Assembly (NCBI GenBank): GCA_937922655.1
Contig: CALAJH010000030.1
Location: forward strand, 1 to 64,000
Direction: 5' to 3'
Length of the DNA stretch: 64,000 nt
Origin: an uncultured Bacteroidia bacterium
Lineage (GTDB): Bacteria; Bacteroidota; Bacteroidia; J057; CALAJH01
Below, piece after piece: positions 1 to 64,000 of this stretch. The notes beneath the pieces are model-generated. The model ran no database searches and was not told the origin of the DNA. It saw only the letters and a list, made by a program, of their open reading frames with translations. The translations under genes were made by a program, and so were the position numbers. Positions within the stretch are counted from its first letter, which is position 1. Each line of letters begins with the position of its first letter.

Positions 1-148
1 GACGGGAAGGTTGGTTTTTCGCAAGCGTTTTGAGCCGAAGGGGGGCGTGGTGGAGGTTTGCACGGGCTTGGCCGTTTCGGGGACGTACCGTCTCGTCTGG
101 AAAACCGCGTCGGGCGAAAAATTCGCCGTCCTGGTCGTGGCCGGATAG
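1..148 (+). CDS. C-terminal end of a T9SS type A cargo protein (partial)
   Basis: Frame 2 is open from the left edge to a TAG at 146-148 and gives about 48 residues. They read like the end of a T9SS type A sorting domain: GRLVFRKRF at the start, then VSGTYRLVWKTASGEKFAV, and a short hydrophobic tail LVVAG before the stop. Such domains send the protein through the type IX system to the surface, where they are usually removed. The body of the protein lies outside the window, so its function is unknown. A perfect hairpin follows 17 bases after the stop. The ORF track misses it because no start codon is present. Confidence 0.7.
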   Translation, partial: TGRLVFRKRFEPKGGVVEVCTGLAVSGTYRLVWKTASGEKFAVLVVAG

Positions 149-165
149 TATGGCGTTCAGAAAAG

Positions 166-206
166 CCTGCCGACCGTTGTTTTTGATTAAATTCGCGGTC
201 GGCAGG
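166..206 (+). terminator. Hairpin after the partial T9SS gene
   Basis: CCTGCCGACCG at 166-176 pairs perfectly with CGGTCGGCAGG at 196-206 around a 19-base AT-rich loop. There is no clean T-run after it, so this may be a processing or weak termination hairpin. It lies between the partial gene and the VWA gene. Confidence 0.5.
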
Positions 207-234
207 GGGCTTGCCGTTTAGAATGTAAAATCGT

Positions 235-1227
235 ATGAGAAGACTTCCGGTTTTCTTTTTGATAGACGTTTCCGAATCCATGGTAGGAGAACCCTTGGAA
301 TTGGTAAAGGAAGGGTTTACTACGATATTAAACGATTTAAGGTACGATCCATACGCGTTGGAAACGGTGTGGCTGAGCTTGACGGTTTACGCGGGCAAAC
401 CCAAAACTCTGGTGCCGTTGACGGAGCTTATGAGTTTTCGTATGCCTCAATTGCCGATTGGAGGAGGTTCCAGATTAGGGAAGGCTTTGATGTATTTGGC
501 GGGTGAATTAGAGGGTTCGGTAGTGCGATCTTCGCCCAACAATCGAGGGGATTGGCGGCCGGTTGTTTTCTTGTTTACCGATTCCGAGTCATCGGATGAC
601 GTCGCCGCCGCTATTGAATCGTGGAAAAGTCGTCCCGCAGGCAAAAGCGAGATGGTGGTGGTTTTGTTTGGAAATTCATCGGACGCCCCCGCTTTTCGTT
701 CCCTTACCGAAAGGATATACCGTTTCAATCGTACCGACCCCTCGGCCTATAAAAACCTTTTTCGTTGGATTTCCACTTCGCTTCAATCGGCGTCGGTTGT
801 AGGTATGAATCGGGTCTGCACGTCTTTGCCGGAAAGCGTGCAAGCTTTTGACGCCGGTGCACGTAGCGAAAGCGCTTATTTGGTTTTTTCCGCCAAATGC
901 TCGAAAACGGGAGGTTTATATCTTGTCAAGTACGAACGATTGCCCAACGACCAATATCAATTGATTGCCGCTTATCCCGTTAAGGACAGTTATTACGAGT
1001 TAAGCGACGATACGACGATTGACTTCACGCTTCATTTGGGAAAGTTGAACGGTTTTCCATGTTGTCCTTACCCAAATTGCGGCAATCGTTATGGTTTTTC
1101 CATATGTACATGTGGAAAAGTGTTTTGTAGTTCGGGCGCCGAAAGTTCCCAATGTCCTTGGTGCGAAAAAACGAAGTCTTTTGGCTCCAAAATCGGTGAG
1201 GTTGGCGTTAAGCGGGTTGTGGGTTAA
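235..1227 (+). CDS. TerY-like VWA domain protein with C-terminal zinc-binding region
   Basis: This 330-residue protein has no signal peptide, so it is probably cytoplasmic. Residues 1-185 look like a von Willebrand factor A domain: the MIDAS motif DVSES lies near residue 11 and a later LFTDSES supplies the acidic metal-ion position. The C-terminal 60 residues carry paired cysteines (CPYPNCG, CTCG, CPWCEK), like the metal-binding tail of TerY proteins. In known systems TerY-type VWA proteins accompany a PP2C phosphatase and a protein kinase in tellurite or stress-response clusters. None is visible here, although partners could lie outside the window. The start is the ATG 7 codons before the VFFLIDVSES strand. 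Function beyond protein or metal binding is not known. Confidence 0.8.
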   Translation: MRRLPVFFLIDVSESMVGEPLELVKEGFTTILNDLRYDPYALETVWLSLTVYAGKPKTLVPLTELMSFRMPQLPIGGGSRLGKALMYLAGELEGSVVRSSPNNRGDWRPVVFLFTDSESSDDVAAAIESWKSRPAGKSEMVVVLFGNSSDAPAFRSLTERIYRFNRTDPSAYKNLFRWISTSLQSASVVGMNRVCTSLPESVQAFDAGARSESAYLVFSAKCSKTGGLYLVKYERLPNDQYQLIAAYPVKDSYYELSDDTTIDFTLHLGKLNGFPCCPYPNCGNRYGFSICTCGKVFCSSGAESSQCPWCEKTKSFGSKIGEVGVKRVVG

Positions 1228-1272
1228 ACTACCGTGGGCGCACCCCGGGCGATTTTGGGTACGCCTGCGTTA

Positions 1273-2787
1273 TCATGCTTGGCAAGACGCAAACACGGGA
1301 ACGGGGATTCCTTGTATAAGGTCGGTTTTGTTTCCGTTTTCATCCACCCGGCAACACCGCAATCTGTCTTTGAAAACTTCGGGTTTGAATATCGAGTTGC
1401 CCAAAAGCATTCTGGCGCACTCTTGAATGCCCTCGGTGATGGAGGGATGGGGATGGACGAGTTCGGCCAATTCGGCAATGCTTCTTTTGTCGCGTATCAA
1501 AAGCGCGGAGGCCTGAATGACGCTCGAAGCATGTGCCCCAACTGCACGTATGCCCAACAGCCGCATTTCATCATCGTCGCTGACAATCATCTTAATAAAT
1601 CCTCGGTCGTTGCGTTGGCAGATGGCCCGGCTAATGAATTCGTAGCGATAAACACCGACGCGGTAAGGCATTTTGGCCGACCGACATTGCTTTTCGTTCA
1701 ACCCTACGCCCGCCACTTCGGGACTCAGAAACATAATGGTGGAAACGTTGTCGTAACTGACGGGGGACGGTACGGAGGCGTAAATCTTTTCCACCGCGTG
1801 CCTTGCTTCGAGTTCTCCGACGTTAACCAAACAAATATCGGCGGTCAAATCCCCGACGACGTATATATGTTTGGCGGTGGTTTGCGAATCGTCGTTGACG
1901 ATTTGGCCGCGCTCGTCCACTTCGACTCCCGCATTTTCCAAGCGTAATCCCGCGGTGTTGGCTACCCGCCCAATTGAAATCAGCGCTTTTTCGGCGTAAT
2001 AAGTTTCACAGCGTCCATCATAATAATTGAGTACGTATTTTACGCGGCCGTTTTCAATTTCCATACTTTTGAGCGCGGACTTGCGATGAATCGTTACGCC
2101 GTTTTTTTCCATGTTTTCGGCGACGATGCAGGTCAAATCTTCGTCCTCGAACGGCAGGATTTGTTCGGATTTGTCAATAATGAACACTTTCGTTTTTCCG
2201 AAAGCGGCAAAAATCGTGGCAAATTCGCACCCTATGACTCCTGCACCCAAAATCACAAGACTTTCGGGGAAGTTGTCAAAATTGGATATTCCGTCGCTGG
2301 TGACAATGATTTTTTCGTCGACGGGAATATGCGCAAGTTTGCGGGGCGATGAACCCGTCGCCAAAATAACGTTTTCTGCCCAAACGACTTCTCTTCGCGC
2401 ATCGGACTCGATTTTTATTTCGTGTGGGGAATCAAACGAGGCGAAACCCGTTTTGTAAGCGAACCTTCCCGTTTTTTCAAAATAATCGAGTTGTAAGCGC
2501 ATTTGGGCGTTGCGCTCGGCTTCGGCTTCATGTACCGTGCGAATAATGGCCTGATAATCAAGGTCGTAACCATGAACCCGATAACCGCGGTCGGTGATGT
2601 GCAGGTGTGAAACGTCTTTGGCGATTTCCCAGAGGGTTTTGGACGAAAGGGCGCCCTCGTAAATTCCCGCCCCGCCCAATCTGTTTTTTTCTACGAGCAG
2701 TACTCGTTTTCCGTAATCCAATGCGCGTATGGCCGCCGCATATCCCGAGGGGCCGCCACCGACGACACACACGTCGTATTTTTCCAT
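1273..2787 (-). CDS. Dihydrolipoamide dehydrogenase-like flavoprotein lacking the redox disulfide
   Basis: A 504-residue class I pyridine nucleotide-disulfide oxidoreductase fold. The N-terminal FAD motif is VVGGGPSGYAAA (residues 8-19), the NAD(P) motif is ILGAGVIGCEFA (about 180-190), and the second FAD motif is YVVGDLT (about 310). The C-terminal interface keeps the HPHPSITE catalytic-type motif. The active-site loop is odd: where lipoamide dehydrogenases have GGTCLNVGCIPSK, this protein has GGAGIYEGALSSK, so both cysteines are replaced by Gly and Ala. It therefore cannot do dithiol-disulfide chemistry. A transhydrogenase-like, quinone-reducing or other hydride-transfer role is possible, but this is inference. 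It stands alone, convergent with the VWA gene, and has its own candidate promoter. Confidence 0.85.
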   Translation of the reverse strand: MEKYDVCVVGGGPSGYAAAIRALDYGKRVLLVEKNRLGGAGIYEGALSSKTLWEIAKDVSHLHITDRGYRVHGYDLDYQAIIRTVHEAEAERNAQMRLQLDYFEKTGRFAYKTGFASFDSPHEIKIESDARREVVWAENVILATGSSPRKLAHIPVDEKIIVTSDGISNFDNFPESLVILGAGVIGCEFATIFAAFGKTKVFIIDKSEQILPFEDEDLTCIVAENMEKNGVTIHRKSALKSMEIENGRVKYVLNYYDGRCETYYAEKALISIGRVANTAGLRLENAGVEVDERGQIVNDDSQTTAKHIYVVGDLTADICLVNVGELEARHAVEKIYASVPSPVSYDNVSTIMFLSPEVAGVGLNEKQCRSAKMPYRVGVYRYEFISRAICQRNDRGFIKMIVSDDDEMRLLGIRAVGAHASSVIQASALLIRDKRSIAELAELVHPHPSITEGIQECARMLLGNSIFKPEVFKDRLRCCRVDENGNKTDLIQGIPVPVFASCQA

Positions 2788-3361
2788 GAAATGGTTTGAA
2801 TGTCAGGCTAATCCGTTGCCACGACAAAATTAGGCAATTTATAAGGCAATACCAAGGCGGCTCGTACACCAAAGGGTTAAAATATTGGGCGTCCGAGATA
2901 TTTTCCATCGACTCCGTTTTTGACGGTGCAACATACACGCGGATAACTATCATGTAATTAAGAGTTTTTAATTTAAAAAATATATTTGAATTAAATTTCA
3001 GTAGAACTTTACCGGCCGTTCTTGTCCGAGAACGAAAAAGCATTCGATGTGGGTTGTGTTGTGTGGGCCAATTGTAAAAACGTTTCTATATTTCGACCGC
3101 TTGATTTTGGTCGATGAAACGCCGTCCCCGCCAAAAATATTTGAAAATTACAGCGTATTTAACCGAATTGTTTTCCCGTTAAATTGTTGCACTTATCAAA
3201 ACTTGTGCATGTTTTTTGAGCGAATCACGCCCGACTTATTCGTTCGGTAATTCGATAAAAACATTGTGTTGGAATTAACGGGAACGAAACACTCAAAACA
3301 TTTGTAATGCTATTAATCGCCTAAACCAAACCATTTTATTCACCTTAAACCCCAATGAACG
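2788..3361. other. AT-rich intergenic region, no convincing gene
   Basis: This 574-base gap lies between divergent genes. It holds the flavoprotein promoter near its left end and a plus-strand TATATTTG box around 2983 with no good -33 partner. The 67-codon ORF at 3047-3250 has no recognisable features and an unconvincing composition, so I do not call it. Confidence 0.6.
2825..2856 (-). promoter_or_regulatory. Bacteroidota-type promoter for the flavoprotein gene
   Basis: Read on the minus strand, a TAATTTTG box (plus 2825-2832) is preceded by CTTG at 20 bases spacing (plus 2853-2856), one mismatch from the TTTG -33 element. Transcription would start around 2818, giving a leader of about 30 bases before the ATG at 2787. 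Confidence 0.55.
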
Positions 3362-3892
3362 ATGAAGACGTTAGGAATAAAATGGGAGCCGTTTCGCCAA
3401 AAACTGGCACAAAACGATGTTGCGTTGTTGGACAAGTGTAGAATTTATTTTACGCTTGCGGCCAACTTTAAAGAGTATTTCGAGGCGGGAAAAAAGGCGA
3501 TTCTCGCCGCGCCCAACGAACCCAAGTTCCGTGCCTATAAAGCCGCATTTCTGGCCTTGGAAGCCAAATACGCTTTTTGGCCGACGGACAAACTTATGTA
3601 CGTTCAGCGTGCATTGACGCTCTTGGATTCACTGGTCTCCCATCATCCGGAAGATGTGGAAATACGCTTCTTACGTGCGATGATTGCCGACCGATTGCCG
3701 TCCTTCTTCAATAGAAAGGCACAAGCTTTGTCGGATATTGCATATGTCGTACGACACCTTTCTCGGTTGAAAGAACCCGAATTCGAGGTCTTTGTTTTGG
3801 ATTATCTCTCTTCCGAAGTCCAACTTTCGGAACAACTTGAACGTAAAGTTTCCGAACTCAAATCCGATTACGACGCAAAATCCGCCCTTTAA
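3362..3892 (+). CDS. Conserved Bacteroidota hypothetical protein, helical TPR-like
   Basis: A 176-residue soluble protein predicted to be almost all helical, with no signal peptide or membrane segment. The segment ALTLLDSLVSHHPEDVEIRFLRAMIADRLPSFF matches my memory of a small family common in Bacteroidota, which carries [VE]xRFLR followed by an aromatic or proline-rich turn after a TPR-like helix pair. Members have no assigned function. The ATG at 3362 is chosen because an upstream ATG at 3355 is in a frame that stops after 28 codons. A hairpin overlapping the stop codon follows. Confidence 0.7.
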   Translation: MKTLGIKWEPFRQKLAQNDVALLDKCRIYFTLAANFKEYFEAGKKAILAAPNEPKFRAYKAAFLALEAKYAFWPTDKLMYVQRALTLLDSLVSHHPEDVEIRFLRAMIADRLPSFFNRKAQALSDIAYVVRHLSRLKEPEFEVFVLDYLSSEVQLSEQLERKVSELKSDYDAKSAL

Positions 3893-3903
3893 CAGGGCGG
3901 ATT
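3879..3903 (+). terminator. Hairpin overlapping the stop codon of the helical protein gene
   Basis: AATCCGCCC at 3879-3887 pairs with GGGCGGATT at 3895-3903 around a 7-base loop that contains the stop codon. The T-run is weak (ACTTCT), so termination strength is uncertain. Confidence 0.55.
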
Positions 3904-3930
3904 GACTTCTGAATCATCGTATGTACGGCC

Positions 3931-4569
3931 CTAGAAAACGGAGCTTTCGTTGCCGTGCATAAACTCTAAACCTCGTTCGTATACAACCAATGTTTTTATT
4001 GCCGAAGGTGGTTCGTTCCCAATCCGACCCATGAATTCATGGAGCGTTCCCTTCGAACGCATACACAAGGAACGGTCCTCGCTTTCCGACCCTTGCCGCA
4101 TCCCGTAGGTAAGTTTGACTTGGATGGAGCTGTTTTCATCAAGTTGGTATAAACGTAAATGCGTTCCGTGTCATTTGGGATGTAAGGACGTCAAGAAAAA
4201 GGATTTTGTCTTCGATGTGGACGAACCTTGTGTGTTTTTAGATCGTAAAAGCAACAAAAACCGGGTATGGACACACTGCTCTGTTGTCAAACAATCCGGG
4301 TAACATCCACGGTCTTTATCGTTGGAGGTTGGAGCGCCAAAAAAACTATGGAATCAAATTCCAACGCAAGAAAATTCTCTTTTCCATAACGATTTATACG
4401 CGGTATACCAAAGCGCCGTTCCCGAAGAGGTACGTCGCGCTCAATCTCAAAGAGGACAAAATATCGTGTCGAGCTTTTCAAGGGCACGTCGCTTTTCAAT
4501 ATTTCGCAAGAAAGTTTGCTCCTTTGCCAAATCCCTCGACGCACTCACCGGTTCCGATGGCGTTGCCAT
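3931..4569 (-). pseudogene. Probable decayed gene on the minus strand, several frameshifts
   Basis: No intact ORF covers 3.9-4.7 kb, but minus-strand pieces in alternating frames look protein-like and run in order. They are: an ATG at 4569 opening MATPSEPVSASRDLAKEQ and reaching EKRRALEKLDTIFCPL; then, in another frame, FVLFEIERDVPLRERRFG through LALEFDSIVFLALQPPTIKTVDV; then FVHIEDKILFLDVLTSQ; then LRLYQLDENSSIQVKLTYGM through IKTLVVYERGLEFMHGN and a stop at 3931. At least three frame changes and an internal stop separate them. Together they would make a protein of about 200 residues that I cannot identify. The alternative is chance open frames in non-coding DNA. Confidence 0.4.
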
Positions 4570-4678
4570 TCATCGCTACAATCCCTCGTTATTGGTTTAA
4601 CATTACCCAAGCATGGTTTTGGCGTTTGGCTTTGCGGCGATAATTTTATGCTTTCGCGCCCCGTATTGAAATATTGTT

Positions 4679-4686
4679 TAATTTTG
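4679..4686 (+). promoter_or_regulatory. -7 box upstream of the glycine-rich T9SS gene
   Basis: TAATTTTG fits TAnnTTTG and lies 67 bases before the ATG at 4754. No TTTG is found at the expected -33 distance, so only half of the promoter is supported. Confidence 0.4.
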
Positions 4687-4753
4687 GGCCAAAGGGTCCG
4701 TTTTTAGCGGGCGGACGAATTAGGGTACGATATTCGTACATGGGTGAATTAAA

Positions 4754-7700
4754 ATGACGAAAATATACCTAGTCTTGGGAATATTGGGCGTTTGGTCGAC
4801 GGCCGCCTATGCCCAGCAGTGCAATATCATTTACGTTACGCCGAACGGCGCGACTTCCGGCGTCGCCGGTACTCAGGACAATCCCGCCGAAATCAACTAC
4901 GCCGTTTCTTTGGTTTCGGAGCAAACCCGGCATATTTTCTTGGCTTCGGGCGTTTATACGTTGAACACCACTTTTCCTTTGGTGGACGGCGTAACTTTCG
5001 AGGGCGGCTTTGACCCCGAAAATTATTGGGCCAAAACCAACGCCGCACCCACGCTCATTATCCGCACCAATCAAAACCCTCAACAAAATCCGTTTCGTAT
5101 CGTCGGCATCGAGGCCGTGAACGTTTCCAACTTTAAGCTTCAGGACGTGGATTTGGTCGTCAACGATGTAACGTCGTTGGGCAACGGATGCTCTTCGTAC
5201 GGGTTGTATGTCCGTGGTGCGTCGAATTACCGTATTGTTCGATGCTCGTTTCGTTCGGGCAACGCCGCCGACGGTATGGACGGCGCCAACGGTTCGCCGG
5301 GCGTCAACGGTTCGCCGGGCGTCGCAGGCGCCAACGGCAACACTCAATGTGCTCAGTTTCAATGTCCGGGTACGTGTTCGGGAAGCAATGCGGGCGGTGC
5401 GGGCGGCAACGATTGGTCGGGCGGCGCGGCGGCGGGTGGCGCGGGCGGCAACGGAGGACAAAAAGGCTGTATTTCCGCGCTTTTTGGTTTGCCTTTGCCC
5501 GGAACCGAACAAGCTTTTCCCGGAACGTCGGGTAATGCCGGCAATGGGCCGGGCGGCGGCGGCGCAGGTTTGGGCGGGCAAGGGGTAACCGTCATCGTCG
5601 GCGGCTCTTGTCCCGCCGACGCCGCCGCCAGCGGTACGCCGGGAGCCGACGGCGCCAACGGTGAAGGCCGAAACGACAATCCCTTGCTTTACGACGGAAC
5701 CAACGGCGTCGCCCAACACTCGTCAGGGTTTTTTATGCCCGGCGACGGAACCGACGGCGTCGATGGACAAGACGGCTCAGGCGGAGGCGGAGGCGGAGGC
5801 GGAGGCTCGCTTGCCTCCTTCTTTTCCGGCAATCTTGGCGTTACGGGGTTGGGATGCGGCGGCGGCGGCGGCGGAGAGGGTGGACAGGGCGGAAGAAAAG
5901 GACGCGGTGGACGCGGCGGCGGCGCCTCTTTCGGCGTTTATCTCTGGAACGGCGGCGCCGGCGGAAAATTTATCGATTCCCGTGCCGATGCCGGCAATCC
6001 CGGACGCGGCGGTCGAGGCGGCGTTGGCGGCAATGGCGGCAACGGCGGCAACGGCGGTAACGGCGGCGGAACCGCCGACCCGCCCGTCTGCAACATCGGA
6101 CGCGGCGGACGCGGCGGACGCGGCGGACGCGGCGGCAACGGCGGTAACGGTGGTAACGGCTCAAACGGTATTTCCCGCCCCCTTTACCGACACAACACCC
6201 CCAATTCCGCCTTCGACTCCCTCAATTATCGTTCCCCCAACGAACCCGCCGTCAAAGTCTTTTACAACGGATGTTCCAAAAGTCGGGTCCGTTTTCAAAT
6301 CGACGCTTCGGGTGAAATCGTTTGGTTTTTTGGCGACGGCGCACAACCCATTGCCGCGGGAGGAACAAACGTCGAAGCCAAATATCAAACCCTCGGACGC
6401 AAAACCATCACCGTGCTCGTTAACGGCCAACCGTTTACTTTCTCCGATTTTATCCACATCCGCGAAGACGGCGCCCCCTTCCTTACCTACATCGAATCCA
6501 ATCACGACACCATCTGCTCCGGCTTTACCCCCCTGTTCCGTTCGTCGCTCACCGACGCCCTCCGTTACGATTGGAAAATCGAAGGCCTCCAACCCCAACT
6601 GCCCGACTACGATTTTCCGTCCGTTCCATGGAACTTTATCAACAACATCGTTTTTGAAACCCCGGGCGACTATCGAGTCGTTATGCGAAGCTATACGGCA
6701 TGTTGCGGATATTCCGAATGGGACACCTTTAATGTACACGTCCGGGCCAACCCCGCTCCGTCAATAAATTTGGTCTCCCAAAGCAATATTTCCGTCGGTA
6801 TCGAACAAAATCCTGTAACCTTTATCGCCAATACGACCAACGTCGGTCCGAATCCCGTTTACGTTTTTTATCTCAACGGTCAGCTCGTTCACTCTTCCAC
6901 CTCGCCAATATGGACGACGAGCGCCATTCCCGTCGGAATTCATACCGTTCGTGCGGGGGTGGTGATTTTTACCGAATGCTTGAACGGCGATACGATTTTT
7001 TCCAACACCCTCAACCTTAAAGTGCTGCCGCGTGAAATTTTTGTCATCGGCCAAAACCGGTACGCCGACCAAAACAATTCGTGTATTACCGTCCGCCAGT
7101 TGAATCCGGGGTCGAATTTCCGTCCCGGCGAACCGATTTATTTGTCGGTGGTGCGCATATTTTTCGACCCCGACATCACCTTGTATTCTTATTGGGATTT
7201 GGGCGACGGACGGGGAGCGACCGGCGACACCATTATGATTGTCTACGACCAAGCCGGCGATTATACCGTTACCGTGGCGCCGGGCGACGAAAACGGCCGA
7301 CTTTTCGACGAACCGGCATGTTCGCTCACGCTTCGGATTCGCCCGTATGTCCGGGCGCAATTTGGCGCCGATGTTTTTGGCGGCTGCGCTCCTTTGACCG
7401 TGAATTTCTCGAACCAAAGTATCAACGCCGCGAGTTACGTTTGGGACTTTAGCGACGGCGCCCCCGTAGTAACCCACGCTTCTCCGACGCACACCTTTCT
7501 TTCGCCCGGCGTCCATCGCGTGCGGCTTTTCGCATTTGGCGGTTATTCCAACGACGTCGATACGGTTTCGGGGGTCGTTACGGTATTTCCAAGACCCACC
7601 GCCGATTTTAACGCCGTTCCCGCCCTCGTTTGGGGCGGAAACGATACCGTTCAATTCAATTCCAACGCCAAAGGCGCGGTGAAATGGTTTTGGGACTTTG

Positions 7701-8119
7701 GCGACGGCAATACTTCCGAAGAACGCGACCCCCGACATTTCTATCCCGTCAAGGGAAAATATACCGTTGCGCTGGTTGTCGAAAGTCCGGGCGGGTGTCG
7801 GGACACGGTCGTCAAAACCGATTACATAAACAAACTTTTCAACGTTGCCCGCCCCCAACAAACCGGATTCGCCTCCTTAACGCTTTATCCCAATCCCAAC
7901 GACGGACGTTTTACCCTTTCGTTTGCGACGGATAAAGCCGAACGCTTTACCGCAACGTTCGAGGATGCTTTGGGGCGAAAAATCGGTACGCCTTTCGGCG
8001 GTACAACCGTGCCGGGGGAGAATCGGGTGGATTTTTCGTTTGCGGCGCCGGCCGGCGTCTATCTTTTGCGCCTAAGCGTCGGCGCCCGCACGACGGCCGT
8101 ACCCGTGGTCGTCAAATGA
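4754..8119 (+). CDS. Secreted glycine-rich/PKD repeat protein, T9SS type A cargo
   Basis: A 1121-residue secreted protein. Residues 1-21 are a signal peptide ending AAYAQ. Residues 22-95 (IIYVTPNGATSG, then FLASGVYTL and VTFEGGF) resemble the start of a parallel beta-helix of the DUF1565 kind. Residues 172-475 are extremely rich in Gly, with Gly-Gly-Asn/Arg and collagen-like DG.[NQ]G repeats. Around 510-560 lies a beta module with WFFGDG, followed by PKD-like domains marked WDLGDG (about 812), WDFSDG (about 894) and WDFGDG (about 979). Residues 1041-1121 are a T9SS type A sorting domain opening LTLYPNPNDGRF. Substrate or partner is unknown; a surface adhesin or matrix role is inferred. The first half shares its module order with the giant 51898 gene. 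A strong terminator follows. Confidence 0.85.
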   Translation: MTKIYLVLGILGVWSTAAYAQQCNIIYVTPNGATSGVAGTQDNPAEINYAVSLVSEQTRHIFLASGVYTLNTTFPLVDGVTFEGGFDPENYWAKTNAAPTLIIRTNQNPQQNPFRIVGIEAVNVSNFKLQDVDLVVNDVTSLGNGCSSYGLYVRGASNYRIVRCSFRSGNAADGMDGANGSPGVNGSPGVAGANGNTQCAQFQCPGTCSGSNAGGAGGNDWSGGAAAGGAGGNGGQKGCISALFGLPLPGTEQAFPGTSGNAGNGPGGGGAGLGGQGVTVIVGGSCPADAAASGTPGADGANGEGRNDNPLLYDGTNGVAQHSSGFFMPGDGTDGVDGQDGSGGGGGGGGGSLASFFSGNLGVTGLGCGGGGGGEGGQGGRKGRGGRGGGASFGVYLWNGGAGGKFIDSRADAGNPGRGGRGGVGGNGGNGGNGGNGGGTADPPVCNIGRGGRGGRGGRGGNGGNGGNGSNGISRPLYRHNTPNSAFDSLNYRSPNEPAVKVFYNGCSKSRVRFQIDASGEIVWFFGDGAQPIAAGGTNVEAKYQTLGRKTITVLVNGQPFTFSDFIHIREDGAPFLTYIESNHDTICSGFTPLFRSSLTDALRYDWKIEGLQPQLPDYDFPSVPWNFINNIVFETPGDYRVVMRSYTACCGYSEWDTFNVHVRANPAPSINLVSQSNISVGIEQNPVTFIANTTNVGPNPVYVFYLNGQLVHSSTSPIWTTSAIPVGIHTVRAGVVIFTECLNGDTIFSNTLNLKVLPREIFVIGQNRYADQNNSCITVRQLNPGSNFRPGEPIYLSVVRIFFDPDITLYSYWDLGDGRGATGDTIMIVYDQAGDYTVTVAPGDENGRLFDEPACSLTLRIRPYVRAQFGADVFGGCAPLTVNFSNQSINAASYVWDFSDGAPVVTHASPTHTFLSPGVHRVRLFAFGGYSNDVDTVSGVVTVFPRPTADFNAVPALVWGGNDTVQFNSNAKGAVKWFWDFGDGNTSEERDPRHFYPVKGKYTVALVVESPGGCRDTVVKTDYINKLFNVARPQQTGFASLTLYPNPNDGRFTLSFATDKAERFTATFEDALGRKIGTPFGGTTVPGENRVDFSFAAPAGVYLLRLSVGARTTAVPVVVK
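5270..6170 (+). repeat. Low-complexity Gly-rich coding repeat
   Basis: Within the T9SS gene, about 300 codons are dominated by GGC/GGN, with tandem units such as GGCAACGGC and GGACGCGGC. At DNA level this gives short direct repeats prone to slippage, and it produces long spurious ORFs in other frames. It encodes the Gly-Gly-Asn and Gly-Gly-Arg runs described for the protein. Confidence 0.85.
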
Positions 8120-8151
8120 CGTCGGCAGAAAGCGTGTTTTTTTTCGTTATC

Positions 8152-8181
8152 GCCGACCCGTGAAAGCGGGTCGGCTTTTTT
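8152..8181 (+). terminator. Rho-independent terminator after the glycine-rich gene
   Basis: GCCGACCCG at 8152-8160 and CGGGTCGGC at 8167-8175 form a perfect 9-bp stem with a TGAAAG loop, followed by six T. Confidence 0.9.
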
Positions 8182-8241
8182 ATCGTTTTGGGCAAAAGAA
8201 CGCGTGTTCGGGGGCAAACGGTTTTGTCGCCGGTTAAAATC

Positions 8242-9393
8242 TCAAGGTAGGCCGTAGATTCGTAAGTAGGGCAGGTTGAAAAATTCGTCGGCCAAGCCGG
8301 TAAAATCCTGTTTTGTACGTCGGCAAAAATCTTCCGCCCGTCCCAAAAGCATCATTTCCGTGAGATATTCGTCCAGGTACGAATCGGTCAGCCGGGCTTC
8401 GAGACGATAAGGATGTTCAAAGGCGTAACGCCGGGCCATGTCGTCGTTGGCCCCAAAAACGTCGCCGACCGCCGCATGTTCAAAATACGCCCGTTCGAGA
8501 ATCAATAAAACGAGTACGGTTTGGGAGAAAACGATGGTTTTGAGCGAGGCTTTGCCGTAGAGCGGTTCGCAATCGTGTTCGAGACGAAAGCGCAAAAACT
8601 CTAACAGCGGATAAAAACGTCGGTATTGCGTCGTATCCAATGCGATGGCGTGAATCACGAGCGTCGGCGCCAACGACGCCAAGTAATGTTCTTTTTCTTC
8701 GGGAAAAACGAGTACGGGCGGAGGCGGGGGGGAATAGTCGATGTTTTTTCCCCAATGTTCGGCCGCGAGCTTCATGCAAAAAAAATGGTCCAACGGGCCG
8801 CGAAAAACCACCAAGGCGCCGGCGTAACAATTCAAGCCCCGGGCGTATTCGGCAAGGTCGGCTTCGGTAATTTTTGTATATGCGTACGCCGGGGCTTTGA
8901 GCGCCGCCAACTCCCAAGATTCCCCGAATACGCTCAACAAATCCCGAACCGGTGCGTCGTCCAAAAACTCGTTGTCGCGTTTGACGAGTCTGTTGATTGT
9001 CGCACGTAAATTTTTGTTTTTTGAGAGTTGTGCGGGCGCTTTGGAGATATAGGCGGCCAAAGTCGAAATTTTTTCCGGTAGGACGGTGAAGGAAAAACGA
9101 CGATACGCCGGACGAATTTCCCAAAAATAATCCGAGGCGCCGTGGCGTGCGGCCTCGGAAAACAGCAACGGGGCCGCCACGTCGTCCAAACCCGGTTTAA
9201 CGACGTGTTGGCGGTCGTAGCCCCCCGGATATACAAGCGTCAAACTTTCAAACGTCCGCGAACTATCCTCGACAACCATGACCATCAGACCGTTGGACAA
9301 GGTTTCGGTAAAATAACGGGAACACACCGATGGGGTGTAAGGGGCTTGCGCCGCCGCGTAACGGCACGCAAAAATCAAAAACATCCATGTCAT
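8242..9393 (-). CDS. Secreted M16-like protein without the zinc-binding motif
   Basis: A 383-residue protein with a short signal peptide ending AAAQ. The segment TETLSNGLMVMVVEDSSR followed by SLTLVYPGGYD closely follows the first strands of M16 (insulinase/processing peptidase) domains, which read LxNGLxVxVxxD then xxYxxGS. The next helix should carry HxxEH. Here it reads GLDDVAAPLLF, so both zinc histidines and the glutamate are missing. It is likely an inactive M16 homologue, as happens with one subunit of paired M16 proteins, but no active partner is next to it. The ATG at 9393 lies 7 bases from a candidate -7 box; an in-frame ATG at 9384 is an alternative start. The M16 assignment rests on the N-terminal third only. 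Confidence 0.6.
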   Translation of the reverse strand: MTWMFLIFACRYAAAQAPYTPSVCSRYFTETLSNGLMVMVVEDSSRTFESLTLVYPGGYDRQHVVKPGLDDVAAPLLFSEAARHGASDYFWEIRPAYRRFSFTVLPEKISTLAAYISKAPAQLSKNKNLRATINRLVKRDNEFLDDAPVRDLLSVFGESWELAALKAPAYAYTKITEADLAEYARGLNCYAGALVVFRGPLDHFFCMKLAAEHWGKNIDYSPPPPPVLVFPEEKEHYLASLAPTLVIHAIALDTTQYRRFYPLLEFLRFRLEHDCEPLYGKASLKTIVFSQTVLVLLILERAYFEHAAVGDVFGANDDMARRYAFEHPYRLEARLTDSYLDEYLTEMMLLGRAEDFCRRTKQDFTGLADEFFNLPYLRIYGLP

Positions 9394-9400
9394 GCGCAGG

Positions 9401-9408
9401 CAAAATTA
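9401..9408 (-). promoter_or_regulatory. -7 box immediately upstream of the M16-like gene
   Basis: On the minus strand TAATTTTG ends 7 bases before the ATG at 9393. No TTTG sits at 19-21 bases, although a T-rich tract lies at that distance, inside the nrdJ terminator. If used, the transcript would be leaderless or would start at the ATG at 9384. Confidence 0.45.
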
Positions 9409-9424
9409 CCGATTTTCAACCCGC

Positions 9425-9457
9425 AAAAAAACGGGGACGACGCAAACGCCGACCCCG
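9425..9457 (-). terminator. Terminator of nrdJ
   Basis: On the minus strand CGGGGTCGGCG and CGTCGTCCCCG form a stem with one T-T mismatch and one G-T pair around a TTTG loop, followed by seven T (plus-strand A-run at 9425-9431). It lies 28 bases after the nrdJ stop codon. Confidence 0.85.
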
Positions 9458-9484
9458 CTCTCCTTTTAGACATGAAAAAAAGCA

Positions 9485-12400
9485 TTAACTGCAACCGAGG
9501 CTGTTGCCGCAGTTGAGGCATTTGTAACAAGCGCCGTTGCGAACGGTAATGTGGCCGCAGACGTTGCACGCGGGCGCGTCGCCCATGAGCGTCGCCGTCA
9601 ATTGACCCAGCGAATCGGATTGCGCGGCGAGGTGATGGCCGTTGGTTTCGACCTTGACCGCCTCCATACGAAAATGACCGTTGAAGTCCTGAGATTCGAC
9701 CGATACGCTTGTGAGTTCGGTGCGCACGGACGGATTTTCGGTCAAGGTCAGCACCACGGGGGCGGGGGTCGTCGGTGGGGTCGGCTCGCTCGTTTCCGAA
9801 CGCGGCACGTGCGCCAAATCCTCCCTGTCCAAATATTCCAGAGCCAAAAGCCTGAAAATGTAGTCGAGAATCGAAGTGGCGGATTTGATGTTTTCGTGGT
9901 CGACAACGCCGGCGGGTTCGAAGCGCGTAAAAGCGAATTTGTCCACGAACTCTTCCAGCGGCACGCCGTATTGCAAACCTATGGAAACCGAAATGGCGAA
10001 GCAGTTGAGCATGCTGCGCAGCGTCGCCCCTTCTTTGTGCATGTCGATGAAAATTTCGCCGAGGGTGCCGTCGGGGTATTCGCCCGTACGCAAAAAGACC
10101 GTTTGGCCGCCGACTTTGGCTTTTTGGGTGAAACCGCGACGTTTTGCGGGTAGGGGACGGCGATTGACCAATTCGCGCAGGGCGGCGGAAAATTCGGCTC
10201 CGCCGTCGCGACGCACCATTTCTTTGACGGCGGCCAGAAGGTCGGCCCCCGTCAGGGCGACGGTTTGCGGTTCCGGGACGGCCTTGACTTCCGTTTTGAC
10301 GTTTTCGGTTTCCGTTGTCGCTTCGGCGTCTTTGGATTTTTGCGTCGAAAGCGGTTGGGAAAGCTTCGAGCCGTCGCGATAAAGGGCTATGGCCTTCAAG
10401 CCCAATTCCCACGACAAACGATGGCATTCTTCAACGTCTTCGACCGTCGCTTCGTGGGGCAGGTTGATGGTTTTGGAGATGGCGCCCGAAATAAAGGGCT
10501 GGGCCGCGGCCATCATTCGGATGTGGCCGTGGGGATGGATGAACCGCGTGCCTTTGGGGCCGCACTTGTTGGCGCAATCAAAAACGGCGTAATGTTCGGT
10601 TTTGAGGTAGGGGGCGCCTTCGACGGTCATCGTGCCGCAAACGTATTCGTTGGCCGCCTCGATTTGCGCGGCGCTAAAGCCCAAGGCTCGCAAAAAGTTG
10701 AAGTCCGGACTGTTGTACTGTTCGGGCGTGAAACCCAAGCGCCGCAAGGTCTCTTCGCCCAACGAATAGACGTTGAACGCAAACGAAAGGTCGAAAACCG
10801 AATGCAGCGTTTCGTCGATTTTTTGGATGTCGGCCTGTGAAAGTCCTTTGGCCCGCAAAGATTCGAAGTTGACGCCGGGCGCGCCGTCCAACGTTCCCGC
10901 CCCTTTGACGTACTTGACTATCGCCGCGATTTCGTGTTCTTTGTAGCCCAAATTCCGCAGTGCGGGCGGAATGGATTGGTTGATGATTTTGAAGTAGCCG
11001 CCGCCGGAAAGTTTTTTGAATTTGACGAGGGCGAAATCGGGCTCGACGCCCGTCGTATCGCAGTCCATGAGCAGACCGATGGTGCCGGTGGGCGCCAAAA
11101 CGGTGGCTTGGGCGTTGCGATAACCGTATTTTTCGCCGAGTTTGAGGGCTCTGTCCCATGCGTCGGTGGCGGCGCGGAGCAGATATTGTGGACAGTGGAC
11201 GGGACTGATGCCCATCGGTTTGATGCTCAAACCTTCGTAGGCGTCGGCGATGTTGTAGGCGGCGTAACGATGGTTGCGTATGACGCGCAACATGTCGTTT
11301 TTGTTGCGTTCGTAGCCCTCGAACGGGCCGAGAACCGCCGCCATTTCCGCGCTCGTGGCGTATGCGGCGCCCGTCATGATGGCCGTTATCGCGCCGGCGA
11401 TGGCCGTCGCTTTCGGCGAATCGTAGGGGATGCCCGCAACCATCAACAACGAGCCCAAATTCGCGTAGCCCAAGCCCAAGGTCCGAAACTTGTACGACAA
11501 TTCGGCGATAGGTTTGGAAGGATAGTGGGCCATAAGCACCGATATTTCCAAAATTATCGTCCAAATGCGAACGGCGTGTTCAAAACCTTCGACGTCGAAA
11601 TTGAGCGTGTCCTCGTCGAAAAACTTGCGCAAATTGAGCGAGGCGAGGTTGCAGGCCGTGTCGTCGAGAAAGGCGTATTCGGAGCAGGGATTGGTGGCGC
11701 GAATAGGCCCGTCTTGGGGGCAGGTATGCCAGTCGTTGAAGGTGGTGTGGAATTGCAATCCCGGGTCGGCGCATTTCCACGAGGCCTCGGCGATTTCGCG
11801 CCACAACATCCGCGCCTTGTAGGTTTTCATTACGCTTCCGTCGGTGCGGGCCGTGCAATGCCAGTCGTCGTCGTTTTCCAGCGCCTTGCGGAATTTTTCG
11901 TCCAAACGCACGGAGTTGTTGGAATTTTGGCCCGAAACGGTGCGGTAGGCTTCGCCTTCGTAGTCGGAGGAGTAACCGGCGGCGATGAGGGCGGCCACTT
12001 TTTTTTCCTCGTCGGCTTTCCAGCGGATAAATTCGAGAATTTCGGGGTGGTCGGCGTCGAGGACGACCATTTTGGCGGCTCTGCGGGTGGTTCCGCCCGA
12101 TTTAATCGCGCCCGCCGCCCGGTCGCCGACGCGCAAAAAGCTCATCAGGCCCGACGACGTTCCCCCGCCCGAAAGTTTTTCGCCTTCGCCGCGAATGTTG
12201 GAAAAGTTCGTTCCCGTTCCCGAACCGTACTTGAAAATTCGAGCCTCGCGCACCCACAAGTCCATGATTCCCCCTTCGTTGACAAGGTCGTCTTTGACCG
12301 AAAGAATAAAACACGCGTGGGGTTGGCATCTCTTGTACGCCGATTCGGACAATTTGGCTTCACCCGTTTGGGGTTCGACGTACCAGTGGCCTTGCGGCGG

Positions 12401-12844
12401 TCCGTCAATACCGTAAGCCTCGTAAAGGCCCGTGTTGAACCATTGGGGACTGTTCGGCGCCGCGCTTTGGTTCAAAAGCATGTAAACCGCCTCGTCGTAA
12501 AAAGCTTGTGCGTCTTCGGGCGTGGCGAAATAACCATACCTTTCCCCCCAATTTTTCCAGCACAACGCCAAACGATGCACCACTTGTTTGACCGACGTTT
12601 CCGAACCCGTCGTGCCGTCGGCTTGCGGAACGCCCGCCTTCCGAAAATACTTTTGCGCCAAAATGTCCGTCGCCACCTGCGACCAGCCCGCCGGCACCTC
12701 GACGTTTTTCATTTCAAAAACCGCGTCGCCCGTCGGGTTGCGAATCACCGACGAACGAAGTTCGTAAGCGAACTTGTCGTACGGCGACTCTCCCGCCCGC
12801 GTAAAGCGACGCGGGATTTTTAAGCCTTGATGATTTTCCTGCAT
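9485..12844 (-). CDS. nrdJ: Vitamin B12-dependent (class II) ribonucleoside-diphosphate reductase
   Basis: This cytoplasmic enzyme reduces ribonucleotides to deoxyribonucleotides using adenosylcobalamin to make the thiyl radical, so it works with or without oxygen. The 1119-residue protein carries typical class II motifs: [33 protein letters not shown] and [21 protein letters not shown]. The C-terminus has paired cysteines ([13 protein letters not shown]) forming the usual zinc-binding or redox tail of long NrdJ proteins. The ORF track starts at 12949, but the ATG at 12844 ([16 protein letters not shown]) fits the family better; the 35 upstream residues are basic and unlike NrdJ. It is a single gene ending in a strong terminator. 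I saw no cobalamin riboswitch or clear NrdR box upstream. Confidence 0.95.
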
Positions 12845-13386
12845 ATCCGTGTCGTTAAATTTGTAATGCAATAATCGGCTTTCCCGCTCATGTTTAAACC
12901 ACCACCGATGTTTACGGACGGTGATTCGACGTTGAATACGACGGGACAAACCTTAATGTTTTCGTCAATTTATCCCCATTCGATTAAGCCTGTGCTAGAC
13001 AAGCATTTCATGTTTTACAACGCAAAGATATTAAATATAATTATAAACATCGACTTAAAACAATCAACATTCACCATAAAAATAATTTTAAGTTATAAAC
13101 AACGGCTTCGTACAAGGTGGAAGAAATCACGCTTCCAACGCGAACTTTTTTAAACCCATCAACGACAACCGACGCCGCCCCGCCAACGACGACCAACGTT
13201 CGGCGGGATTGGGGTTTCTTTTTATCGTTTTTTGATTACCGGCTTGGCGCCGGCTGCCCGATGGGCCGTACGAAACGGTCTCGCGGCCTCAAAGATGCGG
13301 CGGTTCGCGTGCAAATATTGACCGTCCGGGAGGGGGAATTTACGGCGTTGGACGAAAATGCGTAAATTCGCCCCCAATCGGGTGCT
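12845..13386. other. AT-rich intergenic region with an orphan hairpin
   Basis: A 542-base gap between nrdJ and the type B cargo gene. It contains a minus-strand TATCTTTG box at plus 13023-13030 that could serve nrdJ with a leader of about 170 bases, although no -33 partner fits. It also has a plus-strand hairpin at 13179-13207 followed by T-rich sequence. ORFs at 12890-13153, 13117-13365 and 13222-13464 lack recognisable content. Confidence 0.5.
13179..13207 (+). terminator. Orphan hairpin with T-rich tail
   Basis: CCCGCC-AACG at 13179-13188 pairs with CGTT-c-GGCGGG at 13197-13207 (one bulged C), followed by ATTGGGGTTTCTTTTT. No plus-strand gene lies upstream, so it might end a small RNA or be a remnant. 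Confidence 0.4.
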
Positions 13387-16300
13387 ATGAACATACGTTT
13401 TATTCTCACGTTTGCCTTTGCGTGCATTGCAACGATTTCGGTCGTCGCTCAACCCGCCTATCAAAGACTGTACGGCACGACGGCCGACGACGGCGCCTAT
13501 TTCATCGGCGATTTGCCGACGGGCGGGCGTTACTTGGCAGGGTACACGGAAATCGGCGGCACGCGAGACGCTTTACTCGTCGTTTGGAACGCGGCCGGCG
13601 AAATAGCTTTTGCCCGTCGCTTCGAGGCCCCCGGCAACGACGAGGCTTTCTGCGCCCAACCCACCCAAGACGGCGGCTTTGTCGTCGTCGGCAATCAATA
13701 CAACGCCACCGGCTCTGATATTTTCGTGCTAAAAACCGACGGCGCGGGCAATCTTCTTTGGCGACAGGTTATCGACGGCGGTTTTGACGAAAGGGTTTAC
13801 GGAAAAAGCGTGGTGGCAACGGCGGACGGCGGCTACGTCGTCGTCGGCTCGCGTTCGGCCGCCGCCTGTCCCGACGGCTCTTGTTACCGGACGTTCGTCT
13901 TCAAGTTAAGCGGGGCGGGCGCCGTCGTTTGGGGACGGGAACTGGAAATCTCTCCCGGCGCCTTGGATTACGCCTCGGCGGTCGTTCAACTTCCGACGGG
14001 CGAAATACTGATGGCCGGGCGCAAAGAGGGCGGCGCCGGCGGCGCCGACGGCTTTTTGACCCAAGTGAGCAACGCCACGGGCGGCGGCGCCCAAACCCGA
14101 CTTTTTCACGGCCCCAACGGAAATCCCTACGAATATTTTACCGACCTGACCCCCACCCCCGACGGCAACTATGTCATCGGTGGATTGCAAGGGCAGGGCG
14201 CCTCCAATGTTATGTTTTTGCGCGTAACGGACGCGCAAGGCAGTCCGGGGCCGTTTCCTATCGGACGTTGGCTCGACGGCGGCGCCACCGAACGCGGCTG
14301 TAAAGCCATGCAAACGGCCGACGGCGGTTTCGCTCTTTGTGCATACCGCGAAACGGCCGGCGCCGCCTCGGGTAACATGTTCGTCGCGCGTTTCGACCCA
14401 ACGGGAACGATTCTTTGGAGCCGAACCGTTGGCGGCGCCGCCGCCGACACCGCCGCCGCCTTCGTCGAAACCCCCACCGGTTTTTTGCTCGCCGGAAAAA
14501 CCGCCTCCTTCGGCGCCGGCGGAACCGATATTTACCTCGTCCACATCATCAACGACGGCCCGTCCGCCGCTTGCAGCACCAACGTCATTCCCCCCACCCC
14601 TTCCAATCACAACTACATCCCCACCGTCGACAACGTCAATGCCACCCTCCTTAACTTCACTCCCACTTCGGTCCCCGTCCCCGTCGAAGACGTTGTCTTA
14701 ATTGAGGAGGACGCTTGTTGCGCCGGTTTTAGGATTGACAACTTAACGGCCAACGCGGGTTGTGCCGGCGGTTTTACCGAGTTTTCAGTGGCGCCCGTCC
14801 TGCCCGCGCCTGCGCAGTATCAATGGGATTTCGACGGCGACGGCGTAACCGACGAAACCACCACCGGCGGCAATTCTCAATTTCGTTATCCCGTCCCCGG
14901 TACGCGAACCGTGCGCGTCTACGCCTTCAACCCCGTTACGGGTTGCATCGACTCGGCGTTTGTTTCGGTGGAGGTGTTGGCCAATCCCACGGTCGTCTAC
15001 GCCACGCCCGATACGACGGTGTGTGTCGGTTCTCCGGCGGCGATGACCGTCGTTTCGGGGCCGGGCGTGCAAATCACGTGGGCGCCCGACGACGGTACGC
15101 TCAATACTCTCTCGGGTTCGAACGTTGTGGCGCAAAATTTGCCCGTCGGCGTTTACGTCTATACCGTTATGCTTTACGACGCGGCGGTGGGTTGCGGCGG
15201 GGATACCACGGTGCAAGTTACCGTTACCGAGGGGCCGACGGCCGACGCGGGGCAAGACCGCACCGTTTGTTACGGTGAAAACGCCACGCTCGTCGGCGCC
15301 GGCGGAAGCGAATATCTTTGGCTCCCCATCAATTACTTCAACGACCCGACGCTCCAAATTCAAACCGTCGTCATGACCGAAAGCCGGGACTTTTATTTGC
15401 GCGTCGGCGACGGATTCGGTTGTTACGACTACGATACCGTTCGAATCAACGTTCTGCGGGCCAACGCCGGCAACGACACCATTTATTGCATCGGTTCGGT
15501 GGGAACGCCCCTTCGCGCTTCGGCCCCCGGCGGCGGCACGGACTGCGTTTTTCAGTGGCTGACGAATTACAACATCGTCGGTGGAGGCGCCGACAGTATT
15601 TTGGTCAATCCGGGCGTCGATACGTGCTACGTGGTGCAAGTAACGTGTCAAGGCTGTGTTACGCGCGATACCGTGTGCGTTACGCGCGTGCCTTCGCCAA
15701 CGGTCGTTGCGCAGGTCGGGCAAATCGAAATGTGCTTTGGGGATACGGTAACGCTTTCGGCAAGCGGCGCCAACTTTTGGGGCTGGTTTCCCAACACGGG
15801 TCTGGAAACCCCGACGCAAAGCACAACCCGTGCCTTTCCCGAAGAAACGACGCAATACATCGTTTTCGGGGCCGACGACAACGGTTGTATCGACAGCGAG
15901 GTCGTTACGGTCGTCGTCTACAATTTGCCGTTTCCCGTTTTGGCCGATACGGCCGACATGTGTTTGGGGGATACGTTGACGCTTTTCGGGGCCCCTTATC
16001 AACAAGGGGTGATATATCAATGGTCTCCGCCGATAGGCATCGTTCCGGGTTTTCAGGGTTTGGCGACGATACGTGTTCGTCCGCCCGTATCGACGACCTA
16101 TACGCTCCGCATCCGCAACGCGGACTACGACTGCGTCGAACGCGTCGATTCGATATACGTTCGGGTTACGCCCAAACCGGGCTTGCTTTTCGGCGGCAAT
16201 CCGCAAATTCGCTGTTCCAACGGGCCCGGAGTCGTTTTGGACGCCGCCTTTCAAAGCCAAACTTCCAATCCTTGCACGTTTGTCTGGTCGCCGGCGGCAA

Positions 16301-18756
16301 CCCTCGACAGTCCGAACGCCATTCAACCCACCGCCTTTCCGTCCACGACCACCACTTACACTTTGACCGTCGACTGCCAAACGTTGTGCGTTTTGCGGGA
16401 TTCGGTAACGGTCATCGTCAATGCGGCGCCGAATATTTTGGCCACCGACAACAATATTTTAATTTGTGCGGGTTCGGGCGGCGAACAGATACAAACCTAC
16501 GTTTCGGGGGGAACGCCGCCGTTGTACTACACTTGGAGTCCGTCCCACGGTCTATCCGACATTTATTCGCCCAACCCCGTGGCCAACCCCGACCGCGACA
16601 CCACCTATCGCTTGGTCGTAACCGATTCGCGGGGCTGTGAATCGGATACGGCCTTCGTCCGAGTTAGGGTTTATCCTTTGCCTTACGCCGATGCGGGACG
16701 GGACACGTTTATATGTGCGGGCGTAAACGAAGGCGTATTTTTGAACGGGACGGGCTTTTTTCCGCCCGAAACCCCGCCGCAATACCTATTGGGCGGATTT
16801 TCCTACGAATGGCGCCCGGCTTACGCGTTGAGCAACCCTTACATCGCCAACCCCTACGCCACCCCCGACACCACCACCACCTATCAACTCGTCGTATACT
16901 CTAATTTCGGCTGCGCCTCGGATTCGACCAATCTCAACGCCGTTTCGACGGTAACGATATACGTTCGTCCGCGCCCCACGGCCGACGCCGGCTTTACCGA
17001 ATACCGCATCTGCGCCGGCGACAGCGTAACCATCGGCGATTTGCCCACGGGGCAAGGCCCCGATTACGTCTTTTTTTGGACGCCTTCGACGGGCATGAAC
17101 GACTCGACGCTCATGCAACCGACCGTATCCCCGCCGTATTCGTTCATTTATTTTCAGAAAGCGCTTTCGAATGGTTGCGAATCGGTTGCGGATACGGTGT
17201 GGGTGGTTGTCGAACGGGCGCCGACCGTCGCCCTCGACGACCACGTCGAAATATGCAGGGCGTACCCGACGACGCTCCGTCCGCTGGTTACCGAAGAGGG
17301 TTCGACGAACCTGCGCTACGAATGGCGGCCCGCGGCGGGCCTTTCCAATCCCAACGAAAAAAATCCCGTCGCCATGCCCGACACCACGACCGTCTACACG
17401 CTTTACGCATACCACGGTCCGGGCTGTCCGCCCGTCGTCGATTCGATACGCGTGAGCGTATTTCCATCGCCGTTCATCGTCGCCAATCCCGACGGCGTCG
17501 TCGTCACTTTGTGCGAGGCCGTCGAAGGCGACAGCGCGACCTTGCCCGCCCGCGTGACGGAAACTTTGCCCGGTTTGCCGTACAGCATACGATGGACGCC
17601 GTCCGAAGGCTTGTCAAACCCGAATATTTTGAATCCTCGCGCCAAACCCCGGGAATCGACGGACTACGTCGTGGCCATGAGGGTTAAAGATTGTTGGTAT
17701 TACGATACGATTCGGGTTCGGGTTCGGCCGTTCGTCACGGCACGTATCGAAGGCCCGGCGGCCGTTTGCGCCACCAACGCCGCACGTCTGGTAGGCTTTG
17801 GCGGAATAGGTGCGGCGGACTTTATCTGGCGTTGGCGCGACGAAAACGGCACGCTCAGAACCGACTCGTCGCGCGGCGGTTCCTCCGACACCCTCGTTAC
17901 TTTTCCGCTCGTTACCACCACCTATTCCCTAACGGTCAAGGAAGGGGGCTGTTCGCAAACCGATACGTTTAGACTACTCGTCATCGACGCGCGTTCGCCG
18001 AGGGTGTTTCACAATTATCCTTTGGGCGGATGCGACAGCCTAATCGTCTCTTTTGCCGATTCGACGGTGGGCGCAATCGCGTGGCGGTGGGACTTTGGCG
18101 ACGGCACGCCCGTTACCAACGTACGTTATCCTCGGCATACTTACCGTGCACCGGGTAAATACGTCGTCGAAACCGAAATTTATTTTGCCGAAGGATGTTC
18201 AAAAATCGTTTATTCCGAGGTGCCGTTCAAGGTCAAGACGAGGGGAGGTACGGATTTTGAAAGCGAGCCGTCCGCGCCCGTCGTTTTGTACATGCCGCAA
18301 TCGACGGTACAATTTTTCGACCGCAGCCTCGAAGCCGTCGCGTGGTACTGGGACTTCGGCGACGGCGGCGTTTCGACCTTGCCCAATCCCGTTTACGAAT
18401 TTCGCACCGCGGGCGACTTTTTGGTTACCCTGACCACGACGGACTCCATTGGTTGTCAAAGTTCCCGAACCAAAGGTCTGTACAAGGTTGTTGCTCCCGA
18501 AATTCTTGTTCCCAACGTTTTTTCGCCCAATGGAGACGGCATCAACGATTATTGGCGCGTCGAGGCGCCCGGGAGAACGGGGGTGAACGCCAAAATTTTC
18601 GACCGCTGGGGAACGCTTTATTACGACATGACCGACGACCGTCGCGGCTGGGACGGCACCCAAATGGGCAGTGGACAAGCGGCGCCGGGCGTGTATTTTT
18701 ATTACGTCAAAATCGGCGATACGTTTTACGACGGTTCGGTAACGCTGGTGCGATAG
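13387..18756 (+). CDS. Large secreted Ig/PKD protein with gliding-motility-type C-terminal domain (T9SS type B cargo)
   Basis: A 1789-residue secreted protein. Residues 1-21 are a signal peptide ending VVAQ. Residues 22-400 hold repeated units of the form DGGYVVVGS, DGGFVVVGN and DGNYVIGG, typical of a beta-propeller-like repeat. From about 440 to 1700 run roughly fifteen Ig/PKD-like domains with conserved C..D and Y.W.P.. patterns, including YQWDFDGDGVTD (about 478), WRWDFGDG (about 1566) and WYWDFGDG (about 1652). The end, from about 1705 (EILVPNVFSPNGDGIND through IFDRWGTLYYD to YFYYVKI), is the CHU_C/gliding-motility-associated C-terminal domain that directs type B T9SS secretion. A cell-surface adhesion or motility role is inferred from this class. 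A weak promoter-like TTTA-N20-TAAATTCG lies just before the ATG. Confidence 0.9.
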   Translation: MNIRFILTFAFACIATISVVAQPAYQRLYGTTADDGAYFIGDLPTGGRYLAGYTEIGGTRDALLVVWNAAGEIAFARRFEAPGNDEAFCAQPTQDGGFVVVGNQYNATGSDIFVLKTDGAGNLLWRQVIDGGFDERVYGKSVVATADGGYVVVGSRSAAACPDGSCYRTFVFKLSGAGAVVWGRELEISPGALDYASAVVQLPTGEILMAGRKEGGAGGADGFLTQVSNATGGGAQTRLFHGPNGNPYEYFTDLTPTPDGNYVIGGLQGQGASNVMFLRVTDAQGSPGPFPIGRWLDGGATERGCKAMQTADGGFALCAYRETAGAASGNMFVARFDPTGTILWSRTVGGAAADTAAAFVETPTGFLLAGKTASFGAGGTDIYLVHIINDGPSAACSTNVIPPTPSNHNYIPTVDNVNATLLNFTPTSVPVPVEDVVLIEEDACCAGFRIDNLTANAGCAGGFTEFSVAPVLPAPAQYQWDFDGDGVTDETTTGGNSQFRYPVPGTRTVRVYAFNPVTGCIDSAFVSVEVLANPTVVYATPDTTVCVGSPAAMTVVSGPGVQITWAPDDGTLNTLSGSNVVAQNLPVGVYVYTVMLYDAAVGCGGDTTVQVTVTEGPTADAGQDRTVCYGENATLVGAGGSEYLWLPINYFNDPTLQIQTVVMTESRDFYLRVGDGFGCYDYDTVRINVLRANAGNDTIYCIGSVGTPLRASAPGGGTDCVFQWLTNYNIVGGGADSILVNPGVDTCYVVQVTCQGCVTRDTVCVTRVPSPTVVAQVGQIEMCFGDTVTLSASGANFWGWFPNTGLETPTQSTTRAFPEETTQYIVFGADDNGCIDSEVVTVVVYNLPFPVLADTADMCLGDTLTLFGAPYQQGVIYQWSPPIGIVPGFQGLATIRVRPPVSTTYTLRIRNADYDCVERVDSIYVRVTPKPGLLFGGNPQIRCSNGPGVVLDAAFQSQTSNPCTFVWSPAATLDSPNAIQPTAFPSTTTTYTLTVDCQTLCVLRDSVTVIVNAAPNILATDNNILICAGSGGEQIQTYVSGGTPPLYYTWSPSHGLSDIYSPNPVANPDRDTTYRLVVTDSRGCESDTAFVRVRVYPLPYADAGRDTFICAGVNEGVFLNGTGFFPPETPPQYLLGGFSYEWRPAYALSNPYIANPYATPDTTTTYQLVVYSNFGCASDSTNLNAVSTVTIYVRPRPTADAGFTEYRICAGDSVTIGDLPTGQGPDYVFFWTPSTGMNDSTLMQPTVSPPYSFIYFQKALSNGCESVADTVWVVVERAPTVALDDHVEICRAYPTTLRPLVTEEGSTNLRYEWRPAAGLSNPNEKNPVAMPDTTTVYTLYAYHGPGCPPVVDSIRVSVFPSPFIVANPDGVVVTLCEAVEGDSATLPARVTETLPGLPYSIRWTPSEGLSNPNILNPRAKPRESTDYVVAMRVKDCWYYDTIRVRVRPFVTARIEGPAAVCATNAARLVGFGGIGAADFIWRWRDENGTLRTDSSRGGSSDTLVTFPLVTTTYSLTVKEGGCSQTDTFRLLVIDARSPRVFHNYPLGGCDSLIVSFADSTVGAIAWRWDFGDGTPVTNVRYPRHTYRAPGKYVVETEIYFAEGCSKIVYSEVPFKVKTRGGTDFESEPSAPVVLYMPQSTVQFFDRSLEAVAWYWDFGDGGVSTLPNPVYEFRTAGDFLVTLTTTDSIGCQSSRTKGLYKVVAPEILVPNVFSPNGDGINDYWRVEAPGRTGVNAKIFDRWGTLYYDMTDDRRGWDGTQMGSGQAAPGVYFYYVKIGDTFYDGSVTLVR

Positions 18757-18979
18757 CAATGGTGTGGGCAACGCTCGATTAATTTGTCGCGTGCAACGAC
18801 AAACGCGTGCCGGAGTCGTTTTACTCTAGCTTTTGAGCCCAAGGCGCAATTCAAATTTGAAGAGTGCAAAAGGTTTGCATTTGGTTGCGGGGCATTACAA
18901 AACTTGGCATGCAAGCGTTTTTTGCGGTCAAGCGAATGTATTTTTATTTCGTGGATGGATTGATTGGAATCGTCCAAAC

Positions 18980-19012
18980 AAACAAAGAGGCCGTTGCGTT
19001 TGCGACGGCCTC
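18980..19012 (-). terminator. Terminator of the small T9SS cargo gene
   Basis: On the minus strand GAGGCCGTCGC and GCAACGGCCTC form an 11-bp stem (one G-T pair) with an AAAC loop, then TTTGTTTG. It lies about 22 bases after the stop at 19035. The 278-base gap 18757-19034 holds nothing else I can support. Confidence 0.75.
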
Positions 19013-19034
19013 AAAACCTGTGGTGAACGGAGGG

Positions 19035-19781
19035 TTATCGGCCCACCGAAAAACGTTTGACGGCAATCGTTTTTCCGTCGGCGGTTAGGTTCACAAAGTG
19101 GATGCCGGGGTTAAGGTTTCGGACCGAAAGCTCGATGTGGTTGTCGCGAGGGGAAAGCGTAGATTTGTGCGCCAATCGGCCCATAAGGTCGTAGATTTCG
19201 ACGGCGGCGTTTTTGGCTCCCTGTGGAAGGGCGTATTCAAGTTTTAGGACGTCGGACGCGGGGTTGGGGCCGACCGATTGAAATCCGTAAACGGGAGCCG
19301 CCGAACGCGGCGCCAACGACGCGGGGGATTCTATGGTAAAGTTTGCCGTTAGAATCAGGGTGTCGCTCAAGTCTTCGGTAACGATGCGGTATTTGATTTG
19401 CCCGGTTCCCGCTTTTTGTTTGTGAACCAATATTACCTTGAATTGTTCGAGCGTTTGGTTGGGGGCAATGGATTTGAGTTCGGAGACATAACCTACGGGG
19501 GTGGGAATGCAGGCGCCGTCGCCGTTAAACGCTTTGAGGCAAACCTGCACGCCGAACGAGGTGTCGGAAAGCGTCCTTTCCATTTCTTCGAGCCGAATCC
19601 GCACGTCCCGGGAGGAGATGTTTTTTACTTCCACGTCCATGTCCGCCTCAATACCTTGTGTTTTGAGGGCGTTTTTGTTCAAAACTTGATTGTTGCTGCC
19701 GTCGCCGAAAGCGATTCTCGGTTGGGCGTACAAGCCCATGCTTGTGGCAAGCGTCAAAATGGCGAATAAAATTGATTTCAT
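19035..19781 (-). CDS. Small secreted T9SS type A cargo protein of unknown function
   Basis: A 248-residue protein. Residues 1-19 are a signal peptide ending LYAQ. Residues 20-150 are predicted beta-rich with two cysteines (VCLKAF and ACIPTP) and resemble nothing I can name. Residues 165-248 are a T9SS type A sorting domain: FQSVGPNPASDVLKLEY, VEIYDLMGRL, LNPGIHFVNL and a basic end KRFSVGR. The gene starts 46 bases downstream of tRNA-Arg(CCU) on the same strand, with no terminator between, so it may be co-transcribed from the tRNA promoter. It ends in a good hairpin terminator. Confidence 0.85.
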   Translation of the reverse strand: MKSILFAILTLATSMGLYAQPRIAFGDGSNNQVLNKNALKTQGIEADMDVEVKNISSRDVRIRLEEMERTLSDTSFGVQVCLKAFNGDGACIPTPVGYVSELKSIAPNQTLEQFKVILVHKQKAGTGQIKYRIVTEDLSDTLILTANFTIESPASLAPRSAAPVYGFQSVGPNPASDVLKLEYALPQGAKNAAVEIYDLMGRLAHKSTLSPRDNHIELSVRNLNPGIHFVNLTADGKTIAVKRFSVGR

Positions 19782-19826
19782 ATTTTTTAAGGTTTTGTTG
19801 TTAAGTGCAAATACCGTGCCTTAAAA

Positions 19827-19898
19827 TAGCCCCGCCGGGAATCGAACCCGGATCTACCGTTTAGGAAACGGTCGTTCTATCCGTTGAACTACGGCGCC
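19827..19898 (-). tRNA. tRNA-Arg, anticodon CCU
   Basis: The 72-base cloverleaf reads GGCGCCG acceptor, GTTC/GAAC D-stem, ACCGT-TTCCTAA-ACGGT anticodon arm (anticodon CCT), and CCGGG-TTCGATT-CCCGG T-arm. The acceptor has one G-G mismatch (position 4-69) and a terminal G-T pair. CCA is not encoded. It reads AGG codons. A full promoter lies directly upstream. Confidence 0.92.
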
Positions 19899-19906
19899 GG
19901 TAATCG

Positions 19907-19938
19907 CAAAGTTAGGTTGTTTTCTTCAAAAAAGCAAA
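19907..19938 (-). promoter_or_regulatory. Promoter of tRNA-Arg(CCU), complete Bacteroidota consensus
   Basis: On the minus strand TTTG (plus 19935-19938), 20 bases, then TAACTTTG (plus 19907-19914). The box ends 8 bases before the mature tRNA 5' end, which fits a very short leader. Confidence 0.8.
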
Positions 19939-20029
19939 TTTTTTTTTCGCTCCGAACTTGGGAGCATACGGGACGTAAGAATTTGCGACAAGCCGTCGTC
20001 GGACTCCGTTCGTCGACGGCTTGTGCGGG

Positions 20030-22549
20030 TTAAAACTTTTCGATTTGATTTTTGCGACGCATATAGCGGTCGATGAGCTTTTCCGCCGGTTCGAGCATCA
20101 TGGCGAGTATGGTATTGAAAACCAATTTGATAACCGGCACCCCGCCCGTCCATTCGTCCACGTAAGGCTCGATGGTCACCAAAATAAATTCCATGAAAAG
20201 CGACAGCGAAAGAAAGGTCAGGACGGTGGAAAGCCGCGAACCCGCGCGGATTCTGTTGAGATAAAAAGACAGAAACAATAAACTCGCAAAGAAACCGATT
20301 TCGGCCATGTAAAACCATCCGCGTTGCCAAAACGGCGGGGTGATGACGAAGCTGAGCGTTGCCGCCTCCTCCGACCACACTCCGTCCGAATTGCAGGCCT
20401 GCACCATAAACGTATAACTGCCCGGGTCGAGCGAAGTATAGTCCACCGTGGTACGGTCGGTGGGTTGGGACCAGTCGTCGTCGTAGCCGTCGAGTTTGTA
20501 ACGGTAGCGATTGTTTTCGGGGATGCGAAAGTGTAGCGCGACAAAATCGAAGCTAAGGTCGTTTTTGTCGTAGGGCAGGGTTAAGGTCGGACGGTTGTTT
20601 TTGCTTTCGGGAACGCCGAGAAAGTAATTGACCGAATCGGCGTATTGAATCCAGACCGTATCGTTGCCTTCGACGCGCAAACCTTTCATTTTGACCAACG
20701 GCGCGATGGCGCTGACCTTGTCCTCTTCGGGGACGTAGGCGACGGCGCCGTCCACGGTGCCGAACCACAATCGTCCCCATTTGTCCATGGTTACGGCTTT
20801 GAGATTGGTTTCTATGGGCAAAAAACCCGCGTTGTAGCCGTAGTGTTTGAAAAGGTTTTTTTCGGGGTCGAAGCGGGTGACGCCGCGTTCGGAGCTAATC
20901 CAAATCATGCCCTTGGAATCTTCTACCAAACCCCAGCAGGTGTTTGACGGCAGGCCGTCTTTTTGGGTGTAGTGTTTAAAGGTTTTTCCGTCGTAAGCGG
21001 CAATGCCCAAATAAGTGCCTATCCATAACGTGCCTTTGCGGTCTTGAATCAATGCAACGACGGAATTGTTTCGCAAACCGTTGGTTTTGTCAAAGACCTT
21101 AAATCCTTTTCCGTCATAGCGAATAAGTCCGTCGTCGGTGCCGAACCATATCGTACCGTCTTTGTCTTCCAAAATGGTTTGTACGTTGTGGTCGATGAGA
21201 TGGGTGTCGCCGGTAAATTTTTCGAGCTTGCCGTTTTTGAAGACGTTTACCCCTTGGCGGGTGCCAATCCAAAGCACGCCGTTTTTGTCGCAAACGAGGG
21301 CTTGCACGGTGGTGTCCATCAAACCGTCGTCAAGAGTAAAGTTTTTGAAGTTTTTTCCGTCGAATCGACTCAGGCCGCCGCCCGTGCCTATCCAATAGTT
21401 TCCTAGTTTGTCTTCGGCGATGGCGAAAACGTGGTCGTTGATTAAGCCGTTTTTTTGGGTGTAATTGAAAAAGTTTTTTCCGTCGAAGACGCTGAGTCCT
21501 TCGTGGGTGCCGAACCACAGTCGTTCTTGGCGGTCGAGGTAAACGGCGCGAACGTCGTTGTAGGCGAGGCCGTCGAGGGTGCGGTAGATTTCGAAGCGCG
21601 AGCCGTCGAATTTGCTTACGCCGCCGCCGTAAGTGGCAATCCACACGGTGCCGGCCCTATCGACGCGGATGGCGCGGACGTCGTTTTTGGCCAAGCCGTT
21701 GAACTCGGTATAGGAAAGAAACTTTTTGCCGTCGTATTCGCTGAGGCCGTCGCGCGTGCCTATCCAAACCACGCCGCTTTTTTCAACGCTTACGCTCCAA
21801 AGTTTGTTGGAAATGAGACCGTCTTGGGTGGTGAAATTTTTGGATTTTTTCGTTTTGGGGTCGTAACGGAAAAGGCCGTTGCCCCATGTGGCGAACCATA
21901 GGGCGCCGTCCGGGCCTTCGGCAATCGCATTGACGCTTGCGTCGCTTAGGCCTTGGATGCCGCTCAAAGCAATAAATTTTTTGCCGTCGAAATACGCCGG
22001 CCCTACGTCCGTACCCACCCATATTTTCCCATCCGCGCTTTTGTGTACCGAGGTAACGAATTCGTGGGGAAGCCCTTCTTTTTCTCCGTAGTTGGCAAAT
22101 TTTTCGCCGTCGTATCTGCTCACTCCCGCCAAGGTCGCAAACCATAGATTTCCCGTGGCGTCTTCGTCGATACCGAAAACGTTGTCCTCGGCCAAACCTT
22201 CTTTTTCGGTGAGTACCATGCAATTTTTGCCGTCGTAGCGGCATACCCCTCCATGGGTGCCGAACCACAAAAAGCCTCTACGGTCCTCGAAGATGGAAAA
22301 GACGTTGTTGTCGGGCAGACCGTCCTCGATGGTTACGGCGCGAAATTTTTTTCCGCTAAACCGCGCCGCGCCGCCCTCGGTGGCAAACCATATGAATCCG
22401 TTGCGGTCTTCGAGAACGGCGTAAACCGCCGACGTCGGAAGTCCTTCTTTTAGCGTATAGTTGCGAAAAGGCAGTTTTTGAGCGCCGACGCGGCCGCATA
22501 TCAATGCCACAACGACCAACGCTTTTAATGTCAGAGTAAATTTGGGCAC
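20030..22549 (-). CDS. Two-component-regulator-propeller (Reg_prop) sensor with membrane segments instead of a kinase
   Basis: A protein of about 839 residues. From the GTG at 22549 it begins with a signal peptide (PKFTLTLKALVVVALICGRVGAQ). It then has 14 propeller repeats of about 41 residues with the pattern DGL..N.V..I.ED..G.[IL]W.GT..G..R[YF]DGK.F, which would build two seven-bladed propellers. Around 680-760 lies a Y_Y_Y domain (NRYRYKLDGYDDDW, YTFMVQACN). The C-terminus has about three hydrophobic segments (IGFFASLLFLSFYL, FLSLSLFMEFILV and one near IKLVFNTILAMML) and ends KNQIEKF. Hybrid two-component sensors with this ectodomain continue into a histidine kinase, but no kinase, receiver or HTH follows here. 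The ORF-track start at 22624 overlaps the promoter, so the GTG start is preferred. Confidence 0.85.
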   Translation of the reverse strand: MPKFTLTLKALVVVALICGRVGAQKLPFRNYTLKEGLPTSAVYAVLEDRNGFIWFATEGGAARFSGKKFRAVTIEDGLPDNNVFSIFEDRRGFLWFGTHGGVCRYDGKNCMVLTEKEGLAEDNVFGIDEDATGNLWFATLAGVSRYDGEKFANYGEKEGLPHEFVTSVHKSADGKIWVGTDVGPAYFDGKKFIALSGIQGLSDASVNAIAEGPDGALWFATWGNGLFRYDPKTKKSKNFTTQDGLISNKLWSVSVEKSGVVWIGTRDGLSEYDGKKFLSYTEFNGLAKNDVRAIRVDRAGTVWIATYGGGVSKFDGSRFEIYRTLDGLAYNDVRAVYLDRQERLWFGTHEGLSVFDGKNFFNYTQKNGLINDHVFAIAEDKLGNYWIGTGGGLSRFDGKNFKNFTLDDGLMDTTVQALVCDKNGVLWIGTRQGVNVFKNGKLEKFTGDTHLIDHNVQTILEDKDGTIWFGTDDGLIRYDGKGFKVFDKTNGLRNNSVVALIQDRKGTLWIGTYLGIAAYDGKTFKHYTQKDGLPSNTCWGLVEDSKGMIWISSERGVTRFDPEKNLFKHYGYNAGFLPIETNLKAVTMDKWGRLWFGTVDGAVAYVPEEDKVSAIAPLVKMKGLRVEGNDTVWIQYADSVNYFLGVPESKNNRPTLTLPYDKNDLSFDFVALHFRIPENNRYRYKLDGYDDDWSQPTDRTTVDYTSLDPGSYTFMVQACNSDGVWSEEAATLSFVITPPFWQRGWFYMAEIGFFASLLFLSFYLNRIRAGSRLSTVLTFLSLSLFMEFILVTIEPYVDEWTGGVPVIKLVFNTILAMMLEPAEKLIDRYMRRKNQIEKF

Positions 22550-22621
22550 GGCGGGTAAGATTGGATGAGATTTACAAGCGCAATTTACGCCCGTTGCATA
22601 ATTTGACGTACGACCGGCCGA

Positions 22622-22653
22622 CAAAATTACGTTTTTTGCCGATTAACGACAAA
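22622..22653 (-). promoter_or_regulatory. Promoter of the Reg_prop gene, complete consensus
   Basis: On the minus strand TTTG (plus 22650-22653), 20 bases, then TAATTTTG (plus 22622-22629). Transcription would begin near 22617, downstream of the ORF-track start at 22624. The GTG at 22549 is then the first start preceding the signal peptide. Confidence 0.8.
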
Positions 22654-22784
22654 GCTTAGCGTCTTGCCGCGGCTTTTTTTCAACTCCTTGCTTTACCGTC
22701 TCGTGATTTAAAGATAAAATTATTGAAGGCTATTGTAGGAACGACGGGGCTTGCATAAATTGCGAAAGAATTCATCGTTTGGGT

Positions 22785-25043
22785 ATGAAACAACTTGTTG
22801 CCTTATTGGGGATGGCGCTTATCGTCGCGGGAACGAAGTCGGTTTTCGCATGCGACGCGCCCCAAAATTTTTCGCTTGTCGAACTGACGGAGGCCAATTT
22901 GGCCACTTTTGAATGGAACGCCGTTTCCGGCGCCGTATCCTACACCTTTGAACTTTATACCGTCACCGACAACACCCTCGAAATTCAACAAACCGTTTCT
23001 CAAACTACGGTGAGCGTCGGGCCGTTGGGTGCGGGAACGACTTACTACGCCCGCGTTCGGGCCAATTGTGGCAGTCAGTCGTCGGCCTTTGTGCAAACCG
23101 AAAACTTTACCACGGGCGCCGGTTTGTGCAATTCCGTTTCGGGTATAACCGTTTCCGATATCACGGACGTTTCGGTAAACGTGCAATGGTCGCCCGCCGC
23201 CGGCGCCGTCGATTATTTCGTTACCGTCGAGGATATCAACGGCAATCAAATCGTTACCCTAAGCATCCCGGCGCCGACGACCCAAGCCTTCGTCGCCGGA
23301 CTTTTGCCTCAAACCACTTATCGCATCAAAGTACTTAACGTCTGTTCGATTTCTTCCGCCGCGCCCGGATACGGCAATTACTTCACGACCCTGCCCCCGT
23401 TTTGCAACGCCCCCGCATCCGTAACGGTCTCGAACGTAACTTATAATTCCGCCGACGTAAGTTGGACTGCGGTTTCGGGAGCGGATTTTTACGAGGTAAG
23501 CATGATAAACAACGAAGGTTGGACGGTGGCCACCCATACCACCGCCGCTACCGCGTATGCTTTTTCCGGACTGGCTTCGGGCATTTATCACGCCGCACGG
23601 GTGCGTACCCGATGTTCCAACGGCTATTATTCCCTTTACGCCACAAGCGATTACTTTCAAACGCAGTACGCTCCTTGTCCCGCGCCGACGAGCTTTACCG
23701 TTTCCGAGATTACCGAAGAATCGGCGACTTTCACGTGGTCGCCCGCCGACGCCTTTGAGTACCGTATCGTTTTGACCGACCAAAACGGCGTTACCTACAT
23801 GCGGGAAGGCATTGTCGGCAATACGTACACGTTTACGGGTTTGCCGTCGGGCACGCGTTTCACTCCACGCATCACCGCCGTTTGCATTGGCAATCAAGAG
23901 TCGCGCACCTTCCCCGACTTTGTTACTCTGGGCACGTTGCCCTGCAACAGCCCCGCGCCCGTGCTTGTACAAAACGTTTATTCCAACGCGGTGCAAATTT
24001 CATGGACGCCGCCTCAATTTTACGCCTTGGGTTACGAAATAGAAATTCGCACTCCCGCCGGTACGCCGATAGAAACGCGTTCGCTCGACGGCGGCAACTT
24101 TTCGACTTACATGTGGGTGGGCTTGAGCCCCAACACAAGTTATCGCATCGCGGTGCGTACCGTTTGCGCCAACGGCAATTCGGATTTTGCCGTTTCGGAC
24201 GAGTTCACGACGACGGCCGGAACCGCTTGCGGCACGCCTCAAAACGTCCAAGTTTCCAACATCCGCTATACGGGCGCGACCTTGAACTGGGACGACGTAC
24301 CCGGCGCCGACGTCTACGAAATTCAACTCGCCGACGAAACCGGAGCCAACGTCGTTGGCTATTCGTACACTTCGGTTTCCTACTACGAACTCGACGAACT
24401 TTTTCCCGGTTCGAGGGCGCGGGTGAGAATTATTGCGTATTGCAACGGCGTGCCTTCGGGCCTCGCCATTACCGACCTCATTGTTACGCCGGGGTATTGC
24501 TTTGCCCCCACCTATACCGCCGCCACCGAAATCACTCCTACGTCCACACGCATTGTTTGGACGGTCGTTCAGGGAGCCATTGAATACGTCTTTGAGTTTC
24601 GTCGCGACGGCGCCGCCCAATGGTCCACTTTGGTTACTTCCGCCGATTTTGTCGAACTTTCGGGCCTTGTCCCCGAAACCGATTACGAATACCGCATTTC
24701 CACCGTCTGCAACGGCAATACCGAAGACTATATCTACGGTTCGTTTTCCACCCCGCCGATTCCCGTTTACATTTGGCCCGGCGACGCCAACAACGACGGC
24801 GTAGTGAACAGCGTCGACCTTTTCGTTGTCTGCGCGGCCTACGGAACGGGCGGCCTTGGACGCGCCCCCGCGCAAAACGGCGTGCTTTGGCAGGGATATT
24901 TGTCTGCGGGACCGTGGACAACCTCGACCGTTTATCGCGGCCAAATTCTCAATCTTCGTTTTGCCGATTGCAACGGCGACGGTTTGATTGACCTTTTCGA
25001 CGTCGCCGCCACCATTCTCAATCGCGGTTTGACCCATCAATAA
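22785..25043 (+). CDS. Secreted FN3-repeat protein with dockerin-like C-terminus
   Basis: A 752-residue secreted protein with signal peptide MKQLVALLGMALIVAG..SVFA. The ATG at 22785 is preferred over the TTG at 22779 used by the track. Seven fibronectin type III-like domains of about 90 residues follow, each with the pattern P..[VF].V..I....[AV]..[SN]W......[YF]E and ending in a TTYRI/TRARV-type strand. The last 90 residues (about 660-752) hold two EF-hand-like loops, DANNDGVVNSVDL and DCNGDGLIDLFDV, arranged like a type I dockerin with a longer insert between them. No T9SS sorting domain is seen, which is unusual among the secreted proteins here. A calcium-dependent interaction with a cohesin-like partner is possible; none is in the window. 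Confidence 0.8.
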   Translation: MKQLVALLGMALIVAGTKSVFACDAPQNFSLVELTEANLATFEWNAVSGAVSYTFELYTVTDNTLEIQQTVSQTTVSVGPLGAGTTYYARVRANCGSQSSAFVQTENFTTGAGLCNSVSGITVSDITDVSVNVQWSPAAGAVDYFVTVEDINGNQIVTLSIPAPTTQAFVAGLLPQTTYRIKVLNVCSISSAAPGYGNYFTTLPPFCNAPASVTVSNVTYNSADVSWTAVSGADFYEVSMINNEGWTVATHTTAATAYAFSGLASGIYHAARVRTRCSNGYYSLYATSDYFQTQYAPCPAPTSFTVSEITEESATFTWSPADAFEYRIVLTDQNGVTYMREGIVGNTYTFTGLPSGTRFTPRITAVCIGNQESRTFPDFVTLGTLPCNSPAPVLVQNVYSNAVQISWTPPQFYALGYEIEIRTPAGTPIETRSLDGGNFSTYMWVGLSPNTSYRIAVRTVCANGNSDFAVSDEFTTTAGTACGTPQNVQVSNIRYTGATLNWDDVPGADVYEIQLADETGANVVGYSYTSVSYYELDELFPGSRARVRIIAYCNGVPSGLAITDLIVTPGYCFAPTYTAATEITPTSTRIVWTVVQGAIEYVFEFRRDGAAQWSTLVTSADFVELSGLVPETDYEYRISTVCNGNTEDYIYGSFSTPPIPVYIWPGDANNDGVVNSVDLFVVCAAYGTGGLGRAPAQNGVLWQGYLSAGPWTTSTVYRGQILNLRFADCNGDGLIDLFDVAATILNRGLTHQ

Positions 25044-25185
25044 ATTTCTTTCGTCGTCTTTTGCCGGCGGTGTTTTTGAATTTGAAATTTTATTTTTCGG
25101 GCTCCCGTTTTCGGAACAATACAATAATCGCAGCCTAAAATACGGTAAACGCAAAATGCCGTGTTTTGGGATTAGGACACAAAAA

Positions 25186-27408
25186 ATGAGAAATATAGTC
25201 ATAGCGGGGTGGGTCTTGGCGTGTGTTTTGGGCACGGAGGCCGTGGGCCAAGTCCTTACCGTACGCCAAGCGCGGGAAAAACCCTTGGGTACGAGCGTTA
25301 CCGTCGAAGGCATTGTTACCAACGGCGAGGAATTGGGCGGGGTTCGCTATCTTCAAGACGAGACCGCGGGTATTGCCGCTTACGGCAATTTGGTGCGCAA
25401 CGTACAACGCGGAACCCGTATTCGCATTACGGGCAAACTCAAAGATTACAACAACCTCCTTGAAATCGACCCGATAGAGTCGGTGGACGTGCTGGAAACC
25501 GGCCTTCCCGACCCGCCCGCCCGCGTCGTTACCGCCGCCGAGTTGAACGAAGAGCTCGAAAGTCAAATCGTTCGCGTGCTTAACGCCACTTTTGAATTGG
25601 CGGGAACGGAAATCATCGAACGTTCGTCCTACCGTTTTTTCGACGAAAACGGCGGGCGCGGACAAATTTACGTTCGCGCCGGGCATCCGCTTGTCGGCGA
25701 GCCTTTGCCTTTTGCGCCCATTGAATTGACGGGCATCGCCTCGCAGTTTTATCAGCGTTATCAAATCTATCCCCGCGATTTGGCGGACTTCAAACTGCCG
25801 AGCGGCTTGATTTTTACGCGCGCCGTTTCCGTTTCCAACATCCGCACCGACGGTTTTGAATTGTCGTGGGCGACGAACAAGCCCGCCCAAGGATTCGTCG
25901 CTTACGGCAAAACGCCGCAACTGGAAATGGGAACACGCTCCGGTACAACCAACCTCACCGAACACTCCATTAATTTAACGGGTTTTGAAGCGTCGGACAT
26001 CGTTTACGCGCGTTGCTTTGCCGTGGCGTGGAACGAGGAAGAACAAAAAAACGACACGGCCGCTTCCGGTATTCGCGCGTACGCCACCCGTTCCATTTCC
26101 AACGGTACGATACGCGTTTACTTCAACTCGCCCGTGGACGAATCCGTTGCCACGGGGCCGATTGCCCAAAACATCGGTACGTTCATCGACGACACGCTCG
26201 TCAATTACATCAACCGCGCCCAATCCACGATAGATTTTGCCATTTACAACATCGGCGACCCTCCCTCCGGGGTTGCCGACATCGCCGCCGCGCTCAACGC
26301 CGCCGCCGATAGGGGCGTGCGCGTACGCGTCATCTACGAAGAGGAAAACCTTAATTACGGACTGATTCTCACCAACGAAAAAGTCAAAAAATTCAAAACG
26401 CCGTCGGGGCCGGATTACACCATCATGCACAACAAGTTCTTGGTTTTTGACGCCGACCATCCGACGCGTTCTTTTGTTTGGACGGGTTCGACCAACTTCA
26501 GCGCGCAACAGGTAAACCAAGACCCCAACAACGTCATAATTATTCAAGACCAATCGTTGGCCAAGGCTTTCGTTATGGAATTCGAAGAAATGTGGGGTTC
26601 TACGGGACCGAATCCAAACCCGGCCAACGCCAAACTGGGCAAGTTCAAGTCCGACAACACGCCGCATGAATTCGTCGTCGGCGGAAGGCGTCTGCAATGC
26701 TACTTTTCTCCCTCCGACGGCGTGAACAACCGCATTATCCAAACCATTCGTTCGGCCGACCGCAACCTGATGATGGGGCTTATGCTGGTCACCCGGGAGG
26801 ATTTGGCCAATGCAATCAAAGACCGTATTTCGGCGGGCGTTTCCGCCTTTGGCGTTTGGGACGACACCACCAACTCCGGCGCCGTTCGAGCTTGGAACGT
26901 ATTGGCGCCCGTTATGGGCGACAAACTTCGCGTCGAGGGAACGAAAGATATTTTTCACCACAAATATCTCATCGTCGACCACGGTCAATTGGACTTCGAC
27001 CCGCTCGTGCTGACCGGTTCCCACAACTGGACGGCTTCCGCCGACACCGACAACGACGAAAACACCGTTATCGTCCACGACCCTACCGTCGCCAATCTAT
27101 ATTTTCAGCAATTTAATTACGCCTATAAAAAAGCGGGCGGTCAGGTTTCCCGTTCGCATTTTACCGATAAACCTTATTATGTTTACGCCTTTCCCAATCC
27201 CACTTCGGGATTGCTTAACGTTCGCGTGGACGCCCCGATGCGTTTTGAAGTGGAAATTTGGGATTTGGCGGGCAAAACACTTTGGCGCGGCGATTTTGAA
27301 GGCACGCAAACGACGCTGGATTTGAGCGAATGGGCCCCGGGATGGTACGTCGCCGGATTGACTTCCGGCGGCCAAACGCATCGTTTCAAGTTTGCCGTTA
27401 CCCGATAA
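25186..27408 (+). CDS. Secreted phospholipase D-like protein with OB-fold and T9SS type A domain
   Basis: A 740-residue secreted protein. The start at 25186 (MRNIVIAGWVLACVLG..AVGQ) is chosen because it opens the signal peptide; the track start 10 codons earlier adds PCFGIRTQK. Residues 20-195 look like tandem OB-fold nucleic-acid-binding strands (TSVTVEGIVTNGEELGG, RIRITGKLKDYNNLLEI). About 205-300 is FN3-like. Two PLD catalytic HKD motifs follow: HNKFLVFD with GSTNFS (about 414) and HHKYLIVD with GSHNWT (about 590), both intact. Residues 665-740 are a T9SS type A sorting domain (YAFPNPTSGLLNV). The OB plus PLD order suggests an extracellular nuclease or phosphodiesterase rather than a lipase; that choice is inference. 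Confidence 0.88.
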   Translation: MRNIVIAGWVLACVLGTEAVGQVLTVRQAREKPLGTSVTVEGIVTNGEELGGVRYLQDETAGIAAYGNLVRNVQRGTRIRITGKLKDYNNLLEIDPIESVDVLETGLPDPPARVVTAAELNEELESQIVRVLNATFELAGTEIIERSSYRFFDENGGRGQIYVRAGHPLVGEPLPFAPIELTGIASQFYQRYQIYPRDLADFKLPSGLIFTRAVSVSNIRTDGFELSWATNKPAQGFVAYGKTPQLEMGTRSGTTNLTEHSINLTGFEASDIVYARCFAVAWNEEEQKNDTAASGIRAYATRSISNGTIRVYFNSPVDESVATGPIAQNIGTFIDDTLVNYINRAQSTIDFAIYNIGDPPSGVADIAAALNAAADRGVRVRVIYEEENLNYGLILTNEKVKKFKTPSGPDYTIMHNKFLVFDADHPTRSFVWTGSTNFSAQQVNQDPNNVIIIQDQSLAKAFVMEFEEMWGSTGPNPNPANAKLGKFKSDNTPHEFVVGGRRLQCYFSPSDGVNNRIIQTIRSADRNLMMGLMLVTREDLANAIKDRISAGVSAFGVWDDTTNSGAVRAWNVLAPVMGDKLRVEGTKDIFHHKYLIVDHGQLDFDPLVLTGSHNWTASADTDNDENTVIVHDPTVANLYFQQFNYAYKKAGGQVSRSHFTDKPYYVYAFPNPTSGLLNVRVDAPMRFEVEIWDLAGKTLWRGDFEGTQTTLDLSEWAPGWYVAGLTSGGQTHRFKFAVTR

Positions 27409-27431
27409 CCCGATTCGACGTAAAAGCCAAG

Positions 27432-27463
27432 GGGCCGAACGTTGATGCGTTCGGCCCTTTTTT
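27432..27463 (+). terminator. Terminator between convergent PLD and aminotransferase genes
   Basis: GGGCCGAACG at 27432-27441 and CGTTCGGCCC at 27448-27457 form a perfect 10-bp stem with a TTGATG loop, followed by six T. Confidence 0.92.
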
Positions 27464-27474
27464 CGTTTGGTCTG

Positions 27475-28644
27475 TTACAACTTCGACAATTTTTCCGCCG
27501 CTTCTAGCAAATGTGCGTCTTCTTTGGCGAAACAAAAACGTAAGAGTTTGTGGTCGGTTTTGTCGCGGTAGAAAGCGGAAACGGGAATGGCGGCCACGCC
27601 GCATTCTTTTACGAGTCGGTCGCAAAAATCGGTGTCGGGTTCGTCGGAAATGCCGGCATAGCTGTAGAGTTGAAAGTACGAACCCGAAACGGGATAGGGC
27701 GTGAATCGGGTTTGTTTCATGGCTTCGGCGAAGAGGTCGCGTTTGGCTTGAAAAAACGTCCGCAAACCCTCGGTATGGTTGGGGCGAAGGGCAAAATAAT
27801 CGACGATGGCCTTTTGAAAGGGGGTTGCGGAGGCAAAAACGGTTTGCGAGTGATGTTTGCGAAGTTCGGTGGTGTAGGTGGGCGGGGCGACTACGTACCC
27901 CGTTTTCCAACCCGTTACGTGCAGCGTTTTTCCAAACGAACCAATCATCATCGACCGGGCGGCCAGCTCGGGATAGCGCAGTACACTTTCGTGACGCACG
28001 CCGTCGAAAACGATGTGTTCGTAGACTTCGTCCGAAACAACGATGATGTCGTTGTTTTGTAAAATGGCGATGAGGGCGTTCATGTCGGCCTCGGTCAAAA
28101 CCGAACCCGTCGGGTTGTGGGGCGTATTGAGAACGATGGCTTTGGTTTTGCGGTTGATGCGCCGCTTGACCATTTCCCAATCCACGCAAAAGTTTTTTTG
28201 TTCGTCGAGGGGTACGGGAATGGGGATGCCTCCGGCCAGTTGTATCGTCGGCGCGTAGCAATCGTAACACGGTTCCAACAAAACGACCTCGTCGTCGGGA
28301 AAAGTGACGGCGGACAGGGCGATAAAGAGGGCTTCGGTGGCGCCGGCGGTAATGGTGATTTCCGTTTCGGGGTCGGCCGTGTGGCCGTAATGGCGTTGTA
28401 CGTGTTCGGCGACTAGGCGGCGAAGTTCCGGAAGGCCCGACGTGGGAGCGTATTGGTTGTAGCCGTCGCGTATGGCCCGTATGGCCAATTCCGTTAAATC
28501 CGGGGGAGGGGGATAATTCGGAAAGCCTTGCGCCAAGTTCAGCGCCCCTGCCGCTTGTGCTTTGGCCGTCATTACCCCAAAAATGCTTGGGCCCAGTCCG
28601 GGAAGTTTTGACTTTAAAGCCGGCGTCGTTCGACCGTTGGACAT
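27475..28644 (-). CDS. PLP-dependent aminotransferase, methionine/2-oxoacid (YbdL-like)
   Basis: A 389-residue class I/II fold type I aminotransferase, probably a cytosolic homodimer. Key features are LAQGFPNYPPP near residue 39, NQYAPTSGLPELR, the TAGATEALF cofactor loop, NTPHNPTGSVLT, SDEVYEH, and the PLP lysine in GSFGKTLHVTGWKTGY. The arrangement and the QGFPN start match the methionine aminotransferase YbdL and kynurenine-oxoglutarate transaminase III group, which transaminate methionine and aromatic amino acids with 2-oxo acids such as KMTB. Substrate assignment is by family resemblance. It is transcribed alone, convergent with the PLD gene and divergent from the sugar transferase gene. 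Confidence 0.85.
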   Translation of the reverse strand: MSNGRTTPALKSKLPGLGPSIFGVMTAKAQAAGALNLAQGFPNYPPPPDLTELAIRAIRDGYNQYAPTSGLPELRRLVAEHVQRHYGHTADPETEITITAGATEALFIALSAVTFPDDEVVLLEPCYDCYAPTIQLAGGIPIPVPLDEQKNFCVDWEMVKRRINRKTKAIVLNTPHNPTGSVLTEADMNALIAILQNNDIIVVSDEVYEHIVFDGVRHESVLRYPELAARSMMIGSFGKTLHVTGWKTGYVVAPPTYTTELRKHHSQTVFASATPFQKAIVDYFALRPNHTEGLRTFFQAKRDLFAEAMKQTRFTPYPVSGSYFQLYSYAGISDEPDTDFCDRLVKECGVAAIPVSAFYRDKTDHKLLRFCFAKEDAHLLEAAEKLSKL

Positions 28645-28803
28645 AGATTTTTACTTACGCCATTGGGCGTTTGAGGGTACGAAAATAGGAAAAATTATTC
28701 AATCCGCGTTGTTGTCGCTTATTTTTTCGCCACGCGGCGATGTTTTGAACAACGACAAGATGCAACATTCGTATCAAAGAGAGAGGGTTTGGACGACGTT
28801 GTT

Positions 28804-28835
28804 TTTGATGGTTTCGCTCGTTGTTGATATTTTTG
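28804..28835 (+). promoter_or_regulatory. Promoter abutting the sugar transferase start codon
   Basis: TTTG at 28804-28807, 20 bases, then TATTTTTG at 28828-28835: a full consensus match. The box ends only 3 bases before the ATG at 28839, so the transcript would be leaderless, or this promoter is not the one used. Confidence 0.55.
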
Positions 28836-28838
28836 AAT

Positions 28839-29489
28839 ATGAAGGCGAGTACGGCGTTTTCCACGCGTTTTTATTTCTTGGTCAAAAGAATTTTTGACGT
28901 TGTGATGGGTGGAGCGTTGGCTCTGGCGACGCTCCCCTTGCAAGCGGCCATAACGATTGCGTCGTTGTTTTTTTTTCGCGGGCGGCCGTTTTTTATACAG
29001 CTCCGACCGGGCAAGGACGAACGCCCGATTTATGTCGTCAAATTTCGTACCATGCGCGACGCTTACAACCACAAGGGGGAACTTTTACCCGACGCGTGTC
29101 GGCTTACCCGTTACGGTCGCTTTTTGCGTCGCACGTCGTTCGACGAACTCCCTCAATTATGGTTGGTCGTCGCGGGAAAGATGAGTTTGGTCGGTCCGCG
29201 TCCGCTTTTGACCGAATATCTGCCTTTTTACAACGAACGTCAGCGTTTGCGCCACCGCGTCAAACCCGGATTGACGGGATGGGCGCAGGTATCGGGGCGA
29301 AACGACCTCGATTGGCTCACGCGTCTCGAACTTGACGCTCAATATGCCGAAAATCCGGGTTTTGGGTGGGACTTGAAAATTTTGTGGCGCACTCTGGAGG
29401 TGGCCTTAACGGGACGCGGCGTATGGCGCGACGGCGGCGTTCCCAAGTTTACCGAAAGCTTGGAAAAAAACAAATCGGGCGGCTTGTGA
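28839..29489 (+). CDS. Polyprenyl-phosphate sugar-1-phosphate transferase (WcaJ/PglC type)
   Basis: A 216-residue monotopic membrane enzyme of the bacterial sugar transferase family. It moves a sugar-1-phosphate from a nucleotide sugar to undecaprenyl phosphate to start O-antigen, capsule or exopolysaccharide synthesis. Visible features are the KRIFDVVMGG amphipathic start, one membrane-inserted helix to about residue 42, VKFRTMRDA, the catalytic Asp-Glu in RRTSFDELPQLW, MSLVGPRPLL and KPGLTGWAQVSGRND. The length matches the catalytic-domain-only PglC subgroup. The ATG at 28839 replaces the TTG at 28821 of the track. Sugar specificity cannot be read. Wzz and DegT genes 7-9 kb away probably belong to the same process. 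Confidence 0.9.
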   Translation: MKASTAFSTRFYFLVKRIFDVVMGGALALATLPLQAAITIASLFFFRGRPFFIQLRPGKDERPIYVVKFRTMRDAYNHKGELLPDACRLTRYGRFLRRTSFDELPQLWLVVAGKMSLVGPRPLLTEYLPFYNERQRLRHRVKPGLTGWAQVSGRNDLDWLTRLELDAQYAENPGFGWDLKILWRTLEVALTGRGVWRDGGVPKFTESLEKNKSGGL

Positions 29490-29497
29490 ACCGCCCG
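29476..29497. terminator. Shared hairpin between sugar transferase and HPF genes
   Basis: CGGGCGG at 29476-29482 pairs with CCGCCCG at 29491-29497 around an 8-base loop containing the sugar transferase stop. On the minus strand it is followed by ATTTGTTTTTTT, so it is a good terminator for the HPF gene. Confidence 0.7.
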
Positions 29498-29507
29498 TCG
29501 TTGTTAG

Positions 29508-29807
29508 TTAGTAGGCCAAAGCTTTTTCTTTGGCGTCTTTGAGTTGGCGTTTGGCTTGGTCTATACCCAAATCCGTGGCTTCTTCGAAGGTGCGGCCGCG
29601 TTGTTTGGCCATGAACTCGCCCGAGGGGACGCTCGCTTTGATTTCCACGAGTTTGTTTTGACCCTCCTTGCTTTTTTCCAATCGGAGGTAAACCATGACG
29701 TCCACAATGGACGGATTGACAGTCTTGAGCTTCTCTACTTTTTTGTGGATAAACTCCAACAATTTACGGTCGGCATCGAAATTTATCGATTGAATGGTAA
29801 CTCGCAT
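29508..29807 (-). CDS. hpf: Short ribosome hibernation-promoting factor (HPF/RaiA family)
   Basis: A 99-residue protein with the beta-alpha-beta-beta-beta-alpha order of the HPF/YfiA family: MRVTIQSINFDADRKLLEFI, helix KKVEKL, then strands DVMVYLRLEKS, NKLVEIKASVP and GEFMAKQRG, and the final helix LGIDQAKRQLKDAKEK. It binds the 30S decoding region and supports ribosome dimerisation or inactivation in stationary phase. The length is that of short HPF, without the C-terminal dimerisation domain of long HPF. It is a single gene between two terminators or intergenic spaces. Confidence 0.9.
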   Translation of the reverse strand: MRVTIQSINFDADRKLLEFIHKKVEKLKTVNPSIVDVMVYLRLEKSKEGQNKLVEIKASVPSGEFMAKQRGRTFEEATDLGIDQAKRQLKDAKEKALAY

Positions 29808-30327
29808 ACGCTTCTCTTTACCGTTTAAGTGAATAAATTTTTAGGGTAGCATGTGCTTCATAGGCCTCCGAAAACTTTTCAAATTAACGAAATAATTTTT
29901 TAATGTTAAAATTTTGCGTATGATTCCGTTCCACAATTCTTCCACATTTTTATTTTCATACATCGTCCGAGTAGTTGATTTTTACTCAAACGCGAAAAAA
30001 AAAAAATCGGAAATCGTTTTCAGACGCGTACTCTTACGTACGATGTACGGCGGGGGTTGTTGGAATTCGCTTAGTATTTCCGGAACGGCTGATACGACAA
30101 ACGGCTAATCCGTACCCGTAAGGCCCGCCCTGAAAAATAAGACGACTTGCGGGAGAACGTTCGGCAATCAAACGGCCGTAATCCTAAAAATTCGACAAGG
30201 GCTAAAAACGATACCGGCTAAATTTTTGCTTACCCGTTCTTCATTCGTTTTTTGCGGCAGAAAAAAAAATGGAAAATTTTGCGCGTTAAAATAAACGATG
30301 TAATTTTGTGCCGCCTTTTCATGGTCC
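29808..30327. other. AT-rich intergenic region upstream of tRNA-Arg(ACG)
   Basis: A 520-base gap with a poly-A tract near 29995-30006. Apart from the tRNA promoter at its right end I see no gene or structured RNA. The 64-codon ORF at 29914-30108 has no coding character. Confidence 0.6.
30278..30308 (+). promoter_or_regulatory. Promoter of tRNA-Arg(ACG), complete consensus
   Basis: TTTG at 30278-30281, 19 bases, then TAATTTTG at 30301-30308. The mature tRNA begins 20 bases further at 30328. Confidence 0.85.
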
Positions 30328-30401
30328 GCACTCGTAGCTCAACTGGATAGAGCATCTGACTACGGATCAGAAGGTTTGGGGTTCGAATCCCTACGAGTGT
30401 G
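30328..30401 (+). tRNA. tRNA-Arg, anticodon ACG
   Basis: A 74-base cloverleaf: GCACTCG/CGAGTGT acceptor (terminal G-T pair, discriminator G), GCTC/GAGC D-stem, TCTGA-CTACGGA-TCAGA anticodon arm (anticodon ACG, expected to be edited to ICG), and TGGGG-TTCGAAT-CCCTA T-arm. CCA is not encoded. It decodes CGU/CGC/CGA. Confidence 0.95.
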
Positions 30402-30405
30402 CCTT

Positions 30406-30448
30406 AAAAAGTCGAACGCTTCTATGATTAGGAGCGTTCGACTTTTTT
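30406..30448. terminator. Terminator after tRNA-Arg(ACG)
   Basis: GTCGAACGCT at 30411-30420 pairs with AGCGTTCGAC at 30433-30442, extended by two more pairs, followed by six T. An A-run of five on the left side could let it work in both directions. Confidence 0.9.
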
Positions 30449-30597
30449 AAACTCTCGGGTTCGATTCGGGATTTGAATGGGCATGACGGCAAGTCGAACG
30501 ATTGATATTCGCGTATACTTACCGTACAACCGGCACGCATTTTGTCATGTTTGAAACGGGCAATCGTCCGTAATTAATCACAATAAAAAATTAAAAT

Positions 30598-31047
30598 ATG
30601 AAAACGTGGAAATGGGGTTTGTCGGCGCTGGCGCTGACCGTAGCGATGGCTTCCGGGGTAAGCGCCCAAGACAAAGCCAATCAACCCCAAAAAGTACAGA
30701 AAAGCGCCGGCAAAGACGCGCCGGCCAAAGCTTCGACCGGCACCGCGCAACGACTCGACGCTGCCGTTACCGAGCTCAACGACAAGCTCAAGCTTACGCC
30801 CGACCAACAAAAACAAATCGACGGTTTGGTCAAGGCTTCGGAGTCCAACCTCGACAAATCCAAGCAGTCTTTGGCCGGCGACGCGAAAAAAATCAAGGAG
30901 GCGGTTATCAAGGAAGTGTCCGCGCTGGGAACTTCGGTCGAAAAAATATTGAACGATTCCCAAAAGGCCGAGTTCAAAAAAATGCGCGAGGCGTGGCAAG
31001 AAAAACTCAAAGAACGCTTTTCCGGCACATCGTCCGGCTCCAAATAG
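30598..31047 (+). CDS. Exported Spy/LTXXQ-like helical protein
   Basis: A 149-residue protein with signal peptide MKTWKWGLSALALTVAMASGVSAQ. A Lys/Ala/Gln-rich linker follows, then a helical domain from about 55: LKLTPDQQKQIDGLVKASES is a clear LTxxQ motif, and ILNDSQKAEFKKMREAW echoes the second LTxxQ-like helix (LNxxQxxxF). This is the pattern of Spy/CpxP-type periplasmic proteins and of many small Bacteroidota proteins that sense or buffer misfolded protein. The chaperone role is inferred from family only. The end is Ser-rich and followed by a strong terminator. Confidence 0.7.
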   Translation: MKTWKWGLSALALTVAMASGVSAQDKANQPQKVQKSAGKDAPAKASTGTAQRLDAAVTELNDKLKLTPDQQKQIDGLVKASESNLDKSKQSLAGDAKKIKEAVIKEVSALGTSVEKILNDSQKAEFKKMREAWQEKLKERFSGTSSGSK

Positions 31048-31060
31048 TTTTAGTATTGTC

Positions 31061-31090
31061 GAGTCCCCGCTCGGGCGGGGACTCTCTTTT
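31061..31090 (+). terminator. Terminator of the Spy-like gene
   Basis: GAGTCCCCGC at 31061-31070 and GCGGGGACTC at 31075-31084 form a perfect 10-bp stem with a TCGG loop, then TCTTTT. Confidence 0.92.
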
Positions 31091-31096
31091 GAACGT

Positions 31097-31213
31097 ATGA
31101 TTAGTTTTTACATGGCAATGTTTCTTGCGGTGAACGTTCTGGTCATCGCAGGAACGATTTATTTTTTTTATCTCACTTTGCGAAAAAGAAAACGCAAAGA
31201 CAACGAGCTTTAA
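31097..31213 (+). CDS. Possible 38-residue single-pass membrane protein
   Basis: This ORF is below the track's length cutoff. It encodes a tiny protein with an almost entirely hydrophobic first 27 residues (FYMAMFLAVNVLVIAGTIYF) followed by a strongly basic tail LRKRKRKDNEL, the classic pattern of an inner-membrane miniprotein with a cytosolic C-terminus. It starts 7 bases after the terminator of the Spy-like gene, so it would need its own promoter or read-through. Its stop overlaps the last 4 bases of the convergent hydrogenase-like gene. It may be a chance ORF, but the amino acid pattern is better than chance. Confidence 0.45.
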   Translation: MISFYMAMFLAVNVLVIAGTIYFFYLTLRKRKRKDNEL

Positions 31214-31965
31214 ACGCGTCGCCTTAAAAGTTCAAGGATTCCGTTGACGAACGTCAGCGGATGGGGCGGGCATCCCGGAACGAACAGGTCCGGAGGACGG
31301 CGTTCCAAAAACGAGCGTTCAATTTCATGCGAGGGCGCAAAAACGCCTCCCGAAATGGCGCATGCGCCCACGGCAACGATGAACTTGGGTTCGGGCATGG
31401 CTTCGTAGGTAATTTCCAAAGCCTCGGCCATGTTTTCGGTAATGGGTCCGGTCAGAACAAGGCCGTCCGCGTGGCGAGGCGACGCCACGAAGTCGATGCC
31501 GTAACGCGCCATGTCGAAATTCGGATTGAGCGTGGCGTTGAGTTCGTTTTCGCATGCGTTGCATCCCCCCGCCGAAACCTGACGCAAACGCACCGAACGC
31601 GAAAAAATTTTGACGATTTCCGCCCGTACCGCCTCCGCAACGATTCCCCCGCCTCCGTTTTCCGTAACGGTCAAGCTTTCTCGTCGGTTGGAATACGTTC
31701 GGTAATTGGGCGTAAAAACGATTTTTTTCGACGGGCAAACCCATTCGCATTCGCCGCAAAAAATGCATTTGCCCATGTCCAAGGCAACGGGTGAAAGCGT
31801 GATGGCGTCCGTCGGACAAACCTCGGCACACTGCCGGCATCCTTGCGCACAGTTTTGGGGCCCGATGGCGGGCATACCGCGAAACGGTTGCGAAAGAACG
31901 GACTTTGTTGGGTCGGGAATGTATTGTTTACGGTTTTCCCAAAGAATTTTAGCCAGTCTGAGCAT
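31210..31965 (-). CDS. HycF-HycG-like fusion: ferredoxin domain plus [NiFe]-hydrogenase/NuoB-type small subunit
   Basis: A 251-residue protein. Residues 30-80 hold two [4Fe-4S] motifs: CAQGCRQCAEVCP (first spacing three rather than two) and CIFCGECEWVCP. Residues 105-251 match the small subunit of group 4 hydrogenases and NuoB: GGCNACENEL (CxxC), GACAISGGVF and PGCPPHP supply all four ligands of the proximal cluster. In formate hydrogenlyase these are separate subunits, HycF and HycG. No large subunit, membrane subunit or maturation gene is present, so it is an orphan in this window. The track start at 32004 lies upstream of the -7 box; the ATG at 31965 (MLRLAKILWENRKQY) is preferred. Confidence 0.85.
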   Translation of the reverse strand: MLRLAKILWENRKQYIPDPTKSVLSQPFRGMPAIGPQNCAQGCRQCAEVCPTDAITLSPVALDMGKCIFCGECEWVCPSKKIVFTPNYRTYSNRRESLTVTENGGGGIVAEAVRAEIVKIFSRSVRLRQVSAGGCNACENELNATLNPNFDMARYGIDFVASPRHADGLVLTGPITENMAEALEITYEAMPEPKFIVAVGACAISGGVFAPSHEIERSFLERRPPDLFVPGCPPHPLTFVNGILELLRRRV

Positions 31966-31981
31966 GCGTTCTTTTGTTACA

Positions 31982-31989
31982 CAAAAATA
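31982..31989 (-). promoter_or_regulatory. -7 box upstream of the HycF-HycG-like gene
   Basis: Minus-strand TATTTTTG ends 16 bases before the ATG at 31965. The -33 region is T-rich but has no TTTG at exact spacing. It sits just after the S8 peptidase terminator, as expected for a new transcription unit. Confidence 0.5.
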
Positions 31990-32006
31990 CGTTGAAACGG
32001 CCAAGC

Positions 32007-32037
32007 AAAAAAAAACGCCGGCAAAACGGCCGGCGTT
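32007..32037 (-). terminator. Terminator of the S8 peptidase gene
   Basis: Minus-strand AACGCCGGC and GCCGGCGTT form a 9-bp stem with a CGTTTT loop, running into a T-run of nine (plus-strand A-run at 32007-32015). Confidence 0.92.
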
Positions 32038-32058
32038 CGAGGGTCTTTTTTTCGTGGA

Positions 32059-34773
32059 TTACATATTGACGTTGAGATAAACGCGGCAACCGGCGGCGTC
32101 GGTGGCGCGTACGACGTGCGGGCCTTGCGGCACGCCGACGAACGTCGTGGACGTTTGTTCGGGGCCGCCATCCAAAGAATACGTATAGGGGGGATTGCCG
32201 CCCGCGGCGCGAATCCGTAAGGTTCCGACGCTCCCGGGCGCGACAAACGCCGTTTTTTGTGCTTGTACGAACCTCAGCGTCGATTGATTGAGAATTTGGC
32301 ATTGGTAACGGTTGCGGGCGCGTTCGGCGGCGAGGGCGAGCCCCGCCTGATTCGTTCCGCCCATGATGGCGAAGGCGACGCTACGGCTTTCCCCGGCTTC
32401 CAAATCAAACGGCCCCAATGCCGTAAACGTTACGATGTCCGCGTTCGCCGCCACCGCCGAGGCCGTTCCCCCCGAAATGGCGGCGAACTTGTTTTCGTCG
32501 TTGAAGGTAAATTGTCCCGGAACGACGGTGCGTGCGTGTACGGTTTCGTTGGTCAATACCGCGACCCCCGCCCATTCGGTTTCGTCCGCCGTGCGTCCGA
32601 ATGTAAAACGTCCCGCCGCGTTGTAACCCGCGTGGTTGGTGGCGTAGGAAGCGATGTCCCAGTCGGTCATCAATCCGATGTGAAGGTTTTGCACCGCCGT
32701 ATCCGCCGGGTTGCTGACGACGTATTCGACGATGACGAAGTCGTCCCCCGTCCATGCGTAAAGATTTTTTTCCAACCTCAGGCCGTTAAGTTCTTCATGG
32801 AAAACGGCGTAACCCTGCTGTTCGGCCAAAGCCCCCGGCGTGGAAACCGAAGGCAAAACGTCGACGACAAAATCGTTGTTGGGGTTGGGAGCGGCGTTGG
32901 CGCGGAGTCTGTCGGCCAATCGGGCGGGAGAGTTGCCAATCAACACGCCCGCCTCGTAAAGCATGTTCGCCCCGCCATTGTACACCACGCCCAAGCCTTG
33001 TTGATTGGCCGGATAATCGTTGAAGCCGATGTTGCCGCGGGCGTTGAAACTCGTGTGCAAACGGCTTTGCGTTATGTTGCGATAAGTGGGGTTGAGCGAC
33101 AAGCGAAAACACTGGTAGTCGGAGTAACCCGTTTCCGGGTCGGTAAAAATGAGTTTGAGCCAAAAAAATCCGTCGTCGGGGGCGTCGGAAGATACCGTGA
33201 GGTTGAAAGGCGAGGCGCCGTTTTGCGTTTGTTGCAAGGAATTGAGCAAGCCGAGGGCGGTAAAGTTTTGATTGACCGTAACGTAAGGAGACAAGGAAAC
33301 AAGCGTTGCCGTCAATTGGGGGGAAGAAGGGTCGAGCCAATTGATGAAATTTCCGACGAGGTTGAAGCTTTCGCCGCCGGTGAGGATTTGGTCGCCGCCG
33401 TCGTCGGTGGAAAATTCCGTCATTTCGATTCCGGGGGTGGCCAAAGCGACGGCGCGGTACATGTTCAGTCGTCCGGCGCCGATTTTGTCCCAATGAACGG
33501 GATTGATTTGTTCGTTGACGTTGTCGGCGGTGGCGCGGAGCCGGGAAATGAGTTGATAGGGATTGTAGTTGGGGAAACGCGCCTTGACCAAGGCGGCGAC
33601 CGAAGCGGCAATAGGCGAGGCGTGGGAAGTGTAACCGACGCCGAAACTTTCGTAGTTGTTGCTGTGCGAGGGACAACGAACGCCCGCCGCCGGCGCCAAA
33701 ACGTCCATCAAATAGCTGACCGACGATTCGTGCGAAAGATTGTCGTTGGAACGCGAGCCGCCAACGCCCAAAACGCCGACGTAGCACGCCGGATAAAGAT
33801 ACTGCTCCAAGTTTTGTCCGCCGCTGTTGCCAATGGCCGCAACGACCAAACAATTGCGGTTGTTGGCGGCGTAAAGCACGATTTCTTGATTGACGTAGCT
33901 GTAAGACGAGCCGCCCCACGAGCAGTTGACCACGTCGTAACCCATCGTGGCGGCGTAATAAATGCCGTCGTAGCCGCGCCAAATGGAACCGTTGTTGTCG
34001 GGGCTGCATTTTAGCGGCACCCATTTGCATCGAAATCCCGGACTGGCCACGCCCACTTCGTTGTCGGTGTGGGCGCCGGCGCAACCCGAAACCATCGCCC
34101 CGTGGGGCGTTCCGCTTAGGTAGGGGTCGTTGTCGGGAATGAAATTGTTCACGTCGGCCCCGCAAAAATCCCAACCCCGAAAATTGTCCACCCAACCGTC
34201 GCCGTCATCGTCGACGCCGTTAATCGGGTCGGCGTAGTTGTATTTTAGGTTGCCGGCCAAATCGGGATGGTCGTATTGAAAACCGGTGTCGGCCACGCCG
34301 ATGACGACGTTGGTGTCGCCTTGGGTAACGTCCCACGCGGCTTCGGCCTGCATGACCGTTACCCACCATTGCGAACCCAGTTGGGGGTCGTTGGGGGTGT
34401 AATAGGTTTTGTGTTCGTAATTGGGTTCGGCGTATTTGACGCAATGCAGCTTGGAAAGCGCTTGGCACGCCTCGGGAACGCTTGTCGTTCCGTTCAATTT
34501 GACCCAGTAAACGGTGGTTAAATCGACGAGGGGACGGCCGTAGTCGTTGAACGGCCGGGTGGGTTTTTCGGCGTTCGGAAAACGTTTGGTTACCGAAACG
34601 GCCCCGATTTGCGAAAGCGTCGCCTGCACTTCGGGCAGGTCGATGGACGCGCTTTGGCATTGGGGGCCGTAAGCCTCGTGAATTTTCAAAACGACCGTTC
34701 TCGGTTCGTGGGGCGCGGTTTGGGCCGAAACCCGGCACCAGACCAACGTCAAAATAAAAAGTATCCGACTCAT
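32059..34773 (-). CDS. Secreted S8 (subtilisin-like) serine peptidase with SprB-like C-terminal repeat
   Basis: A 904-residue protein with signal peptide MSRILFILTLVWCRVSAQ and a propeptide-like region to about 120. The catalytic residues are in GVADTGFQYDHPDL (Asp about 159), GTPHGAMVSG (His about 224) and GYTSHASPIAAS (Ser about 380, with the usual GTSMASP changed to YTSHASP). An acidic loop DDDGDGWVDN may bind calcium. Residues 440-860 are beta-rich, with adhesion-type domains. The last 45 residues (NPPYTYSLDGG, HVVRATDAAGC) match a SprB-type repeat. A canonical T9SS sorting domain is not evident, so the export route past the outer membrane is unclear. Confidence 0.88.
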   Translation of the reverse strand: MSRILFILTLVWCRVSAQTAPHEPRTVVLKIHEAYGPQCQSASIDLPEVQATLSQIGAVSVTKRFPNAEKPTRPFNDYGRPLVDLTTVYWVKLNGTTSVPEACQALSKLHCVKYAEPNYEHKTYYTPNDPQLGSQWWVTVMQAEAAWDVTQGDTNVVIGVADTGFQYDHPDLAGNLKYNYADPINGVDDDGDGWVDNFRGWDFCGADVNNFIPDNDPYLSGTPHGAMVSGCAGAHTDNEVGVASPGFRCKWVPLKCSPDNNGSIWRGYDGIYYAATMGYDVVNCSWGGSSYSYVNQEIVLYAANNRNCLVVAAIGNSGGQNLEQYLYPACYVGVLGVGGSRSNDNLSHESSVSYLMDVLAPAAGVRCPSHSNNYESFGVGYTSHASPIAASVAALVKARFPNYNPYQLISRLRATADNVNEQINPVHWDKIGAGRLNMYRAVALATPGIEMTEFSTDDGGDQILTGGESFNLVGNFINWLDPSSPQLTATLVSLSPYVTVNQNFTALGLLNSLQQTQNGASPFNLTVSSDAPDDGFFWLKLIFTDPETGYSDYQCFRLSLNPTYRNITQSRLHTSFNARGNIGFNDYPANQQGLGVVYNGGANMLYEAGVLIGNSPARLADRLRANAAPNPNNDFVVDVLPSVSTPGALAEQQGYAVFHEELNGLRLEKNLYAWTGDDFVIVEYVVSNPADTAVQNLHIGLMTDWDIASYATNHAGYNAAGRFTFGRTADETEWAGVAVLTNETVHARTVVPGQFTFNDENKFAAISGGTASAVAANADIVTFTALGPFDLEAGESRSVAFAIMGGTNQAGLALAAERARNRYQCQILNQSTLRFVQAQKTAFVAPGSVGTLRIRAAGGNPPYTYSLDGGPEQTSTTFVGVPQGPHVVRATDAAGCRVYLNVNM

Positions 34774-34811
34774 AATCTTCTTTCCTAACGACGTATACGC
34801 CGTTTTGAATT

Positions 34812-34819
34812 CAAAAATA
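34812..34819 (-). promoter_or_regulatory. -7 box upstream of the S8 peptidase
   Basis: Minus-strand TATTTTTG lies 38 bases before the ATG at 34773, next to a long A/T tract. No -33 TTTG at proper spacing. Confidence 0.4.
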
Positions 34820-34946
34820 AAAAAAAAACAATTTACGCGCCCCCATATTTTCGACGTTTGCGGCGAATCGCGCGATTAAATTTTGCCTTAAAGATAATTT
34901 AAGCCGTTCGCAAGACGGAGGGGGGCATGTTCCGGCGGCGTTTGTG

Positions 34947-34954
34947 TAATTTTG
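34947..34954 (+). promoter_or_regulatory. -7 box upstream of the MscS gene
   Basis: TAATTTTG lies 47 bases before the ATG at 35002. There is no -33 TTTG at 19-21 bases, although a TTTG directly precedes the box. Confidence 0.4.
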
Positions 34955-35001
34955 CGAACATTTTCGGTTCGTGCGCTTTGTCCCGGAAAAATTAATCCAA
35001 A

Positions 35002-35877
35002 ATGCTTGAAAACATCCAATCGGCCCTCTCGTGGCTCAACCTGCATCCCTCGTGGTTTTTGGCGATTCGTGCGGCGTTGATTGTCGTGGTCACTTTCGTC
35101 GTCGCTCGTTTTTCGCGGCGTTGGGTAAACCTCTATTACAAGCCCGTCGGGGAAAAACGTCTGCATTTGGATCCGACGGTTTCCTCGTTTTTAAAAAACC
35201 TTACTTCGGCCGCCATTTACTTCTTGGGATTCATCGCGGCGGCGTACTCCATACCCCAATGGCGGGAAATGTTCGTTTCGGTTTTTGCGGGGGCGGGAAT
35301 ATTGGCGGCCATCGTCGGTTTTGCCGCTCAACAGCCGCTTTCCAACATCATCAACGGTTTGTTTATCGTTATATTTCGGCCCATTCGGGTCAACGACGTG
35401 ATTCGGGTCGACCAATTGGGACTCGGCGTGGTCGAAGACATTACCATTCGCCACACCATTATCCGCAGTTTTGAAAACCAGCGCATCGTCATTCCGAATA
35501 CGCAACTTTCCAACGCCGCCATCGTCAATTTTCATTTGGTGGACGAGCGCATACGTCGTTTCGTCGAATTTGTGTTTATTCACGGCTCGCCCGTCGAACG
35601 AATCATTGAAATCATGCGCGAGGAGGCCGAAAAACATCCTTTGGCCATCGACGCCAGAACGCACGATGAAATTGCCGAAGGACGTTCGAAAATCGAGGTG
35701 TTGGTCGTGGGGGTTTTGCCCGAGGGTTTGCGGGTCCGCGCCATCGTTTGGACCAAGAATTTTGACGACGCATGGGACGTTCACTGCGACCTCAATCGTA
35801 TTTTGGTTTCCCGATTTGTCGCCGAGGGCATAACGCTTGTGCAAGCGGACGTACTGCGCACTCCCCCTTCGGCCTAA
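35002..35877 (+). CDS. Small-conductance mechanosensitive channel, MscS family
   Basis: A 291-residue inner-membrane protein with three hydrophobic segments: about 18-38 (FLAIRAALIVVVTFVVA), about 68-86 and about 95-125. The third is the pore helix, with the Gly/Ala pattern FAGAGILAAIVGFAAQQPLSNIINGLFI seen in MscS. The beta domain follows (RPIRVNDVIRVDQLGLGVVEDITIRHTIIRSFENQRIVIPN), then the alpha/beta C-terminal domain to residue 291. It opens as a heptameric pore under membrane tension and releases solutes on osmotic downshock. The stop codon overlaps the convergent DegT gene by 4 bases. Confidence 0.93.
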   Translation: MLENIQSALSWLNLHPSWFLAIRAALIVVVTFVVARFSRRWVNLYYKPVGEKRLHLDPTVSSFLKNLTSAAIYFLGFIAAAYSIPQWREMFVSVFAGAGILAAIVGFAAQQPLSNIINGLFIVIFRPIRVNDVIRVDQLGLGVVEDITIRHTIIRSFENQRIVIPNTQLSNAAIVNFHLVDERIRRFVEFVFIHGSPVERIIEIMREEAEKHPLAIDARTHDEIAEGRSKIEVLVVGVLPEGLRVRAIVWTKNFDDAWDVHCDLNRILVSRFVAEGITLVQADVLRTPPSA

Positions 35878-37004
35878 ACCTTCTTAAAGTATTCGCGCAC
35901 GTTTTCGACGACGTAGCTCGTTTGTGCGTCGGTCAAATAGGCGTGCATCGGCAGGCTGAGCACCGTTTGGGACAAACGGGTGGAAACGGGAAGCTTGTCG
36001 TCGGTGTATTTCGGATTTTTGTACGCGTTTTGGGCGTGGACGGGTAAAGGATAAAAGATGACGTTGGGAATGTTTTTCGAGGATAAATGTTGGGAGAGTC
36101 CGTCGCGCAAACTTTGGTTTTCCACCACAATCGTGTATTGATGATAAACGTGGGTGGAAAACGGAGCGGTTTGGGGCGTACGGATTTGGGGAATGTCGGC
36201 AAAACCCGCGTCGTAGGTTTTGGCGACGGTGCGGCGTTTTTCGTTTTCCGCGTCCAGAAGCGGCAATTTTGCCGACAACACCGCCGCTTGCAACGAATCC
36301 AGTCGCGAATTGACCCCTACTTTGTCGAAGTAATAACGACGGTTTTGTCCGTGGTTGGCAACGGTTTCCAAATCTTTGCCCAGCGCAGGGTCTTGGGTGA
36401 AGATCGCGCCGCCGTCGCCGTAACAACTCAAGTTTTTCGACGGATAAAACGACGTACAACCCACGGTTCCTATTGTACCGGCCATGCCTTGGCGCTTTTG
36501 ACCCGAATAGCGGGCGCCGACGGCCTGCGCCGCATCCTCAATGACGAAAATCCCCCGGTTTTCCGTCAAATCCATGACGGCGTCCATGTCGGCGCATTGG
36601 CCGAAGAGATGCACCGGTACGACGGCTTTGGTTTTGGGACTTAGCGCGTCGGCAACGCGGTTTGGGTCGATGTTAAAGGTTATGGGGTCGACGTCGACCA
36701 ATACGGGGGTCAATCGCAACAGGGCAATGACCTCGACCGTTGCGATGTAGGTAAAGTCGGGAACGACAACCTCGTCGCCCGGTTGGAGGCCGAGGGCCAT
36801 CATAGCCACTTGGAGCGCGTCGGTGCCGTTGGCGCAGGGAACGACGCACTTTACGTCAAGGTACCGAGCCAGTTCGGAGCTAAAATTTTTTACCGCCGGG
36901 CCGTTGATGAACGTCGTCGTTTCCAGAACCTCGTTCATTCTTTGGCGGACTTCCGCCTCGATGACCCGAAACTGTGTTTCGAGGTCGACCATTTTGATTT
37001 GCAT
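35874..37004 (-). CDS. DegT/DnrJ/EryC1/StrS-family sugar aminotransferase (WbpE-like)
   Basis: A 376-residue PLP enzyme that transaminates a keto-nucleotide sugar during surface polysaccharide synthesis. Visible features are VDLETQF at the start, the NGTDALQVAM cofactor loop, FTYIATVEVIALL, LFGQCADMDA, VIEDAAQAVGA, and the PLP lysine in FYPSKNLSCYGDGGA, then GVNSRLDSLQAAVL. The FTYIATVE...GQCADMDA combination resembles WbpE/WlbC, which act on UDP-3-keto-N-acetylglucosaminuronate, but the substrate cannot be fixed. It starts 10 bases downstream of the wzz stop, so the two form an operon. Confidence 0.88.
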   Translation of the reverse strand: MQIKMVDLETQFRVIEAEVRQRMNEVLETTTFINGPAVKNFSSELARYLDVKCVVPCANGTDALQVAMMALGLQPGDEVVVPDFTYIATVEVIALLRLTPVLVDVDPITFNIDPNRVADALSPKTKAVVPVHLFGQCADMDAVMDLTENRGIFVIEDAAQAVGARYSGQKRQGMAGTIGTVGCTSFYPSKNLSCYGDGGAIFTQDPALGKDLETVANHGQNRRYYFDKVGVNSRLDSLQAAVLSAKLPLLDAENEKRRTVAKTYDAGFADIPQIRTPQTAPFSTHVYHQYTIVVENQSLRDGLSQHLSSKNIPNVIFYPLPVHAQNAYKNPKYTDDKLPVSTRLSQTVLSLPMHAYLTDAQTSYVVENVREYFKKV

Positions 37005-37014
37005 GTGCTAAATT

Positions 37015-37971
37015 TTAATTTTCGCCGTTCAAAGCCCGGCGAATCAGCGGCATATACACCAAGCCCAAAATCGTAAACGTCGCCGCGCCGAAGGCAAAAC
37101 CCGCCACGATGAGCAGACGCTTGGGACGCGCCCTGAATTTTGCGGGAACCCCTCGCGCCGTAACGTTTATCAACGACGGGTAAACGGCCAAATTTTCTTT
37201 TCTGAAAACCAGTTCGTTGACCATGTCGGCGATGTGTTCTTCCAGATATCTGAGCCGGTATTCGGTGGATTGTACTTGGTCGTAAAGCCGATGAAAATCG
37301 GCTTGGGCGAAGGCGGGTAAAAGCTGTTGGGAAACGGTCTCGCTTAGGTGGTCGAGGTGGTAGACCTTGTATCTTTTGCGAATCACGGCCATGGAGTCTA
37401 TCAGCGCTTTTCGTTCCGCCTCCATGCGTTGAATGCTTTTTTCCAACGCCGCAATTCCTTCTTTGCGCCGCGCCACCGACTCCACAAATCCGTCGGCGTA
37501 CGACAGCAGTTCGTTGGCGACGTCCGCCGCCGTTTGTGGACTTTCGTCGTAAACCTGTATTTCCACCGTGGAAAACGACGAAACTCGGATTTTTACCTTC
37601 GACTCGTATTTTTCTTTTAACAACTTGTACCGCCGGGATTCATTGCTTATACCGTCCAAACGGTAATGTCTTTGAAGATTAAATTTTTGGGCGACGTGCA
37701 GAAACGCGGAGTCGGACTGCAGGGCGCCGGCCACGCGTTCCAAGTCCTCGATTTTTGCCGCTCCGAAACCCATGTAGCGGATTTTGAGAAAGTTGAGGGA
37801 TTTGACGTCGTCGAAGCTTGGCGGTACCAACGAGGCGACGCTTAGATACTCGGGCGGGGTGAATACGATGTAAACGCCGCCAAGCGCCGCGCCTATTAAC
37901 GTCGCAAACATTACCGTCCATCTTCGACTCCACAAGTTCGAAAATTCGTTTTGGAGGTGTTGCCGGGTCAT
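37015..37971 (-). CDS. Wzz/chain-length-determinant family protein
   Basis: A 318-residue inner-membrane protein with the polysaccharide copolymerase layout: TM1 near residues 20-38 (MFATLIGAALGGVYIVF), a periplasmic region with long coiled-coil helices (about 170-250), and TM2 near 290-308 (AGFAFGAATFTILGLVYM). There is no tyrosine kinase domain. The conserved Wzz start after TM1 (PPEYLSVASLVPP) is visible. It sets or supports glycan chain length during export. It heads an operon with the DegT aminotransferase, and a -7 box lies only 7 bases before its ATG. Confidence 0.82.
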   Translation of the reverse strand: MTRQHLQNEFSNLWSRRWTVMFATLIGAALGGVYIVFTPPEYLSVASLVPPSFDDVKSLNFLKIRYMGFGAAKIEDLERVAGALQSDSAFLHVAQKFNLQRHYRLDGISNESRRYKLLKEKYESKVKIRVSSFSTVEIQVYDESPQTAADVANELLSYADGFVESVARRKEGIAALEKSIQRMEAERKALIDSMAVIRKRYKVYHLDHLSETVSQQLLPAFAQADFHRLYDQVQSTEYRLRYLEEHIADMVNELVFRKENLAVYPSLINVTARGVPAKFRARPKRLLIVAGFAFGAATFTILGLVYMPLIRRALNGEN

Positions 37972-37978
37972 GCGTGTG

Positions 37979-37986
37979 CAAAGTTA
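37979..37986 (-). promoter_or_regulatory. -7 box abutting the wzz start codon
   Basis: Minus-strand TAACTTTG ends 7 bases before the ATG at 37971; transcription would begin at or next to the start codon. The -33 position has ATTG at 17 bases, off the usual spacing. Confidence 0.45.
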
Positions 37987-38092
37987 GAAAAAAAACGCCC
38001 GCTCAATGAAAAAGAGTACAAAACACGGAGCTTTTCCTCGTATGTGAAACGCAAAGCGTCGTTAAACGCCCCTCGCGGTAATTCGGCGGCGG

Positions 38093-38935
38093 TTACGTTT
38101 TGGATTGGGGTTGGGCGTTTTCTTTTTCGACCGCTTGAATTTGTTCGGCCGTCAAGCCGAAGCGGCGTTCGCGGCATTGGTAGTCGTAAAGGGCGGCGTG
38201 GAAATGAATTTTACGGAAGTCGGGCCAGAACGTATCCGTAAACCAAAGTTCGGTATAAGCGCAATCCCAGAGAAGAAAGTTGCTGATGCGTTTTTCCCCG
38301 CCGGTGCGAATAAGGAGTTCGGGTTCGGGTAGATGGCGGGTGTCCAAATATTTTTTGACGTCGTTTTCGGTGAGCCGTTCGGCTAGGACTTGTCCCGCGG
38401 CGGCCAAGCGACAAAGTTCTTGGACGGCGCGAAGAATTTCGGCCCTCCCGCCGTAATTTAACGCCAAATTTAGACAGAGGCGGTCGTTTTGGGCGGTTAG
38501 CGTTTCAACCCGCGCAAGTTCGTCGCGTACCGTCGCCGGCAGACCCGAAACGTCGCCCACCGTCGTCAAGCGAACGCCGTTTCGGGTCATGGTCGAAAGT
38601 TGTTTTTTGAGTTGTCCGGAAAGCAGGGTCATGAGCGCGGAAACCTCGCTCGACGGCCTGTTTTTGTTTTCCGTGGAAAAGGCGTAAAGCGTCAAAAACG
38701 GGATGCCGAGTTCGGCGGCGGCTTCGACGGTTTCCTGCACCGCCACAACGGCTTGTCTATGGCCAAAGACCCGGGGTTTTCCGCGCATTTGGGCCCAACG
38801 TCCGTTGCCGTCCATAATCACGGCCACGTGCAACGGCAGGCGCTCGTGATTGACGGGAAATTCCGGGAACGCGAGGGCGTTGGGGGCCGGCGGTCTGAGT
38901 TTGGCCTCAAACTTCATGGACTTTGGCTTTGGCAC
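38093..38935 (-). CDS. uppS: Isoprenyl transferase (undecaprenyl diphosphate synthase)
   Basis: A 280-residue cis-prenyltransferase that makes the C55 lipid carrier for peptidoglycan and polysaccharide synthesis from FPP and IPP. Conserved regions are HVAVIMDGNGRWAQMRGKPRVFGH (catalytic Asp and substrate loop), LTLYAFSTENKNRP, LNLALNYGGRAEI, PELLIRTGGEKRISNFLLWDCAYTELWF and FWPDF. The start at 38935 overlaps the upstream GNAT-like gene by 29 bases; the in-frame ATG at 38917 is a good alternative with an 11-base overlap. The overlap means the two genes are translated from one message. Confidence 0.95.
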   Translation of the reverse strand: MPKPKSMKFEAKLRPPAPNALAFPEFPVNHERLPLHVAVIMDGNGRWAQMRGKPRVFGHRQAVVAVQETVEAAAELGIPFLTLYAFSTENKNRPSSEVSALMTLLSGQLKKQLSTMTRNGVRLTTVGDVSGLPATVRDELARVETLTAQNDRLCLNLALNYGGRAEILRAVQELCRLAAAGQVLAERLTENDVKKYLDTRHLPEPELLIRTGGEKRISNFLLWDCAYTELWFTDTFWPDFRKIHFHAALYDYQCRERRFGLTAEQIQAVEKENAQPQSKT

Positions 38936-40133
38936 GGTTGTCTATGGCGACGGCCCGGGCTTTTTGTGCCGCCGCCCGTTTTTCGGGGTCGAAAATGTAT
39001 CGGAAGGTGCGATGTTCGCGGGCAAAGGCCGCGCCCGTTGCGTCCATGACCGCCTTCATGCCCGGGTTGAAGTCCCCCACCCAGCTCAACTCAATTTTTT
39101 TGAAACCCAAACGACGACAGTCGTCCATCGGAAGAATGGCCATGGCCGATTCCACCCCGTGCTTCTGAAATTTGGGTTTGACCCCCATAATCATCACCCG
39201 TCCGCGCGTCAAAATTCCGTTTTTTCGGTACCACTCGAATTTGTTGCGTTTGCGCCACATGAACATCAGTCCGTCCCAAAGCGAAAGTTTGCCCCGAAAC
39301 GGCTTGATGATTTGATTCAAATCGGGTAGGCAAATTAGAAAACCCGCCGGCTCGCCTTTGACGAACGCAAATATCGTCATCTCCTCGATAAGTATCATAC
39401 TCAGCTCCGACACGATTTGTCGTACCTCTTCGGCTTCCAAAGGAACGAAATGTTCGTGAAAGCGCCATGCGTCGTTGTATATTTCCCTGAAATATTCGCC
39501 GAAAACGTCGAGCTTGTCTTTGCTTGCGTATTTGACCGATACGTTGTATTTTTCCTGCGCGTATTTGGTGATTTTAACGAAGCGTTCGGGCGGGGGCTGG
39601 GCCAGGTCGAGCTCTTTGGACGACTGAACGAAATAAACGTCGAAGCCGTAGTTTTCAAAAAAACGGAGATAGTAGGGGGGATTGTAAGGCATGCCGTAAG
39701 CGGTTTGGGAAAAACCTTTGACGAGCAGACCCGTATTGCGGTCGTTTTCGCCGAAATTGACGGGGCCGTCCATGGCTTCCATGCCCCATGCGCGCAGTTG
39801 CGCCCGTGCCGCGTCGAAAAGGGCGAAAGCCGTCTCGTCGTCGTCGATGCATTCAAAAAAACCGACGCCGCCGGTGGGCTGTTCAAACTTCATGGCACGT
39901 TTTTTTTGATAAAACGCGGCGATTCTCCCAACGAGACGGCCTTTTTGATAGGCGACGAAACATCGTGCGTCCCCGTCCTTGAACGCCGGATTTTTTGCCC
40001 GGTTAAAGAGCAGATTGCGAAGCTCGACGTCGAGCGGGCAAACCCAATTCGGGTCTTTGGCGTACAAGGCGCGCGGAAAGTCCAAAAACGCTTGTATTTC
40101 CGCGGCCGTGTCCGTTTTCCTAATTTCGGTCAT
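38907..40133 (-). CDS. GNAT-like protein of unknown substrate (YghO-like)
   Basis: A 408-residue cytosolic protein. The N-terminal half (FVAYQKGRLVGRIAAF, NFGENDRNTGLLVKGF) and C-terminal half (RGRVMIMGVKPKFQKHGVESAM, FKKIELSWVGDFNPGM) both show N-acetyltransferase-like strands. The spacing VKPKFQKHGV corresponds to the acetyl-CoA loop (Q/RxxGxG/A), though it is degenerate. The family is common in Bacteroidota next to cell-envelope genes and resembles E. coli YghO, which has no known reaction. It overlaps uppS and probably shares its promoter. Confidence 0.7.
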   Translation of the reverse strand: MTEIRKTDTAAEIQAFLDFPRALYAKDPNWVCPLDVELRNLLFNRAKNPAFKDGDARCFVAYQKGRLVGRIAAFYQKKRAMKFEQPTGGVGFFECIDDDETAFALFDAARAQLRAWGMEAMDGPVNFGENDRNTGLLVKGFSQTAYGMPYNPPYYLRFFENYGFDVYFVQSSKELDLAQPPPERFVKITKYAQEKYNVSVKYASKDKLDVFGEYFREIYNDAWRFHEHFVPLEAEEVRQIVSELSMILIEEMTIFAFVKGEPAGFLICLPDLNQIIKPFRGKLSLWDGLMFMWRKRNKFEWYRKNGILTRGRVMIMGVKPKFQKHGVESAMAILPMDDCRRLGFKKIELSWVGDFNPGMKAVMDATGAAFAREHRTFRYIFDPEKRAAAQKARAVAIDNRAKAKVHEV

Positions 40134-40158
40134 ATTTGATTTCGCCGTGTCGCGGCCG

Positions 40159-40166
40159 CAAAAGTA
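40159..40166 (-). promoter_or_regulatory. -7 box upstream of the GNAT-like/uppS pair
   Basis: Minus-strand TACTTTTG lies 25 bases before the ATG at 40133. No -33 TTTG at standard spacing. Confidence 0.4.
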
Positions 40167-40205
40167 GTTAATTTTCCCGTAACCTTGTAGCGGCCGGGGC
40201 CCGGC

Positions 40206-41300
40206 TTATTGCGTCGGCGAACCGGCGCCCGTGGGTTTGGGAACGGTCGTAAAACGCCCTTGCGACAAGGCCGCAAGGTTGGCGATTTGATACAACAAAC
40301 GTGCGCCGACTATCGCGTCCCAGTCGTTTTCCCCTCCGACTTCGCAAAGGTCGAAGCCGATAATCGTTCTGCCGCTTTCGACCACCCGGCGTATCAAATA
40401 CACCGCCTCTTCGAAAAGCAACCCCCCGGGTACCGGGGTGCCCGTGTTGGGACAAAGCGAGGGATGGAGTCCGTCGATGTCGAAGGTAATATAGACGAGC
40501 GGGGGCAAAGATTCTACAATCCGGTTGCAAACGGCGGCATAGGTTTGGCCTTCGAACAGGGCGCGTTTGAGTTCGCGGTCGGTGAAGGCGACGATTCTCC
40601 CTCCCGAACCCGCGATATAGTCGGCCTCCGAACGGCAATAGTCCCGAATGCCCACCTGTACGATTTTTTCCACGTTCTTGATTTGGGCGACGTTGTGGGC
40701 TATCGAGGCGTGGGAATAGTCGAAACCCGTGTACCTGACCCGCAAATCCGCGTGCGCGTCAATCTGTAAGACCCCGAACGATTCGTAGCGTTCGGACAAG
40801 GCTTGAATCAAGCCCAACGGTACGCTGTGTTCCCCGCCCAAAATGCCGACGAGTTTGTTTTTATCGAGCCATTCGCCCGCGGTGCGCAACATCCAATGCC
40901 GAAACTCCTCGCAGGCGTCGTTGATGGTTCGGCCGAAAAGCCGGTCGGCCTCGTGTGCGTCGCCACCGTTCTCCAAAAATTCGATGCACGCCCGCGACTT
41001 ACGACGGGTAATGCCGTTGGTTTCGACGACCCACGGATTGAGCGGCAGCATCGCCACGCCCAGCTTCCATGCCTCGGGGATGTGTTCGTCGTACAAATCC
41101 AACTGTGGCGACGCGGCCAACACCGCCTCGGGGCCGTCGGCCGTGCCGCTACGATACGAAACCGTCACTTCCCACGGCGCGGGTATCACCACCACCTCCG
41201 ACTCCTCGGCGTTGAACGGCAAACCGAACAGATTGCCGTTGATTTTTCCAATGTCGTCGGGGTCGAAACGTTGTATTTTCTGGAGTTTGGAAGCGTTCAA
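40206..41300 (-). CDS. speB: Ureohydrolase, agmatinase-type (SpeB family)
   Basis: A 364-residue arginase/agmatinase-fold enzyme with a binuclear manganese site: GILGGEHSVPLG, LQIDAHADLRVRYTG and ITFDIDGLHPSLCPNTGTPVPGGL supply the metal-binding His and Asp residues, and GFDLCEVGGEND the late acidic residues. DGLHP replaces the more common DGLDP. It would hydrolyse agmatine to putrescine and urea; other guanidino substrates cannot be excluded. It begins 1 base after the speD-speE fusion stop, so they are translationally linked. Arginine decarboxylase is not in the window. Confidence 0.88.
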   Translation of the reverse strand: MNASKLQKIQRFDPDDIGKINGNLFGLPFNAEESEVVVIPAPWEVTVSYRSGTADGPEAVLAASPQLDLYDEHIPEAWKLGVAMLPLNPWVVETNGITRRKSRACIEFLENGGDAHEADRLFGRTINDACEEFRHWMLRTAGEWLDKNKLVGILGGEHSVPLGLIQALSERYESFGVLQIDAHADLRVRYTGFDYSHASIAHNVAQIKNVEKIVQVGIRDYCRSEADYIAGSGGRIVAFTDRELKRALFEGQTYAAVCNRIVESLPPLVYITFDIDGLHPSLCPNTGTPVPGGLLFEEAVYLIRRVVESGRTIIGFDLCEVGGENDWDAIVGARLLYQIANLAALSQGRFTTVPKPTGAGSPTQ

Positions 41301-41301
41301 T

Positions 41302-42573
41302 TTATGACGACAATAAGGTTTTTACGTAATTGGGCAAGGCAAAAGCGGCGCGATGGATTTCCGCGTTGTAGTATTGCGTGGCGTGGGCGGACAAAAGCGC
41401 GTTTTGTCGTTTTTCGTCGGCAACGGGCGAAACGTCGCCTTTCGCACAGTACGCCAACGACCACGTCCCCGTCGGATACGTCGGAACGGAAATCAGGTAG
41501 CAATGTACTTTGTCGTTGCCGAAAAGTTTGCGGTAGAGCGCGTAAATTTCTTTGAAAACCTTGACGTTGAAACGCGGGGACTCGCTTTGGGTAATCATCA
41601 CGCCGGGGTCTTTGAGAATGCGGTGGGCGTGGCGGTAAAACTCTTCGGTGAAAAGGCCTTCGGCGGGGCCGACGGGGTCGGTCGAATCGACGATGACGAC
41701 GTCGAAGGCGGCGTCGGGGCAGTTTTTGACGTACGCTATGCCGTCCTCGACGCGAAGTTCGAGTTTGGGATGGTCGAAGGCGGCGGCAATGGCGGGCAAA
41801 TGTTCTTTGGCCGCCTCGATGACCAAAGCGTCGATTTCGACCATGACCACTTTTTCCAGTTCGGGATGACGAACGATTTCACGTACCGCGCCCCCGTCGC
41901 CTCCGCCGATAATCAACACGCGTTTGGGGTTGGGGTGGGTGAGCATCGGTACGTGCGTAATCATTTCGTGATAGACGTATTCGTCCTTGTCGGTGGTCAT
42001 GACCATGCCGTCGAGCGTCATCATTTTGCCGTAGGCGAAGGTGTCGATAATTTCCACCTTTTGGTACGGCGATTGTTTTTTATACAGTATTTCGCCGGTG
42101 TGGCGCAGGGAAAGGGCGATGTCTTGACCGCGTTCGGTGAACCAGACGTTGCGGTGAACGGGGGCCTCGGCCGGCCGGTCGCGGTTGGTTTCGTAGTCTT
42201 CGCGTTCGGCCAATTTCGGCAAAAGCTCCAAGACCCCGCGCGACATTTCTATCGCCGAACCGTGAGCGGCCTTCAAACCCGCCAACAAATGACGGTAACA
42301 GTCCCATGGATTGACCTGCGAGCCGCAAGTGAACACGTCCACCGACGCATATCCGTATTCGGGCCAAGTGTGAATCGCCAAATGACTTTCCTGAATAACG
42401 ACCACCCCGGAAACGCCGAACGGCGAAAAGTGGTGAAACGTCGAATTGATGATGGTGGCGCCGGCAATTTTTGCCGCGCCCAGCATCGTCTGTTCGATAT
42501 GCGTAACGTCGTTCAACACTTCGGGCGGACAGCCGTAGTACTCGACGATGATGTGTTGCCCTAAACTTTCCAT
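41302..42573 (-). CDS. speDE: Fusion of S-adenosylmethionine decarboxylase and spermidine synthase (SpeD-SpeE)
   Basis: A 423-residue fusion. Residues 1-130 are a class IB SpeD proenzyme with numbering matching the T. maritima enzyme: cleavage between Glu62 and Ser63 in QESHLAIHTWPE gives the pyruvoyl group, with Ser55, His68 and Cys83 all present. Residues 150-423 are spermidine synthase: LYKKQSPYQKVEI, VLIIGGGDGGAVREI (SAM-type nucleotide loop), VVIVDSTDPVGPAEGLF (catalytic Asp) and ITQSESP. One chain thus makes decarboxylated SAM and uses it to convert putrescine to spermidine. It leads an operon with speB, which supplies putrescine. The fusion has a clear junction near residue 135. Confidence 0.93.
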   Translation of the reverse strand: MESLGQHIIVEYYGCPPEVLNDVTHIEQTMLGAAKIAGATIINSTFHHFSPFGVSGVVVIQESHLAIHTWPEYGYASVDVFTCGSQVNPWDCYRHLLAGLKAAHGSAIEMSRGVLELLPKLAEREDYETNRDRPAEAPVHRNVWFTERGQDIALSLRHTGEILYKKQSPYQKVEIIDTFAYGKMMTLDGMVMTTDKDEYVYHEMITHVPMLTHPNPKRVLIIGGGDGGAVREIVRHPELEKVVMVEIDALVIEAAKEHLPAIAAAFDHPKLELRVEDGIAYVKNCPDAAFDVVIVDSTDPVGPAEGLFTEEFYRHAHRILKDPGVMITQSESPRFNVKVFKEIYALYRKLFGNDKVHCYLISVPTYPTGTWSLAYCAKGDVSPVADEKRQNALLSAHATQYYNAEIHRAAFALPNYVKTLLSS

Positions 42574-42840
42574 CTTTTGGATTGAGTCGCCAAATTACGC
42601 ATTTCGTTTATTTTATTCGGAGTTGCGGCCATTTTTGTTTCCACAGTTGAAACGCCGGGTACGTTAAACGGGCAACGGTAATCGTTCTTCAACTATTTTC
42701 AGGGTTGTTGTTTTAATTCCGTATGGATTTTGCGTCGTTATCCGTTTCCCGCCGCCGTTTGCAAGGCGGTTTGCACGGGGCGGCGTTGAATGCAAAGTTT
42801 GCCGTCGCCCCGATCGGCCGCGCTCGCGTTAGTTTGGTTT
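42574..42840. other. Intergenic region between cusA and speDE
   Basis: This 267-base gap lies downstream of cusA and upstream of speDE, all on the minus strand. Neither a clear terminator for cusA nor a full promoter for speDE is seen; a degenerate TAATTTG lies just before speDE. Short ORFs here are not convincing. Confidence 0.5.
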
Positions 42841-45800
42841 TTAGGCTTCGTTTTCGGCGGCGATTGTTTTCGACGTTGTCGGAGAGCCGTTTTTCGAGCC
42901 CCGTTTTTCGGCAAGGTAGTAAAACAACGGGTTGGCTATCATTCCAAACACCAACACGAAACACAACCCGCCGACAATGACCGTGGCCAAGGGGCGTTGC
43001 ACGTCGCTGCCCACGCCCGTGTTCAACGCCGCCGGCAGCAAGCCGATAATCGCGATGCTCATGACCATAAAACGCGGACGAAACTGCACCACCGCCCCTT
43101 CGACCACCATCGAGCGCAAGTCGTCCTTGCCCGTTTTAATTTGATTGAAATACGCCAAAAGCAAGACCCCCGCCATGACCGAAAGGCCCAACAACGACAC
43201 CATGCCCACCCCCGCCGAAATACTAAAATTCATATTCCGTACCCACAAACCGAAAAAACCCCCGACGACCGCGATGGGTATGTTGTAAAACACGACGAGC
43301 GAATATTTGAGGTTGTTGTTGAAAAATATCATCAACGTGGCAAAAATTAGAAGAAGCGTCGCCGGTACGACGATAAACAACCGTCGTTGAGCCCGGCGCA
43401 GGTTTTCAAATTGTCCGCCCAAATAGTATTCGTAACCTTCGGGCAAGACGACGTTTTGTGCGATGGCCCGGTCGAGTTCTTCGGCAAAACCGCTTTGGTC
43501 GCGCCCGCGAATGTTGGATTTGACAATCATTTGCCGGTTGCCGTTTTCGTGGAAAATAATCGTTTGCCCCGGTTCGAGTTGAACGTCCGCAACGCGGGCG
43601 AGCGGCACGCGCATGCCGTTCTGGCCAAGCACGATGATTTTGCCGATGGATTCGGGCGTTCCCCGATATTCGGGCGGAAAACGCAAAACGATTTCAAACT
43701 TGCGTTCGTTTTCGTAGAGTTCGCTGACGGCAAAGCCGCCGACGGCGGTTTCCAAGACGTTGCAAACGTCGGCGACGTTGACCCCGTATCGGGCGGCGGC
43801 CTCGCGCCGTACGCGTACGGCCAATTGCGTCTGCGGCTGTTCCTGTTCGATGGCCGTTTCCGACGCCCCGCGCACCGAACGTGCAATTTCCAAAATTTCT
43901 TCGGCCAAACGGCGAAGTTCGCCGATGTCCCCTCCGTTGATGAAAACGGCAACGTCCGACGAGGCACCCGTGGCGTTTTCCGTCGTCGTGTCGATTATCG
44001 GTTGGGAGAGGGTAAAGGCGACGCCCGGCAAGAGCCGTTGCATGTGTTCTTTGAGAACCAAGACCCATTCGGCCTTCGTACGTTTGACCGTCCATCGCGA
44101 ATACGGTTGAACCAATTGAACCAGCATTTCGATGCGGTTGGGGCCGAAGGGGTCGGTGCCGTCGTCGTTGCGGCCCAACTGCGTCATGACCGCACGCACC
44201 TCGTCAAAGCGGGCCGTTTCTTTTCTCAAGAGCTCGGAGTATTTTTCGGCCTCGGCCAACGAAATGCCCGAGGGCAAAAACACCCTGACCCACACGCATC
44301 CTTCGTCGAGTTCGGGCAAAAATTCGGCGCCCTTGGGCAAAAAAACGTACCCTAGCACGCCGACGCCCCCCGTCAATAGCAACGTTGAGAGCGGCCAAAC
44401 GCGCAAGGCCGTTTTCAACGTCCATGCATAACCCGCCTCCGTGAGGCGCCAAAACATGTGGTGCGATTCGCGCGTGTTCGCTCCAAGCAAATACGTCGAA
44501 AGTACGGGCGCCATCGTTAGGCTGTAAATCAACGAGCCGACAATGGCGAAAACCAACGTCCACGCCATGGGGGCAAACAACCGTCCCTCGACGCGTTCGA
44601 GCGTCAATATCGGCAAAAGCGCCAAAACAATGATGACGATGGAAAAAAATATTTGTTTGCGAACGCCCGTCCCCGCCGAACGAATCAGCGAGCTCAGGTT
44701 TTCACCTTTGCCGTGATGGATGGCGCGTACTATCGCCTCGACCATGACGATGGTCGCATCGACGATGATGCCGAAGTCTATCGCGCCCAAAGAAAGCAGG
44801 TTGGCGGGAATGCCCGCGATGTACATCGCCAAAAATGCAAAAAGCAGGGCGAAGGGGATGGCCATGGCGCTAATCAACGCCGCCCGCCAACTGCCCAAAA
44901 GCAGCGTCAGCACGACCATGACCACCGTCATGCCTTCGAGCAGCGTCGTCGTTACGGTTTTAAGGGTCAAATCCACGAGTTCGGTACGGTCGTAGAACGG
45001 CACGACTTTCACGCCTTTGGGCAGTATTCTTTTGTTGAGTTCGTCGATTTTTTGGTAGACGTTTTCTACGGTGCGCGAGGGATTGTCGAATTTTCGCAGC
45101 AACACGATGCCTTCGACGCCCCGGTTGACGGCCACGCCCCGGGTTTTGTCCACGTAACCCAAAATGCCGGTGGGGGGTAAAAAGCCGATTTCCACCGTCG
45201 CCACGTCTTTGATTAAGAGCGGGATGCCGTCGCGGTTGTCGATGACGATGTTCTCGATTTCGTTGACGTTGGTGATTCTTCCTACGCCGCGAATGTTGAT
45301 TTGGGAGGCGCCGACGTTGATGAAGTTGCCGCCGGTGTTGCGGTTGTTGTCGGCGACGGCGTCGGCCAAACCCTTGAGGGAAAGTTCGTATTTTTCGAGT
45401 TTGACGGGGTCGACGATGATTTGAAACTGTTTGACGAGGCCTCCGAAATTGGCTACGTCCACCACGCCTTGGGCTTGAAGAATTTTGGGAATGACGACGT
45501 AGTCTTGGAGTTCCCGGAGCTTGGTCAACGGCAGGGTATCGGGAGCTTCGATTACGTAACGAAAAATTTCGCCGATGGACGGGGTCATCGGGCCGAGCGC
45601 GGGAACGACGCCGGCGGGCAATTCGGCGTCGGCCAATTTTTCATTGACGATTTGCCGGGCCCAAAAAAGGTTGGTTTCGTCGGTAAAAGTAAGCCGAACG
45701 ACCGAAAGGCCGAAAATGGTGCGGCTGCGTTTGGCCAGTACGCCCGGCACGGTGTTCAACGCCCGTTCGATGGGCAGGGTTACCTGCATTTCGACCTCTT

Positions 45801-45972
45801 CGGCGGGTAGGCCCGGCGCTTGGGCAATGACCGCCACCTCGTTGTCCGAAATGTCGGGATAGGCCTCGATGTCGAGTTGCGTCCACGCCCAATAACCCGC
45901 CGCGGCCAAGGCCAACGCTCCCAACACCGTCGTAAAGCGTTGGTTGAGCGCGTAATCCGTAATGCCCAACAT
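42841..45972 (-). CDS. CusA/CzcA-family heavy-metal efflux RND pump
   Basis: A 1043-residue inner-membrane proton-driven pump of normal family length with 12 expected membrane segments. The N-terminus TVLGALALAAAGYWAWTQLDIEAYPDISDNEV is typical. The CzcA-type signature in TM4 is GAIDFGIIVDATIVMVEAIV, with the proton-relay acids kept but A for G and A for N at two conserved positions. It exports metal ions from periplasm or cytoplasm through the adaptor and outer-membrane channel encoded immediately upstream. Cation specificity (Cu/Ag versus Zn/Co/Cd) cannot be decided. It is the third gene of the operon, 6 bases after the adaptor gene. Confidence 0.93.
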   Translation of the reverse strand: MLGITDYALNQRFTTVLGALALAAAGYWAWTQLDIEAYPDISDNEVAVIAQAPGLPAEEVEMQVTLPIERALNTVPGVLAKRSRTIFGLSVVRLTFTDETNLFWARQIVNEKLADAELPAGVVPALGPMTPSIGEIFRYVIEAPDTLPLTKLRELQDYVVIPKILQAQGVVDVANFGGLVKQFQIIVDPVKLEKYELSLKGLADAVADNNRNTGGNFINVGASQINIRGVGRITNVNEIENIVIDNRDGIPLLIKDVATVEIGFLPPTGILGYVDKTRGVAVNRGVEGIVLLRKFDNPSRTVENVYQKIDELNKRILPKGVKVVPFYDRTELVDLTLKTVTTTLLEGMTVVMVVLTLLLGSWRAALISAMAIPFALLFAFLAMYIAGIPANLLSLGAIDFGIIVDATIVMVEAIVRAIHHGKGENLSSLIRSAGTGVRKQIFFSIVIIVLALLPILTLERVEGRLFAPMAWTLVFAIVGSLIYSLTMAPVLSTYLLGANTRESHHMFWRLTEAGYAWTLKTALRVWPLSTLLLTGGVGVLGYVFLPKGAEFLPELDEGCVWVRVFLPSGISLAEAEKYSELLRKETARFDEVRAVMTQLGRNDDGTDPFGPNRIEMLVQLVQPYSRWTVKRTKAEWVLVLKEHMQRLLPGVAFTLSQPIIDTTTENATGASSDVAVFINGGDIGELRRLAEEILEIARSVRGASETAIEQEQPQTQLAVRVRREAAARYGVNVADVCNVLETAVGGFAVSELYENERKFEIVLRFPPEYRGTPESIGKIIVLGQNGMRVPLARVADVQLEPGQTIIFHENGNRQMIVKSNIRGRDQSGFAEELDRAIAQNVVLPEGYEYYLGGQFENLRRAQRRLFIVVPATLLLIFATLMIFFNNNLKYSLVVFYNIPIAVVGGFFGLWVRNMNFSISAGVGMVSLLGLSVMAGVLLLAYFNQIKTGKDDLRSMVVEGAVVQFRPRFMVMSIAIIGLLPAALNTGVGSDVQRPLATVIVGGLCFVLVFGMIANPLFYYLAEKRGSKNGSPTTSKTIAAENEA

Positions 45973-45978
45973 GACTCG

Positions 45979-46935
45979 TTATATTCCGAAAACCAATCCT
46001 TTCAACAAATAGACGTGGTTGACGACGATGTTTTCGCCTTCTTTAAGACCGGCGTGCACTTCGATGTAATTTCCGGCGTCGGTTGAAACGGTGATTTCTC
46101 GGGCGTGAAACCGGTTTTTTTCGCTTTGTACAAAGACGTAATACTTGGATCCGGCGGTAAAAAGCGCGCCGCGCGGAACCATCAATCCCGTGTGTCCAAA
46201 GTCGAAGGACGCGGTGGCGTACATGCCGGGTCGAAAACGATGGGCCGCGTCGTCGACGACGATGCGTACGCGCACTTTTCGGGTTTGAACGTTAAGCACC
46301 GCCGCCGGGGCGTCTATCGTTCCCGTAAACGTTTCCCCGGGGTAACCCGGAAATTCGAGCCGACAAGTCATGCCCTTGTGCAAGGTGTTCAACTCCGATT
46401 CGGGAAGGTCGCACAAGAGCCACGTCGTGCCTACTTTGGGGGCTTTGAGGTCGGCGGGATTGAAATTTTTTTCAATCAGTTCCATTTCGGCGGAGGCAAC
46501 GTCGCTTTGAATTTGGGTGACCTCCGCCGCCGCTTCTATCAAGTCCCGGCCCGTGGCCGCGCCGTGTTCGTAAAGGTCTTTGACCCGTTCGGCGTTGGCT
46601 TCGGCGAGTTTTAAAAGACTGAGCTTTTGAAGATAATGGTTGAGTACGTTGCTTTTTTCGGCTTCGTCGAAAACGACGATGGGCCGTGCGATGTTGTTGT
46701 AGCCCTGAACCCGGGCCGCGACGTAGGCCGGGGCTTTGAGCGTCAGGGGAACGTCTTTTTGGGCGACGGTTTCAACGACGAACGTCGTTATTGTGTCGTG
46801 AAATTCGACCGTTTTTTGAACTTTGTCTACGTTGTAGGCCGCCGGACGCGGCGTCAAAGCGACGGCGGCGTTTTCTTCCCTGCCGCAAGCCGCGGAGACG
46901 GCCAAAATCGGCAAACAAACTTTCCATGCTTTCAT
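45979..46935 (-). CDS. Periplasmic adaptor (membrane fusion) lipoprotein of the metal efflux pump
   Basis: A 318-residue HlyD/CusB-type adaptor. The N-terminus LPILAVSAACGREEN has a lipobox with Cys17, so it is a probable lipoprotein. A hairpin of coiled coil lies at about 95-150 (LQKLSLLKLAEANAERVKDLYEHGAA), flanked by barrel-sandwich strands (DLKAPKVGTTWLL, GMTCRLEFPGYPGETFTGTIDAPAAVLN), then a membrane-proximal domain ending VVNHVYLLKGLVF. It is shorter than CusB or CzcB (about 380-410), with a reduced lipoyl/hairpin region. It links the RND pump to TolC and lies 1 base after the TolC gene. Confidence 0.88.
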   Translation of the reverse strand: MKAWKVCLPILAVSAACGREENAAVALTPRPAAYNVDKVQKTVEFHDTITTFVVETVAQKDVPLTLKAPAYVAARVQGYNNIARPIVVFDEAEKSNVLNHYLQKLSLLKLAEANAERVKDLYEHGAATGRDLIEAAAEVTQIQSDVASAEMELIEKNFNPADLKAPKVGTTWLLCDLPESELNTLHKGMTCRLEFPGYPGETFTGTIDAPAAVLNVQTRKVRVRIVVDDAAHRFRPGMYATASFDFGHTGLMVPRGALFTAGSKYYVFVQSEKNRFHAREITVSTDAGNYIEVHAGLKEGENIVVNHVYLLKGLVFGI

Positions 46936-46936
46936 C

Positions 46937-48214
46937 TTATTCCAACGTCGTTAAAATTCCCGATTGATAATAAAAATCGATATAGTCTTTTAAATAGGCG
47001 ATGCCGGCTTGGTTGTATTTTTCGATGGAATTGAACCATAGGTCTTGGGCGCCGAGGTAATCGATGAGGGTGGTTCCGCCTTTGAGGTAACTATATCGGA
47101 TGGCGGCAATGATTTTTTCGTTTTGGGCGACGAGTTCTTTGGCGAGGTCGAGGTTTTGGCGTTTGAGGCGCATGGCGGCGGCGAGCCGGTTAAGTTCGGC
47201 GGCGAAAATTCTTCCTCGGGACTCGATTTCGCTTTCCGCCCGATTGACGCGCGTTTGCGCGCCCGCAATATTGCCTTGGTTGCGGTCGAATATCGGAAGC
47301 GCAACGTTAAAATAGAGCCCCGCGTAAGGAGTACCGTTTTGGGGGTTGATGATGAGGCCCGATTCGACAACGGGTTTGGCGAGCGCGCGTTGAAGGGCAA
47401 GGTCGGCCAAAGCCGCGTTACGCTCGGCGTTGGCCGCTTTGAGCATTGGATGAAACTCGTACATCAAACCGGCAATCGAATCGAGGTTGGCGACGGAAAC
47501 GGGGACGGGCGGCGCAATCGGCATGTTGGGAAAATCAAAATCGGCGTTCGGTCCCGTAAAGACGCGCAAGGCGCCTTTGACGTTTTCCAATTCGGCTTGT
47601 ACAAAAGCCAAGCGGTTGGCAAAGTCGCGGCGGGCGGCGAGCGTGCGTTCCACTTCGATGGTCGTAACGACAAGGTTGCGCAAACGTACTTCGTTGGTTT
47701 GAACGACGCTGTCCATGTTTAGAAGGGCGCGTTCCAAAAGCAGGGTTTGCCAGTGTAGGTCGAGCGCGTCGATCCACAACATCCCCGTCATCCACATCGC
47801 CTCGTATTCCGCCAGTTCGATTTCGACTTGCGCGACGGAAATCAGACGCTCGGCCGCTTCGATGCGGCGCTTACGCTGTCCGAAAACGTTAAAGTCTTTG
47901 GTGAATTGTAGCCAGTCTTGGCGTTGGGCGTCGGCGAAGTATCCATAGTCCGGATTTTGGTCCCTGCGGCGAAGGGTTTGGAGTTCTTGAAGGTTGAATA
48001 TGGGGTTGGGGCGAAGGGCGGCGGTGATTTTTTCGGCTCGGGCCGCATCCACCACGTATTTTATGGGTTGCAATCCGGGATAATGGGCCTTGGCCGCTAA
48101 AATCGAGTTGCGCATGGCGGCGGGCAATTGCGCCGACGTTGTTTGACTTATAGAAAGCGTTAGTGCGGCCCATGTCGCGACCGCCGATGAAAGTCCAACT
48201 TGCACGAAACGCAT
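46937..48214 (-). CDS. TolC-family outer-membrane efflux channel (CusC/CzcC-like)
   Basis: A 425-residue protein with signal peptide ending TTSAQ. It has the two long helical repeats of the family: VFGQRKRRIEAAERLISVAQVEIELAEYE and IFDRNQGNIAGAQTRVNRAESEIESRGRIFAAELNRL, and a beta segment LYFNVALPIF in each half. Three copies form the outer-membrane channel and periplasmic tunnel. It is the first gene of the tolC-adaptor-cusA operon. Palindromes in the upstream gap may be regulatory sites. Confidence 0.9.
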   Translation of the reverse strand: MRFVQVGLSSAVATWAALTLSISQTTSAQLPAAMRNSILAAKAHYPGLQPIKYVVDAARAEKITAALRPNPIFNLQELQTLRRRDQNPDYGYFADAQRQDWLQFTKDFNVFGQRKRRIEAAERLISVAQVEIELAEYEAMWMTGMLWIDALDLHWQTLLLERALLNMDSVVQTNEVRLRNLVVTTIEVERTLAARRDFANRLAFVQAELENVKGALRVFTGPNADFDFPNMPIAPPVPVSVANLDSIAGLMYEFHPMLKAANAERNAALADLALQRALAKPVVESGLIINPQNGTPYAGLYFNVALPIFDRNQGNIAGAQTRVNRAESEIESRGRIFAAELNRLAAAMRLKRQNLDLAKELVAQNEKIIAAIRYSYLKGGTTLIDYLGAQDLWFNSIEKYNQAGIAYLKDYIDFYYQSGILTTLE

Positions 48215-48302
48215 AATCTCGGGTATCCGTCCATTGAGGGGATTAAAATGGAATCGTCGCCAAAATCTTAAACGATACCTGATGGTTGTTTTTAATTTGA
48301 CG

Positions 48303-48316
48303 GCCTAAAATTAGGC
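48303..48316. promoter_or_regulatory. Palindrome upstream of the efflux operon, candidate operator
   Basis: GCCTAA-AA-TTAGGC is a 6+6 inverted repeat about 90 bases before the TolC gene start. Its position and symmetry suit a dimeric repressor or activator. No regulator gene is in the window, so this is inference. Confidence 0.35.
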
Positions 48317-48350
48317 AATGTAAAAACGAAGTATGCTTTCGCCTTGGAAA

Positions 48351-48376
48351 CTTAACGTCACGTTAAGCTTAAGCTT
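48351..48376. promoter_or_regulatory. Adjacent inverted repeats upstream of the efflux operon
   Basis: CTTAACG-TCA-CGTTAAG (48351-48367) runs directly into AAGCTTAAGCTT (48365-48376). Two overlapping symmetric sites in AT-rich DNA suggest a protein-binding region shared by the divergent genes. Confidence 0.3.
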
Positions 48377-48482
48377 GCAACAACCGCGTGCCGTCGTACA
48401 TAACGCCCCCTTGCCGTCAACCTCGTTAAATCCGGAATGCCGGGGCTTGTAGCGCCAAAAACAACGGATGGTCGTCGTAAAA

Positions 48483-48514
48483 CGACACGCTCGTCGGAAT
48501 CGACGAGCGTGTCG
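48483..48514. other. Perfect 14-bp hairpin
   Basis: CGACACGCTCGTCG (48483-48496), loop GAAT, CGACGAGCGTGTCG (48501-48514). It has no T-run after it on the plus strand; the minus side runs into TTTTACG. It may be an attenuator, a protein site or a mobile-element remnant. Confidence 0.6.
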
Positions 48515-48584
48515 AAGGAGTGGAATTTTTCATGATTATCGATTTCTTACCGCCGATTTTTGAAAGCTTTACTTTTAAAATACG

Positions 48585-48592
48585 TAAATTTG
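48585..48592 (+). promoter_or_regulatory. Promoter of the small conserved gene at 48655
   Basis: TAAATTTG fits the -7 consensus and TTTG lies 22 bases upstream, one base beyond the usual spacing. Transcription near 48599 would leave out the first codons of the 48520 track ORF and supports the ATG at 48655. Confidence 0.6.
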
Positions 48593-48654
48593 CAAGCATT
48601 TATTTGACGCGTTGCTTGCCGTCGCAGTACGCTAAACATAAATATTGGATAACC

Positions 48655-49005
48655 ATGACCGACCCGCAAACATCGTGGGGCCGCCTTGAACGCCTCGTCC
48701 GTGAACGTTTTAACGGCCCGGCTAAACCCGAGGCCCTGTTTCTGCTCGTCGGCATACGGGAAATGGGATTTGCACCCCGGACGTTTTCCAAGCAGGAAAA
48801 AACCGACCTCATGCACGTCGGCCTTTGCACTCTCCTCGAACCTTACGGACACTACCGCAAAACCGGCTTCGACGCCGACGGCTGGCCCCAATGGGAACTC
48901 GTCCGCCCCTTGCCCCACATGGATATTTTCACCCAATCGGCTTTTATCAGGGAAATATTGGTGGAATATTTCAAAAAAATTTGGCCTGAAATAGTCGATG
49001 CGTAA
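48655..49005 (+). CDS. Small conserved Bacteroidota protein of unknown function
   Basis: A 116-residue soluble protein, MTDPQTSWGRLERLVRERF to PEIVDA. The core PEALFLLVGIREMG, SKQEKTDLMHVGLCTLLEPYGHY and DADGWPQWE matches my memory of a small uncharacterised family found across Bacteroidota, with a conserved KxDLMHxxxCxLLxPxGYY and a DGWP motif. No function is known. The start is placed at 48655 because the promoter box lies at 48585 and because the upstream 45 codons are AT-rich and atypical. Confidence 0.75.
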   Translation: MTDPQTSWGRLERLVRERFNGPAKPEALFLLVGIREMGFAPRTFSKQEKTDLMHVGLCTLLEPYGHYRKTGFDADGWPQWELVRPLPHMDIFTQSAFIREILVEYFKKIWPEIVDA

Positions 49006-49024
49006 AGCGAAAAAAAAATTTACG

Positions 49025-49032
49025 TAACTTTG
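49025..49032 (+). promoter_or_regulatory. -7 box upstream of the 49082 T9SS gene
   Basis: TAACTTTG lies 49 bases before the ATG at 49082. An A-rich tract precedes it, but no TTTG sits at -33. Confidence 0.45.
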
Positions 49033-49081
49033 CCAAAAATCGCGTTTTCAGCGCAAAGTATAAAATTCAACAACTTCAAAA

Positions 49082-51733
49082 ATGAAGAAATTCATACTAT
49101 TAGGTTGCGTGCTTGCGTGTTTCGCAACGTTGAACGCGCAAAGCCTCCGGCGCATCGACGCCGCGACGTTACGCGCGGCGGGTATCGTGCCCGCGGAAAA
49201 TAGTCTGCGTTCCGCCCCCAATCGAAGCGGGAACTTTTCTTTCGGCCCTCAAAACCACGGCCCGGTTTTACGCACCACCGACGACATCGTTGAAATCCTT
49301 GACCACCAGCACACCGGCGCCTACGCCTCCCCCCAATGCCAGCTGTTCAATCCGTTTGCCATCGAGTTTCAGGGCGGCGCCGTCTCTTGTTGTTTGGGCA
49401 ATTATTGGGGAGTGCCGTTGGTGTCCGGCAACGTGCTTCCGATGTTGGCGCAAGGCATTCTTTACGGCGTTTCCCAGCGTCCGTGTTATCGTCCTCAATT
49501 GCAGGGGGTGTATATCGTATTCAATAAGGAACATTGCGATGTAATGGGCGGCGACCCCGACATCATGAACGTCATTATATATGGACAAGACCTTCAAGCG
49601 GGTAATTTTCCCAATATCGGTTCGCAGGATTTTCTTTTCAGTCCCGAAACGTTTCCGACGGCACAAAACCTCCTTGCCGGGGGGGAAAACACCGCCAATT
49701 TCTGCCGGCCCCAATATTACGTCGAGTTCGGCTTGCCCATCAATTTAACCAATGCCCAAGGCGTCCCTTACGATTCAATCATGATAATGATTGAAAAACC
49801 CGAAGACGATACGGCGTCCGTGCTTTACTATGCACCCACGACCCAAGCTCCGTCTTGTGGAAAGACGCAATGGTACGGCTTGGTGAACTTTAACGGACAG
49901 CCTTCCTTGATTTATTTCGGACAAGTTTTCGGCGAGGACGGTTTGGGCAACCCGCTCATTTATCCCGTTATTCGTTATGTGGACGAAAGCATGACAGTGG
50001 CGGCGGCGCAAACGAGCATTCCGTGCGGGCAAACGACCACCCTAACCGCTTCCGGTTTCTGTTCCGCCATTGGTCCGAATCCCGCTTCAATCGTTTGGGA
50101 GCCGGCCGGCGCCATCTCCGGGCCGAACGACCAAACCAGCGTAACGGCAAGTCCCGAAGTGAATACCACTTACACCTGCACCGTTACCGACGGACAAGGC
50201 AACACCTATACCCGTACCGTTACCGTGAACGTCACCGGCGGCTTTGCACTGACTTCGCAGCCCGTCGTGAACATAAATTGCGGCCAATCCACGACGATGA
50301 TAGCGGCTTTTGATTGCGACCCCGACGCTGTCTTCGAATGGCGCGACGCCGGCGGCGTGGTTGCCACAACCGCGTCGGCCACCGTTTCCCCGACATTGAC
50401 CACGACTTACACCGTGACCGCCAACGGCAACCCCAATCTCTCGGCTACCGTGACGGTGAACGTTACGCGTGCAAACATTCCCGCAACTTACAATATAAAT
50501 TGCGGCGCTTCGGCCCAGTTGAGCGCCGAATATCTTTGTCCCGGTGTGACGCCCACTTATGCTTGGCTTGAACCCTCTACCAGCTCGACGCTGGGGACGC
50601 AAGGTTCGTTGCCCAATCCCGTCGTTTCCCCCAACCGCACCACCGTCTATACCGTTACTTTGACCGGCATCCCCGGCGGCGACATTACCCAAGAAGTTAC
50701 GGTAAACGTTGCGCCCGAGGTCGTCATCAACGGTCAACAAAACGTTACCGCCGTATGTGGAGGCACCGCCCAACTAGGCATTTCCATCAATTGCGGCACG
50801 GGACAACAGTTTACGCGTCGTTGGTTTGCCAACAACGTGTTGCAAAACGATTTGACGGGCAATACCGTAACCGTTTCCCCGGGTGGAAACACGACTTATC
50901 GCGTTGAAGTATACAACGCATCCAATCAATTGGTAGGTGAACAAACGTTTAATGTAACGGTCACGGACTATACCGTTGTAGCCACGGCGGTTCCCGACGT
51001 GGGCGTGCCGTTCGGTGCGCAGGTGCAATTGAACGCGAACATTGAAGGGGTTACGGGAGCGAGTTTTGCATGGACGCCGGCTACGGGACTTTCCGCCACG
51101 GACGTACAAAACCCAATTGCACGCCCTTGTGTTACCACCACTTATACGGTTACCGCCACCAAAGCCGCTTGTACCCCTCGCTCCGCTACCGTTACCGTTA
51201 CCGTTAACGAACCTTTGACGGCGAAAATTCAAGCGCCGGGCTTGTCGGGCGATATTTTGGAAGTCGAGTCGGGTTCGACGGTGAACTTTACCGCCAATAC
51301 CAACGCCGGCTCCGGGGCCACCTACGTTTGGACCGATGGAACGGACGAACTTGGTACCGGCTCGTCGTTGTCGCTTACCATCAATGCGGGTGGGCCGATT
51401 ATTCTCGCCGTAACCAAAGACGGTTGCACAAGCGAAGACCAAATCACGGTGCAGCTGTCGACCGCCTCTCGGTTCGACTCCCGTTTGGCCGCCGCTTTGC
51501 AATTGTATCCCAATCCCACCGAAGGTATAGTCAATCTTTCGTACAGCGGAACCCCTGCACGCATCGACGTGTCCGTATTCGACCTTGCGGGACGTACGGT
51601 CATGAGCCGCGTCATTGACTTCGAGGACAACGGTAAAACCATCCTTGACCTTACCGCTCTTTCCAAAGGCGCTTACAACGTTCGTTTTTCGGACGGTCAA
51701 GGCTTTTATACCACCAAGCTCGTGATTCGCTAA
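49082..51733 (+). CDS. Secreted Ig-like repeat protein, T9SS type A cargo
   Basis: An 883-residue protein with signal peptide MKKFILLGCVLACFATLNAQ. Residues 20-300 form a module with several cysteines and no recognised family (SCCLGNYWGVPL, RPCYRPQLQGVYIVFN). From about 303 to 710 there are about five Ig-like repeats with the pattern xINCGxxxxLxAxxxC, Wxx and SPxxTTTYTVT. Residues 803-883 are a T9SS type A sorting domain (LQLYPNPTEGIVNLSY, VFDLAGRTV, GAYNVRFSDG). It lies directly upstream of the giant gene and shares its Ig-repeat style, so the two may act together on the surface. A GC-rich terminator follows. Confidence 0.87.
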   Translation: MKKFILLGCVLACFATLNAQSLRRIDAATLRAAGIVPAENSLRSAPNRSGNFSFGPQNHGPVLRTTDDIVEILDHQHTGAYASPQCQLFNPFAIEFQGGAVSCCLGNYWGVPLVSGNVLPMLAQGILYGVSQRPCYRPQLQGVYIVFNKEHCDVMGGDPDIMNVIIYGQDLQAGNFPNIGSQDFLFSPETFPTAQNLLAGGENTANFCRPQYYVEFGLPINLTNAQGVPYDSIMIMIEKPEDDTASVLYYAPTTQAPSCGKTQWYGLVNFNGQPSLIYFGQVFGEDGLGNPLIYPVIRYVDESMTVAAAQTSIPCGQTTTLTASGFCSAIGPNPASIVWEPAGAISGPNDQTSVTASPEVNTTYTCTVTDGQGNTYTRTVTVNVTGGFALTSQPVVNINCGQSTTMIAAFDCDPDAVFEWRDAGGVVATTASATVSPTLTTTYTVTANGNPNLSATVTVNVTRANIPATYNINCGASAQLSAEYLCPGVTPTYAWLEPSTSSTLGTQGSLPNPVVSPNRTTVYTVTLTGIPGGDITQEVTVNVAPEVVINGQQNVTAVCGGTAQLGISINCGTGQQFTRRWFANNVLQNDLTGNTVTVSPGGNTTYRVEVYNASNQLVGEQTFNVTVTDYTVVATAVPDVGVPFGAQVQLNANIEGVTGASFAWTPATGLSATDVQNPIARPCVTTTYTVTATKAACTPRSATVTVTVNEPLTAKIQAPGLSGDILEVESGSTVNFTANTNAGSGATYVWTDGTDELGTGSSLSLTINAGGPIILAVTKDGCTSEDQITVQLSTASRFDSRLAAALQLYPNPTEGIVNLSYSGTPARIDVSVFDLAGRTVMSRVIDFEDNGKTILDLTALSKGAYNVRFSDGQGFYTTKLVIR

Positions 51734-51761
51734 AAGCTTGGGTTAATCGCATGTTTTATTG

Positions 51762-51791
51762 GGGCGGCGCCGCGGCGCCGCCCGTTCTTTT
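51762..51791 (+). terminator. GC-rich terminator between the two surface protein genes
   Basis: GGGCGGCGCC and GGCGCCGCCC (51762-51783) form a nearly continuous palindrome, with the innermost pairs opening as the loop. GTTCTTTT follows. Confidence 0.75.
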
Positions 51792-51864
51792 ATAAATTTG
51801 TTACCGTTCGCCATGTAAATTTGACCGTTCGTAAAGTGTTGGCCGCCCAAAAAACATATTTTCT

Positions 51865-51872
51865 TATTTTTG
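51865..51872 (+). promoter_or_regulatory. -7 box upstream of the giant surface protein gene
   Basis: TATTTTTG lies 25 bases before the ATG at 51898. Two more TAAATTTG boxes lie at about 51793 and 51816. No exact -33 partner is seen for any of them. Confidence 0.45.
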
Positions 51873-51897
51873 CCCGTTCGTCTACCGTACGAAAAAA

Positions 51898-54800
51898 ATG
51901 AACAACCTATACTTTTTTACCGCGTTCGTCGTCGTGTTCGTGTGGAGGACGTTGTCGGCCCAAGTGTTGCCGGAGCAGTTTCGGAGCCTTTCCTCCGAGC
52001 AAATGCTTCAGCCTCCGCGCCCGGAATTGCCGAAATACGACCCTTACGACCCCGAATTTCAACGCCTTGCGTTGAAAAAACAGGCGGAAATGGAAGCGTT
52101 CGTTCGCAAATGGAACGCGGAAAAAGCTACAATAGAACCCTACGACTACGAAGCGGCGAAAAACAACGCCCGTCGCGCTTCGCGCGGCCCGGACCGTGCC
52201 GGAGGCGGCCCACCGCAACCCGACGGCAACCCCTTGCCCAACGAACCCGAACAGAACTGCAACGCCGCCATTCCCGTTTGCCAGAATCAATACACGCAAA
52301 CACAATCCTATTCCGGCTTTGGAACCATTCGGGATATCCTTCCTTCCACCACCTGCTTGGGAACGGGAGAAACCAACTCCGTGTGGTACATCTTTACCGT
52401 TCAAAACAGCGGCGTGTTTACTTTTAGCTTGCGTTCCCCCCCGGGCCAACCCCAACGAGACTACGACTTCGCTCTTTACGACGTAACCAACATTACCTGT
52501 GCCGACATTCCCGGCACTATCCCCGTTCGATGCAATTATTCGGCGGACTATGCCGAAACGGGTATGCGTGCGCCCGCCCAAGCGGGAAACAGTAGCATTC
52601 CCGCCTCCGGTTCCCCTTGGTCGCCCGCGCTTAACGTAACCGCCGGACAAACTTTCGTCCTCGTCGTTAACAACTTTACCGGCGACAACACCGGTTATAT
52701 TTTGACTTTCGGCAATGGCGGAGGTTCGCCCGTCGCCTCGATTTTCGACCAAATTCCGCCCACCGCATCGTTGGCCCCTTCGTCCTGCGACGGTTCGCAG
52801 GTCGTCGTTAATTTTTCCGAACCTATTCGTTGTTCATCCATCAGCCCGACCGATTTTTACATCAACGGCCCGCCGGGCGCCAATGTCGTCGTTAATTCCG
52901 TTTCCGTTCCCGAATGCGCCAACGGCGGCACTTACGCCAACTCCGCCACCGTCAATTACACCGTCAATAATTTTGTGCCGGGGAGTTATTCCATCGGCGT
53001 GCAACAGGGTACGGACGGCAATACGTTGTTGGACGTTTGTCAAAATCCGATGGCGCCGGCGGTCTTGGGCAATTTCACCCTGAACGTGGGGGCGCAAATT
53101 ACGGGGGCCGACACGGTGTGCATTGGACAGTCCGTAACGCTTTGCGGCCCGCCCAACGCCGGCCCTTACTCATGGAGCGGCGGGCAAACCACGCAATGCA
53201 TTACGGTAACCCCTACGTCCACGACCACGTACACTTTGAATACCGGAACGGCTCCATGCGTTTCGACGGCGACGGCTACCGTCGGCGTCCGCCTCGAACC
53301 CGAGGTTTTCGTCAGTCCGTCAAACACTTCTCTTTGTGAAGGCGGAAGCGTCGATATCACCGCGTTTTCCAACGTCCCCGCCGCCACCATTTATTGGTTG
53401 CCCCCCGTCAATTCCACCAACCCGACCATCACCGTAAGTCAGTCCGGTACGTTTCAGGTTATTGCCTATACCGCCGGTTGCACGTCCGACGTGAAAACGG
53501 CGACGGTCGCCGTCAATCCGCCGCCCCCCGCCGCCTCTTGCAACATTTATTACGTATCGCCTACGGGTAACGGCGACGGCATTTCCCCTCTTTCCCCGAC
53601 GCAAATTCGTACGGCGCTGGAAATGTCGAATTGTACGCCGTCGGTGATTAAAATGCAGGTCGGTACATACGAAATTGACGATGCTTTGCCATTGGGCAGT
53701 CTGGTGACCGTCGAAGGCGGATATAATTACGACTTTTCCCAAAAGACTTCGGCCAAAGGCACGTCGGGTACATGGCCCAATATCGGCACGCATATCTTGC
53801 GTCGTCAGCGCCCCGCGTCCCCCACGACCGTCGGCCCTTTCACTTTTACCAACAATACGGGTCAGGCCATTGCCGACAACACGACGACCAACATCCCTTT
53901 GCAGGTAAACGGCGTTCCCACTCTTCCAAGCCCGATGACGGGTTATACCATGAACGTTACCGTCAACGTCAATCATACCCGATTGGACAACTTGGACGTG
54001 TATCTGGTGGCGCCGAACGGAACGATGGTTACGCTGTTTCAAGATATCGGCGGCGCGTGTAACGGTACCATCAACATCACGCTCGCCAACACGGGCGGGG
54101 CGGCGGGTTTGGCCGCGCAATTTTGCGTCGGCGCCCAAATTACCGGAACCTATCAGCCGATGGAAGTTTTCGGTTCGTTTTTGTCCTTGGGCGGTATCGA
54201 CCCCAACGGTTTGTGGCAATTGCGTATTGTGGACGACACCCCCGGAAATACCGGCAACTTTGTTTCCTGCTCCATTACATTCGGACAACAAAACGTTTCC
54301 AACGGTTACCTGTGCGATTATGGTTTTTTGGCAACTTATGCCAATTCGGAATCGCCGTCGGTTTCCGCTTTTGACGTCTTTACGGGGGCTTCGAACTTTC
54401 GTTTGCAGGATTTGATTATCGAGGTCGAACCGGCGCCGACGGGTTATCGTATTTCCAACTATGGCGTGCGTACGGGTGCGGGCGTAAACAATTTTAACAT
54501 CGTTCGTTGCCATATCAACGTGGGCAAAGGTTCGGATGCGGCACAAGGCGCACCGGGACGCAATTGGGACGGCACGCAATCGAACAGCAACACTGTTTCC
54601 AATGCCTCGTCGGTGCGGGCCGAAGCGGGCGGCGTGGGTGCGGCGGCGGGTGTGGATTGCACCCCGGCAACGGGAGGCGCCGGGGCCGCTTCCGCTTTGG
54701 GAAGACCCGGCGGCGACGGAGGGATGGGCGGTGGTTGCAATTGCGTAACCCCGCCAACCGTCGGACAACCCGGTTTCGGACCGGGAGGAGGAGCCGGCGG

Positions 54801-57800
54801 AGGTCTTCCCGCCGATCAATGCCGCGATTCGGGCGGAACCCCTTCCGGTTGCGACGACCCCGGCCCCGTTTACTACGGTCGCGACGGCTTGAACGGACAA
54901 GACGGCACGCCCGGTGCCGATGGCGCCAACGGCGCCGTCCCCAACTATTTTGGAGGGATTTTTAATCCGGGCGGCAACGGCCAAACCGGACAAGTCGGCG
55001 ACCACGGATGGGGCGGCGGTGGCGGCGGCGGCGGGGCCGGCGACCAAGACCTCGCCGAAGACCGTGGCGCCGGCGGCGGCGGCGGTGGAGCCGGCGGCCG
55101 TGCCGCGCAACAAGGCGGCGGCGGCGGAATTTCGGCCGGCGGCTCGTTCGCTCTTTTTGTCGTAGACCCCGGCGCCGGCGCCAACGTCGTCGATTGCATT
55201 TTGACCACCGCCCTCGCAGGCGGAAATCCTACCGGCGGATTTCGCGGCTGGGGACAATTGGGAGGTTTGGGAGGCAACGGCGGCGCATGGTGCGACGGCG
55301 GACAAGGCGGACGCGGTGGCGACGGCGGACAAGGCGGAAATTCCGGACAAGGCGGAAACGGCCATCCCGGCGTCGCCATCGACTACGCACGCGTCAATTC
55401 CACCGCCGGTTCCGTGACCAACGTCCCTTACACCGATTTTAACGCCCTGCTAACCCAACCCGTTATCCGTGCCGACAACGTCGCCTGCACCAATCTCGAC
55501 GTTCCGTTTTATTCGGGAGCTTCGGGAAGTTGGTCGTTTAATCCCGCGCAAAGTTCGCTCGTCGGCAATCCCGGAACCAATCCTATCGCCCGTTTTTCCA
55601 ACGTCGCATGGTACGACGTTATCCGTTCGGGCGATACTTACTCCGATTTTTGGGGTATTTTAACCAACCCCGACGCCGTTACCCCGTCTATCGAAGTCAT
55701 CCCGGGGACGACCGTTTGTCGTGGAAGTACGGTTACGTTCAACGGTTTGGGTTCGGGCGGATTGTATTCGTGGTTTATCTACCAAGGTTTGTCGAGTCAG
55801 GGAGCGTTGATACACAACGAATCGGGAACGTCGATGTCTTATACGTTCACCGAACCACCCGGTCAGTATGAAGTCGAATTGGAAGTGGTGTCGTCGTGTT
55901 GCGGGCCTTTGCCGCCGGTTTCGGTGATGATCACCGTCGTTCAGGCCCCGAATTACACTTTACAAAATTTTAACGAGTGTGTCGGTACGCCCGTAACGCT
56001 CACACCTAGTCCGGCTCTTCCGCCCGGCGCCACCGTTACATGGCAACCCGGCGGATTTATCAACAATTCGATTACCGTCAGTCCCGAGGCGACCACCGTA
56101 TACACGCTTTATGTTTTGTCTCCCGAGGGTTGTCCTTCCCTGCCCGTTACAAGTACGGTTACCGTGCGTCCGCGTCCGAACATCACGGGCGTAACGGGTC
56201 CCGAATCCATTTGTCAGGGGCAATCGGTAACGTTCACGGCGCAGGGCGGTACTCCCGGTTCTACTTATCGTTGGTTTCGGGATGGAAACCTTGTGTTTAC
56301 AAGCTCAAGCAGTGCATCCTATACTTACACGCCGTTTTACAATCCGCCCGACACTACGGACGTTATTCAGGTTACGGCTTCGTTGAACGGTTGCGACGGC
56401 GATATGCTTACGCATTATTTGTTGATAGCGGGCATTCCCAACGCCGTCGTAGACGCGGCCGACGACCCGATATGTTTGGGCGAAAGCGTTACGCTTGTCG
56501 CCTCGGGTGGAAAACGCTTCGAATGGTCGACCACCCCCAACTTTTCCGCCAACGTGTTCGAGGGCGATTCGGTCGTCGTTACGCCGACAAGCGTTGGCAC
56601 CGTTACTTATTATTTGCGCAGTTACAACCTGAACTGTCCGTGCATTCCGATGCCCGGAACCGATTATTGTGCCGAGATATCGATACCCGTGGTCAATGCG
56701 CCGCAATTCGACGTTCCGTCGGATATGACGGTTTGCCCCGGAGCGACTGTTACCTTGACGGCCGCAAACACGGGGGCAATGCCGTCCGTTCGGCGTTGGG
56801 AGACGCTCACGGGAACGAACTTGTGTTCGGGCGGCGGCAATTGTGTGAGCGTAAATGTCAGTCCCGCAACGACGACGACTTACGTTTTTTACGCTCGTTC
56901 GGGAAACGGTTGTGAATTTCGACGGGAGGTAACGGTAAACGTCGGCAGTCCCGACATTGTGGCAACGGCTTCGGCGAACGATGTTTGTCCCGGCGCGGCG
57001 GTAACGCTGTCGGCGACGGGCGGCACGACTTACACGTGGTCGCCGGCGGCCCATTTATCGGCAACTACGGGGGCGAACGTAACCTTTACCGCCCCCGCCG
57101 CCGGTACCTATAATTATACCGTGACCGGTACGGGCGCCGGCGGATGTACCGCCAACGCCGAAGTTTCCGTTACGGTGGTGGACGTTCCTACGATTTCCGT
57201 GACGGCGTCGGTTAATCCGATTTGCCCGGGCCAACTTTCGACGATGACGGCCAACGGCGCCGGCCCGGGGGCGACGTATTCATGGTCGTGGCCCGGCGGC
57301 GGCCCCATCAACGGCCAACAATCCGTTACCGATTCCCCGCCCGCCACCCGAACTTACACCGTTACCGCCGTTACCGCCTCGGGCTGCACTTCGCAAACAA
57401 CCTTTACCCTCAACGTCTCCCCCAATCCGACGCTTACCGTTTCCGCCCCGCCGATATGCGTGGGAGCGACGGCGAACTTCACCGCCAACGGCGCCGCAAG
57501 CTACGTCTGGGAAGGGCCGCATTTGAACGAAACGTCGGGACAAAGCGTAAGCGCCGCCCCGCCCGCCGCCGGCACCTACAACTATACCGTTACCGGTACG
57601 AGCGCCGCAGGTTGCACGGGTACGCGAGCTTTTGCCCTTACCGTTAATCCGCTTCCGACGCCCACCGTTTCTCCCGTTCAAACCATATGTGCGGGGCAAT
57701 CGGCCAACCTCACCGCTTCCGGCGGGACGTCTTATCTCTGGATGCCGCCCAATTTGGCCCAACAAAACATTACCGTTTCCCCGAACGTCTCCACCGTTTA

Positions 57801-60800
57801 TACCGTTACCGTTCAAGACGCCAACGCTTGTACCCAAGAAGCAACGACGACCGTTATCGTGCGGCAGTTGCCGCAAATTTCTTTCGACCCGCCCGCACCC
57901 GCCATATGCATTGGTTCGTCGGTGGAGGTATCCGTTGCCGGTGCGGAAACGTATACCGTCGTTCCGAACGTTGGCGCGTCGTTAATCGGCAACGTCTTTA
58001 CCTTCAACCCCGGCGCCACCCAAACTTACGTCGTTACCGGTACGGACAACGCCGGTTGCCAAAACACGGCCTCGATTACCGTTGCCGTCAATCCTCTGCC
58101 GACAATAACCGTAACTCCGCCAAGTCCCGCGATTTGTCCGGGTGGAAGCGTTACGCTGACCGCGAACGGCGCCGTTGGTTACGTTTGGAACGGCGGAAAT
58201 TTGAACAACGTCTCCGGCGCAAGCGTTGCCGTTTCCCCCGACGTGCCAACGACTTACACCGTCGTCGGCACGGATGCGAACGGTTGCGTCAATCAAACCA
58301 CCGTTACCGTCAATATCAACAATCTTCCCAACGTTACCGCCGGCACGAGCGACGACGAAGTTTGTGTGGGCGAGACGGTAACGCTGGCGGCGGCCAACGC
58401 CTTGACGTACGTTTGGAACGGAACGGGTCTTGACAACGCTCCCGGCTTTCAACAAAACGTTTCTCCGCCCGTCGGTACCCATACGTATACCGTCGTGGGT
58501 ACGGACGTAAACGGTTGTCAAAATACCGCCACGGTATCGTTTGTCGTTCATCCGTTGCCGAACATAACCATCGACCCTCTGTTTCAAGAAATATGCTTTG
58601 GCCAGTCGGCGTTGCTGACGGCTTCCGGCGCCGTTTCTTGGGCGTGGACCGACGACGGTATGCCTCTCCCGCAAACAACGGCTTCCGTAAACTTGGGATT
58701 AAGTTTGGGTAACAACGTCATCGTCGCCACGGGTACCGACGCCAACGGTTGCGTCAATACGGCCACGGCCAACGTCATGGTCTACGCTTTGCCGACGTTG
58801 AACGTATCGCCGAGTCCCGCCGTGATATGTTTGGGTCAAACGACGACGCTTTCCGTCTCCGGCGCGCAAAACTACTCTTGGGACGGCCCTGCCGCCGCCG
58901 GACTCGTTTCCACCGACGGCGCGAGCGTGAACGCCACGCCCACCGCCGCAGGTGTGCATACCTTCACCGTTACGGGTACCGACGCCAACGGTTGCGTCAA
59001 TACGGCCACGGTGAGCGTTACCGTCAATCCATTGCCCGTTGTAACCTTCGACCCGCCGGCGCCCGTGATTTGTCGCGGACAAACGGTTGCCGTAACCGCC
59101 GCGGGCGCCCAAAGTTTTGTTTGGAACGGCGGCGGACTCAACAACGCTCCCGGAGCCGTCCAAACCCTTGCCCCCCTTGTAACCACCGTTTATACCGTTA
59201 CCGCTACCGACGCGAACGGATGCCAAACTACGACCGAATTGACGCTTCTCGTCAATCAACTGCCCGAACTCTTCGTAAACCCGTCGGGTCAGGAAATTTG
59301 TGCGGGCGAAAGCGCGACCGTTGAAGCTTATGTTTTTCAACCTTCGGCCAACGACGTTTTCGTTTGGAACGGCCCGGGAATAAACAATTTTATCGGCTCC
59401 ACCCTTGTCGTTTCCCCCATCGACGATTATAACGAATACACCGTCGTCGTTACGGATGAAAACGGTTGTCAAATCGATAATACGGCGGTAGTCGTCGTCA
59501 ATCCTTTGCCCGTTATTGCCGTTAGTCCCGCCAACCCCGCGTTGTGTTTGGGGCAAACAACGGTTCAACTTTCCGCCTCCGGAGCGGCGACTTACGAATG
59601 GTTCCCGTCCACGGGTCTTTCTCAGGACGATATCGCCAATCCCGTCGCCAATCCCGCCCAAACCACTACTTACACCGTTGTGGGAACGAGTGCGACCGGA
59701 TGTGTGAACTCCGCCACGGTTACCGTTACGGTGAACGTTCCCCCGACGGTTGTCGCCGCCTTGGATAGAAATACGATATGCGTCGGTCAATCGGCGCAAT
59801 TAACGGCCTCCGGCGCCGCGACTTATCTTTGGACGGGGGGCGCCGTGGACGGACTGGGCGGAAACGTCCATACCCTTTCCCCGCCCGTCGGCCAACATAC
59901 TTACGCCGTCGTCGGCACGGACGCCAACGGTTGCACCGGACAAAGTACGATAAGTTTGACGGTACTGGCCTTGCCGATGGCGACGCTCTCCCCTTCGGCA
60001 ACGGAAATATGCGTCGGTCAATCGGTTACGCTGGAATTGACGGGAACGGATTTGGCGACGTGCGTTGTCACACCGGGTCCCGTTTCGGGTTTCAACGCGA
60101 CGTTTAGCCCGCCCGTCGGAACGCATACCTATACCGCGACTTTCACCGACGTTATGGGTTGTGAAAATACGGCCACGGCGACGATAACGGTGCATCCTTT
60201 GCCAAACCCAATGGTTACGCCCGCCAATCCGGCGATATGTTTGGGGCAAAGCGTGGAATTGACGGCCTCGGGGGGAACGAATTACGTTTGGAACGGCGGA
60301 AATTTGAACAATGTTTCGGGTGCGTCCCAAACCGTATCCCCCAACCAGACCACGACCTATACCGTTACCGTTACCGATGCGAACGGGTGCATCAATACCG
60401 TGCAAGTTACCGTTACGGTCAATCCATTGCCCGTATTGACGGTTACGCCGCAAAACGAAGAGCTTTGCGACGGCGAAAGTTTGTCTTTGGCCGCTTTTGG
60501 CGCAAACGCTTACGTTTGGAACGGCGAAGGTTTGTCCAATGCCGCCGGCCAAAGCCATACCTTGGCTCCGCCCGTCGGTACGCATACGTATACGGTCGTT
60601 GGAAGAAACAATGCCACGGGTTGCGAATCCGAAGGTACGGTAACGATAACGGTTCACGCCAATCCGGCGCCCGTCGTCGTTCCGAGCGGACCGACGGAAT
60701 TTTGCGCGGGCGGTTCGGTAACGCTGGATGCGGGTGCGGATTACGTGCAATACGATTGGGGTACGGCCGGCAATACTCGAACGATAACCGTTTCGACTTC

Positions 60801-63800
60801 GGGCCAATACGGCGTTACGGTGACGGACGCCAACGGATGCGTCGGTTCGGCGTCGATAGAGGTAACGGTTTGGCCCTTGCCCGCGCCCGTGATTTTACCC
60901 CTTAGACCGTTGGAATTTTGCGACGGCGATTCGACGATTTTGGACGCGGGCCCGGGATACGCGCAGTATTTGTGGTCCAATTCCGCAACGGAGCGTTTGG
61001 TTATCGTTCCTATTTCCACAACCTTGTCCGTTACGGTAACGGACGCCAACGGTTGCGTGGCGACTTCCGCTCCCGTAACGACGGTGCGTCATCCCAACCC
61101 CGTGCCGCAAATTTCGGGGCCGAACTCGTATTGTCCCGGCGGGACGGCGACGCTCGACGCGGGCGCAGGTTTTGCCCAATATCAATGGACTTTGGACGGC
61201 GTCGAGATAGCCGGCGCAACGACGCAAACCCTTACCGTTTCCGAACCCGGAGAATACGGCGTACGTGTTTCGACGGCTTTCGGTTGCACCGCCGTTGACG
61301 TTCATGCGGTGGATGAAAATCCCGAGGTGCAATTGCAAATTTCCGGGCCGACGGCGTTTTGCCCCGGCGGCTCGACAACCTTGGACGCGGGTGCGGGTTT
61401 TGTGAGTTACCAATGGTCTTCGGGCGAAAACACGCGTTTTATCACCGTTACCGAAGCGGGTTCGTGGACGGTCGAAGTCGAGGACGCTTTTGGATGCACC
61501 GGGATTTCGCCGCCGCATACGGTGAATTACCATCCCGTTCCTGCGCCGACGGTTACGGGTCCGGCGGGTTTTTGTCCCGGCGGTTCGGTTACGCTCAACG
61601 CCGGCGCGGTTTACGTTCAATACCAATGGAACGACGGAAACACCAACCCCACCCGCACCGTCGATGCGGAAGGTTTTTATTTCGTAACCGTGACGGATGC
61701 CAACGGTTGTGTCGGTACCTCGGAACCGTTTTTTGTCGATGAATACGACACGCCTTCGCCCGTCGTTCAAGGGCCGCTCACTTTTTGTCAAGGCGACGGC
61801 GTTACGCTTTTTTTGCCCGACTCCGCCGAATATACCTCCATCGTCTGGCGGGTTGGCGCAACGAACGTCGGTACGGGCGGTTCGCGCTATTTCGACGAGA
61901 CAACCTCCAACATCACGGTGCAAGTGGTGAGCGTTCAGGGTTGTCCGGGCGTTTCGACGAACGTTTCCGTGACCGAGTTCGACCAATTATTGCCCACGAT
62001 ATCGGGTCCGGAGGCGGTTTGTGCCGGTGCGCACGCCGTTTTGACCGCCGACGGAGGATATGCCGTTTACGAATGGTTTTTGAATGGCACGCCCGTAGCC
62101 GGCGGCAACGAACAGACTTTGACCGTTGCGACGGCCGGCGATTATACCGTTCGAGTGGAGGATGCGTTCGGATGTGAAGGCACGTCGGCGCCGTTTGCGT
62201 TTGTAGTGAACGCTTTGCCGAACGTTACGGCACAAGCCGCGCCGATATGTGCGGGTCAAACGGCCGTTCTTACCGTATCGGGCGCCGAAACCTATGTCTG
62301 GAACGGCGGAAACCTTGACAACGTCGTCGGTCAAACGGTATCCGACGCTCCCGTCCTTACGACCGAATACACCGTTACGGGAACGGACGCCAACGGATGC
62401 GTCAATACCGCAACGGTTACGCTGACGGTCAATCCGCTTCCCGTGGCGGGTATCGACGGCGCAACGGTTTTTTGTACGGGACAAAGCGCCCAACTCACCG
62501 CTCTTCCCGACGGTATGACGTATTTATGGAGTACAAACGAAGAATCGCGTACGATTACCATCGTCGCCGGCGGGGATTATTCGGTTACCGTTACCGATGC
62601 GAACGGGTGCGTCAATCATTTTGGTGTAACGGTGGTGCAGCTTGATAGTTTACAGCCCGTGGTTGTCGGTCCGTCGGCGTTCTGTTCGGGGTTGTCGGCT
62701 CAACTTTGCGTCGAAAACCCGTTGAATTACTCGACGTTCGATTGGCGCTTGAACGGTGCATCGATCGGCGCCGGCGCGTGCGTTGGCGCTTCAATGCCCG
62801 GAACGTATACCGTTCACGTAATGAATGCGGCGGGCTGCGCGGGTTCGGCAACGTTCAATTTGACGGAAAACGCTTTGCCGAACGTTGTGGCGCAAGCCGC
62901 GCCGATATGTGCGGGTCAAACGGCCGTTCTTACCGCATCGGGCGCCGAAACTTACGTCTGGAACGGCGGAAACCTTGACAACGTCGTCGGTCAAACGGTA
63001 TCCGACGCTCCCGTCTTTACGACCGAATACATCGTTACGGGAATGGACGCCAATGAATGCGTCAATACCGCAACGGTTACCCTTGTCGTAAACGCTTTGC
63101 CGACTTTTGTCGTTTCCGGCCCTATGACCGTTTGCGAAGGTCAAACGGGAACGATAACCATTGACGCGGCCAATGGAGCGACGGTAACGTTTTGCGACGG
63201 TACGTCGGGCAATACGTTCGTTTACAGCCAAACGACGACGTGCGATTTTATTGTAACGTCCGATGCGGGTTGTGTTTCCACGGGCGTACTCAACCTGACG
63301 GTGGCCGATACCGCTCAACCCGTCGTTTTGGGTACGTTGGCGTTTTGTGCGGGTTCGAGTACAATTTTGAGTTTGGAAAACGCCGGCAATTATTCGGCCG
63401 TCGAATGGACGACGAACGAAACCGGCCCCGAGATTACGGTCGACGTCCCCGGCGTTTACGGCGTACGGGTACACGACGGCTCGGGTTGCTGGGGTCGGGC
63501 GGAGGTGGCGGTGGTCGAAAATCCGAATCCCGCGCCGCAAATCTTGGGCGCAAGCGCCATATGCCCCGGTGCAGCGGCGACCTTAAACGCCGGTGCGGGC
63601 TTTACAGGCTATCAATGGTTTTTGAACGCCGGACCGATTGTCGGTGCAACGGGACAAAGTTACACCGCCGGCGTGCCGGGCGAGTATTCCGTTACCGTTA
63701 CGAACGCAAACGGTTGTACGGGAACGGCCACGCACACGCTGGCTTTCCACCCGCTTCCGGATTCGACGATTTCGGGCGTTTTGTCGTTTTGTACGAACAA

Positions 63801-64000
63801 CTTTACCACATTGACCGCGCCGTCGGCGCCGCAAGGTTCGACGTACGAATATCTTTGGGGGCCGGATGGACAAACCACTCAATCCATCGTTGTTACCGAG
63901 GGCGACCGTGATTTTTGGGTGCGGGTTACGGACGCGGCCACGGGCTGTTTTTCCGACGATACGGTGTACGTTTTTCAGGCCGATACGCTCGAACCGCAAA
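51898..64000 (+). CDS. Giant secreted Ig-repeat/glycine-rich surface protein (3' end outside window)
   Basis: One frame stays open from the ATG at 51898 to the right edge, at least 4034 codons; the ORF track omits it because no stop is reached. Order: signal peptide MNNLYFFTAFVVVFVWRTLSAQ; Pro/Asp-rich linker to about 115; a pre-peptidase-like beta domain about 130-270 (FTFSLRSPPG, YDFALYDV); Ig-like domains to 540; a beta-helix-start-like segment 548-621 (IYYVSPTGNGDG, VGTYEIDDALPLG, VTVEGGYNY); a proprotein-convertase P-domain about 640-802 (NHTRLDNLDVYLVAPNGT, DPNGLWQLRIVDD); a glycine-rich block about 880-1160; then roughly 35 tandem Ig-like repeats of about 77 residues (ICxGQxxxLTASGA, YxWNG, TYTVTGTDANGC). 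A T9SS sorting domain is expected beyond the window. An adhesin or matrix role is inferred. Confidence 0.9.
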   Translation, partial: MNNLYFFTAFVVVFVWRTLSAQVLPEQFRSLSSEQMLQPPRPELPKYDPYDPEFQRLALKKQAEMEAFVRKWNAEKATIEPYDYEAAKNNARRASRGPDRAGGGPPQPDGNPLPNEPEQNCNAAIPVCQNQYTQTQSYSGFGTIRDILPSTTCLGTGETNSVWYIFTVQNSGVFTFSLRSPPGQPQRDYDFALYDVTNITCADIPGTIPVRCNYSADYAETGMRAPAQAGNSSIPASGSPWSPALNVTAGQTFVLVVNNFTGDNTGYILTFGNGGGSPVASIFDQIPPTASLAPSSCDGSQVVVNFSEPIRCSSISPTDFYINGPPGANVVVNSVSVPECANGGTYANSATVNYTVNNFVPGSYSIGVQQGTDGNTLLDVCQNPMAPAVLGNFTLNVGAQITGADTVCIGQSVTLCGPPNAGPYSWSGGQTTQCITVTPTSTTTYTLNTGTAPCVSTATATVGVRLEPEVFVSPSNTSLCEGGSVDITAFSNVPAATIYWLPPVNSTNPTITVSQSGTFQVIAYTAGCTSDVKTATVAVNPPPPAASCNIYYVSPTGNGDGISPLSPTQIRTALEMSNCTPSVIKMQVGTYEIDDALPLGSLVTVEGGYNYDFSQKTSAKGTSGTWPNIGTHILRRQRPASPTTVGPFTFTNNTGQAIADNTTTNIPLQVNGVPTLPSPMTGYTMNVTVNVNHTRLDNLDVYLVAPNGTMVTLFQDIGGACNGTINITLANTGGAAGLAAQFCVGAQITGTYQPMEVFGSFLSLGGIDPNGLWQLRIVDDTPGNTGNFVSCSITFGQQNVSNGYLCDYGFLATYANSESPSVSAFDVFTGASNFRLQDLIIEVEPAPTGYRISNYGVRTGAGVNNFNIVRCHINVGKGSDAAQGAPGRNWDGTQSNSNTVSNASSVRAEAGGVGAAAGVDCTPATGGAGAASALGRPGGDGGMGGGCNCVTPPTVGQPGFGPGGGAGGGLPADQCRDSGGTPSGCDDPGPVYYGRDGLNGQDGTPGADGANGAVPNYFGGIFNPGGNGQTGQVGDHGWGGGGGGGGAGDQDLAEDRGAGGGGGGAGGRAAQQGGGGGISAGGSFALFVVDPGAGANVVDCILTTALAGGNPTGGFRGWGQLGGLGGNGGAWCDGGQGGRGGDGGQGGNSGQGGNGHPGVAIDYARVNSTAGSVTNVPYTDFNALLTQPVIRADNVACTNLDVPFYSGASGSWSFNPAQSSLVGNPGTNPIARFSNVAWYDVIRSGDTYSDFWGILTNPDAVTPSIEVIPGTTVCRGSTVTFNGLGSGGLYSWFIYQGLSSQGALIHNESGTSMSYTFTEPPGQYEVELEVVSSCCGPLPPVSVMITVVQAPNYTLQNFNECVGTPVTLTPSPALPPGATVTWQPGGFINNSITVSPEATTVYTLYVLSPEGCPSLPVTSTVTVRPRPNITGVTGPESICQGQSVTFTAQGGTPGSTYRWFRDGNLVFTSSSSASYTYTPFYNPPDTTDVIQVTASLNGCDGDMLTHYLLIAGIPNAVVDAADDPICLGESVTLVASGGKRFEWSTTPNFSANVFEGDSVVVTPTSVGTVTYYLRSYNLNCPCIPMPGTDYCAEISIPVVNAPQFDVPSDMTVCPGATVTLTAANTGAMPSVRRWETLTGTNLCSGGGNCVSVNVSPATTTTYVFYARSGNGCEFRREVTVNVGSPDIVATASANDVCPGAAVTLSATGGTTYTWSPAAHLSATTGANVTFTAPAAGTYNYTVTGTGAGGCTANAEVSVTVVDVPTISVTASVNPICPGQLSTMTANGAGPGATYSWSWPGGGPINGQQSVTDSPPATRTYTVTAVTASGCTSQTTFTLNVSPNPTLTVSAPPICVGATANFTANGAASYVWEGPHLNETSGQSVSAAPPAAGTYNYTVTGTSAAGCTGTRAFALTVNPLPTPTVSPVQTICAGQSANLTASGGTSYLWMPPNLAQQNITVSPNVSTVYTVTVQDANACTQEATTTVIVRQLPQISFDPPAPAICIGSSVEVSVAGAETYTVVPNVGASLIGNVFTFNPGATQTYVVTGTDNAGCQNTASITVAVNPLPTITVTPPSPAICPGGSVTLTANGAVGYVWNGGNLNNVSGASVAVSPDVPTTYTVVGTDANGCVNQTTVTVNINNLPNVTAGTSDDEVCVGETVTLAAANALTYVWNGTGLDNAPGFQQNVSPPVGTHTYTVVGTDVNGCQNTATVSFVVHPLPNITIDPLFQEICFGQSALLTASGAVSWAWTDDGMPLPQTTASVNLGLSLGNNVIVATGTDANGCVNTATANVMVYALPTLNVSPSPAVICLGQTTTLSVSGAQNYSWDGPAAAGLVSTDGASVNATPTAAGVHTFTVTGTDANGCVNTATVSVTVNPLPVVTFDPPAPVICRGQTVAVTAAGAQSFVWNGGGLNNAPGAVQTLAPLVTTVYTVTATDANGCQTTTELTLLVNQLPELFVNPSGQEICAGESATVEAYVFQPSANDVFVWNGPGINNFIGSTLVVSPIDDYNEYTVVVTDENGCQIDNTAVVVVNPLPVIAVSPANPALCLGQTTVQLSASGAATYEWFPSTGLSQDDIANPVANPAQTTTYTVVGTSATGCVNSATVTVTVNVPPTVVAALDRNTICVGQSAQLTASGAATYLWTGGAVDGLGGNVHTLSPPVGQHTYAVVGTDANGCTGQSTISLTVLALPMATLSPSATEICVGQSVTLELTGTDLATCVVTPGPVSGFNATFSPPVGTHTYTATFTDVMGCENTATATITVHPLPNPMVTPANPAICLGQSVELTASGGTNYVWNGGNLNNVSGASQTVSPNQTTTYTVTVTDANGCINTVQVTVTVNPLPVLTVTPQNEELCDGESLSLAAFGANAYVWNGEGLSNAAGQSHTLAPPVGTHTYTVVGRNNATGCESEGTVTITVHANPAPVVVPSGPTEFCAGGSVTLDAGADYVQYDWGTAGNTRTITVSTSGQYGVTVTDANGCVGSASIEVTVWPLPAPVILPLRPLEFCDGDSTILDAGPGYAQYLWSNSATERLVIVPISTTLSVTVTDANGCVATSAPVTTVRHPNPVPQISGPNSYCPGGTATLDAGAGFAQYQWTLDGVEIAGATTQTLTVSEPGEYGVRVSTAFGCTAVDVHAVDENPEVQLQISGPTAFCPGGSTTLDAGAGFVSYQWSSGENTRFITVTEAGSWTVEVEDAFGCTGISPPHTVNYHPVPAPTVTGPAGFCPGGSVTLNAGAVYVQYQWNDGNTNPTRTVDAEGFYFVTVTDANGCVGTSEPFFVDEYDTPSPVVQGPLTFCQGDGVTLFLPDSAEYTSIVWRVGATNVGTGGSRYFDETTSNITVQVVSVQGCPGVSTNVSVTEFDQLLPTISGPEAVCAGAHAVLTADGGYAVYEWFLNGTPVAGGNEQTLTVATAGDYTVRVEDAFGCEGTSAPFAFVVNALPNVTAQAAPICAGQTAVLTVSGAETYVWNGGNLDNVVGQTVSDAPVLTTEYTVTGTDANGCVNTATVTLTVNPLPVAGIDGATVFCTGQSAQLTALPDGMTYLWSTNEESRTITIVAGGDYSVTVTDANGCVNHFGVTVVQLDSLQPVVVGPSAFCSGLSAQLCVENPLNYSTFDWRLNGASIGAGACVGASMPGTYTVHVMNAAGCAGSATFNLTENALPNVVAQAAPICAGQTAVLTASGAETYVWNGGNLDNVVGQTVSDAPVFTTEYIVTGMDANECVNTATVTLVVNALPTFVVSGPMTVCEGQTGTITIDAANGATVTFCDGTSGNTFVYSQTTTCDFIVTSDAGCVSTGVLNLTVADTAQPVVLGTLAFCAGSSTILSLENAGNYSAVEWTTNETGPEITVDVPGVYGVRVHDGSGCWGRAEVAVVENPNPAPQILGASAICPGAAATLNAGAGFTGYQWFLNAGPIVGATGQSYTAGVPGEYSVTVTNANGCTGTATHTLAFHPLPDSTISGVLSFCTNNFTTLTAPSAPQGSTYEYLWGPDGQTTQSIVVTEGDRDFWVRVTDAATGCFSDDTVYVFQADTLEPQ
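54530..55380 (+). repeat. Glycine-rich coding block in the giant gene
   Basis: About 280 codons dominated by GGC/GGN, with GGxGGxGG runs and collagen-like DGxxGxDG. It matches in style and position the 5270-6170 block of the other glycine-rich T9SS protein. Confidence 0.8.
62233..62420 (+). repeat. Copy 1 of a near-identical 188-base direct repeat
   Basis: By direct comparison this stretch matches 62893-63080 with eight differences, exactly 660 bases apart and in the same reading frame. It codes for one Ig-like unit (AAPICAGQTAVLTVSGAETY). Confidence 0.9.
62893..63080 (+). repeat. Copy 2 of a near-identical 188-base direct repeat
   Basis: The second copy of the 62233-62420 unit. Most of its eight differences read as C to T or G to A relative to copy 1, and they change the usual TDANGC motif to MDANEC. 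Confidence 0.9.

Follow-up and report, generated by a model that had tools for sequence, protein, structure and literature searches.

Calculation shows that two large proteins encoded by an uncultured Bacteroidia bacterium share a conserved, collinear domain of about 530 residues, which combines a β-helix-like start, a glycine-rich region of fixed register and a PKD-like module, and that this domain recurs in proteins bearing C-terminal signals of the type IX secretion system (T9SS). Both proteins lie in the window, that is, the whole stretch of DNA analysed (64,000 nucleotides, positions 1 to 64,000 of contig CALAJH010000030.1). From the placement of the domain within these proteins we infer a position at the tip of surface fibres and a part in adhesion, the role of tip adhesin being our best guess. 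We give a probability of roughly 55% to the view as a whole, namely that of a co-evolving β-helix/polyglycine-II/PKD domain acting as a distal adhesin on T9SS fibres. The protein family is new, although the polyglycine-II structural kind is itself already known.

Two copies of the domain in the window

The sequence-only reading had described a common order of parts in the two proteins, and reading frames, motifs and order all bear it out: the observation is real and conserved. The limits of the domain had to be redrawn, to approximately 4820-6470 in the first protein (P0001) and 53539-55668 in the second (P0002). The N part of P0001 carries, in order, the landmarks CNIIYVTPNG, EGGF, SNFKLQD and SYGLYVRGASNYRIVRC, and its type A tail scores 29.5 bits against TIGR04183, for a cut-off of 23. 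The open frame of P0002 reaches 5212 codons in the full contig. Its copy is interrupted by a P-domain (PF01483) within the N part, which that reading had missed. This P-domain is of the proprotein convertase type. A P0002 counterpart in another genome (L084) also has a P-domain (PF01483) at the same position of the N part, and the insertion is therefore both ancient and tolerated.

The region read as one glycine-rich block is indeed rich in glycine and consists of two blocks, split by a conserved strand segment. Likewise the β module noted near a single cysteine is present, its identity being that of a degenerate PKD-like domain. The remainders of the two proteins, thought to differ, are both PKD/Ig arrays followed by a T9SS tail (Table 1).

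Table 1. Parts of the two domain-bearing proteins, in window coordinates
Feature	Position	Strand	Basis or remark
P0001, first protein with the domain, 1121 aa, T9SS cargo	4754..8119	+	ORF, PKD domains, T9SS tail
P0001 N part: β-helix cap and first coils	4820..5266	+	alignment, AlphaFold strands 3-145
P0001 Gly-rich insert I, ~219 aa	5267..5923	+	predicted polyglycine-II helices, loops of variable length
P0001 return β-helix coil within Gly region (ASFGVYLWNGGAGGKFIDSRADA)	5924..5992	+	alignment, strands 370-390
P0001 Gly-rich insert II, ~59 aa, GGXGGX	5993..6169	+	alignment
P0001 degenerate PKD-like domain, conserved GC (VFYNGCSK ...)	6239..6469	+	
P0001 Ig/PKD array after the domain	6470..7828	+	PF18911, PF00801
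P0001 T9SS type A C-terminal sorting domain	7883..8116	+	TIGR04183
P0002, second protein with the domain, type B T9SS tail	51898..64000	+	continues beyond window
P0002 N part, first half (CNIYYVSPTG ... VTVEGGYN)	53539..53727	+	profile search, alignment
P0002 P-domain (PF01483) inside β-helix part	53950..54282	+	Pfam
P0002 N part, second half (FDVFTGASNFRLQD ... NFNIVRCHINVGKG)	54370..54531	+	profile search, alignment
P0002 Gly-rich insert I	54532..55143	+	Gly-block profile
P0002 return coil SFALFVVDPGAGANVVDCILT	55144..55206	+	alignment
P0002 Gly-rich insert II	55207..55371	+	Gly-block profile
P0002 PKD-like module (TQPVIRADNVACTN ...)	55453..55668	+	alignment, module profile
P0002 Ig repeat stretch, sequence-similar to Aureispira GhpA	58741..61191	+	phmmer E 7.2e-87

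Direct BLASTP between the P0001 and P0002 segments was not significant (E 0.079). The two copies are too diverged for this comparison, and it is family profiles that link them. A profile of the seven other paralogues, built without P0002, recovers the first N segment of that protein (hhalign E 2.4e-11), and both N halves are found in the profile search of the genome (E 3.6e-11 and 8e-7). The Gly block of P0002 is matched by the Gly-block profile (E 2.7e-26), and its PKD-like module gives a weaker match (E 0.0014, probability 17%). Chance similarity is excluded, because the glycine register survives a shuffle control and the domain recurs across many genomes.

Unity and distribution of the domain

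The source genome encodes eight proteins with the domain, of which two are those of the window, a third is encoded downstream of them on this contig and the remaining five lie elsewhere in the assembly; all eight align collinearly from the first cysteine to the PKD/Ig region. Three of the genome's domain-bearing proteins measure about 4800-5200 residues. Among intact copies the N part, Gly block, return strand and module always occur together, and the pairwise distances of the parts correlate (r 0.54-0.70, permutation p 0.001). Since the parts co-evolve and are never found apart, they would form one duplicated domain rather than the mobile cassette of unrelated proteins that had been proposed; the hosts are T9SS cargo with PKD/Ig repeats. 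The whole looks like a single domain multiplied through gene duplication, and the proposal of a dedicated structural unit common to both proteins stands. Neither Pfam nor NCBIfam holds a model naming it, in line with the earlier remark that the combination had no name.

The profile of the N part matches 18 of 60 relatives, with up to nine matches per genome. Searched with the full 555-position profile at E <= 1e-10, 78 of the 395 genomes sampled from the class give a match, in many cases from end to end; with only three candidates scored per genome, the copy counts are minimum values. When 84,980 species genomes were scanned, 78 contig loci came out. Each of them belongs to a record whose title names a Bacteroidota metagenome assembly, a clade restriction that holds for the narrow peptide patterns on which the scan relied. 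Partial matches to the β-helix cap occur in other Bacteroidota. In the rest of the phylum the match is confined to the first 50-65 residues, and these N-profile matches were rejected as family members, being ordinary β-helix proteins without a comparable Gly-rich block. A search of plasmids gave no match, the gene neighbourhood offered nothing informative, and a match in a viral contig (L169) was set aside as fortuitous, the sequence suggesting a phage tail gene. In several relatives (loci L051, L055, L058, L060 and L079), two or three proteins with the domain, of about 1100 and 1250 aa, are encoded in tandem.

Glycine register and predicted fold

The Gly region comprises about 220 residues, the return strand SFxVFLxNNGxxGxIxDC and about 60 more residues. 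When the Gly blocks of 64 proteins are aligned, 75 columns contain at least 90% glycine. In a subset of 16 proteins, the real sequences have 74 such columns. Shuffled residue by residue they have 18, 16, 21, 22 and 25, and shuffled by triplets 16-23, all sets having been aligned with the same aligner. In the run preceding the return coil, exactly 22 residues separate the marker glycines in 64 of 64 proteins, and the loops between Gly runs vary in length (4-32, 21-43, 11-33 and 9-20 residues in the 64 proteins). The Gly block is thus not random low complexity. It would be very surprising if these blocks were low-complexity insertions growing by repeat slippage and devoid of fixed structure. Glycine-rich sequence is prone to expansion, and short tandem repeats do exist in the DNA (5282-5323, 6017-6144 and 55297-55356), but a register held over 64 proteins, constant segment lengths, mixed glycine codons (GGC 69, GGA 26, GGT 19, GGG 5), confident AlphaFold models and a Gly-block profile whose matches in the source genome are all to proteins with the domain speak against such an origin. 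Nor are the blocks collagen-like: the long uninterrupted G-X-Y run is absent, the longest GXX run from the block start being 8-9 triplets with much of the rest GGX, and PF01391 scores 15.5 bits for a cut-off of 27.2. Regular GGX/GXX runs with a conserved glycine register are present, as in polyglycine-II sandwich proteins.

AlphaFold models the whole domain with a pLDDT of 88.2 and a pTM of 0.76 (64 sequences), and the Gly block alone with 87 and 0.82. In both models the Gly part is almost devoid of helix and strand, and in the domain model it is mostly confident. This confident non-helix, non-strand structure, together with the GGX periodicity, leads us to predict, as very probable, a polyglycine-II sandwich made of two long inserts between β-helix coils, the packing itself being a prediction of a program that may favour ordered packings on glycine-rich input. 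Strands of the β-helix flank the large insert, 3-145 before and 370-390 after. Such a fold is consistent with the polyglycine-II bundle attached to a β-helix that had been suggested from the sequence. The idea of a linear rod capped by a β-helix calls for revision: with the Gly blocks between the coils, a side lobe or fin is the more likely shape.

Foldseek aligns the start of the domain with rhamnogalacturonan lyase and Pel9A; elsewhere in the model its matches are PKD domains, including those of collagenases. The single-Cys module, with the motif GCTNSxVxF...WxFGxGA...GRKTIT, has weak Pfam PKD matches in some of 30 members and is a degenerate PKD domain. A full-length catalytic β-helix was not found, about 170 residues matching the lyases; Pfam named no enzyme in the window copy, and the DUF1565 profile had no match to the proteins of the family. 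Compared with the whole PDB, the Gly block alone gave two Foldseek matches at E <= 10, the glycine-rich domain (GRD) of ALK and the Pam3 fibre, which are suggestive only, at E of about 8-10 with very low TM-scores between Gly-rich structures. A sequence search of the PDB with the whole profile returned only apparent low-complexity glycine matches, and a library of viral structures gave pectate-lyase-like β-helices and low-probability collagen matches, the combination being absent from it.

Position on T9SS cargo and possible function

A T9SS tail was found in every complete relative scanned, with 34 type B and 22 type A hits among 56. Most paralogues of the source genome have a type A or B signal; one (L013) lies just under the type B cut-off and another (L015) has no tail within the stretch read. 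In the short proteins of the scanned relatives the domain stands at the very N-terminus, with a start at most 81 open codons in, and in the giant ones it begins 494-692 residues in, the Ig/PKD array being always on its C-terminal side. Because it is the C-terminus that anchors T9SS cargo, a domain on the N-terminal side would be expected at the outer end of the fibre or close to it.

In the mechanism that we propose, a truncated right-handed β-helix with a pectate-lyase-like start, too short for an enzyme, would extrude two glycine-rich inserts between successive coils, and these would pack as a polyglycine-II sandwich, after which comes a degenerate PKD domain. Placed N-terminal to PKD/Ig arrays that end in a type IX secretion signal, the domain would be exported and exposed towards the tip of a surface fibre. 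There it would act as a distal adhesin, a binding module whose ligand would differ among the paralogues of one cell.

The closest structural parallel is gp38 of phage S16, whose polyglycine-II sandwich is formed by two extended turns of a β-helix (PMC6851490). In S16 and PP01 gp38 (PDB 6F45 for S16) two glycine-rich turns likewise leave a β-helix to build the sandwich (PMC6851490, PMC12892980), and in our model the insertion lies at the same kind of place, between β-helix coils. In contrast, no sequence match with gp38 was found, the Gly region, at about 280 residues vs 73, has roughly four times the length, the domain is borne by a bacterial T9SS protein, and its loops are not hypervariable in close orthologues. 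Indeed, over 49 close pairs we count 0.22 differences per site in the loops and 0.20 in the β-helix part, the fastest sites being the non-Gly positions of the Gly runs (0.35); loops do vary between paralogue groups. These rates weaken the case for a receptor arms race like that of gp38. They suggest either that ligand specificity, if any, is stable in orthologues and specific to each paralogue, or that the domain is a structural cap. We regard as tentative, at somewhat less than even odds, the narrower proposal that uncultured Bacteroidia possess a cellular, clade-specific counterpart of the gp38 tip on their T9SS fibres, with the paralogues as a repertoire of binding heads.

Other systems share some features. 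A glycine-rich lattice is attached to a β domain in the Pam3 gp24 fibre and in the glycine-rich domain of ALK/LTK, but the host fold there is TNF-like and not a β-helix (PMC9608196). For the mycobacterial PE_PGRS, which are also found at the surface, AlphaFold predicts GGX-rich polyglycine-II sandwiches (PMC10216338), although these proteins follow another export route, have a PE domain and no β-helix host, and vary widely in PGRS size, whereas size and register are conserved here. Right-handed β-helix polysaccharide lyases (rhamnogalacturonan lyase 5olr, Pel9A 1ru4) and DUF1565 are akin in that their β-helix cap matches the start of the domain, but the ordinary relatives lack a comparable Gly-rich block. 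Myxobacterial proteins annotated as 'PE-PGRS family' may have a similar layout of β-helix and Gly-rich sequence. Aureispira GhpA (grappling hook protein A) is also a giant protein whose Ig stretch resembles the Ig repeats of P0002, but it lacks the domain, with no profile match at E <= 0.1, and homology over the whole protein was not found.

The reading that competes most directly with a distal adhesin is a purely structural one, in which the polyglycine-II fin, free of any specific ligand, caps the N-terminus of the Ig stalk as an end-piece or rigid spacer and shields it against proteolysis or aggregation. The regular fold of conserved size, the lack of hypervariable loops among close orthologues and the rapid change of non-Gly sites in the Gly runs, as at neutral exposed positions, would suit such a cap. 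However, a genome can have as many as nine diverged matches, and loop length differs between paralogues; both exceed the needs of a plain cap, which leaves it unlikely in our estimate. We consider it more doubtful still that the domain is a matrix or self-assembly element, with polyglycine-II faces or edges that stack and glue fibres or cells in a silk-like manner, or possibly bind ice or surfaces as in snow-flea antifreeze proteins. One antifreeze protein is known to contain a polyglycine-II bundle of GGX type, and such bundles have been proposed for other Gly-rich proteins (PMC13243192, PMC10216338), but no ordered face, whether flat and Thr-rich or of another kind, was shown here, and the relatives, judged by record names, come from varied habitats. 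The Antarctic Flavobacterium ice-binding protein, described as a β-helix with TXT motifs, was considered and does not belong to the family.

To our knowledge few polyglycine-II sandwiches have been solved; the known cases are phage proteins, an animal receptor and an antifreeze protein. A well-aligned, widespread bacterial family with high-confidence models would supply a cellular example, and its sequence depth would suffice to read the folding rules of polyglycine-II lattices. It would also provide a class of candidate binding heads at the surface of Bacteroidota, for a large section of the phylum that is uncultured.

The window also encodes other proteins of note. A large PKD/Ig protein of 1789 aa (13387-18756) has a CHU_C T9SS signal and no copy of the domain, and a subtilase (32059-34773) weakly matches the SprB repeat close to its C-terminal end. 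The gene at 235-1227 codes for a VWA protein of the tellurium-resistance type, in which a metal-binding TerY-C domain is present, and at 25156-27408 lies a protein with a PLD-like nuclease/phospholipase domain, DUF5689 and a T9SS tail.

Follow-up and report, generated by a model that had tools for sequence, protein, structure and literature searches.

The gene at positions 31210..31965 (minus strand) of the 64-kb window, as we call the whole stretch of DNA analyzed here, very probably encodes the electron-entry subunit of a complete, electron-driven energy-converting hydrogenase-related (Ehr) complex whose genes are scattered over the genome; this judgment leans mainly on the identity of the gene. 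That the product is an Ehr subunit with distant partners is close to certain, and the electron-driven ion-pump mechanism is favored with distinctly less assurance. Ehr complexes are hydrogenase-like complexes without Ni/Fe-coordinating residues, of unknown function (PMC6349859, PMC4378227, PMC10284858), and the fusion gene is a new member of this known, uncharacterized kind with an unusual genomic layout. It looks orphaned because the six genes of its complex are scattered over four distant places in the genome.

Results

The 251-residue product joins a HyfH/HycF-type ferredoxin to a HyfI/HycG-type small subunit, as domain matches, alignments and an AlphaFold model indicate, so that the HycF-HycG-type fusion proposed in an initial annotation made from the sequence alone is borne out. 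A Pfam search of the product places Fer4 domains at residues 35-80 and PF01058 (Oxidored_q6) at residues 135-246 (E 1.6e-29); the N-terminal part also matches HycF/HyfH and NuoI models. From the Fer4 and HycF/NuoI matches and a ligand census we delimit a ferredoxin domain with two [4Fe-4S] sites (residues 24-90; 31696..31896, minus strand), and from PF01058, an MbhJ/HycG alignment and the same census a NuoB/HycG-type small-subunit domain that carries the proximal [4Fe-4S] ligands (residues 115-248; 31222..31623, minus strand). Among solved structures, the C-terminal part is closest to MbhJ (7e-33) and to E. coli formate hydrogenlyase (FHL) subunit 7, HycG (2e-28), and the N-terminal part to FHL subunit 6, HycF (2e-10). 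The AlphaFold model, built from 24 homologues (mean pLDDT 87.7), has E. coli FHL HycG and MbhJ as its top PDB matches, and the ATG start of the reading frame lines up with the starts of 13 homologues. Convergent with the gene and overlapping its stop is a possible 38-aa single-helix membrane protein on the plus strand (31097-31213; MISFYMAMFLAVNVLVIAGTIYFFYLTLRKRKRKDNEL).

All 12 cluster cysteines are present: eight in the ferredoxin domain (39, 43, 46, 50, 67, 70, 73, 77) and four proximal-cluster ligands (C135, C138, C202, C232), counts that had been read from the sequence and that alignment and census now corroborate. On the standard topology of 2[4Fe-4S] ferredoxins, cluster I would be bound by C39, C43, C46 and C77 and cluster II by C50, C67, C70 and C73. 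The first ferredoxin motif, CxxxCxxCxxxCP, is one residue longer than the canonical form, a spacing common to most intact homologues. C135 and C138 form a CxxC spaced as in hydrogenases, whereas complex I has adjacent cysteines (CC); such a tandem pair, which serves cluster N2, is found in the genome's two NuoB proteins. Retention of the complete set of ligands argues for selection on electron transfer.

Of 395 genomes sampled from the same class, 14 besides the source genome encode a homologous fusion with 51-57% identity, and in all 14, as far as the contigs reach, the fusion is the last gene, following hyfG, of a hyfB(-B)-C-E-F-G-HI operon. A scan of GTDB returned at least 551 related stretches. 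The best 80 of these were retained by similarity and are therefore not an unbiased sample; they span about a dozen phyla, including Bacteroidota, Ignavibacteriota, Calditrichota, Planctomycetota, Lentisphaerota, Myxococcota, Bdellovibrionota, Spirochaetota, Fibrobacterota, Acidobacteriota and Melainabacteria, and keep the order hyfB-C-E-F-G-HI throughout. The neighborhood comparison that the initial annotation had proposed thus puts the fusion at the end of an operon in its relatives. Three class members carry a 354-359 aa protein family directly 3' of the fusion gene (L033:3282-4349, L035:7863-8942, L040:8089-9153).

The source genome is a 3.58 Mb draft in 84 contigs, rated 100% complete. No partner gene lies among the ORFs flanking the fusion in the window, where the fusion gene was the sole tblastn match to hyf and nuo subunits; the earlier statement that no large subunit is nearby accordingly holds for the window. 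It does not extend to the genome, and neither does the label 'orphan', since hyfB, C, E, F and G were all found on other contigs. In total the genome encodes three large subunits (PF00346), three small subunits (PF01058) and three membrane subunits (PF00146), of which two of each type are of the complex I type or best assigned there; subtracting these two sets from the three NuoB-, NuoD- and NuoH-type proteins leaves one of each for Ehr. The suggested search for HycE/NuoD-like large subunits therefore ended with one of Ehr type among three. This 466-aa HyfG-like protein (C1:118164) is about 25% identical to complex I relatives and 46% to an Ehr HyfG. Its gene stands directly behind that of HyfF (469 aa; NCBIfam hydrogenase 4 subunit F, E 9.5e-60), which overlaps its start. 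HyfC (304 aa, 51% identity) is encoded on contig C64, followed by HyfE (34% identity; best family model hydrogenase 4 membrane subunit), and HyfB on C11 (hydrogenase 4 subunit B, E 8.7e-62). The hydrogenase 4 model matches of HyfF, HyfE and HyfB all fall below curated cut-offs, as is expected of a divergent group.

The pairs hyfF+hyfG and hyfC+hyfE, and hyfB, each occur once, on three contigs other than that of the fusion, and no Ehr locus comes closer than 12 kb to the end of its contig; the genes therefore occupy four separate places. Charged residues conserved in the membrane arms of intact operons are largely kept here (HyfB 13/16, HyfC 18/20, HyfE 4/6, HyfF 7/7), as are, in the fusion, the small-subunit residues conserved in operon-encoded homologues. 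The genome thus has the HycG/NuoB-family small subunit and the NuoH-like, HyfE-like and antiporter-like genes by which Ehr is recognized; the single gene cluster, customary though not mechanistically defining, is found in the relatives and replaced here by four loci. Complex I genes are dispersed likewise, so that dispersal is not peculiar to the fusion gene: NuoB, NuoD and NuoH occur twice each, scattered singly (C24, C25, C33, C45, C58, C1:51707), and when the proteins of two nuo operons served as tblastn queries, the surroundings of both NuoB and both NuoD loci yielded a single nuo gene each.

The large subunit on C1 belongs to the group 4/NuoD family and has lost its NiFe site. The E. coli HycE motifs CGIC and DPCYSC read CGDT and DLSYCG, leaving one of the four NiFe cysteines, and the ligating CxxC pairs are missing from all 94 family large subunits compared; their usual signatures are ESIAGD(T/S)..GH and SF(D/N)LSY(C/A/S)G.DL. 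HypD, the Hyp gene searched for, was not found in this genome rated complete, nor was any PF00374 NiFe-hydrogenase large subunit. The two CxxC motifs and the HypD that mark a group 4 [NiFe] hydrogenase are accordingly both missing, and a hydrogenase identity was rejected. The presence of the partners, the loss of the NiFe ligands and the absence of HypD and PF00374 together point to an Ehr complex with dispersed genes. The initial annotation had left the choice between a distant partner and a hydrogenase-independent role; both hold. A complete operon elsewhere with a small subunit of its own would have counted against that annotation; none was found, the only other PF01058 proteins being the two tandem-cysteine NuoB.

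The ligand census of 108 fused proteins reveals that the clusters are not equally conserved. All four cluster II ligands are present in every protein; cluster I and the proximal cluster vary. All twelve ligands are kept in 55 proteins, and proximal ligands are altered in 47, typically to D/C/D/N, 34 of these having no cluster I ligand at all. The altered proteins form a cluster-depleted clade (L033-L046, L062, L063, L078 and other Bacteroidota operons among L081-L139; for example L034:9193-9945) that includes all 14 other homologues in the window's class, in which the window protein stands out by its complete ligands. In a first tree the proximal ligands were lost on a single branch (SH-aLRT 95); after removal of the twelve ligand columns and addition of more rows, one change still suffices, with support down to 58. 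Wherever identified, the bearers are Bacteroidota. One depleted fusion (L155) comes from family f83, which does not belong to the window's class and otherwise yielded intact fusions, so that a horizontal transfer is suggested. Three loci outside the depleted group (L152, L154, L156) show an intermediate pattern, in which 0 or 1 of 4 cluster I ligands is present and the proximal cluster is intact.

HyfB, C, E and F of the depleted operons keep nearly all charged residues, with HyfB E123, K188, H308 and K316 present in 43 of 43. Two copies of hyfB occur in 12 of 21 depleted operons with room for them, in contrast to none of 28 intact operons; the second copy is in tandem (L034:664-4680, L085, L087, L111, L136 and others).

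In the trees, the small subunit encoded in the window and its presumptive large subunit both fall close to the Bacteroidota members of the family. Both branches are long (0.98 and 1.87 changes per column, respectively), and relaxed constraint or altered function could also account for this pattern of substitution. Neither of the two quick trees puts the window's small subunit within the depleted clade, but a clade that joins it to the depleted group is not rejected (AU p 0.757). The large subunit belongs to a starred group whose 45 rows comprise 40 from depleted operons and 5 from intact ones, a placement that broadly agrees with that of the small subunit, as expected if the dispersed genes descend together.

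Discussion

The predicted complex consists of the antiporter-like HyfB and HyfF, the NuoH-like HyfC, HyfE, a NiFe-less HyfG/HycE-like large subunit and the fused HyfH-HyfI. A cytosolic donor, either ferredoxin or a dehydrogenase, would reduce the clusters of the ferredoxin domain, from which electrons would pass to the proximal cluster, all three [4Fe-4S] clusters residing in one polypeptide. The proximal cluster would then reduce a quinone-like or different acceptor in the cavity where small and large subunits meet. To judge from the membrane arm, this redox chemistry would be coupled, possibly in reverse, to movement of H+ or Na+ through HyfC, HyfF and HyfB. We found no measurement of the Ehr electron acceptor in the literature. 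In Geobacter, all Ehr subunits are more abundant on formate than under hydrogen-containing conditions (PMC7894505). Formate dehydrogenase was considered as the donor here and rejected: the genome has a single, sub-threshold match to PF00384, the catalytic subunit family of molybdopterin oxidoreductases and formate dehydrogenases (C1:43786). With no molybdopterin oxidoreductase above cut-off, formate is not an obvious donor.

The fusion might instead act alone or with a partner outside Ehr, as a soluble electron-transfer protein left after loss of the complex. The missing neighbors in the window and the long branch of the small subunit would fit such a remnant; however, every partner subunit is encoded once with its charged residues kept, and the fusion itself retains the residues conserved in operon-encoded homologues, which makes this explanation very unlikely, if the least so of those considered. 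A little less probable again is an assembled complex whose redox function is vestigial and which serves mainly for ion exchange, a role also suggested for the depleted clade of the same class. That clade did lose proximal and cluster I ligands and keep its membrane-arm charges, but the window protein has all its ligand cysteines.

Two further readings give the gene to a better-known enzyme. Membership in PF01058, together with the scattering of complex I genes in the same genome, is compatible with an alternative NuoI-NuoB module for one of the two complex-I-type sets; against this, the genome has two separate tandem-cysteine NuoB proteins, and the fusion is 48-58% identical to Ehr operon proteins versus 33-35% to its own genome's NuoB, so we consider the idea remoter still. 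Least credible is that a functional group 4 [NiFe] hydrogenase of the FHL/Hyf type uses the fusion as its small subunit, to which the similarity to HycG/HycF and MbhJ and the hydrogenase-type proximal spacing would point, since the large subunit has one of four NiFe cysteines and the genome yielded neither HypD nor a PF00374 match. An Ehr complex with dispersed genes remains our explanation.

Comparison with known systems agrees with this assignment. As in other Ehr complexes (PMC6349859, PMC4378227, PMC10284858, PMC7894505), a NiFe-less HycE/NuoD-like large subunit accompanies a HycG-type small subunit and NuoH-, HyfE- and antiporter-like membrane subunits; the differences are that ferredoxin and small subunit form one protein here, a trait common to the relatives, and that four loci take the place of one operon. 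E. coli formate hydrogenlyase and hydrogenase-4 (Hyc, Hyf) have homologous subunits, and HycF and HycG the same cluster ligands, but the system described here has no NiFe site, no HypD and no formate dehydrogenase-type gene above the family cut-off. Pyrococcus MBS likewise belongs among the group 4 relatives, has no working NiFe site and still uses distal, medial and proximal clusters; in MBS one proximal cysteine is non-ligating and catalysis takes place at the proximal cluster itself, whereas the fusion has MBH-type CxxC spacing, which permits coordination by four cysteines. In both MBS and complex I, a chamber of the large subunit adjoins the proximal cluster (PMC7684303). Respiratory complex I shares the superfamily core (NuoB/NuoI/NuoD/NuoH) and differs in its tandem NuoB cysteines, which the fusion does not have; here the ferredoxin is fused and the membrane subunits are of the hydrogenase-4 type.

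The cluster-depleted clade is a more surprising result than the fusion gene itself. Nearly confined to Bacteroidota, it may, on a tentative reading that we put somewhat below an even chance, comprise machines of the complex I family that transport ions in the absence of the customary electron wire, with the window's organism preserving the fully wired state that preceded the loss. We found no description of this clade in the searchable literature; this is weak evidence, as the founding Ehr paper (Marreiros 2013) lay outside that scope.

Ehr is widespread, to judge from the number of related stretches and the spread of phyla among the best of them. The source genome indicates that a complex encoded by an operon elsewhere can be retained with its genes dispersed. 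Set against the depleted Bacteroidia clade, the window protein makes it possible to ask, as in a natural experiment, whether a membrane arm of the complex I kind can function when no electrons pass through a proximal cluster.
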